From Mastigias papua (taxonomy: Eukaryota > Cnidaria > Scyphozoa > Rhizostomeae > Mastigiidae): DNA of 64,000 bases. The position numbers and the translations under genes were made by a program. How positions within the stretch are numbered: the stretch's first letter is position 1; every line of letters begins with the position of its first letter. Below, in pieces: positions 1 through 64,000 of this stretch. Under the pieces are notes generated by a model that ran no database searches, was not told where the DNA came from, and saw only the letters and a list, made by a program, of their open reading frames with translations. The stretch is taken from NCBI GenBank assembly GCA_964019165.1, contig OZ025279.1, positions 8,136,617 to 8,200,616 on the forward strand. Reading direction: 5' to 3'.

Positions 1-1268
1 AAAAATTTAAGTGTCGATGGAGGAGCTTAGTGAGATTTTATGAAGATACAGTTCCATATAGGCTCCCCTGGTAGCACCATAACTGGTGGGAGTTGAGTAA
101 AATATCGAACTGTAAAGATGTAAAAGTCATTGCTATGATCATTGGAACATTGGGAACGATCTCAGTCGATTACTGTCAAAGATTGTACTATCTAGAATAC
201 TATTGAAATAATAGTAACGGAATCAAGACAGAGCAGTTAAAACTATATTGATTTGCTTACAATGTGAAGCCAATTTCAAAAAAATTATAAGATCCATTGG
301 TCTATGTCGTAACTAAAAGTTTTCATTTTGCTTCTACACATAAGCTATTATAGGTTTGTGTCGAAAATTCTTCAGTACTTTTAACTTTTCTGACTGTTGC
401 GGGTAGTCCGTTGAAGAGATTTGCAGCATTATTCCTGTAAGTGTTGGAAGCACGTAATGACTAGCTGAATGGCGCAGTGGATACATAATTTCCCAGTACA
501 CAGGAATGCCTGCTAGTTTACATGGAAACTATATTAAGCTTCCAGAATTGAAAAGAAGATCACAATTTGTGTCCGCACGGACAGGGGGAGGGGGATGTTA
601 AGTAAAAAGCGGATAGGCATGGACAATGGAAGTGGCAACATTGTTCGGACATCCTTTATGGATGACCCCTTATCCCAAATAGAGCGTTGACTATGTTCAA
701 CTACGACCAACAGAATAGTAACTGAATTGTATGTTGACATTTGGTCGAACTCCCCAATTCAAGATAGATTTCCTGCTACTTTTTACATAATTTGTATAGA
801 CATTAAGAGCGTGACGCCCCCACGCTCCCAATTGGCACATCACTGATTTTTATGCATCCCCAAAGCAAATTACGTTGAAAATTGCTTACTACTGTATCTC
901 GTAAATTTATACTTACTACTTGAGTCCACTTTGGGCACTATGGACCTCAACCCTCAAAGCACTGGACCAGCCTCTTTCCCAATGGGAACTGCCTCTTATC
1001 AAATTGGATAGAGCTCTTCGTCGTGTAGGCTGGGACTACAGGTGGCACTTGCAACTACCTCAGAAGAAACGAAAGAAACTTCGTACTACTGGTGTTGAGC
1101 AGTAATGATGTAAGCAGATAACTCATTGAAGAACATTCCAAGTTGTAAAATTTGCTGTAGGAGTCCGGTGTGACTCGATCATTGGACTTTCGTCAAACAA
1201 AGACAAGTGGGCTGCAAGATACAACTTTTAACTTCCTAGCAACGTCCCTTGGGAGTACCAAAGACAAT
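1..1268. other. 5' flank of GIPC, no gene assigned
   Basis: No convincing coding exon. The stretch 920-1105 is richer in GC than its surroundings and has an open frame of about 60 codons without an ATG, but I recognise no family in any frame. The frame of the GIPC start codon stays open back to about 1170; I treat that part as 5' untranslated because GIPC proteins begin with a short Met-Pro-Leu start, which appears at 1269. Confidence 0.4.
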
Positions 1269-5945
<4,677 letters not shown>

Positions 5946-8600
5946 TGCTGGTTCCTTCCAAAAGTTTGCAAAAGACTATATATTGTAAAAGTAAGCTTTT
6001 AATTAACATGTTGATGTATACTTCTTCTGAAAATGTAATATGAAGTATGTGCCTCTTTTCGAATACCATGGCCCTTGGAGGTCAACTACTGATGCCAGAT
6101 TCCTCTGCATGGTGATGCAAAATTGTTTTGTACATTTCTTTCAGATAGGAGAGGTTTTTTTGCTTTGTCAGTTTGACTGTGGCTGTTTTTTGCAGATATT
6201 CATCTATCATAAGCAAAGAATGTGGCATATACAGCCAGAAGAGTACTGTATTTTCTTGAATAGAAGCCGTGGCTTCTATTTTTTCTCGAAGAAAAAAATT
6301 GCAGCTTCTATTCAAGGGTGGCTTCTGTTCAAGGGCGGCTTCTATTCAAGGGCGGCTTCTATTAAATTCGAGTGACAGAATTTTTTACTCATTTGTTTTC
6401 ATATGAAGTAATTGCAATGCAAGGAAATGTATTCGAAAAAGAGATTTCAGAGCATAAGGCAAACATTTGTATGAATTGTGATTTCAGTTGTGAATACGGA
6501 ATTGAATGGACTTCAGTTGGAATTGAAATAGTGTTATGTGTGCTGCAATAGATTCCCGTGGTTGCACACAACAGTTTCATGTAGACAAATGGCAGCTTCT
6601 TTTCAAGGGCGGCTTCTATTCAAGGGTGGCTTCTATTTATTTTCCAAAGAGAATTTTTGCGGCTTCTATTCAAGGGCGGCTTCTATTCAAGGGCGGCTTC
6701 TATTCAAGGGCGGCTTCTATTCAAGGGCGGCTTCTATCCAAGGGGGGCTTCTATTCAAGAAAATACGGTATATGATTATCTTAGCAATCAGCCTTGCATC
6801 GTATTACTGGAGACGTTTGCCACAGCATTCATTGTTTTTGTCTTTTGTTATTTCGAAAATGGTGTTATTGAGGATAGTAACCTGTAGGTTTATTGTGTGT
6901 TTCTGCTTGCATCAAATTATTGGGCTTCTATGGCATGACTTGATGTTTATAGAGAGATGATGATTTCTCTGACTGTTGCAGTAGGATACATAAAAACCTG
7001 CAAAAATTTCCTCAGTTATCAAGAACCTAAAACCTGACATCTATATTTTAATTTAAATTACTTGGAGCATTTTCAGTCTAGTATTCTAGCCAGGTTCTTA
7101 TGGATAGTTTCGTGAATAATTTACCCTCTTTACCATTCAATGCTTTCCAAGTATGCTCCAAGAACATTTCATAGACAACTCTGATCTAGGTAGGGTTTGC
7201 GAGGATGCGTTAGTGCTAGGAACCTGGTCTCAACATTTTAGAGTCTTATGTGCACGTTTCTATTGTAACTTTGAAGAGATTTGCTATTTACATGGTTGTC
7301 ACAGAGCCTTGAAAATTTCCCTGTCTTAGGACAGTCGTTGAAAACCTGGAAAAGTTTTGGGAGACCGTTGAAAAAGTATTGAAGTTAGGGAGAAGTTGAG
7401 GAATATTTTTTGGTTAGTTTTTGTCTTAATGGTCTGGATATCACAGTCTGATAGTATTTATTGGCTGTAAATACGTGATGCCTGTCCATCATACTTATCA
7501 CACTTTTTTCATCATGTCTTTATTGTATGCCATTGCCCTGAAGTAGCAATGTAGTCAACATCCTTGCAGTAGAATGGATGTGACCACAAGCTGTGACCCT
7601 TACTAGGCATAGCCTGCTACAGTCCCCTGGGGACTTTGCTTTTCATGTTCTGTGGCAACTATGATTTATGTTATAGGTCATTTGATGCCTTAGAGATTGC
7701 CATTGCCTACTTTTAACAGAAGAAAATTCCTTAGCACACTGGCATCTTGTTCCTTTTTTGTAGAGCATTGCCATTAGTGATCACTGTATGTTCAAAAGAG
7801 TAGCACTGTAGGGAGAGTTAAAATGTTATCAAAAACATCTATTTGGTTTTAGATCATTGCATTAAGAATGTATTATTTCATATTAGTTCTAGTTAAGGTA
7901 TTGCTGCAATTATATACTGGGGTCCATTGCAGTTATATTGTGTTGAATGCATGTACACTGTTGTAAATATCACTGTCATACCTATCTGTAGTAGTTCTAA
8001 TGAACAGGCATTGCCACTTCCTTATTCATAACTAGCAACAGGGTTATAAAATAATTTGTTTGTGGAAACTTGGGGATTTTAATTGTAATGTAATTGTGTA
8101 TGTAATGGTGTATGTACTGATTATTTCCAATTGACTCTGTGAAAATATTGGGTCATATTGTAATCTCATATAAATAACTGTGCAGTGTATTGATTTACCA
8201 TGGGATTGTAAGTTGTTTAGCTTCATTGATTTGAAATTGTAACACCCTAGAACAAACTTACGTCTCTCAATGCGTTTTCATCTTATCTGTCTGTAATTAC
8301 AACTCTCTGAGTCATTTCACCTTATGTTGAAGTCACTGGATATCTGTTAGCACACATATGATATAATTTTGACTCATATTACAGCATTAATGCAGAAGTA
8401 CCTTAGCATCTCTGTCTTTTTGTTTGTTCCAAATACAAAACTACATTCCACGCCTTTGTCAGGACACTCATCATGCTACCTTTACCAGAAAAACCTCTGC
8501 TCTAGAAAATGAAACCTGAATTATTTCAAATTAAGCATATAGCGGGCCACCTATGGGCCCTATAATAGATTATTACTTAAATATCAATTGATAAAATATC
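5946..8600. other. GIPC 3' UTR and downstream flank
   Basis: No second gene seen. The segment matches the DNA downstream of the partial GIPC copy (31807-34905) over most of its length. The main exception is the insertion at 6246-6768. Confidence 0.6.
6246..6768. mobile_element. MITE with internal 17-bp minisatellite
   Basis: The ends are inverted repeats: the left begins CTGTATTTTCTTGAATAG and the right, read on the other strand, begins CCGTATTTTCTTGAATAG. A TA flanks each side (6244-6245 and 6769-6770). Inside both ends are tandem copies of a 17-bp unit, GGCGGCTTCTATTCAAG, at about 6300-6361 and 6597-6750. The matching place in the duplicated copy, near 32358, has a single TA and no insert, so the element arrived after the duplication. 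The TA target suggests a Tc1/mariner-type mover. No coding capacity. Confidence 0.85.
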
Positions 8601-11580
8601 AATTTATGTGATAGAGTAAGCTAGGTGTAGTTTGAGTCATTGGGTAAAAGGGGTCACTTGCTACTTTTGCTGGTTTCTCACAACTGCTTGCTCCAGTTTG
8701 ATCACAGTTGCCATTTTAGATCACACCAGCAATTCTTTTAAATGGTAGCCATATTCAATTTTACTTCAATTAGTATAATAAAGTACTTCAGTGATGACAT
8801 CGCAAAGATCTGTTTTTTAGAATGTTTATCTTTTCACCATAGGAACTCAAAGAGCACTATAACATAGCCCTGTGTTTGAAATTTCAATCAAATAGCTTGA
8901 AGATGTAGTGAAATATGGCCATTTGATGACGGGAGATATAATACTCTAAAAAATAGATATTTTGTGTCATCACACTCATGTACCCTATTAATGCAAGCTG
9001 AGGAAGACGTCGAGGAGCACGTGTGTAGTTCTAATGTCACAATATGAAATTCATCTGGATTTATGATCAAAAATGATTTTTCTTAGACAACTGGTGAAAA
9101 ATCTAGAAGAATGAAGCTATTAGCTGGGGGGGGGGGGGGGGTGATAAATTGCTCTGATAAAAACATAAAAAATTAAATTTTAAGATTCTTGAAGTTACTT
9201 GGGTAATATGGGTCGCCCAACTCTATTTAAGAGGTGTAACATTGTAGGAAGACAACTTTGTCTCCAATGATGTCTTATTTGAATGGTTTTCAGTTCGTTG
9301 GACTTCTATGTAAGTATAATGCATTGAATACTAATTAATAAAACCATTGGGGCGCTTATTTGGAGAGGGGCGGCTATTTGGCGGTAGGCAGGCTTTTTTG
9401 GTCGTTTACCGTAGTTGTAACACATGAATCAAATCTTTGCAATAGTAATTTGATGGTATTTTGTAGGTTTGAATTACTACTGTTTTTAACACCACGTTAT
9501 AACGCAAAAACAGATAGTAGAGTAGTGTAAAATAGCAGGATTTAACAGGATACAAATATACAAAACAACAGGATTAGATTACGAAAATATACAGTGTCTT
9601 TTTTGTTTAAACCAGACTTGTCTTTAGTCGGCAATTCCAAATACGATACTCTAAACACGATCAACTCCTAACGACGACTTCACATAGCGACTGACTACAT
9701 AGAACATTGCATGCTTAATTTATATTAACACCCATGACGTAACAAAATAATTATAACATATGACGGAACTAAGGGAGCAATGCAGTGACATGGTAACACA
9801 ACACAACAAACAACTGTGTGCTAAGATTAGATAATACGTCACGGACAAGTTAAGTAATATGATGACAGTAATTGCGGAAGAAGGTGATGATGCAAGACAA
9901 CAAAAGATGGAACAAATAGGAACATAGAGCTAACTTTACGTAACATGACGAAATGAAAGATAGAAATATAACTAGTATTATAACAGTAGCATAAAATTAA
10001 GCAAAGAATCTTTCTTCAAAGAAACCCAGTAACTGGAAGCTGGAAAGGAAAATTCTTAGAGCGACAATATGAAAAATGATGCTCAATGCATCATAACTAG
10101 TCAGATACGACAGTGGTAAATAAGGTTAGCAATTTATATGAAACATCTGCATATGAATACGCGTGTCCAAAATGCATTTCCAACAGCATTGACTTTGGTG
10201 AAGATATTTATTGTGTAGATTGCACATAGTGGATGAAAGGTAGTGATGCACTTTACATTGACCTGTTTTGTCGAGCAATTTAAATCAATGAGCTGTTTTT
10301 AAGCAAATTGAAAGGTCGTATAAATTTTTAAACAAGTGACCCAAACTGCCCAGGTAGTGGTTTTGAATCTGGCAAATTTTTATTATGTTTTGAAGAGTCT
10401 TCCTGGGAATACAGTATAATCCATTGAATTGATAACTTAAAATTAAGCTGTCAAGCTACCATCTACTCTGCTGTTATGATTTATTGAAAGAATACAAACC
10501 CTTTCTCTGAGATATTAGACGTCCATTTCTAAAGGCTCTAGAAAGTGCCCCATATTATTCCTGTCTACCCTACTCAAGAGTAGTTGTCGGAGGTGGAGTG
10601 AGGGGAAGGGTGTTGCATGAAATCAATTCCATGCTTGCAATTTCTTCAGAATAGCAGCTCAAAAAAGCATTGAACCTACAGATCAATACGACAAAACGAC
10701 AGTGGACTTAATAAACAGTCGTTAGTAATGTCCCCCTACTGGTTCATTAGAAATCCTGCTACGCCTATTATCACATAATATCAATTGGGCACTAAATGTA
10801 TAGAGAGCTATGTGTTAGTATTTTAGAGATCCCTTCGTACTCTATATCTCCTGATTCAATTGCAGTAAACCATTGTAAAGACGAATTATATACTGTTAGT
10901 TGGTGGTGTCAACTATTTGGGCAATCGAAATTGTATGTGAATTATTTACCATATGAAAGCTTATTCCTTAACGTCTTTCAACATCAAAGCCAACATTTGG
11001 CTTCGATTACCAACAGTAGCTAATTAAGATAAAAAGGTATACCAGGATAGTCAATTATGATGGAAGAAATGACAGCTATAATCACACGCTTTATTATCCT
11101 TTGTAGTCTTTCAAGTTGCCGCCACAGTTGTAGCCGCTGCGCTGTCGAATATTGAAAGATGATGAACTTGGAACGCTTATATGCATTCACCTAAATGTGT
11201 TGTTGTTTGTATCATTAATTGAACTTGGAAATATTCGTTGCTGATTTTATTTTGCCCTTAAATCTTGTCTCATTTAATAAAGACCAGTTCTAACACACAT
11301 ATCAAGTCTTCTTCGCCACGTCCCCCACCCCTTATCGGCTTGCCCTGCACAATGCCAAAGGAATAGCTGATGCTCTATGAATGAAATAACTTTACGACTG
11401 TAATACAAGACTGACTACACAACAAAGACTACTTACATATATACAAATACCGTAATTGATAACTCTCTCTAGTTTGTGGTGGGTGGGGCCACCTCTGGCC
11501 TTGAGGGCGTAGCTTTTATAATGGATGATATTCTTGCGTAAGTCTCAGACCAGTCTCAACATGATAAACGCTTGAAGTTA
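8600..11580. other. Intergenic DNA, nothing recognised
   Basis: No ORF with family resemblance. A run of 16 G lies at 9126-9141. Around 9350-9415 there is a G-rich phrase (GGGGCGGCTATTTGGCGG) similar in style to repeats near 36900 and 39950, but I could not define a unit. Confidence 0.4.
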
Positions 11581-12140
11581 TCAAGGAATGATCTCAATAG
11601 CATGGACTAAGGGTCAATCAAAAGAAGTGGCAGATCTCAACTCCAAGCGCTAGGTACATGAACTCTCAGCTGATGGTGTAAACTCAGGCCTAAGTATGGT
11701 AGGCAAAACTCATAACTTGGAACCCCAAAAGGATAGAAATGGTGTTCACAGACTCATTGCTATGTCATGGTACCTGAGCAAGTTGTTCCTGATCGATCTA
11801 AAACTCATTCATGTGGACAGAGAGTGAAGATAGATGCTTTGAGAAAAATTTAAGAAGCTGCTATCCCATGCTCCTGATCTCAAGTACTATGATGTAGATA
11901 AATCTGTGGTTAGTTGATTTGATCCAAGCCAGTCAAAAATTAGAGCTATACTTCTACAAGATGACAGACCTATTGCATATACATCTGTTACTCTCACCAA
12001 GAGAGGGCGAGAGAGAGTAAAGTGGGTCATAAATCATGAAAGATATGCGTGCTATATTGTTTTGAGCCATTTCCTTTGGTATACTGTCTGTATGGTATTC
12101 CTCTACATAGACGGTTCTTGTTCGATGCATGAATGACATG
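11580..12140 (+). pseudogene. Decayed Ty3/Gypsy-type RT/RNase H fragment
   Basis: With frameshifts, the + strand gives the stretch just after the reverse transcriptase core (LGMV, then LSHAPDLKYYD near 11870-11890), followed by the RNase H start from 11886 (FDPSQSKIRAILLQDDRPIAY). The usual DASQSGLGAVLLQDG signature is recognisable, but an in-frame TGA at about 11915 precedes it. No LTRs, protease or integrase were found nearby. This is a short dead remnant. Confidence 0.6.
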
Positions 12141-12706
12141 CCGTTGAGTGGGAAAAACTACGAGTATTTTGTTTACATCCTACGATTCTCCTGCAAAACA
12201 AGCAACATGATGTCCTCGGAGAACAGCCAGCAGGGAAGCACATGCAAAGTAGGAGTCCTCTCGACAATGATCCAGAGCGTGGAGTAAACAGGAAAATATG
12301 AAGTTTCGAAAATATATCAACTTTTACATCACCATTAACGAGGGTATCCCTTGGCATAACAGGAAGCAACAATTTTCAAAATCGGACAATCCAGTGATGA
12401 GAAATGGAATTTTGAAGTTTGTCAAAATCTCAAGTAGTTGGTTACATTAGAGTTTCCGGTACAACGTACCGTTTTGAGACAACTTTAAGAATCATAAATC
12501 AGCCCATAAACGAGCGATTTTCATGATTTGTGCACCAAATAGTAAGCAATCAAGGTGTGTTTAACATTAGTAAAATATTGTTAAGTTGAGTGTAGGATCA
12601 TGGGCTGGTAGGCACTGTTTTGATGCTTACGTTTTGCAGCAAAGTTTGCAAGAAGTCTCTACTTAATGGTAAAAACAAACTTCTAGGTAATTCTAGGTGT
12701 TAGGTA
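12140..12706. other. Left flank of the Tc1-like array
   Basis: No feature recognised. It ends with the TA (12705-12706) that forms the outer left target site of the array. Confidence 0.4.
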
Positions 12707-12983
12707 CAATCAATGCCAAAAGTCTTGGAACACTTACTGTATTTTTTGATCTGGCTGGTGAGCGTTCCCCTCTCCCCTTGAAAACAATGTTGATTTATAC
12801 AGGTTTTATACACAGTAAGTAAGTCAAATTGCATTCACACAACTGTCAGCTAACCCAACCGTTAATTCAACATTGTTCTGGGGGGTAGGGGGGGCGTAAT
12901 CCGTTGTGCTTCACCGGAATCTCATAATTGTCACAGAAAATGCTGCGGTCAAAGGGTGTTCCAAGGACTTTTGGCAGTGATTG
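12707..12983. repeat. Module A, copy 1 (277-bp inverted-repeat unit)
   Basis: Left end CAATCAATGCCAAAAGTC, right end GACTTTTGGCAGTGATTG, near-perfect inverted repeats of about 27 bp. No coding potential. It resembles free-standing MITEs of 242-280 bp at 33307, 42380 and 51783. This copy has TA on its outer side and TC on its inner side. Confidence 0.9.
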
Positions 12984-13602
12984 TCTGAGACAGATACTGC
13001 CCATGCAATAGTATGACAATAAAACATATATGTATCATAGGGTTTTCCATGGTCCTGATTTCAATGGAAATATTTCCAAATCGATATCTCTATTGGTTTT
13101 GGCAGGAGCCATGGTGGGGTACGTGAAATGGTAGCATTTTCACTGTGAGAGAAAAACTATAAATGTTGTAACAGAACATCACGTTCTATGTCAAATTTTC
13201 TGGTATGGATTGAAGAGTAGGTTGTATGCTATAAAAACAGAACACTGCTACTGGAATGCCATTCAGTGCACTTCGCTGCACCAAAAACGAACTACAGCAA
13301 AGACGTCGAATCTTCGAGCGATACACCACTTTTTGCCCCTGCAGAAGCACCCATCTCTTTCGTAAAAGCCTCTGTTATACAAGATTGTGACATTGAAACG
13401 ATGCAGGTACGATGGGGCTTCTTCTATTTCAAATAGTAGTCCCAGCAACAGGAGCAGAAAATGCCTCCCCATGCGGTCATTGTTTCACAAAGATGTTGTT
13501 GCAATAGTGGGCATAGGCACGTCACTTTTGTAAACACTATTGTTCCTCCGTAGCGTTGACAAGCTACGGTGTCATTGTAATGGTAGCGAAAGTGCAATTT
13601 GG

Positions 13603-13996
13603 CCACGGTTTACCATTTCTATTTTCCCTTCTATCCTTTACTGGTAGTAGGTACCCAAGAACGGACAATGCTAAAAGTGGTACATCGATATGTACCTTCA
13701 TGAGATGACGCGAAAATACATGTCTATTACTCGTACCTTAGTGAAATCTGGGAAATAGCCACGGTTTACCATTTTACGCAGATAAACATGAATAGGATCA
13801 AAGTCAGATTTCAAAAAATGGTAAACCGTGCAGTTTTTCTCGTTTTTCTCAGAAAATCTAGAGCAGATTTATTCACAAATATAGACAGCTGTAGTTTGTG
13901 TTCATGTACCACTTTTTCCAAACTTGCAGCAATATCGAAGAATTCATTCGTATTTTATAAGGAAAACTAGAATGGTAAACCGTGATGGTAAACCGT
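13603..13996. promoter_or_regulatory. Cluster of a 12-13-bp motif in both orientations
   Basis: CCACGGTTTACCATTT occurs at 13603 and 13759. Its reverse form ATGGTAAACCGTG or a close variant occurs at about 13818, 13972 and 13985. Five copies within 394 bp, two forward then three inverted, lie on the 3' side of the transposase gene. The same cluster repeats 3,192 and 6,384 bp further on. Clustered sites of this kind can be transposase-binding sites or folding signals; which applies here is unknown. Confidence 0.5.
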
Positions 13997-14333
13997 TGGA
14001 ATATACCATTGGAGACGGAATCCAATTCAATGCGACTTTGGGCTGAATTGAGTTTAATGCTTTATAGGTATAGGGCCGCAGTTTTTTTAAGCAAAAGTGT
14101 GGCATTGGGTCGTTTAAGGCCATATTAGAGGAAAATTTTTCACTTATCTACATAATTCCATCGTCTCCTTATACAAGTCAAAGGGCGACTGGTATTCATT
14201 GAGGACACCTTGTTGAGGACACCTTGGGAGACCATAGACAAGGGAAAATTCGCTGTAATACTGCATAATTCATATGGTTTAAATACTAATGAACAAGCTG
14301 TAAGATATAATATTGCAAGTAATTTGAATGAAT

Positions 14334-15413
14334 TCAGTATTTAGTTCTATATCCACCAGACTTTACAATTCTCTGTAGACGAAGGGTCATTGTCTCTACA
14401 GTGCGGTCAATAATAGATGCATCATACTGGAGAAGTGTACTCAAGACCCTTTGTTTAAATGATTCAAAGTCCTCCCTGATAATTTTTCGCTTCAATGCAT
14501 CCTCCCTAAGACTACGCTTAATATTATGAAAAATATTTTCTATGGGATTTAGGTCTGGTGATCTAGCTGGTATTTCTACAAGTTCAGCACCAATTTCCTG
14601 CAAGGCATCTTTCGCTACCATACTTCTTTGGCTTGGGTCATTATCCATAACAAGCAGTAATTTCTCCTTGCGTTTTAGCACTGCACAATCCATTAAGACC
14701 TTTTGTAGAGTTCCTTGCACAAATTTGGCAAACCAAGGTCCGTTCATCTTCTCATATTCTTCAGCAAGAACCACTCCTGTTGAATGTGAGATGCCCACCA
14801 AAAGATGCAACGAACGTCCCCCTGGTAAATTTTTCGATCCTTTGCTCGTATATTTCAGCCCTTCATTGCTTTTCCTCCAGACTTTTCCACCAGCACATAA
14901 CGCATCTTCATATGGCTTTTGATTGTGCCTAAAAGAGACACCGTCCAAATACAGAAGAACCTCGTCTGTCCAAAAGTGTGTGTTATAGTTTTTCAGAGCT
15001 GTTTTTGCATACCGCACTCTGCGTTGCCTGTCATCTGATGAAAGTATACCTTTTCTTCTGGATCTCAAAAAATGATACCCAGCATCATTTAATGTACGTA
15101 CAAGAGTTCTGTAGCTGATGCTTGTGATTTCACACTCTTTTGCGACGTCAACGATTCTGACGTTCGGGTTCTCATCTCTCATTTTGCGGAAAGTTCGAAT
15201 AAATCTGCCCTTGACTTTCTTCGTCATCAATGTTGGTCGACCCGTTCTCTTCTTCGTACTTTGGCTAGAAAAGCCCTCCCGACATATCCTCACAGCACTT
15301 GATGGTGAGATACTACAGCGTCGAGCAATCTCCCTGTACGACAAGGAGGACTCTCGTCGAAGGTAGCAGATATACGCTCTGGCTTTGGCACTAATTCTTA
15401 CGTGAAATACCAT
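14334..15413 (-). CDS. Tc1-like DD34E transposase, unit 1
   Basis: 359 aa, intact from ATG to TGA. The N-terminal half is a paired-type helix-turn-helix region (SLSYREIARRCSIS near 23-36, then RTGRPTLMTKK with a GRP linker near 56-66). The catalytic core follows: D150 in WTDE, D257 in MDNDP, E292 in SPDLNPIEN, with 34 residues between the last two, hence DD34E. VWRKSNEGL near 178-186 matches the Tc1 VWRKP box. The DNDP motif is followed by SQRS where most Tc1 proteins have KHTS. Expected activity is cut-and-paste transposition into TA. Nothing visible disables it. Family assignment is strong; activity is inferred only from the open frame and triad. Confidence 0.93.
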   Translation of the reverse strand: MVFHVRISAKARAYICYLRRESSLSYREIARRCSISPSSAVRICREGFSSQSTKKRTGRPTLMTKKVKGRFIRTFRKMRDENPNVRIVDVAKECEITSISYRTLVRTLNDAGYHFLRSRRKGILSSDDRQRRVRYAKTALKNYNTHFWTDEVLLYLDGVSFRHNQKPYEDALCAGGKVWRKSNEGLKYTSKGSKNLPGGRSLHLLVGISHSTGVVLAEEYEKMNGPWFAKFVQGTLQKVLMDCAVLKRKEKLLLVMDNDPSQRSMVAKDALQEIGAELVEIPARSPDLNPIENIFHNIKRSLREDALKRKIIREDFESFKQRVLSTLLQYDASIIDRTVETMTLRLQRIVKSGGYRTKY

Positions 15414-15898
15414 TTTGTCTCAGTTATTCTGATGCGTGGCGTAGATGAGTATTAGATATATGACACCTTTCCTTAGATTCCCCTTTTTACCACTTAGACT
15501 TTTCCATTCGCCATATTGCACGGACAGGAAATTAGTGGGTTTGAATAGAAACTGTATGCCATATGAGTAAAATTTGTCATGTATTGAAGAGTTTCCTGCT
15601 GCCAGTATGTGTTTACTACGTATTAATCACTTGTTTTTATTGCACGAGTGTTCGATACTGACAAGAACGGGGACAAAGAAAGACAATTATTTGTGACTAA
15701 GAGACAACTGCGACTATAAGAATAATACACCTAAATTAGCAACTCATGAGGTAGAACTCTATGAACCCCTTTAATTCTACACCTTCCCCCCAATATATGT
15801 AATTTTAGATGGCACCATTGAACTCAGCACTATGGAAAACCCCCACCCCCCACCAACTATTTCCTGTACACCTCAACGTTTTACAGATTTTCCTCAGA

Positions 15899-16175
15899 CA
15901 ATCAATGCCAAAAGTCTTGGAACACTTACTGTATTTTTTGATCTGGCTGGTGAGCGTTCCCCTCTCCCCTTGAAAACAATGTTGATTTATACAGGTTTTA
16001 TACACAGTAAGTAAGTCAAATTGCATTCACACAACTGTCAGCTAACCCAACCGTTAATTCAACATTGTTCTGGGGGGTAGGGGGGGCGTAATCCGTTGTG
16101 CTTCACCGGAATCTCATAATTGTCACAGAAAATGCTGCGGTCAAAGGGTGTTCCAAGGACTTTTGGCAGTGATTG
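15899..16175. repeat. Module A, copy 2
   Basis: Same 277-bp module as at 12707. Both sides are internal: GA precedes and TC follows, so the inverted symmetry runs outward beyond the module (CTCAGA|CAATC and GATTG|TCTGAG) and there is no TA duplication here. Confidence 0.9.
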
Positions 16176-17525
16176 TCTGAGACAGATACTGCCCATGCAA
16201 TAGTATGACAATAAAACATATATGTATCATAGGGTTTTCCATGGTCCTGATTTCAATGGAAATATTTCCAAATCGATATCTCTATTGGTTTTGGCAGGAG
16301 CCATGGTGGGGTACGTGAAATGGTAGCATTTTCACTGTGAGAGAAAAACTATAAATGTTGTAACAGAACATCACGTTCTATGTCAAATTTTCTGGTATGG
16401 ATTGAAGAGTAGGTTGTATGCTATAAAAACAGAACACTGCTACTGGAATGCCATTCAGTGCACTTCGCTGCACCAAAAACGAACTACAGCAAAGACGTCG
16501 AATCTTCGAGCGATACACCACTTTTTGCCCCTGCAGAAGCACCCATCTCTTTCGTAAAAGCCTCTGTTATACAAGATTGTGACATTGAAACGATGCAGGT
16601 ACGATGGGGCTTCTTCTATTTCAAATAGTAGTCCCAGCAACAGGAGCAGAAAATGCCTCCCCATGCGGTCATTGTTTCACAAAGATGTTGTTGCAATAGT
16701 GGGCATAGGCACGTCACTTTTGTAAACACTATTGTTCCTCCGTAGCGTTGACAAGCTACGGTGTCATTGTAATGGTAGCGAAAGTGCAATTTGGCCACGG
16801 TTTACCATTTCTATTTTCCCTTCTATCCTTTACTGGTAGTAGGTACCCAAGAACGGACAATGCTAAAAGTGGTACATCGATATGTACCTTCATGAGATGA
16901 CGCGAAAATACATGTCTATTACTCGTACCTTAGTGAAATCTGGGAAATAGCCACGGTTTACCATTTTACGCAGATAAACATGAATAGGATCAAAGTCAGA
17001 TTTCAAAAAATGGTAAACCGTGCAGTTTTTCTCGTTTTTCTCAGAAAATCTAGAGCAGATTTATTCACAAATATAGACAGCTGTAGTTTGTGTTCATGTA
17101 CCACTTTTTCCAAACTTGCAGCAATATCGAAGAATTCATTCGTATTTTATAAGGAAAACTAGAATGGTAAACCGTGATGGTAAACCGTTGGAATATACCA
17201 TTGGAGACGGAATCCAATTCAATGCGACTTTGGGCTGAATTGAGTTTAATGCTTTATAGGTATAGGGCCGCAGTTTTTTTAAGCAAAAGTGTGGCATTGG
17301 GTCGTTTAAGGCCATATTAGAGGAAAATTTTTCACTTATCTACATAATTCCATCGTCTCCTTATACAAGTCAAAGGGCGACTGGTATTCATTGAGGACAC
17401 CTTGTTGAGGACACCTTGGGAGACCATAGACAAGGGAAAATTCGCTGTAATACTGCATAATTCATATGGTTTAAATACTAATGAACAAGCTGTAAGATAT
17501 AATATTGCAAGTAATTTGAATGAAT

Positions 17526-18605
17526 TCAGTATTTAGTTCTATATCCACCAGACTTTACAATTCTCTGTAGACGAAGGGTCATTGTCTCTACAGTGCGGTC
17601 AATAATAGATGCATCATACTGGAGAAGTGTACTCAAGACCCTTTGTTTAAATGATTCAAAGTCCTCCCTGATAATTTTTCGCTTCAATGCATCCTCCCTA
17701 AGACTACGCTTAATATTATGAAAAATATTTTCTATGGGATTTAGGTCTGGTGATCTAGCTGGTATTTCTACAAGTTCAGCACCAATTTCCTGCAAGGCAT
17801 CTTTCGCTACCATACTTCTTTGGCTTGGGTCATTATCCATAACAAGCAGTAATTTCTCCTTGCGTTTTAGCACTGCACAATCCATTAAGACCTTTTGTAG
17901 AGTTCCTTGCACAAATTTGGCAAACCAAGGTCCGTTCATCTTCTCATATTCTTCAGCAAGAACCACTCCTGTTGAATGTGAGATGCCCACCAAAAGATGC
18001 AACGAACGTCCCCCTGGTAAATTTTTCGATCCTTTGCTCGTATATTTCAGCCCTTCATTGCTTTTCCTCCAGACTTTTCCACCAGCACATAACGCATCTT
18101 CATATGGCTTTTGATTGTGCCTAAAAGAGACACCGTCCAAATACAGAAGAACCTCGTCTGTCCAAAAGTGTGTGTTATAGTTTTTCAGAGCTGTTTTTGC
18201 ATACCGCACTCTGCGTTGCCTGTCATCTGATGAAAGTATACCTTTTCTTCTGGATCTCAAAAAATGATACCCAGCATCATTTAATGTACGTACAAGAGTT
18301 CTGTAGCTGATGCTTGTGATTTCACACTCTTTTGCGACGTCAACGATTCTGACGTTCGGGTTCTCATCTCTCATTTTGCGGAAAGTTCGAATAAATCTGC
18401 CCTTGACTTTCTTCGTCATCAATGTTGGTCGACCCGTTCTCTTCTTCGTACTTTGGCTAGAAAAGCCCTCCCGACATATCCTCACAGCACTTGATGGTGA
18501 GATACTACAGCGTCGAGCAATCTCCCTGTACGACAAGGAGGACTCTCGTCGAAGGTAGCAGATATACGCTCTGGCTTTGGCACTAATTCTTACGTGAAAT
18601 ACCAT
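17526..18605 (-). CDS. Tc1-like DD34E transposase, unit 2
   Basis: Predicted protein identical to that of unit 1 (359 aa, triad D150, D257, E292). It lies exactly 3,192 bp downstream. The absence of any amino-acid difference indicates very recent copying or a repeated assembly segment. Confidence 0.93.
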   Translation of the reverse strand: MVFHVRISAKARAYICYLRRESSLSYREIARRCSISPSSAVRICREGFSSQSTKKRTGRPTLMTKKVKGRFIRTFRKMRDENPNVRIVDVAKECEITSISYRTLVRTLNDAGYHFLRSRRKGILSSDDRQRRVRYAKTALKNYNTHFWTDEVLLYLDGVSFRHNQKPYEDALCAGGKVWRKSNEGLKYTSKGSKNLPGGRSLHLLVGISHSTGVVLAEEYEKMNGPWFAKFVQGTLQKVLMDCAVLKRKEKLLLVMDNDPSQRSMVAKDALQEIGAELVEIPARSPDLNPIENIFHNIKRSLREDALKRKIIREDFESFKQRVLSTLLQYDASIIDRTVETMTLRLQRIVKSGGYRTKY

Positions 18606-19090
18606 TTTGTCTCAGTTATTCTGATGCGTGGCGTAGATGAGTATTAGATATATGACACCTTTCCTTAGATTCCCCTTTTTACCACTTAGACTTTTCCATT
18701 CGCCATATTGCACGGACAGGAAATTAGTGGGTTTGAATAGAAACTGTATGCCATATGAGTAAAATTTGTCATGTATTGAAGAGTTTCCTGCTGCCAGTAT
18801 GTGTTTACTACGTATTAATCACTTGTTTTTATTGCACGAGTGTTCGATACTGACAAGAACGGGGACAAAGAAAGACAATTATTTGTGACTAAGAGACAAC
18901 TGCGACTATAAGAATAATACACCTAAATTAGCAACTCATGAGGTAGAACTCTATGAACCCCTTTAATTCTACACCTTCCCCCCAATATATGTAATTTTAG
19001 ATGGCACCATTGAACTCAGCACTATGGAAAACCCCCACCCCCCACCAACTATTTCCTGTACACCTCAACGTTTTACAGATTTTCCTCAGA

Positions 19091-19367
19091 CAATCAATGC
19101 CAAAAGTCTTGGAACACTTACTGTATTTTTTGATCTGGCTGGTGAGCGTTCCCCTCTCCCCTTGAAAACAATGTTGATTTATACAGGTTTTATACACAGT
19201 AAGTAAGTCAAATTGCATTCACACAACTGTCAGCTAACCCAACCGTTAATTCAACATTGTTCTGGGGGGTAGGGGGGGCGTAATCCGTTGTGCTTCACCG
19301 GAATCTCATAATTGTCACAGAAAATGCTGCGGTCAAAGGGTGTTCCAAGGACTTTTGGCAGTGATTG
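19091..19367. repeat. Module A, copy 3
   Basis: Same module as at 15899, with GA before and TC after. It separates B units 2 and 3. Confidence 0.9.
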
Positions 19368-20717
19368 TCTGAGACAGATACTGCCCATGCAATAGTATGA
19401 CAATAAAACATATATGTATCATAGGGTTTTCCATGGTCCTGATTTCAATGGAAATATTTCCAAATCGATATCTCTATTGGTTTTGGCAGGAGCCATGGTG
19501 GGGTACGTGAAATGGTAGCATTTTCACTGTGAGAGAAAAACTATAAATGTTGTAACAGAACATCACGTTCTATGTCAAATTTTCTGGTATGGATTGAAGA
19601 GTAGGTTGTATGCTATAAAAACAGAACACTGCTACTGGAATGCCATTCAGTGCACTTCGCTGCACCAAAAACGAACTACAGCAAAGACGTCGAATCTTCG
19701 AGCGATACACCACTTTTTGCCCCTGCAGAAGCACCCATCTCTTTCGTAAAAGCCTCTGTTATACAAGATTGTGACATTGAAACGATGCAGGTACGATGGG
19801 GCTTCTTCTATTTCAAATAGTAGTCCCAGCAACAGGAGCAGAAAATGCCTCCCCATGCGGTCATTGTTTCACAAAGATGTTGTTGCAATAGTGGGCATAG
19901 GCACGTCACTTTTGTAAACACTATTGTTCCTCCGTAGCGTTGACAAGCTACGGTGTCATTGTAATGGTAGCGAAAGTGCAATTTGGCCACGGTTTACCAT
20001 TTCTATTTTCCCTTCTATCCTTTACTGGTAGTAGGTACCCAAGAACGGACAATGCTAAAAGTGGTACATCGATATGTACCTTCATGAGATGACGCGAAAA
20101 TACATGTCTATTACTCGTACCTTAGTGAAATCTGGGAAATAGCCACGGTTTACCATTTTACGCAGATAAACATGAATAGGATCAAAGTCAGATTTCAAAA
20201 AATGGTAAACCGTGCAGTTTTTCTCGTTTTTCTCAGAAAATCTAGAGCAGATTTATTCACAAATATAGACAGCTGTAGTTTGTGTTCATGTACCACTTTT
20301 TCCAAACTTGCAGCAATATCGAAGAATTCATTCGTATTTTATAAGGAAAACTAGAATGGTAAACCGTGATGGTAAACCGTTGGAATATACCATTGGAGAC
20401 GGAATCCAATTCAATGCGACTTTGGGCTGAATTGAGTTTAATGCTTTATAGGTATAGGGCCGCAGTTTTTTTAAGCAAAAGTGTGGCATTGGGTCGTTTA
20501 AGGCCATATTAGAGGAAAATTTTTCACTTATCTACATAATTCCATCGTCTCCTTATACAAGTCAAAGGGCGACTGGTATTCATTGAGGACACCTTGTTGA
20601 GGACACCTTGGGAGACCATAGACAAGGGAAAATTCGCTGTAATACTGCATAATTCATATGGTTTAAATACTAATGAACAAGCTGTAAGATATAATATTGC
20701 AAGTAATTTGAATGAAT

Positions 20718-21797
20718 TCAGTATTTAGTTCTATATCCACCAGACTTTACAATTCTCTGTAGACGAAGGGTCATTGTCTCTACAGTGCGGTCAATAATAG
20801 ATGCATCATACTGGAGAAGTGTACTCAAGACCCTTTGTTTAAATGATTCAAAGTCCTCCCTGATAATTTTTCGCTTCAATGCATCCTCCCTAAGACTACG
20901 CTTAATATTATGAAAAATATTTTCTATGGGATTTAGGTCTGGTGATCTAGCTGGTATTTCTACAAGTTCAGCACCAATTTCCTGCAAGGCATCTTTCGCT
21001 ACCATACTTCTTTGGCTTGGGTCATTATCCATAACAAGCAGTAATTTCTCCTTGCGTTTTAGCACTGCACAATCCATTAAGACCTTTTGTAGAGTTCCTT
21101 GCACAAATTTGGCAAACCAAGGTCCGTTCATCTTCTCATATTCTTCAGCAAGAACCACTCCTGTTGAATGTGAGATGCCCACCAAAAGATGCAACGAACG
21201 TCCCCCTGGTAAATTTTTCGATCCTTTGCTCGTATATTTCAGCCCTTCATTGCTTTTCCTCCAGACTTTTCCACCAGCACATAACGCATCTTCATATGGC
21301 TTTTGATTGTGCCTAAAAGAGACACCGTCCAAATACAGAAGAACCTCGTCTGTCCAAAAGTGTGTGTTATAGTTTTTCAGAGCTGTTTTTGCATACCGCA
21401 CTCTGCGTTGCCTGTCATCTGATGAAAGTATACCTTTTCTTCTGGATCTCAAAAAATGATACCCAGCATCATTTAATGTACGTACAAGAGTTCTGTAGCT
21501 GATGCTTGTGATTTCACACTCTTTTGCGACGTCAACGATTCTGACGTTCGGGTTCTCATCTCTCATTTTGCGGAAAGTTCGAATAAATCTGCCCTTGACT
21601 TTCTTCGTCATCAATGTTGGTCGACCCGTTCTCTTCTTCGTACTTTGGCTAGAAAAGCCCTCCCGACATATCCTCACAGCACTTGATGGTGAGATACTAC
21701 AGCGTCGAGCAATCTCCCTGTACGACAAGGAGGACTCTCGTCGAAGGTAGCAGATATACGCTCTGGCTTTGGCACTAATTCTTACGTGAAATACCAT
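20718..21797 (-). CDS. Tc1-like DD34E transposase, unit 3
   Basis: Third identical 359-aa transposase, 3,192 bp after unit 2, with the same triad and helix-turn-helix region. The small ORFs around each transposase repeat at the same spacing and have no family resemblance. Confidence 0.93.
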   Translation of the reverse strand: MVFHVRISAKARAYICYLRRESSLSYREIARRCSISPSSAVRICREGFSSQSTKKRTGRPTLMTKKVKGRFIRTFRKMRDENPNVRIVDVAKECEITSISYRTLVRTLNDAGYHFLRSRRKGILSSDDRQRRVRYAKTALKNYNTHFWTDEVLLYLDGVSFRHNQKPYEDALCAGGKVWRKSNEGLKYTSKGSKNLPGGRSLHLLVGISHSTGVVLAEEYEKMNGPWFAKFVQGTLQKVLMDCAVLKRKEKLLLVMDNDPSQRSMVAKDALQEIGAELVEIPARSPDLNPIENIFHNIKRSLREDALKRKIIREDFESFKQRVLSTLLQYDASIIDRTVETMTLRLQRIVKSGGYRTKY

Positions 21798-22282
21798 TTT
21801 GTCTCAGTTATTCTGATGCGTGGCGTAGATGAGTATTAGATATATGACACCTTTCCTTAGATTCCCCTTTTTACCACTTAGACTTTTCCATTCGCCATAT
21901 TGCACGGACAGGAAATTAGTGGGTTTGAATAGAAACTGTATGCCATATGAGTAAAATTTGTCATGTATTGAAGAGTTTCCTGCTGCCAGTATGTGTTTAC
22001 TACGTATTAATCACTTGTTTTTATTGCACGAGTGTTCGATACTGACAAGAACGGGGACAAAGAAAGACAATTATTTGTGACTAAGAGACAACTGCGACTA
22101 TAAGAATAATACACCTAAATTAGCAACTCATGAGGTAGAACTCTATGAACCCCTTTAATTCTACACCTTCCCCCCAATATATGTAATTTTAGATGGCACC
22201 ATTGAACTCAGCACTATGGAAAACCCCCACCCCCCACCAACTATTTCCTGTACACCTCAACGTTTTACAGATTTTCCTCAGA

Positions 22283-22559
22283 CAATCAATGCCAAAAGTC
22301 TTGGAACACTTACTGTATTTTTTGATCTGGCTGGTGAGCGTTCCCCTCTCCCCTTGAAAACAATGTTGATTTATACAGGTTTTATACACAGTAAGTAAGT
22401 CAAATTGCATTCACACAACTGTCAGCTAACCCAACCGTTAATTCAACATTGTTCTGGGGGGTAGGGGGGGCGTAATCCGTTGTGCTTCACCGGAATCTCA
22501 TAATTGTCACAGAAAATGCTGCGGTCAAAGGGTGTTCCAAGGACTTTTGGCAGTGATTG
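22283..22559. repeat. Module A, copy 4 (array end)
   Basis: Last 277-bp module. Its right end GATTG is followed by TA at 22560-22561 and then unrelated DNA, which marks the right border of the array. Confidence 0.9.
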
Positions 22560-22974
22560 TACATTATGTAAAAAATACTAGAAGAGGCATTTCTGCCAAA
22601 AGGCTCGTTTCAAATCGTTCTAGTTTCTTTGTAAAACAATTTCAAAGATTGCATGTGACATCGGTCATTCTTGCCTGATTTCCTTGTAACACTTCAACAA
22701 TGCCTTGACGCTTTCCTATGGGAAAGGAGTTCTGCATTTATGAAATTGTTTCTTAAGAAACTAAGTGAGGTGTTTTCAATGCAATGATGAAAACACTTCA
22801 AATGCCAAAAACAGCTCAACTGCGATGTTCTTTAGGTTGGAAATGAATTTGTTTTGGAGTTTTAAAGTTTCCTTGGAGACCATTTTAGTATGCAACCAAA
22901 GTTGTCAACTTCTTCAACTTTCAATCTGAGCTGGTTGAAAAAAGCTTTAATTAGAACCTTATATGTGTTGAGCC
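22560..22974. other. Spacer between array and RAG1-like pseudogene
   Basis: No ORF or repeat recognised. It could hold the decayed 5' part of the RAG1-like element, but no CAC-type terminal repeat was identified. Confidence 0.35.
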
Positions 22975-25060
22975 ATGTCGTTTGAAATACCAAATGGTGA
23001 TCTCTTTGATTTTATTATTACAAATGGAGATTTGAGCAACAAGAGTATTAAAGTAGGAGAAACGTTTAAGAGATTGGCAGAACTGCTAAAAGCGGTAATG
23101 GTGGTAAAATAGGCATATTTAAACTTCAAGCTATTCTATGGTCAGTTTACAACATTCGTAACAATGATGAAGAATGACGGCAAATGAAGAAATCTTTTGA
23201 ATGTGATGACCATTTGAAGCGTAACCGAGCCCCCTCCTGCAGTCAGCCTGTTCTACCACCAAAATACGATAGGAAAAGTGCGATATTAGCCGATACTCTA
23301 TGTCAGGAAGTGCAAAGCAAAATTTGAAAGAGCGGTCTCTGTAATGTTGCTTCATTTGCTCAAGAGCATGGCATTGAGAAGGAAGTTGTGCTCCAAAAGC
23401 TTGTCGAAGGAGCTATCCGCTCCCATGAATGCGACATGTCGTTATTTCTGGAAAATCTGAGGGGCCACTGCGAAATCCCAATCACTGAGCTGACATCTCT
23501 TATCTCTGTAGCTAATATTTCTCAAAGGCAGTATCAAATGTGCCGGACTTTGCTGCTGAAATATAATCTCACTGCTTTTGAACCACTATACAAGATGGAC
23601 GCGTACATGAAGTCTTTGTACCCAACAGTTGCTATAGATCACCTTTCAGCTTCTGTAAATGTACAAGGCCTTTCCGATTCCACTCTGCATGCAATCCTGT
23701 CTAATGAAGATCTCTTTCACAAGTTGTCAGATCTTCCAGTCGATTCCTTTCTGACATTGTCTGCTAAAGTTGAACTTGATGGTTAAGGATCACATTTGAA
23801 GTGGCACCAGCTATCTGGTGAAGTTGACGACGAAAATTCATTTGCAACTTCAGATAGCTGCTTGGGTATCTTTATGACTCCACTTGGCATCCATGTCTCT
23901 GGATTAAACGACATTATTCTTAAGGAAAATCCGTTCTCAAACCTTGTTTTTTACGCACGACCAATGAAGCTTGTAAAAGCTAAAGAGTGTAGAGCATTTG
24001 TCGGCTCATTTTCCCCTAGATTGCAATCGTGTCTTGATGCTATCAGGTGTCCGCATAAAGTTCAAAGTGTTACGTTCAAAGTTGTCATCAACAGCAAAAT
24101 ATCGATGATGGATGGCAAAATGGTGGGAATTTTGCATGGTGACTCAGGGTCATTCTGCCACTATTGTGATGTTTCAAAGAACGAGGCATCAAGTTTAGAT
24201 TTATAGTTGACGCAGAAGTTGGAGGATTGCCGATATCAAAGACCATTGAGCAATGCTAGGAATGTTGGGAGCGGAAAGATAGCTGGAAAGTCAGCTACAG
24301 TGATCCTCAACGTAAGGGAAAATGTCACACACCCCTCATTTCACTATCAGGTCGTCGCTTTGCTATTCTCCACCAAGAGTTGCGATCTTTAACTTTGTGC
24401 TGAACATCCTATATCACTTGATGTGTGGCGTAAAATGTGGAGTGAGGCAAGCCCATCTGTAAAGGCCAAAGTTAGCAAGGCTAATGCTGAAGCAATCAAG
24501 CGCATAAAGCTTTCTTGTGGAGGCCTCTTAGTAGATATTCCAATGACATAGGGTGGCACAAGCAACACTGGTCCAGTCGCTAGGCGCTTTTTTCACCCAA
24601 GCAATGGAGAAGTAATCTGTAATCTGATTCCAGATCGAGATGATAGGGATAATTTTGCTATTCTTTTAGGCCAGTTTAATGTTTGCCTCGCCATACCTGA
24701 AAGTGTCGACAAAAGCAAAATTGTTGACGTCAAGTGTTTCAAGCAGCATTGCCATGATATCACCATCCATATCTGTATCCATTTTCCTTGGGTCCAAATT
24801 ATCCCATCTGTTCATCAAATGTTAGCCCATAACTGGGAGCTCTATGAGATCCTTGAGGGTGGGCCAATTGCAGTTTGGTCCGAAATCGGCTTGGAGGCCT
24901 GGAGCAAGCATATTGGGAACTTTTTTAAGTGGAGCTGGGCGTAGGGCCAGGCAAGCTTCAGTTCAATCTTATCTTGAAGACATTTTTGTGCTCATATTGA
25001 TAATATCATCGCCAATTGTGACAAAATCCTGGCAAGACATATTTAACACAAATCATGAGT
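22975..25060 (+). pseudogene. RAG1-like / Transib-superfamily transposase, broken
   Basis: Read across stops and shifts, the + strand gives a protein aligned end to end with the RAG1/Transib core. The longest continuous frame runs from 23184 to about 24260, with stops at 23325, 23784 and 24204. Frame changes follow near 24260, 24395 and 24945, with another stop near 24549. Family landmarks remain: first catalytic Asp in KVELDG (codon 23778), second in SMMDGKM (24111), catalytic Glu in SEIGLEAWSK (24894), the zinc cysteines CHYCDVSKNEAS (about 24156), the GG-TSNTG-ARRFF block (about 24553) and the HQMLAH pair (about 24813). Known family: Transib transposases and RAG1, which cut next to CAC-type ends. 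No RAG2-like kelch gene and no terminal repeats were seen. It is a dead copy, but of moderate age since so much is legible. Confidence 0.8.
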
Positions 25061-26080
25061 CCGCTTTACCACACGTTGATGCAGCAGACGGTAGTCTGGC
25101 GATTTATTCGATGTACCTCCACTGAACTAAAGAATCCAGTTTTGAGACTCTTACAGTGCGTCTACTTAGTTATTGATACGAGATCAAACGAATTCAACAT
25201 AGCATATCAAAGTAATAAGCATATCTCAGTTGGTTGGACATTGCAGAACTGCTGTTTTTACTGAAGGTATATTGTTTCACTAAGCTATTGTTTCATGAAA
25301 AAAGGCTATTACTTTCATAATTGCATCGAGAATGCCCCTCTTGGTTTCTTTAGAAATCAATGTTATAAATGCATGGCTCGTCCCTGGTAGGAAAGAGTCA
25401 AGGTATTGTTACAGTGTTGCAAGGAAATCAAACAAGGAGCATAGTTTTGAGTGTGGGGCAGGGGATAAGTTTCAAATCCATAAGGAAATATTCAAAAATT
25501 GTGGTAGAGGGGGAGTAGGGGGTCAAGGGCAAAGCCCCTTGATAAAATTTTAGAACTGCGCCCTATAAGTCAGTAGGAAGCACCCTATTTACATATAGAT
25601 ATGCATCCTGTCTAGGTAGAAAACGGCAGGTACAATCATTGAAATGTTTGTGTGAAAAATTAATATACCTCTTTGCTACTTTGTAAAAATCGTTCCCAGA
25701 TCACGTAGACTGATAGAGATACACGTCATCAGATCAAAGGAACATGTCAAGCGCTAGGTGACCAAGAACATAGACCCTTTCATGACCTTATAGGTTTACA
25801 AGACTTTTGAAAGAGTCTATAATAGCATGTTTTGAAAAACTTGAGGTATTTACCTCCAATATGCCCTGATGACTCCGCCACTGGTACTTCTTGAAGGTGA
25901 GTGAACTTTAACACGGAAAAAGGGTATCTACTTTCTATTTGAATTGAATGCTTCAATCTTTTTCTGAGATCAGTGGTTACCCGGTATCAGAATCTAAATC
26001 TCCTTTACCCGTATAAGTAACATTTTCCCCTACACGAAACTTACTTCTCTATATTTTCGTTCTCTTGTATAAAGTACTGC
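25060..26080. other. Intergenic DNA, nothing firm
   Basis: Short open frames without family resemblance. The phrase around 25500-25560 (G-rich, then GGGCAAAGCCCCTTG) looks like repeat debris. Confidence 0.35.
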
Positions 26081-26460
26081 TGTAACCACCCAACGCTGCT
26101 TTTTCTGTTTGTACGCGGAGGAGGCCCCGCAGCATTGTGATTCTGAACGGTGGGATTTCGTCTTTACCAATGCATAGAAACGAAAGATGCTAGGCGAAAC
26201 AGTAATGCAGCTTACTGTGATCCCGGTTTCACTTTTTATGGTTGTTCTTACTGGAATCATCATAGGTATCCAACACTTGCTCTGTTTGAGTTGCATTTTT
26301 GTCTATGTTTATTTTGTGTAGATTTAATATTTTTCTTTGTTTTTGCGTCATTTTCCCTAGAAAATGCAGTTGAGGTCAGTTGGGTGCCAAAGAAGTCTAT
26401 AATTGGGGTTGGCATTGCAGAAGCTTTTATCTTTGGATTGTTACCATCAACTGTCTGTTG
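26080..26460 (+). pseudogene. Remnant of an Rh transporter exon (exon 7 type)
   Basis: The segment 26190-26290 matches the end of Rh exon 7 and the start of its intron (46540-46630). Both have ATCCCGGT, then TATGG-TGTTCTTACTGGA-TCATCA-AGGTA and, in the intron, ACTTGCTCTGTTT. It encodes MQLTVIPVSLFMVVLTGIII before a retained donor at about 26269. Weaker similarity extends on both sides, including a GGATTGTTACCATCAACT phrase in the intron part. In the exon frame the upstream portion reads LYAEEAP and reaches a stop near 26175, so it cannot encode the full exon. The other eight exons were not found nearby. Confidence 0.65.
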
Positions 26461-27270
26461 GAATACGAACCCGAAAATGCCAGTGAAATACGCCCAAAGG
26501 CATGCCGAAGGGATTTTGAGTGTTTGGGGGGGATAACTACTTCCTCCCATGCAGATGATTGTCAAAAGCAACAATCTCGTGCGTGCTGGTGCCATATTCC
26601 TTAGTATGGGGGGGGGGGTGTAGCGAAAGGAATTTACGGACTGATCTGAACATCAACAAGACTCAGTGGCACAGCAGCATGCATTTTTGGGGAATATGGA
26701 CTTTAGAACCAGGACCTCAGCAAAAAGCAGAGACATTGCATTGTCTTTAGAGATGTGGCAACACTTCCATTTATGTCTCTAAACTAAGATGGCATTTGGA
26801 TAGAGAATTTGGAAGATTTAACCATTATAAGACTTATCTAGCAAGACATAGTCATGATAAGACCTAAACAATTGACTTATCCATGAACCATCATCAATAG
26901 ACAGGCAAGAATGAGTAAAACTAGGGCTTATATAGACTGAATACAAAGGGAAGATCAAGCTGTCATAAGTACTGTATGTGACTTGGTTCATGTCCACTGG
27001 TATTTCAAAACTCATTATAGTGTTTGTTTACATGTTGATAAAAACAAACATTCTGAATATAAATAGGCCAGAATGCTGAAGATGTATCAAGAAAATGTTA
27101 GAGGCTGTTCATAAAATTTACCCTACTTTTGATAGTTATAAACACACTTTTCCACAGCATATTTCCAACCAGATTTGAAGCTGTTTGGGTACTTTGGGAC
27201 AAGAGTGTATCTGAGGCTGGATTTTTAGTTGTGATTGTGAAATATGAACCATGTCTGTAGCCAATCTTTA
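26460..27270. other. Intergenic DNA between Rh remnant and partial GIPC
   Basis: A G run at 26609-26618. No exon 1 or PDZ-bearing exon 2 of GIPC was found here, although the second GIPC copy would need them upstream. Confidence 0.4.
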
Positions 27271-28487
27271 CATAATATAGTAAGATGTGCTATCATTCCA
27301 TGATTCCAAGCCATGGCAGCCATATGTTATTTTGATGTAGACTTATGACTTGATCTGAGATTTTACTTTTCCTTTGCCTGTAGGTAGGAAATTTTTCAGG
27401 AATACTGTTCGTGAAATCAATTTTCCAATTTGCTAAAGGACTACTGTTAGAGGTGGAAAGTTAGGATAGATAGAATCAGAAAAGTATTGAAGATTCAGCC
27501 ATACTAAACCTGTTATGTTTTGAGAAAAGCACCTTTTCAGGTTTATCTTTTGCACACAGTAAACAAGCACTCTGGCCAAAGTCATTGATCCATCAGTGAT
27601 CTAGACTTTGTCATGTACCATTTGGATCACTTTTATTCATAGACTAGTGCCTTTGCAAGCAAGGCTTATCTCATGTCCTTTTCTTTTACCTTACTGAGCA
27701 TCAATGCATTAGTAGTACATATATCTACTTTTTCTTATAACTTTCATTCATTTTAATTGGCATAGCACCTGTTCAAAGCAGAGGACAGCCAGATGCCTCA
27801 ATTTCAAATGCAATTGGGAGTAGTAAAGCAACTCTTCACATGAGAATCAATCGACCAGCAACTGTTGAAGAAGAGGTACTGATATCTGCTCATTATCCAA
27901 ATTCTGTATGAGTTAAGAGCTGCTTGTTTTTATATTATCTGACAATTAAGTCTGTTTTATTAGCTTAGATAATTTTCAATTGAAGTAGATGATGGGAAGC
28001 GCAGCTTCTGAATGAATTTGAAAATAAGTACAATGACATAAAGAGACACCATTAGTTCTATTTCGACAATTCCATATTATTCACAATTCATATTGTTTGA
28101 CCATTCCATATTACACTACCATTCCATATTAGCTGACAGTCCTAGTTATCACATATATGAAACATTTCAACCCAATCTTGGGCCATCATCAGTCAAAATG
28201 AAAGATCAGGAAACCATATAAATAGGGGTAAGGTGATCCCATATAAAATAAAAACATGCTGAACTGGACATATGTAAGGGTAAGTAAATAACCAAAAGGA
28301 AAGAAAGAAAACTGGCCAGAAAGCACCAAAGAGAGAGGCATGGGAATAGAAGATAATAAAAGATAATTTTCATATTTCAATTTACTTTTGTTTTAGATAA
28401 GAAAATTTTCAACCTGGTTAACCTAATTTACCTGATTATAGCAGAATTTTATTTTTGTAGGAGAATATACATCAGACAAACCAGACT

Positions 28488-28562
28488 ATATAGTCAATCA
28501 ATCAAATCAATCAATCAATTAATCAATCAATTGATTGATCAATCTATCAATTGATTGATCAT
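28488..28562. repeat. (AATC)n microsatellite in intron 3 of partial GIPC
   Basis: Imperfect ATCA/TTGATTGATC repeats just before the exon 4 acceptor, the counterpart of 4909-4994. Confidence 0.9.
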
Positions 28563-30000
28563 TATCAAGCCTTATTTTTTAGTTTATGGTCTTCTTATTT
28601 CCTAGCAACCACAATGGGAAGCAAAAGCAATTAAGAAAGTGGATGACTTACTTGAGGGCTTTCTTGGAATTCGAGATGTGGACCTTGGTAAGCACTTGTA
28701 CTGACCCATTGTTTGACTTTCAATGCTATTATTGAAGATAATGGTTTAGGGTAAAATTTTCATAGTATTTTATTGGCAGAAATTGGGCTTATTTTAAGGG
28801 AGTATCATTCTAACTAATACAGTATAAGCATGCCAGACTGTTTAACAGAGACAACCACCCATGTGCACCTCCATGCATTCCTTGATCACCAGAGGTGGAC
28901 AATGTATCACCCACCTTGTTGATTATTTCTTAAAGACAGCATCCATCTTGGTTTTTGATTCTGGTGATTTGCTATCTACTATCTGAATAGTCTATTGGTA
29001 CTTAGAGCCTCAGAATGACTAGAAGAGTGGGAACATTCTCTAGGCATACTAGGAAGCTTTTTTCATCCAACACTTGTCAGAGTATGAAATGTCTGATAAC
29101 GACTGAAAGGTGAACCAAAATATACAGATGCAGATAGATTTTATCTTAGTTCAACGTATGAGTGTTTTCTTTCCACAAATACTTCAAGGCATTTCCAAAC
29201 CAGTTTTATTTTGTTGTAAAGGGCATGGTAGGTGTGAAGCTGAGATGAATAGAAGTAAACAAAGGAGATGGCAAGATTATGTGACGTAGTGTTGTTTGTT
29301 TGTGTTGACTTGGATGTGTGAATGTATGGCTGGCCAGATTTGCGGAAATTGAACGTAGATGAATGGTGAGAAGGAAGAATGTTAAGATAAAATATGGCCT
29401 AAGCTGCAGTGTTTATGTTCACTACAATACGCGTAAACAACGGATCAACGAAGGAATCAGATTCTCTTCTAATATCAAGGGATTAGTATATTGGTCAGCA
29501 ACCACAGCTTTGCGATACTTCTCAGAACCCAAATAATGAAAGCTGATTTATTTAAAATGATGAATCAATAATACAACTTTGCATGTTGCGCATTTACATA
29601 ATGGCGAGAAAGAGAGTACTCAAGCTTTAATGGACCTTCACTATGAAAACTCTTGGGCGCATTCCAGGACCCACTATCAGTATGGATTTATTTCAGGGGA
29701 AAGATTAGTTTAAATAAGGTAAGTGGGAATGCAAATGAATGAAAGGATTTAGAACTTATTAAAGGTAGTTTGTCCCCTGATAATATGTCATACTCATGAT
29801 GGATCCTGGATTGGTTCTGGAACATTCATGCCAAGAAGTAGATCGTTAATCTGCTAACGGATGTGTCACAATGTTTTCCAAACTAACATCATTCAGTTTG
29901 TAAGATAATATCGAAAATTTTTTCACTTAGCTGAAATCAGCCATATTTTCAGCAGTGCCGGTTTCATACTTAAATCTGATAGGAGCTGAACATGGCAAGC

Positions 30001-30064
30001 GTGGGCGTGATGGGCGTGATGTGCGTGATGGGCGTGATGTGCGTGATGGGCGTGATGGGCGTGG
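30001..30064. repeat. 10-bp minisatellite GGGCGTGATG
   Basis: About six tandem copies with G/T variation in alternate units (GGGCGTGATG, TGCGTGATG). It lies in an insertion in intron 4 of the partial GIPC. Confidence 0.9.
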
Positions 30065-30889
30065 TTAGTGTGGCTTTATGTAATGAAAGTATAGAGCGAA
30101 ACTTTTGATGATCGATCGCATTTATATGCAGCAAATTTTGTCAGCCTTCACCCAGCAATTCACCTCAAGATCTGGGCGGTGCTCAGTACCTGATGTGATG
30201 GTACTGATAGTCTTGTCTAAATTCAAAGTTGAGAATAGCATACCATTAAGAATTTGAAAAAAACCTACAACGTACTTTGTTTGCACCATATAAAGCGGGA
30301 AAGGACACTAAATTGGGTTCCAACTGCTTATGGTGCTTGCTATTCATCAACGTATATCCAACAAGATAAGTAAAGTTCATCTCATATTAGATGTCACGTT
30401 ATTTCAGGAAATAGAAATGTAAAATTTGACAGTTCAAGATCTTTAAATCTAAAACATGGTGTCATTTCGATCTAATGTATTTGCTACTTTAACGAAACAT
30501 ATCGTGACAGTGACGCGAAACATGTCGTGGCAGTCATAATCCTTGGAAGAATGGCCTGTTTTGCTCGTGTACATGCCAACTACAAGACAAACAGTGTTTG
30601 GTGCTGTGGATTTCCTGGGACTACGCATGGAGCCACTGAGGTCATAAGGAAGCAAACAACAACAAAGTGGCGGTCCTTATCCAACACTGAGATGTAATTT
30701 ATGTATACATCCTGCAATATTTTCATTCGTAAAGGGCCCTTCACTGACATTTAAGTAATATAGTACGTATTCAGTTGAGATTACTTCTAGTACAGGGGTA
30801 CAGAGGTACCATTGACAGTCTTTTATTATGGTGTGCATTTAACTGGCTGGAATGCACCGGCAGGCGCATCGGGTTTCCAGTAAGATCAT

Positions 30890-31275
30890 GATTTAGAGAC
30901 AGAAGATATTCCAAGCACCCGTTGCCTATAGAATACTCAATGTGAACGAGGCTCTAAGCTTCCATGAGGACTTTGCTGGCTGCACGTGACTAAAGAAATC
31001 GTTTAGTATCCAATCATTTGTTAGTATCCTGATCACAGAACAATAAATATTCCGAGTCCCCCTCACCAATAGAATACACAGTTAAAGCACTTTATATTTT
31101 TAAAGCCAGGGATCAGAATATTCATTGTTTTGTGATCATGATACTGGCAAACGAATGGACACTGGATTGCTTGCTGCGTGACGTGCAGTCAGTAAATTTC
31201 TCGAGGATGCTTTTAGCACCGGTCAAATTGAGTATTCTATAGACCACGGGCTCAGAATATCCTTTAGCCTATCTC
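30890..31275. repeat. Long imperfect inverted repeat (foldback)
   Basis: Arm 1 (about 30905-31055) and arm 2 (about 31114-31261) are reverse complements with scattered mismatches. Pairs include CTATAGAATACTCAAT with its complement near 31231, and ATCCTGATCACAGAACAAT with its complement near 31115. The loop is about 58 bp. This could be a foldback/MITE or a source of hairpin RNA. It is absent from the matching intron of the complete GIPC gene. Confidence 0.8.
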
Positions 31276-31964
31276 TTGATAGAGGTCCTGAAAAATGATT
31301 AGATACTTGATCCATATTTCGGTCAATGGTAGTCAGCATAATGCACACAGGCGTTCTGTTGACATTTGTTGGTCAAAATTTTACCACTATTGCCGACCCA
31401 AAAGAGCTCCGTTAATTGTAAAGTGTTCTTTCCAGCATCTATGTGTAGGAAGACGTATAAATTGAAAGAATATCATATCCTTAACTTTGATGATCTGACA
31501 GGGGCTCAAGCACCTGTAGTCCCCATCTGAATCCACCCCAGGTCAGAATCAGTCCTATTTTTATGCCATTGAACGCAACATTTAACATTTGTTTAAAAAA
31601 TCCCTTTTAATATGACTATTAATTTCTTTAATGTAAATGTCACTTCTCTCTTAGCGACGAAACTAGTAGATATGTGGAAGCACGAAGAAACTCCAAGTGA
31701 ATTTGCTTCAGTTGTTGAGGAGCATTTTGCTGAATTTGAATTTCCAGATGATTTCATTTTTGACATTTGGGGAATAATTGGGGATGCAAAAGCTGGAAGA
31801 CTTTGATGCCAGTTCCTGCCAAAATGTTGCAAGAGATTATATATGCTAGAAGTAAGCTTCTAATTAAGGTTTTAATGTATGTATGCTGTGAGAATGTCCT
31901 ATGAAGTATGCAGTTTTTTCTATAACATTGTTACCATATATATGAAGAATCAATACAAAATAAG

Positions 31965-31966
<2 letters not shown>

Positions 31967-32047
<81 letters not shown>

Positions 32048-32190
32048 CACATCACATCACATCACATCACGTCACATCACATCACATCACATCACATCAC
32101 ATCACACATTACACATCACACATCACACATCATACGTCACACATCACACATCACACATCACACACACCGCACACACCGCACAAACAACGT
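31967..32190. repeat. Compound (CA)n / (ACATC)n microsatellite
   Basis: About 80 bp of CA passes into ATCAC pentamers and then CATCACA variants. It lies in the 3' flank of the partial GIPC and is absent at the corresponding place in copy 1. Confidence 0.95.
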
Positions 32191-33160
32191 ACACACCATT
32201 GCCCTTAGATGTTAAATACCAGTGCCAGACTCTTCTGCATATGGATGCAGGGTTTAACATACATTTCTTTCGATAGGAGACATTCACGTTTTGTCAGTTT
32301 GACAGTGCAATAGGTTTGTCACAAGGAAATAATATTCCATACACTACCAGAAAGGCATAAAGTATCTTAGTATTCATTGTTACATTGATTGCGTGAGATT
32401 TTTGTATCATTGCACTCTGTTTTTGTCGTTGCTGTTTTATAACTGGTTTTATTGAGTATAGTATCCTATAGGTTGATTAGTTGTTTCTGCCTGCAATTGG
32501 AGTATGGGGTGCTTGGGTTACAATGTAGAAAAGAATCACATGCAACAGCTACTGTAAATGAATCGTCTAGTTCCTGTGATATGAAGTGATGTTTAAAGAG
32601 AGATAATAGGCTCTGTTTTGCACCTAGCTGCAGGGTGCATTCAAGCCTGCAGATAAGAACCAAAATTATTAAGAACCTACAGCCTATGTAGCTTTGATTT
32701 CAATTACTTGGAAAATTTTCAACCTGATGCTCTGAATAGGTTCTAGTTAGTAGTTTCATTCTTTATCCACTGAGAAATACATTTAGCATGTTCCCCAGTC
32801 AACTTCTTCCATGCATTGGATCTACCTCATCAAATATAATCATGCACAGGCTTGTTTTGAAATCATAGATTCTTGTGTACAGGCTTTTTCTGTAACTGTG
32901 AAGATCTTCACTTATTCCCTTACGGAAAAAGTGGTTTGATGCCTTAGGGATTGCCATTGCCTTACTGAAGCAGAAGAAAATTCCCTTTCAACCTTGTAGC
33001 TTTCTCCTTTTTTGTACAGTAATGCTATTAGCTTTAGCTATATTTCCAAAAGAGTAAGACTAAGGAGTGTGGACATATTCTCAAGTGCATCAATTTAGTA
33101 TTGAATCAGTGCATCAAGAATGTATCATTTCCAGGTACGTATATACCGGAGGCTGTGGAG

Positions 33161-33296
33161 GAATGACACCCCGCAATCTTTAACTAGTCGGAAAATCTTA
33201 CGGTAGTCGGAAAAGTAAAGGGTTTTGGGAATGACACCCCGCAATCTTTAACTAGTCGGAAAATCTTACGGTAGTCGGAAAAGTAAAGGGTTTTGG
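33161..33296. repeat. Two tandem 68-bp units
   Basis: Units start at 33161 and 33229 (GAATGACACCCCGCAATC) and look identical. They directly precede the MITE at 33307, inside the block of about 1 kb missing from copy 1. Confidence 0.9.
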
Positions 33297-33306
33297 CAAA
33301 AAGCTG

Positions 33307-33586
33307 CAATGGCCGCCAAAACTCTTGGAACACCATGCTTCTTATCTCTATACGCTATCTCCCCCCCCCCCCCCGTATACAATATTGTAATACGACTAGG
33401 AAATGAAGAAAAATTGAGATCTAAGTTGAGCAAGTGCACCAAACATCCTGGGACATATTCCTCCTTCTTCTCAACATTGTCTCAGGGGGGGGAGGGGCTT
33501 TTTGTGTGAAATACGACAATGAAGCATTTAATATCTATTTCCTGGCAATTCCACGCTACAGTTCCAACTACTTTTAGCGGCCATTG
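33307..33586. mobile_element. MITE of the module-A type
   Basis: Left end CAATGGCCGCCAAAACTC. The right end, reverse complemented, begins CAATGGCCGCTAAAAG. 280 bp, TA on the right (33587-33588) and TG on the left, probably a mutated TA. The CAAT-N-GCCAAAA-TTGGAACAC ends and size match the array modules at 12707. A run of 14 C lies at 33361-33374. Confidence 0.8.
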
Positions 33587-34975
33587 TAGGTCAATCGGAA
33601 AAATGCGAGCCCTTTGTGATATATTTGAGTGTGAGACTAATTATCTTTTGAAACACCAGCGAACGTTCTTTATGCTCAATCTTGCAGATTTGGGACAGGT
33701 ATACACTTTACCATACAGTTGGGAGGAATTCTCAAAACAGAAATTATTTACGAGAAAATTCGCAAGGTTATTAAGGATAGAGTTCTGTTGACGAAATGGG
33801 CGTGACATCCAAGGCGCGTTTTCTGATATTGCAGCCAGCAGTCTTTGATGCACGTCTTATATTACCTGAAACATGCTAGATACCTATTGAGGGTATCTGT
33901 GGCCGTTGCAGCGTGCGCGGACAGGCCTCGTTATTTAGTGACAATCATGAAATTTGCCGATAAAAGTCAAGCTCTCTGGATATAAAGGCAATGACTCCGG
34001 ATAAAAAAGTAAGTTTTTCCTACAAAGAGGCAAGTTTGCCCCACGCTACCCACGACAGGATTGCAAGTTATGTTAGTTAATATTCATTAATGTTCAGGCC
34101 ACATTGCAAAGTGATTGTTGACCCCTTCACCTCCCAAAAATGCATTGTAGTCATATTATGCTGAATGCACGTACGTTTTTGTAAGTATCACTGCCATACC
34201 TATTTGTAATAGTTCTCAATTTGCCATACACACTCAGCTACGAGGTTTATGACATGAGTCGTTATTCGTGGAAACTTAAGAATTGTAATTGTATTGTAAT
34301 GTCGTATGTATTGGTGTACGTAATGATTATTTCCAATTGACCCTGTGAAAATATTTGGTTATATCTTAATCTCATATGTGGATTTTTAGCTTTAATTTTA
34401 TCCGTTAATTGCTTGGGACAGTCATTTAAGCCAATACATGTCGAAACCATATACGTTCATTTGTTTGTATCTCAAGTATAGATGGATAACCCTGCAGTGT
34501 GTATTGATTTGCCACATAATTGTATGTTATTTAACTGCATTGATTTGAAATGGAAACTTTTTAGAACAAACTTACTTCTCTTGATATGTTTTCTTCTGAT
34601 ATGTCTGTAATTGCAGCTCATTCCGACTCATTCTATCTCATGTAGAAGCCAGTGAAAATTTATTGGGACACATCTGATTTGATTTTGACTCACATTGGAG
34701 CATTATTATAGAAGTGCCATTGCATCGCTATCTTTTTATTTGTTCCAAATACAGAAATACGATTTATGCTTATATCAGGGCAATCATCGTTCTACCTTGA
34801 CCAGATAAGCCTCTGCCCTAGAAAATAAAACCTATATTCTTTCAAATTAAGTCTACAATTGGCAATTTATGGGCCATATGGCGAACTATTACTTGTTTTT
34901 ACATATCGTAGCTAATTTTATGAAATATCTACTCACATGATATACAATGTATCTATGGAAATGATCAGCTTTTCT

Positions 34976-35545
34976 GAACGCCCCCCTCTCTCTACGGGGA
35001 TTTTCTAAGCACATCTCTAGCTCCTTGTTCTCTGCTATATACCTATACACTGCTGTATATCTCGTACAGAAAATTACTATGTGTAAGAAAATGTAAAATG
35101 TTTGTTAATTGGCAATTTCCATGTGAAGAGAACTTACAATGAACCGAATGAGTCATGTGATAATTCACTTCTCGTTTAAATGTTTCATAAAGGTTGCAGT
35201 CACTCGTTGTTACTTCATCATGATTTGCTGCTTCATTCTTTGTGACAGTCTTCATTACCATTTTTGTGACCAGATATCCTGAGGTGCTGTGTTGTTGTAA
35301 CATTCTGAACATCTGGATGTTCGCATTGCGTAGACACCCCCTCCCCCTATGTCCGAGTTTGTCCTATTTGACTAGAACCCTTTGAGCTCGGACTTCCTTT
35401 GTGAGTGCCCCCTTAAATAAATTTGCCCCCTTAAATCAGTTTGCTACAAATAGTAAAATAGCTATAGTTGGTCACTTTTCTGGACGCCCCCCTCCCCGTA
35501 CGGGAATTTTCTAAGCACATCTCTAGCTCCGTGTTCTCTGCTATT
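34976..35545. repeat. Pair of about 65-bp direct repeats
   Basis: 34976-35040 and 35480-35545 share CTAAGCACATCTCTAGCTCC, preceded by ACGCCCCCCT and followed by TGTTCTCTGCTAT. They could be ends of an unclassified element of about 570 bp or two separate copies of a short repeat. The stretch between them holds no recognisable gene. Confidence 0.7.
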
Positions 35546-35929
35546 AGCAGAAAACATCTGCATGGAAAATTAAAGAACGAAGCTTACAAGGACCATTGAA
35601 GCTATCCAGAAATGAGCACTTTTGGCGGGTAAGCTATCTTTCCTATAGGCCTGCTAAGTTCAAAAGACGTACCAGAATAGGTAAGGAGCGCAATGCATTA
35701 CAAAACCTTACCATGCTTCATAAGGCTGGCAATTGGAAGACTGAAGAGCAGTATGAATGAATTGCAATTCCGCATTCTGGAGTCGCATTCTGCCTTTTCG
35801 ATAGCATTCTCACTTTAATTAGTGACATGTGGATCTACAGACTGGCTCTGAATCCAGAAGAGCGTTCTGCATTGCCGATTCAGCAACTGAATTTGGGTAA
35901 TAAAAGCGCTGCTTTTCAAGGTTACCGCG

Positions 35930-48307
<12,378 letters not shown>

Positions 48308-49916
48308 TCTCATACACCAAAATCGGTCATTTCAGGCTCAAGTTTATGATGACTATTTCAACTTGATAATTACAATTCACTTCGAACTCTCCTGCGTTTA
48401 TAGGTTGCCTCTCTTCGTGATAAACATTGATACTGTCATCATTTCTAACCTTCTGTGTTTAATGCCATTCTTTTGGTTATTTGCTCGTCGTCAATCATTT
48501 GCATTTACTAAACAGTGTAATATCAGTAATCGAAATCAATACTCGGTCAGATTATGAACTTGTAACTAGACACTTTACTTGCAAAACCAAATGTACACAA
48601 ACCTACTTCTCTATCACCTACCACTACAGCCAAATCATTCATATTCATCTCAAAAGCAATATGTTATGTATTGCGTTTGCACATAAATTTATTTGCCAAA
48701 TGAAGAGAATTCAAAATGAGATGTTTTATAGTCAAAAAGCAAAGCTCTAGCTTTGGATTTTGCCTAGAATTTAAGTACGGTAAAAGTCGGTCATTTTTTC
48801 TATAGGACATGGAAATGAGCTATAGTCAGTCTAAATGTAAGGCTACTGGATTTTGATTCGTCTGGAAATTGACCAATGTTAGAAATATAGGTGATTGTTT
48901 TTTCAATGCCAAACAGGGACAAAATTGAGCTCAAAGTAGGCAATCTGTGTTCTTAAAGGAAAGACAAAAATGACTAGCAAATTATGGCAAGATATACAAA
49001 GTCAAAATATACCTTCGGTACTTTGCCACAAAATTACCGTTTTTTATCAACGAAAGATTTTGATTGCAGATTGAGAATGATGAAAATGAGCCAATTTTGG
49101 CAAAAGTAAGGCTATAGCCTTGATATTTCACCCAAAGGTGATCATATGTGCATTTGAAAAATTTTGATTGCAGATCAAAAAGTGATAAAATTTAGCGATA
49201 GGCTAAACTTGGCCAAAAAGTATGCCCAGAGTCTTGCTATTGTACTGGAATGACTAAATGCGTATTTTACAGATCTTGATTGCTGATCAAAAAGTGATTA
49301 AAATGAGCCAACTTTTGCCAAAAAGGTAAGCCCATAGTCGTGATAGATGTTGACTGCATCTCGAGTGCAGATTGAGGAGTGGGAAGTGATCACGGTTTGG
49401 CCAAAAAGTAAGGCTTTCAAATCATTTTCATGGTAGCAGATTTTAGATATCATGTAGGGCACAAATGTATTGTACAGGTTGACTGATTTTATTATGGTGG
49501 ATACAGTATATATTAGTAGCAGGATGACTTGTTATTCAACTTAAAATCCTCCCAATCTCACTACGTTACTTATTAATAAAATAATTAACTTTCAAAGAAG
49601 AGATCAAACAACTTTACATTAAGTTATCATCAGATTCCGCCAAATGACTTAATCGTTGCGTACGGGGTACGTCCAAAACATAACAGACACTGGATCACTA
49701 AAATCGAGCTGAAAACGCTATGATTACATATTCAAATCAACGATTGGTAGAACTGTTCTGAAAGAAGAGGAAGCACCTAGAAATGTTCATTCTGAGGAAA
49801 ACAACTACTAAACTTCACCTTTGTCATACACTATCGATCCAATGTCACAGATAGCTTCATAAAGGGGGGGGGGGCACCGGTGCAACCAATTGTTACCTTT
49901 AGACAACGGAAGACAA
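48308..49916. other. Rh 3' flank
   Basis: No gene seen after the Rh stop. A degenerate tandem repeat lies at 49055-49410, and a G run at 49864-49873 lies just before the first retrotransposon. Confidence 0.5.
49055..49410. repeat. Degenerate tandem repeat, period about 108 bp
   Basis: The phrase TTTGATTGCAGAT or CTTGATTGCTGAT starts near 49059, 49163 and 49275. Each is followed by AAAAAGTGAT-AAAAT and then by GGCCAAAAAGTA or GGCAAAAGTAAGGC. Earlier, weaker units may reach back to about 48800. Confidence 0.65.
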
Positions 49917-50511
49917 TTCCACAACATCCCTTTTTAAGAATGGTGATGCATTTGCAAAAAAGAATTACAGGCCTATAACAGTTCTACCGGCTATGTCAAA
50001 AATATATGAACGAATAATCTCGAGTCAAATTATTTGCTATATTAATGATATTCTGTCTCCCTATCTTTGTGCGTATCGTAGAGGCTATAACACCCAACAT
50101 GCACTCCTTAGATTGGTTGAAAATTGCAGATCCTCCCTAGATATGAAAGGGTTTGCAGGTGCAATTTTAATGGACCTATCTTAGGCCTTTGATTGTCTGA
50201 ATCACAATCTATTCATAGCAAAGCTTGAAGCATATGATTTCAGTAGATCAGCCTTAAAACTTGTATATAACTATCTTTCGAATAGGAGACAGCTAGTTAA
50301 GGTTAATGGGAAATTCAGCTCTTGGCAGGAATCAGTAAAGGGTGTACCACAAGGTTCTGTTTTGGGACCCCTCTTATTCAATATATTTCTAAAGGATCTT
50401 TTTTCTGGTGGAGGAAACTGAAATTTTCAATTACACAGATGACACAACTATCTATGTATGTGGTCAGGAGCTGAAACAGGTTGTTACAAGCCTGGAAAAT
50501 GATGCTCAAAG

Positions 50512-50690
50512 GATCTATTATTATCATTATTATTAATTTCTTTACAGTAGGCGTTAAAATATATAGCTACGCTACAGCTAATTTATGCCTACTAAAACCA
50601 AAAAAAAAAGAATTATCACTAAGCTTAAAATAATTAGGTTACAAAGTAAAATAATGATATATCTAATAAGTATAGTGTAGTACATGTTAC
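50512..50690 (-). mobile_element. Short retro-insert, probably a 3' end of a non-LTR element
   Basis: Non-coding DNA interrupts the RT between DAQR and LRWFFDNSMK. Read on the minus strand it ends in (AAT)-rich sequence (AATAATAATGATAATAAT), the type of tail seen on the other retroelements here. The borders are not exact. Confidence 0.5.
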
Positions 50691-50881
50691 AATTAAGGTG
50701 GTTCTTCGATAATAGTATGAAATTAAACCCTGATAAATGTTATCTTTTGATTTTCGGGGGGAAAAATACAGACATGTCAATACATATTGGCGAGACTAGG
50801 GTAACAGAATCAGTCGAGGGAAAACTTCTGGGTGTAACCTTGGATAAGAACCTTGATTTCAAGAGTCATGTTAATGCAATA

Positions 50882-51222
50882 CACTTTTTTTATAAGAAAA
50901 AAGTTTATAAGAAAATGAGGCTCAAATGGCCAAAATCTTAAGAAAATCCTAAGAAAATCACAAGGCTCAAGTTCAAGAAAATGCTAAGAAAATTACAGTC
51001 CATCTTCTTTGCATGCCAGAAATTGACATTGGCTCATTTTTGCAAACTCTCGTACAAAGATCGAGACTTATGGCGGCCCTACAAATACAGAGTAGCCTGT
51101 TTCAGCCAGTTTTTTCCTGCAGAAGTTAAAAAAATCATAAGAAAACCTCAGCCTCACATTCGTGAAAAGTTAAGAAAATTGAGCCTCAGCAAAAAAAGTG
51201 CTTTTCTTATAAAAAAAACGTG
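50882..51222. mobile_element. MITE inserted in the CR1-like ORF
   Basis: 341 bp. Left end CACTTTTTTTATAAGAAAA; right end on the other strand CACGTTTTTTTTATAAGAAA. TA flanks both sides (50880-50881 and 51223-51224). Inside are repeated CTAAGAAAAT phrases and GAGGCTCA/TGAGCCTC. Taking the insert and one TA out would rejoin the host frame (SHVNAI to CKKAGQK) exactly, which confirms the borders. Confidence 0.88.
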
Positions 51223-51782
51223 TATGTAAAAAAGCTGGACAGAAGCTGCATGCACTTGCACGTATTTCAAGTTACATGAATGTTGAGAAGTTAAGGATTA
51301 TGATGAATACTTTTGTTATGTCCAAGTTTAGCTATTGTACACTTATCTGGATGTTTCATGACAGGTCGGTTCATAAGAAAATAAACAAAATCCACGAGAG
51401 AGCCTTAAGAATCTCATACAAGGATAGTTGTCCTAGTTTCGAAGATTTATTGAAGACAGCAGAATCGGTTTCCATTCACGAGAGAAATTTAAAGTTGCTT
51501 GCCACCGAAATCTTTAAAACTCAAAGAAATCTCAATCCTAGTTTCATGAAACAAATTTTCGCTCAGAAAGATGTACCTTACCACCTTCGTAGCTGCAGAA
51601 ATATTGTTGCACCGAAACCAAAAACAACAGGGTATGGTATTGAAAGTGCATGTTTTCTTGGATCTAGGATATGGCATGCTATGCCATCTTCTATAAAAGA
51701 GTCCCAGACACATAGCAACTTCAAAAGAAAAAATCAAAGCTATGATTTTGATTGCAGTTGTAAATTGTGCAGATTGTATATA

Positions 51783-52057
51783 CAATAGTCGACAAAAGTC
51801 CTGGGACACTTTGCAATTTTTTACTCTGCGCTCATCTCTCATTCCCCTCCTCCCCTTAAACAATGTTGGTTTTTGGAAGGAGTATATACGATAGCGGAAA
51901 AATTTCACGTGTTGAATAGCGTCAAGTGTCTCCTCCATCAACCAACATTGTCCCTGGGGGAGGGGGTTGCCTGTAAGGTGTAAAATTAAGGAAGTTCAGA
52001 GGAATATGGTGTTTTTACTTTTTCCGTAGGTGTCCCAAGGACGTTTGGCGACTATTG
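51783..52057. mobile_element. MITE of the module-A type in the CR1-like 3' end
   Basis: 275 bp. Left end CAATAGTCGACAAAAGTCC; right end on the other strand CAATAGTCGCCAAACGTCC. TA on both sides (51781-51782, 52058-52059). It supplies the stop codon now ending the CR1-like frame. The CAAT-GCCAAAAGTCC-GGACAC ends match the array module A. Confidence 0.85.
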
Positions 52058-52224
52058 TAGGTAATTATAGTTATATTCTTTAATAGTATTCTCTCGTTTG
52101 TAATTGAGATTTAATTTATTATAACATCTTGTATTTAAGTTTCGGTTGGCTTAAATTAGCACGTGAGCTAGCAATAAGATCCAACCTTAAATAAAGAAAC
52201 TATTATTATTATTATTATTATTAT

Positions 52225-55200
52225 CATTAGTCGTCGAATGGTGGCGTGCAGACGTCACTGTACACGGCTCTCGATTAATCGTTGTTATTTTAGCCTGAAT
52301 AACTTTATTCGATATCAAACTTACACAAATTTATTCATCTGATGTCAAGTTCACCGAATTTATTATGGGTGGATTGAATCTATTCTGGATGTTGGCTTTC
52401 TTCGTTGTTTGCGCGTTCTGTGGCAAAGAGTTTCAATCCCTAGGCCGTCATTCATGGCGCTGCAAGAAAAGGTTTGATAGTAATGTTAATGGTCCCAACG
52501 GAGCAATCAACATTGCATTGATTGATACCGGGATTGACTCCAATAGTCGTTCTCAGTTAAAGTGCTGCTGTGGCAAAGTTTGCAAAAATATGAGAGGTTT
52601 AAAATTACATCAACGAAGCTGCAGAATCACAAAGGATTTTGATGACACAGAGCTATTTGAAGAGATTTTCGAAGATTCGAATTCCGATGAAGACCTGAAT
52701 AATGATATTTTGCTAACGGATTTCTTTGATTTAAAACCAGGTGTTCGTTTACCCAAGACTGAGGATCAATGGAAACTTGCAAACATATATTTTCAATCGA
52801 CGTTTTCAAACCTTACGTTCCGTCCGGAGTCTATAGACGCCAATATCACTTTCATGAACACTACAATATACAATTACTTCAGAGATACTTATGGAATTAT
52901 TGAAGATCCTGTTAACACTGAACTCAAAGATAAATATAAGGACAGCAGTAATAGAGTTCTAAAAAGGGACCTGAAAAATCTTAAGAACATCAACGCTCCT
53001 GTACACGAAATACAATATGTTGCCCGGTTATTACGAGGTAGACTTGCTAACCCTAAATCCACTGGCACCTCTATCGCCTTTACAGATCATGACAAGTCCA
53101 TCACCAAAAGCTTTTGGGGCTATGTTAAGCGCACAATACAAAATAAACCAACATTTCTTCCATCATTCTCGCTTGATTCTTGCAATAAATACTTTTTGAG
53201 TTTATTCTCAGCAAAAGCACCTAATAGAAGTTTTCCTATTCCTTCTTGGATCCCTTCGTTTGCTACCCCCGTCCATCCATTTAATTTACAGCCCCCGTCA
53301 TATCAGAAAATAACCTCAGTTATTCAGCGTATGAAGGCTTCTAGTTCTCCGTCTCCACTTGACAGAATTTCTATCATATGTTTTAAGCGTTGCCCGTATC
53401 TTCGTTCTGTTTTAATGGAGCTGATTAAAAACATTTGGTCTTCTGGTTGTATACCCTCTGAATGGAAGAAAGCTTGCACCATCTTGATCCATAAGAAAGG
53501 GGATACAAATGATCCAGCTAACTTCAGACCAATTACATTGCAGTCAGTTGGCCTTAAAATCTTCACATCCTGTCTTCGTGATTCTATTTTTGATTTTCTC
53601 AAGATAAATGGTTTTGTTGAAAGCAAAATTCAAAAAGGCTTTACTCATAAGGTATCTGGTACACTAGAGCACACTGCCATGATGGGAAATATCATAAACA
53701 AAGCGCGAATTAAACAGAGATCTTTGGTTATTACTTTGTTGGATTTAAAGAATGCGTTTGGGGAGGTGCATCATAGTTTGATTTCATCCGTTCTTACCTA
53801 CCATCATGTACCTGACAACATCAAATCTTTGATCTCAGGTCTTTATACAAATTTCAAAACATCTATTATCACAGATCATTACAGATCGCCAGCTATCCCT
53901 GTCCGCAGGGGAGTCTTGCAAGGTGATTGCCTTAGCCCTTTACTTTTTAACATGTGCTTCAACACTTTCATTCAGTTCATAAAAGCAGAAAAATTTAAAC
54001 AACTTGGCTTTTCTACCTTTGACAATTCGGATTGCTTGTTCCATCCAGTACACTGGTTTCAATTTGCTGATGATGCTGCAGTTATTACAAGTGGTGAAAA
54101 AGACAATCAGTTACTCTTGAATTGCTTCACTAGATGGTGTCAATGGGCAAAAATGACTATAAGGGTAGACAAATGCACTACTTTTGGTATCAAGAAATTT
54201 TCTACTCGCTCTCTCCAATTTCAACCTTCTCTCTTAATTAATCATGCACCAGTTCCTACAGTTAGACAAGGTGAATCTTTTCGCTATCTTGGTCGTTATT
54301 TTGACTTTGCCATGAGCAATCAGGTTCACAAAAATAAACTTAGCTCTTTGTTTACTGAACTGCTTAAGGAAATTGACTCTTTGCCTCTTCACCCAAAAAA
54401 CAAACTTCTTTTGTATAGTAGGTTTGTTCTTTCTAAAGTGTCTTGGCACTTCACTGTTGCTGACCTTTCTAAAACTTGGGTTACCGAGAACCTTGACAAC
54501 CTAGTTTCCAAGTATATCCGTCAGTGGCTCGATCTTCCCGTTAGTGCCACCTTGAGTAGCATAATACTCTCTAAAAACCAGTTTGGTCTAAATATGATTC
54601 TTCCTTCGATGAAATTTTCACAGTGCCAAACTGTTTTTCGAAATTCTCTTCGATCCTCTCCTAATGATGAAATTAAGTCTTTATGGAAAAGTACCAGTAG
54701 TGGCATGAACATCCAGTATGACGTATATAAGAATACTAAAGATGTATTAAAAGCAGTTCGCTCTGAGCATAAGCATCGTTTGCAGACACAACTACAATCT
54801 CAAGGAGCCATTCTTTCTTTTGTTCTCGATCATTCTCTTACTGTGACTAAATCCATATGGACTTCAGTTCAGAGCAAGATGCCTAAAAATATATTCAACT
54901 TTACAATAAGGTACCTCAACAATTCACTTTCCACTCGCAACAACCTTAAAAAATGGAATTTCGCACAGTCCTCAGAATGCTCTTTCTGTCATTTACCAGA
55001 AACTCTTCTTCATGTTGTAGCAGGTTGTAAATCTTACTTAGAAGAGGGTCGTTACACCTGGCGGCACAACTCTGCATTACAAATCTTGGCTAACTATTTT
55101 AGAGCAAGTCCAGGAGCATCTCTTTACGTTGATCTCCCATGCTTTCATTCTCCTTCCATAATAACGGGAGACAATTTTCGTCCTGATCTTGTTTTTGTAT

Positions 55201-55705
55201 CGCCTGACAATAAGGTTTACATTCTCGAACTTACAGTTGGTTTTGAAACCAACCTAGAAGTGAACGCTGAGCGCAAGAGAGCTAAATATCAATCCCTTAA
55301 GGAAACACTTAAATCCAAATATACAGATGTTAAGTTTGTCAATCTTTCTATCAGTTCTCTTGGAATTTTTGGCCTTTCTTGCTCTTCTTTTACTGAAATG
55401 TGCGATGCTCTAGCTGTTGATATGCGACACCGGCGCTACCTAATCTCAAAACTCTCAAATACCATCATTCGAACGACTTATTACATCTTTTGCCGTAGAA
55501 ACAAGCCGTGGAATAGTCCAGAACTTCTTTCCATCTAAGATGCAATCCATTGTAGCTTTTTTTTTTTATCCGTGTTTTAACTTTTGTTATCGTTAGTTAT
55601 TTGTTTTATTGTTATCAGGCTAGCCAATTGTAACTACCTTTTTAAGTGAGGTTACCATTGTATGTAGCGGAATATAAAATGAAAGTCTCCATTATTATTA
55701 TTATT
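52225..55705 (+). mobile_element. R2-type non-LTR retrotransposon, apparently full length
   Basis: It starts directly after the (ATT)n tail of the CR1-like element, with a 5' leader of about 140 bp, one long ORF, a 3' UTR of about 150 bp and an (ATT)5 tail at 55691-55705. There are no LTRs. The next element begins at the very next base. Confidence 0.85.
52365..55538 (+). CDS. R2-type reverse transcriptase with zinc fingers and restriction-like endonuclease
   Basis: 1,057 aa, uninterrupted. Two N-terminal zinc-finger-like motifs: C16-C19-H29-C33 and C69-C73-H82-C86. The RT domain spans roughly 345-700, with NFRPITLQSV, LLDLKNAFGEVHH, RRGVLQGDCLSPLLFN and the catalytic FADD at 567-570 (Phe where many have Tyr). 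A CCHC knuckle follows (C872, C875, H883, C888). Next comes the restriction-like endonuclease region, RPDLVFV (Asp941), ILELTVGFE (Glu955) and the KY helix near 974. This order is that of the R2 group of non-LTR elements, which nick target DNA and prime reverse transcription there. All key motifs are present, so the protein could be active. The ATG at 52365 is the first in frame. Confidence 0.92.
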   Translation: MGGLNLFWMLAFFVVCAFCGKEFQSLGRHSWRCKKRFDSNVNGPNGAINIALIDTGIDSNSRSQLKCCCGKVCKNMRGLKLHQRSCRITKDFDDTELFEEIFEDSNSDEDLNNDILLTDFFDLKPGVRLPKTEDQWKLANIYFQSTFSNLTFRPESIDANITFMNTTIYNYFRDTYGIIEDPVNTELKDKYKDSSNRVLKRDLKNLKNINAPVHEIQYVARLLRGRLANPKSTGTSIAFTDHDKSITKSFWGYVKRTIQNKPTFLPSFSLDSCNKYFLSLFSAKAPNRSFPIPSWIPSFATPVHPFNLQPPSYQKITSVIQRMKASSSPSPLDRISIICFKRCPYLRSVLMELIKNIWSSGCIPSEWKKACTILIHKKGDTNDPANFRPITLQSVGLKIFTSCLRDSIFDFLKINGFVESKIQKGFTHKVSGTLEHTAMMGNIINKARIKQRSLVITLLDLKNAFGEVHHSLISSVLTYHHVPDNIKSLISGLYTNFKTSIITDHYRSPAIPVRRGVLQGDCLSPLLFNMCFNTFIQFIKAEKFKQLGFSTFDNSDCLFHPVHWFQFADDAAVITSGEKDNQLLLNCFTRWCQWAKMTIRVDKCTTFGIKKFSTRSLQFQPSLLINHAPVPTVRQGESFRYLGRYFDFAMSNQVHKNKLSSLFTELLKEIDSLPLHPKNKLLLYSRFVLSKVSWHFTVADLSKTWVTENLDNLVSKYIRQWLDLPVSATLSSIILSKNQFGLNMILPSMKFSQCQTVFRNSLRSSPNDEIKSLWKSTSSGMNIQYDVYKNTKDVLKAVRSEHKHRLQTQLQSQGAILSFVLDHSLTVTKSIWTSVQSKMPKNIFNFTIRYLNNSLSTRNNLKKWNFAQSSECSFCHLPETLLHVVAGCKSYLEEGRYTWRHNSALQILANYFRASPGASLYVDLPCFHSPSIITGDNFRPDLVFVSPDNKVYILELTVGFETNLEVNAERKRAKYQSLKETLKSKYTDVKFVNLSISSLGIFGLSCSSFTEMCDALAVDMRHRRYLISKLSNTIIRTTYYIFCRRNKPWNSPELLSI

Positions 55706-57436
55706 CAGGAAGTGCTACAATACCATCATATCCCATTACACATTCAGACAATAATTGGCAATCTTTACTCTAATTTTCGCACATCAATTGTTACCAAATC
55801 ATTTCGAACTCCATTCATTAAGGTGGGCCAGGGCGTTCTTCAGGGGGACTGTCTCAGCCCATTAACCTTTAACCTATGCTTTAATACCTTTATTAGATAT
55901 ATATCTGATCCCAAGTTCACTCAATTAGGCTTTTCCACAAATTCTCTCAATCCACTGCACTGGTTTCAATTTGCCGATGACGCAGCCGTTATTACCAGCC
56001 TAGAACATGAAAACCAACTATTGCTACATCACTTCTCGAGATGGTGTACTTGGGCTGACATGATAATTCGTGTAGACAAATGTTCTTCATTTGGAATTAA
56101 GAAATCTGCAACTTCATCTGTACAGTTCCTTCCTAAACTCATTATTAATAAAGATCTTGTGCCTACTGTTAAAATCGGTGAGTCATTTAAGTATCTTGGA
56201 TGATATTTCTCTTTCTCTATGCAGAATTTTGAACATAAAACTATTCTTTTGGATACCATTACTGACTTATTAACTAAAATTGATAATACTCCTTGCCATC
56301 CAAAGAATAAACTTCTACTTTACCATCGCTTTGTTCTCTCTAAGATCTCTTGGCATTTTACTATAGCAGACCTAAGCAAAACATGGGTAGTTGAAAACCT
56401 GGATAACATTGTTGGAAAGTATGTGCGAGGATGGTTTGAACTACCAATTAGCGCCACTTTAAGTACTCTCATTACCAGCAAATCAAACTATGGCTTAAAT
56501 CTCATTCTTCCCTCAACGAAGTTCATTCAGTGCCAAACTATAATTCGAAACGCTTTGAAATCTTCTCCTAACTCTGATATTCAATCTTTATGGCATGATT
56601 CAAATACCTTTACTAACATCCAATATGATCAATACAGAAACACCAAGCAAGTTCTCAAATCTATTCAAAGCCATCACCACCATCGTATTACAAATGACTT
56701 AACATCGCAGGGATTAGTTATTTCATCCATCCTTAAATTTGCTTCTCAATCTACTACTACACTATGGTCAATTGTTCATCAGAAAATGCCAAAGAACATC
56801 TTTAACTTCACTCTTAAATATTTAAATAACACTCTAGCCACTCGCAAAAACCTCTGTAAATGGTCCATTGTTCAATCATCAGCATGTTCTTTCTGTCTTC
56901 AGTCCGAAACTTTACAACATATTGTATCTAGTTGCAAGATGTACCTTGAACACGGAAGATATACTTGGAGACACGATTCTGTTCTTAATTTCATAGCCAA
57001 GTCCCTGTCTGTAATACCAGATTGTTCACTGTACGCTGATCTTAACTCTTTTCTATCCCCTTCTATTATCACAGGTAGTTCCTTCCGGCCTGACCTTATA
57101 TTACTCACTAACGATAACATCTTATATATTCTTGAGCTCACCATTGGCTTTGAAACTAATATCAAAATCAATAGTGATCGTAAGGCCTCTAAATATTATC
57201 CTCTAAGACAAACTTTACTCTCAAAATATAATCAAGTCTCATTTATTAACCTTTCGCTAGGTGCCGTTGGTACTATTGGTGCGTCCTCTGAATCTTTTGT
57301 TAACCTTCTCAAATCTTTAGGTTTTAATAACAATTCACAAAACACATTCTGTCCCAACTTATCAACATCACTATTAGATGTACTTACTTTATATTCTGTT
57401 GCCGCAATAAATCATGGACAAAGCCCGACTTATTAG
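55706..57436 (+). pseudogene. Truncated R2-type RT/endonuclease with one nonsense codon
   Basis: One reading frame runs from 55706 to the stop at 57434, broken only by TGA at 56201-56203, where the neighbour has Arg (LG-R-YF). A CGA-to-TGA change would explain it; there is no frameshift. Retained: GVLQGDCLSPLTFN, FADD (about 55972), the CCHC knuckle CSFCLQSETLQHIVSSC and the nuclease RPDLILL...ILELTIGFE. The front of the protein, including the zinc fingers, is missing. Confidence 0.88.
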
Positions 57437-57640
57437 AAATATGAAATCATTATAATTATTATTATTATTTTTATTTAATTTTGTTTTTTTTTTGTTCTAT
57501 ACTCGTTAATATTGATGTTATCTACTTTATATATTTTTATGTAATCTATGCTTGTTTAGTATACCTGACAGCCAGTTGTACGTTGCCTAATTTAGTGAGA
57601 CGTATGATTGTAGTATTTAGTTGATATATTTTATAAATTC
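55706..57640 (+). mobile_element. Second R2-type element, 5'-truncated
   Basis: It begins in the middle of the RT domain, at the point matching residue about 474 of the preceding element, right after that element's (ATT)5. Its 3' UTR resembles that of the first copy (compare ACCTGACAGCCAGTTGTA with ATCAGGCTAGCCAATTGTAA). It ends in an A run near 57650. The proteins are clearly diverged, so this is a related subfamily, not a recent copy. Confidence 0.85.
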
Positions 57641-57659
57641 GAAGTTTTAAAAAAAAAAA

Positions 57660-60600
57660 AAAATTATGTAAATTTGCTGCTCAAATCACTGGTAGATGGT
57701 AAACCGATATGTAAAGCGGGGAAGCTGATTATTACCAATAATCAAAGGTTCCTCGTTCTGTTCCTACTCAGTACTCTAATACTCTCCTCAATATCCTGGC
57801 TGTCCCTAATAGTGTGGTTTTTTGCGCAAAATGGATCTCTAACTCTATTCCGATTTGGTCCATAAATTTCTTGAAATTGTGTGTTACACTTCCAAGGGCT
57901 CCTACAATAACAGGTACTACAGATACTTTTCGAAGACTCCAAAGCCTTTGAATTTCCCGTTTGATATCCTGATATTTCTCAATTTTTTCTTTCTCCTTAT
58001 CATATATTCTCTTGTCTCCAGGGATGGCAACATCAACAATTATTGCAGACTTCTCAACCTTATCAATAATGACAATATCGGGCCTTCTTGCTTCGATGGT
58101 GTGATCACATTGAATATTCATGTCCCAAAGAAGCTTATGTGTAGTATTTTCTGAGATTGTTTCTGGGCTGTGCTCATACCACTGATCAGGCTTTTCAAGC
58201 ATAAACTTGTCACAAAGTCTCCAATGAATCATCTTTGCGACATTATCGTGTCTCCATCTTATAATCCGTTTGCGCCAACTTCTTGCACTCACTAACTATA
58301 TGGCTCACAGTTTCTCCTCTTTCTTTACATAACCTACATGTCGGGGAATCAGCTGTCTTATCAATGTTGTACTTTATATAGTTCGTTCTAATAGCTTGCT
58401 CTTGCGCAGCGCATATCAATGCTTCCGTCGTTATTTTCAGATCAGACTTTCTCATCCAACTCCAGGTTTTTCCTTTATCCGTTGTTACAGGCATATCACT
58501 AACAAACTGACTGTACATTTGTTTCCCCATCCAGGCCTCCATTCTTTTTTCTCTCATCGCATTTTTAAAGTCATCTTTGCTACAACTTTTTTCAAATTCC
58601 AAAATACCGACATGTTTGACACCTTGCAATAATCCCTCCTTGGAATGTTTGAGGTACCATCCCAGATTGTTCTCTTCACTTCTGATAACATGTTCACAGC
58701 TCATCAATCCTCTTCCTCCATCCTTTCTACTAAGATAGAGTCTATCTACATCACTTTTCGGATGCAAGCCCTTATGCATAGTAAGTAATTTTCTTGTCTT
58801 TCTATCTAATTCCTTTAATTCTTCTACATTCCAAGTTAAAATACCAGCTCCATACCTTAAAACTGCAACAGCCCAAGTGTTTATTGCTTTGATCTTATTT
58901 TTACCATTCAGTTTAGACTTCAGTATTAACCTTACTCTACGTTTGTACTCTTTTACAAATTGAAGTTTCATTTCATTTTCTTTAATCTTATCACTTTCCA
59001 ATATCCCAAGGTACTTATAGCCATCATCATCAATAAATTTCATCAATTTCCCATCTGGCAGTAATACACCTGTGCTTCTAACAATTTTTCCTCGTTGTAA
59101 AATGACTGCTCCACACTTGTTAATCCCAAACTCCATCCCTATATCCTTACTAAACATTTGCACTGTCGTTACAAGAGAATCAATTTGGTCATGAGACTTT
59201 GCAAATAGCTTTAAATCATCCATGAATAACAAATGATTTAACTTGGTAACCTTATCACCCAACTCATAATGAAAATTAACTTTCCTCAAAACCATAGTGA
59301 GAGGTATCATGCATATAACGAACAGAAGTGGTGATAAACTATCTCCTTGGAAGATTCCTCTTCTAATGTTAACTTCACCTAAAGAAACTCCCGATGATGT
59401 TAACTCCAATTTCCAGTTCTTCATGCTGCTACTCAAAATCCTCTTAATATTATCAGCAACTCCAAACAACTCTAGGCATTCTCTAATCCAACTATGTGGA
59501 ATCATATCATAGGCTTTTCGATAATCGATCCATGCCATAGCAAGGTTGGTGTGTCTCCTTTTGCAATCCTTGAGCGCTGCCTTGTCTATTAACAGCTGAT
59601 CCTTAGTCCCTCTGGTTTTCCTTCTACAGCCTTTCTGCTCTTCAGGCAATAGTTTTTCTTTCTCTAAGAAGTCATAGAGATAATCAGACATAATACCTGT
59701 AAAGAGCTTCCACATTATCGGTAAACAAGAAATTGGTCGGTAGTTGTCTACAGCGTTCCCTTTGGTTACATCTTTCTGGCACAAAACAGTTCTTCCAAAA
59801 GTTAACCACTGGGGAAGTTGTTCATTTCCACTTAAAATCTCATTCAATTGATGCGCAATTCTTTCATGCAGACTTGTCAACTTCTTTACCCAGAAACCCT
59901 GAACTCCATCTCTTCCAGGTGCTTTCCAATTTGGTACCTTTCTACTTTGCTTTAAGATGTTTTCCCCAGTTATGACTAAACCTTCCTGATTCCGATATCT
60001 ACTGTTGTCCTTCAGTGTCTTGAGCCATTCAGCATTGTAATTGTCTTCTTTACTCTCTCCCCATATTTCATTCCAAAACATTCTACTTTCCTCCGCATTT
60101 GGAATTTCATTTGCTACCCGGTTGTTCCCATTAAGTTCATAATACAATCTTTTCTGGTCATAGTTGAACAGTCGGTTTTGTCTGAATTGCTGAAGTCTTT
60201 CGGCATATCGATCAATTTTGGCTTTTTTTGCAAGGACTCTCTGTTTCAATTCTTCTAACACAGTTCCAATTCCTTTCCGACGGATGCTGAATTTTTCATA
60301 CAGTTTCTCAATCTTCTCTCTTGACTTCACTTCTCCATTTTTATGCCTCGTCAGCAGGTTAATACTCTTCTGTAGGTCTTTGATGTCCCTTTCTATTCTA
60401 CGTTTCCACCATGGTTCAGGGTGGACTGTCCTAGTCTGTCTCTGTCGTTTTAACCCAAGCCGTCTTGCAACCCAAACAGAAACAGCAATAATGAGATTGT
60501 TAGTTTCAGATATATTTGAGGTTTGAAAATACGGCAAAACTTTGTTTACTTCTCTTATAGCCATATTTAGCTTCTTATATTCAACTTTTTTAAACATTAC

Positions 60601-61442
60601 TCCCTCACAGTTCTCTTTCAAGTTGTATATTTCATTAAGTTCATTCACGATATCAATTTCTTCCTCTGACGCTTCCTCGACAGAAAAGTTTAATTCAGTT
60701 CTATCATTAGATTCTGCAGTCTCAGTTACATCATCCAAACTTTGGGTGTATTCCGGTGTGATATTGTTCTCTTCCTCGTTATAGTTTACATTACCATTAA
60801 TCCTTCTTTGTATCATTTCTAACTCTAATTCCGTAAGCCAGCCATTTTTTCTAATCGCCCTTGCCTGATCACACACTCGTTGTTCCGAAACATCAAAAAA
60901 TCCACGTTCTTTCCATTCTTTGTACATCCTTTGCCTATATCCTTTAATTGGGACACCATTCTCGTCAAGAGGTTTCGATCTAAAATAGCACTCCATCACC
61001 ACAATATTCACTTCCTTCGACCACTTTTTCCTAGCAGTAGCAGGATGACGACCGGGTCCCCGCTGCTGGACCGGGGAACACCTGCCGGGCGAGGCACCTT
61101 CACATTGAGCTCCAGTGCCATTCACGCCGTTATTTTCAAAATATTGAGAACTCATTTCACTCATAAGAGGATTAGTGAATTTAAGGTTGCACAACCACCA
61201 GTGTTTTTATTGAGACACCATCTCTAGGAAGGTTGTCAACCAAGACTAAAGAGTCCTCCCTACCCATGAGACAGACTAGCCCCCGCCGGACGCCAACCCG
61301 GTACTTCAGGGTCTCGGGGAGAGCTAACAGGTACTACACCTTGCTTAAGGGTGACCTGGAGGTAGTTATGGCAAAGGGCAACCTCATTATCCCACGTCGA
61401 AACTCCATAACCGGTTGCAGTTTTACGTCATACCCAGGACAA
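57660..61442 (-). mobile_element. R4/Dong-like non-LTR retrotransposon
   Basis: Minus-strand element. Its 5' end abuts an (ATT)17 tract at 61443, and its 3' end meets an A run next to the R2-type element. The 5' leader (61195-61442) is visibly richer in GC than the surroundings. Nearly full length, with one frameshift in the ORF. Confidence 0.8.
57768..61194 (-). pseudogene. R4/Dong-like RT with endonuclease, one frameshift
   Basis: Two frames form one protein of about 1,140 aa. Frame 1 (61194 to 58243, 983 aa) has a Myb-like N-terminal region (RKKWSKEVNIVVMECYFRSK, then WKERGFFDVSEQRVCDQAR). After a basic coil (WWKRRIERDIKDLQKSINLL) comes the RT, with NYRPISCLPIMWKLFTGI, WIDYRKAYDMIPHSW, GIFQGDSLSPLLFVI and catalytic FMDD at 657-660. 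A CCHC knuckle (CRLCKERGETVSHIVSEC) follows. The frame shifts near 58260-58275. Frame 2 ends at 57768 with RHDNVAKMIHWRLC and a restriction-like nuclease (RPDIVIIDK, IIVDVAIPGD). The layout and the WWKRR block are those of the R4 clade. One indel separates it from an intact ORF. Confidence 0.85.

Positions 61443-61496
<54 letters not shown>
61443..61496. repeat. (ATT)n microsatellite at the 5' end of the R4-like element
   Basis: About 17 ATT units followed by ATATATTATA. It forms the border of the minus-strand retrotransposon. Confidence 0.95.
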
Positions 61497-61499
<3 letters not shown>

Positions 61500-64000
61500 T
61501 ATACTAAGTATGAAGCAACGAGTTCAACCAAGGAATAAAACGGAAGGTGCATCAGGGGGTCTTTATATACATACTAGTGGGATACTCCCAACGAGAGCCT
61601 CAACGTTCCCCACTGGTTTGCCCATAATTCCTCACTATCAATTGCCCGTTTGGACAAAATTCTTTACAAACTCAATTTTAAATAGATTCCGAATAACTGT
61701 ACTCCTCAGGTATCAAGCCATTTTTACTTTCGTAGTGTCATTACTCATAATCGAGATATGTTTGATTTTCATGCGTTAAACCAAAATGAGGTATGTAATT
61801 CCACTGAAAAATTCTATGACAAAGCCTCACATTCTCTAGCTACGTTATCCCTTTGTGTCAATTCCTCACTAGCGAAAATTCCTTAAAATATCCCCCGAGA
61901 TGCTGTCAAATCCTATTTCTGGAACTATGTCAAACAAAACGCTAGTTTTAACATTTTGTATATGAAGTACCTGTTTATTTGTTGTAAGTTTTCACTGATG
62001 ATGAACGCACAGTTCGAAATATATTTTGCCATATCTTGTGAACATTGCAGTTTTTTATGTTTTGGAAACATTATGTCACTGGCTTCATTTGCTCTACGCA
62101 AAATAGTAAACATTGTACTATCCCTTTTCAGTCTGAATTAAGCCTCATCCGGAAAGGAAACCTCTTTACTTTGCTCTATCTTCCAGTGACCAAGTACCTA
62201 TCTCCGCTGCAGATGGCTATGATTTAATGAAGCAGAACATTTCTTTGCCTTTTGCAATACTTTCTACAATGGGCCTAACTTTGAAAATTAGGCCTGTCTA
62301 AGGTAGTTACTGAATTTAGTATTGGAAACATTGCTGGTAAATCATTGTGATAATATCTTAATTTTACAAACCTGAGCTTCTTTGAAGTCTTCCAAACAAA
62401 TCTCTACCACGCTTCAATTAATATCCTTGAGTGGCCTCTTGATTTAGAACAGACAAAACCAAATCTCTGAAGCTCTTGTAAATTCCTAATGAACTACAAA
62501 GCTGTAATCCGCAGATGTCGCAATTTGCATACATTTAAGACTGCTCTTCCACAATATCTTTTAGAACTACATCAAATTGAAAAGCAAACAAAATTAATAC
62601 ACATATGCACACAGATGCTTGATAATTGAAATATCACGTATGCACCGGAGCAAATATTTCCCGCGAAAAACCTTAGCCGCAGGGGCCCGTGATTTGAGAC
62701 AGAAGCTGTGACTATAGTCAACCTGTGGAAAATTTCTTTTACTGGATGCCATATTGAGTCAGCCTGTGAGATTCTGTCGAAGCCTAAGTGTGGCTATGCA
62801 TTTCTTCAAATTGGCCAGCTGGCAATGGACTATTAGCCTTCAGCAAAACTTTATGAAGAGAGATGTAAATCGTGCAAAAAGTGTACTTCTCCTGATGCTC
62901 AATGATTTCAGGGATTGAATTGCCGCATAGATTCTCAACTTATGATGGCTGAAATAAGTTTGGGACAGACGAACCGCTCCGCTTTGGAGCACTTTGTTTG
63001 GAACTTGGGAAAAGATCCGCAAGTTGCAGTACATCCGTGAAAAACAAACTGATTTAATTAACGAACGTAGATCAATTTTGATAAATTTTTGATAAAATAC
63101 CAAGGATTTAGCACTACATTTTTGCAGTATTGGCTCTTTTTAATCACTTTTCAATTGTGCGGTCAAACTCTGTCAACTTTAATTTTGGTTATTTTCCAGT
63201 AAACACTAAATCTATAGCTTTACTCTTTGACCAAGAGACGGAGAGTCTCCTGATTCAAAAAAGGTCTTGTCTCTTTTAATGTGCCTCTGCTCAATCCTCT
63301 GCTCTATTTGTGGCTTAGAGGAAACTTGCGCAGATCCTAGGGTCAATGCAAAACGAAATATAAAATGGAATAGCCATACAATTTTATGCGCTTTAACAAG
63401 GTATGCAAATGATCTAACACTTTACCAGACATTTTGGTGGGTCAACTGTTAGGTCAAATGTTACACCGTTTGCAAAGGGCTTTAGCAGTGAACATGACCA
63501 TGATAACGTGCTTTCAGATCTTTTACATCATGGGAAGACTGTCGACTAACGTATAAAGAAACATATTTCCATCTATCAAGGTTGCAAGCACCCGTAATTG
63601 TTTAAGTTAGGCCACCAACTGGGTGCAACCAGTAGCTTTTAGGGAACAACTGTCCCACTAGGCGCGGTGGAGCAACATTTTTGGTGGGAGAGGGGGCTGG
63701 AGTTGACAGATTAACATTGAAGAAATATAGAAGGATACTAAAACGAGGTACTAAATTACATTTTCCATAGGAAGTGGAGGGGCTATAGCCCCCAGCTCAC
63801 CCGGCTCCTCCTCCCATTCCCACTATGATACCCCATTGCTCCTCCTTATTTGGTAGCCAATATTGATCTAAATTGTCCCAGTATCTCATGTTTGCGACTG
63901 GTTTTACTAGATAGAACAACGAGAAATAGTTAGACTCATTGTGTGCATTAGGCATCAGAATTTTTGAATTGATGAATGATCAAAATAATACATTCGTTAA
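61497..64000. other. Terminal region, nothing recognised
   Basis: Only short frames without family resemblance. The A/T-rich text has no clear repeats or inverted ends. The phrase around 63330-63370 reads RVNAKRNIKW in one frame, and a similar VNAKREIEW occurs near 37145; this is too short to classify. Confidence 0.35.

Follow-up and report, generated by a model that had tools for sequence, protein, structure and literature searches.

A decayed RAG1/Transib-type transposase gene and its Transib relatives in the same genome

Described RAG1-like and Transib transposons and their relation to the window

Transposons that carry a RAG1L-RAG2L gene pair are described (PMC7204232, PMC9435367) from amphioxus, molluscs, nemerteans and cnidarians, the last including corals as well as the jellyfish Aurelia aurita, and they have CAC ends and 5-bp target duplications. 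Transibs are also already known in cnidarians (PMC9435367, PMC4411706, PMC7204232, PMC8355894). Tao et al. (2022, PMC9435367) divide the Transibs into Subgroup I, marked by the α11-α12 region and a CTT1 tail, and Subgroup II, marked by CTT2, and state that the ends are asymmetric in every Subgroup I Transib; in PMC8355894, 12/23-asymmetric Transibs are named from Drosophila and Anopheles.

The window, by which we mean the whole 64,000-nucleotide stretch that was analysed, holds a broken transposase gene of this kind, which we regard with high confidence as belonging to a defunct copy of a Transib DNA transposon with a single gene. Because Transibs are known in cnidarians, the fossil is a new member of a known group, one further family in a superfamily that these animals were known to carry. 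Its weight comes from its company, namely near-identical Transibs with CACAGTG ends and mostly 5-bp duplications, one family of which has a 12/22 spacing.

With the Transib HzTransib (PDB 6pqn and related entries) the family shares the RAG1-type core, the D-D-E triad, the zinc ligands and a GTTNDGNTARRFF-like block. The CAC ends and 5-bp target duplications of Transibs are seen in its sister families A and B of the same genome, a CAC end also in one copy of the family itself (L035). Unlike HzTransib, the window family apparently has long inverted arms (∼0.68 kb), its protein has ∼710 residues compared with 497 in the HzTransib chain, and it falls in a different, well-supported sub-branch. The transposase core is also homologous to that of the RAG1L-RAG2L transposons, although the fossil is without a RAG2L gene and lies outside the RAG1/RAG1L clade. 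The catalytic and zinc residues of vertebrate RAG1 align with those of the window gene, and the heptamer CACAGTG of the vertebrate 12/23 recombination signals (RSS) stands at the end of a related copy (L035) and at the ends of families A and B; the window family, however, is a transposon rather than a host recombinase, and its A-runs are near-symmetric (31/30) in contrast to those signals.

The broken gene and its place among the Transibs

A single decayed transposase gene (Table 1) extends slightly past position 25060, at which the sequence-only reading had ended it, and both of its ends align with the start and end of two relatives (P0001 and P0002). Read through with its frames set by the relatives, it gives 718 positions including X marks. 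We count five internal stops (TGA at 23175 and 23325, TAA at 23784, TAG at 24257 and 24549) and five changes of frame (near 23087, 24195, 24389, 24421 and 24921), so that the earlier figures of at least four stops and at least three frameshifts were correct but an undercount. Compared with other genomic copies, the pseudogene differs at 99 of 697, 96 of 695 and 89 of 695 sites at codon positions 1, 2 and 3, respectively (sums over six aligned blocks, leaving out L033, which repeats L031). As the differences are about equal over the three positions, the gene has decayed without coding constraint and was rightly called a fossil; it presumably does nothing now.

Table 1. Positions of the gene, its motifs and the surrounding element in the window
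Feature	Position	Strand	Remarks
Outer left inverted arm	12263..12705	+	84-87% identity to L017, L031/L033; matches inverted right arm of L035
Nested Tc1/mariner-type insertion, not Transib	12706..22560	.	TA at both borders; absent from L017 copy
Inner left inverted arm	22561..22792	+	Matches right arm of L035
Transib transposase pseudogene	22975..25125	+	Full-length relatives 708 and 714 aa; 5 stops, 5 frame changes
First catalytic Asp codon (KVELDG)	23778..23780	+	Aligned with HzTransib KWGFDG
Second catalytic Asp codon (SMMDGKM)	24111..24113	+	Aligned with HzTransib TMIDGK, RAG1 GYDEK
CxxC zinc ligands (FCHYCD)	24153..24170	+	Aligned with RAG1 ICTLCD
GGTSNTGPVARRFF block	24552..24593	+	Aligned with HzTransib GTTNDGNTARRFF
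HxxxxH zinc ligands (HQMLAH)	24813..24830	+	Aligned with RAG1 HKTLAH
Catalytic Glu codon (GLEA)	24894..24896	+	Aligned with RAG1 GNESGNK, HzTransib ASEARNK
Surviving inner right inverted arm	25313..25441	+	L035 continues as inverted left arm to CACAGTG

The motifs on which the sequence-only reading had based its assignment are all in place. KVELDG, SMMDGKM and SEIGLEA are present and align at the three acidic residues with HzTransib and RAG1, with the second Glu of SEIGLEA, not the first, opposite the catalytic Glu. The zinc ligands FCHYC and HQMLAH come into register with RAG1 in a family profile built from the read-through and eleven relatives, as do the acidic residues of vertebrate RAG1, which we take to be numbered D600, D708 and E962, their places counted on the family-profile alignment. 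The GGTSNTG block is also present, within the block that aligns with HzTransib.

Sequence comparisons place the gene with the Transibs. The read-through matches HzTransib (6pqn) at E = 5.3e-14, amphioxus RAG1L follows at 0.066 and no vertebrate RAG1 is listed up to E = 10; the profile comparison that had been proposed bears out the Transib kinship, HzTransib scoring best (112.6 bits) ahead of amphioxus RAG1L (41.6) and the best vertebrate RAG1 (38.2). Single pieces of the gene carry little of this signal: 24552-24941 alone finds HzTransib at only E = 0.0024, and 23787-24203 alone has no match among PDB sequences. Far beyond what chance would give, the gene matches eleven database proteins at 41-53% identity, with E values between 1.8e-209 and 8.1e-124; two of these proteins, of 708 and 714 aa, are full length. 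A profile search for relatives listed ten proteins, nine of them new, including P0013, which is presumably from Aurelia, as labelled; no relatives of the fossil transposase were found in IMG/VR or GTDB contigs.

Alternatively, the motifs might match by chance and the core belong to an unrelated transposase superfamily (Tc1/mariner, hAT or CMC/Chapaev), a reading that we find hardly credible. A Tc1/mariner-type element does sit inside the fossil, and a pair of inner ends (CACTG...), rejected below, looked Chapaev-like; the match to HzTransib, however, runs over the catalytic core, and the fossil, scanned as six pieces and as the read-through, matched no Pfam family. That the Pfam RAG1 model, too, is silent on the read-through tells against the Transib reading, although this model passes its cut-off in two of the ten relatives scanned (P0004 and P0006). 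A Foldseek search with the predicted structure of an intact relative (P0002) supports the RAG/Transib kinship: all 49 matches at E ≤ 0.001 are RAG1, RAG1L or HzTransib, and Hermes, at E = 1.2e-3, is the first to follow from outside RAG/Transib. The AlphaFold model behind this search is poor (mean pLDDT 60, pTM 0.37), and the Foldseek TM-scores are ∼0.3. A better match to an unrelated transposase superfamily, which would have told against the sequence-only reading, was not seen in these searches.

Placing the gene among the Transibs leaves the question of which side of the RAG1/Transib divide it stands on. In a tree of 18 rows, RAG1 and RAG1L form a separate clade with support of 100/100 and without any Transib row, and the window gene falls in a seven-row clade with P0001, P0002, P0003, P0004, P0006 and P0011 (100/99), which adjoins P0016 and family A. 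Removal of the long-branched P0020 (17 rows) leaves this placement unchanged, and the clade test rejects a grouping of the window gene with RAG1/RAG1L (p-AU 0.00103). Both trees have few references, and since the RAG1 rows fill no more than 35 and 39% of columns, the trees give only a rough idea of how deep the split lies. The alignment-based evidence therefore supports the view that the window gene belongs among the Transibs and not in the RAG1/RAG1L lineage, so that of the label "RAG1-like/Transib" the second half is supported and the first, taken in the strict sense, is not. Proteins of the window clade end without a CxxC...H knuckle, which is present in families A and B, L022, L028 and P0016; in families A and B, the proteins that reach the C terminus carry it as CxxC...GH..R.

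It is very unlikely that the fossil is instead a RAG1L-RAG2L (ProtoRAG-type) transposon that has lost RAG2L by decay. Such pairs are reported from A. aurita (PMC7204232), and both RAG1L and RAG1 are picked up by the family profile. No match came from searching the genome with RAG2_PHD, but this says nothing about the absence of RAG2, because the control was also matched in 0 of 14 genomes. This reading is nevertheless opposed by the fully supported RAG1 plus RAG1L clade that excludes the window and by families A and B, which belong to the same Transib clan and have one long ORF per element, the next longest being 108 aa in the family A element (L011) and 87 aa in that of family B (L024). The fossil likewise has no second long ORF, and no RAG2L gene was seen there. 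The sequence-only reading was thus right that a RAG2-like partner is missing from the fossil, but in a Transib this is normal and expected and carries no special message.

Young Transib families and the spacing of their ends

The genome that holds the dead Transib copy also has younger relatives, some with full-length frames, for which the sequence-only reading suggested looking. A protein search found 34 Transib-like places including the window, of which six lie in open reading frames 704-749 codons long; the locus sequences were examined for 20 of the 33 places other than the window. Family A comprises five loci (L011 and L013-L016) that are 96-99% identical over 3.9 kb, and family B five full loci (L023-L027) that are 97-99% identical over 4.0 kb, with two partial ones (L020, at ∼95%, and L021). 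Some copies in these families have full-length frames. Two family A loci on two contigs, L014 and L015, share ∼9.95 kb at 97.6% identity including the same Transib insertion and so represent a duplicated locus.

The termini of both families are CACAGTG, with an end base changed or lost in some copies. A 5-bp target duplication flanks all four distinct insertions of family A, in two cases when read across an end base that is changed or missing; in family B it is exact in three of five cases, holds at four of five bases in one and is missing in one. A scan of nine loci for CAC ends with 5-bp duplications recovered family B (L024) and, as weak candidates, ends in L028 (score 16, the best of 20 shuffles being 15) and L019 (score 17, the best of 20 shuffles being 16); it returned nothing in the other six, among them L011 of family A, where CA is gone from one end.

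The heptamer consensus of the RSS is CACAGTG, and by the nonamer consensus the vertebrate 12/23 signals would give an A-run at 22 and 33. Measured as the first run of at least four A after the heptamer, the A-runs lie at 22/32 in family A, 21/32 in L019, 29/30 in family B and 31/30 in the window family, so that the 12/22 spacing of family A resembles that of the V(D)J 12/23 signals. Shuffled ends come within 1 bp of each of 22/33 in 67 of 20,000 cases for family A and in 31 of 20,000 for L019, by a criterion that was chosen after seeing the sequences and that two of the four families meet; the L019 ends are themselves only weakly called, and one reads CACACTG. We tentatively raise the possibility that a recently mobile, probably cnidarian Transib lineage related to the fossil's family (family A, possibly L019) carries CACAGTG and A-rich nonamer-like blocks at 12/22 bp as a 12/23-like pair without RAG2. 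Should such a pairing rule be genuine, the Transib transposase itself would have had the 12/23 arrangement from early on, already in a non-bilaterian, and a natural element would allow a direct test of it. Elements of this kind could serve to find out whether antibody recombination owes its 12/23 rule to the transposon and not to RAG2.

The element around the gene and its surroundings

The window copy spans about 12263 to 25441 and is much larger than the sequence-only reading had reported. The L017 copy shows the fossil going left to 12268, past a 9.85-kb insertion that L017 lacks; the left-arm matches to L017 and to L031/L033 run from 12268 and 12318 on, respectively, and the left terminus in the window reads GACAATG, a worn CACAGTG. 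The insertion is made up of three head-to-tail units of 3192 bp, 100% identical, and a 279-bp end piece. Each unit has an intact-looking ORF for a 361-aa Tc1/mariner-type transposase, with DDE_3 in the one unit scanned, and the identity of the units reflects either a very recent amplification or an effect of assembly.

On either side of the gene, 22670-22792 and 25313-25436 match each other in inverted orientation (77% over 124 nt). The left arm has no match in window 25442-64000, the rest of the right arm and the right terminus having been lost. Both can be followed in L035, the right arm of which matches the left arm of the window at 84.7% over 248 columns and 79.8% over 435 columns and ends in an exact CACAGTG. 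Between the matching segments L035 has ∼195 bp extra. The window family thus appears to have had inverted arms of ∼0.68 kb ending in CACAGTG, the right end being taken from one copy, L035. The CAC ends that the sequence-only reading had looked to are therefore found in this family copy and in sister families A and B but not in the window copy, its left end being worn and its right end lost, so that this copy offers no target duplication to read.

We also considered as termini the CACTT/CACTG at 22690 and 25416, which belong to the 124-nt inverted repeat, and rejected them: the flanks are also inverted, no 5-bp duplication fits, L017 runs past the left CAC and the likely terminus in L035 lies farther out. 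Chapaev/CMC elements make target duplications of 4 or 3 bp.

A DNA search of the assembly (347 Mb, 172 contigs) gave at least four loci of the window family, counts of this kind being lower bounds: the window, C4 (L017, internally deleted), C11 at ∼7.855-7.880 Mb (scattered) and C11 at ∼7.591 Mb (L035, a right end). These few copies would suit a host gene derived from RAG1/Transib that was domesticated and later died, rather than a transposon copy. We consider this even less probable than the loss of RAG2L discussed above, because all four loci are broken or partial, with no full-length copy among them, and each has part of an inverted arm, and because differences between the copies compared are spread about equally over the three codon positions.

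As a Transib transposon, the living element would probably have been ∼4 kb long, with two ∼0.68-kb inverted arms ending in CACAGTG around one gene, which probably encoded a transposase of ∼710 aa with a RAG1/Transib core. By analogy with HzTransib and RAG, this protein would have bound the element ends, nicked at CAC and made hairpins on the flanking DNA, and the element would have been cut out and inserted at 5-bp staggered target sites. A later Tc1/mariner-type insertion split the window copy, which also lost its right terminus.

The fossil is located between two regions of a GIPC (PDZ protein) gene, at 1269-5942 and 27759-31803, its last exons and downstream DNA being repeated as a diverged second copy; at the DNA level, 3968-8563 and 27589-34879 have matches of 73-79% identity. 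The joined GIPC exons are closest to a protein labelled Seg2074.5 GoldUCD (68%), presumably an Aurelia gene model, and the host is probably a cnidarian near that jellyfish. An Rfam search of the window gave no gathering-level match. Farther right are exons of an Rh/ammonium transporter (PF00909) at 42998-43967 and three long LINE-type frames of 1079, 410 and 987 aa at 52299-61206, two with RVT_1 and all three with a zf-RVT match. A 17-bp tandem unit (GCTTCTATTCAAGGGCG) runs at three nearby places in 6304-6759, and long TA dinucleotide arrays occupy 1712-1893, 4453-4867 and 43547-43760.
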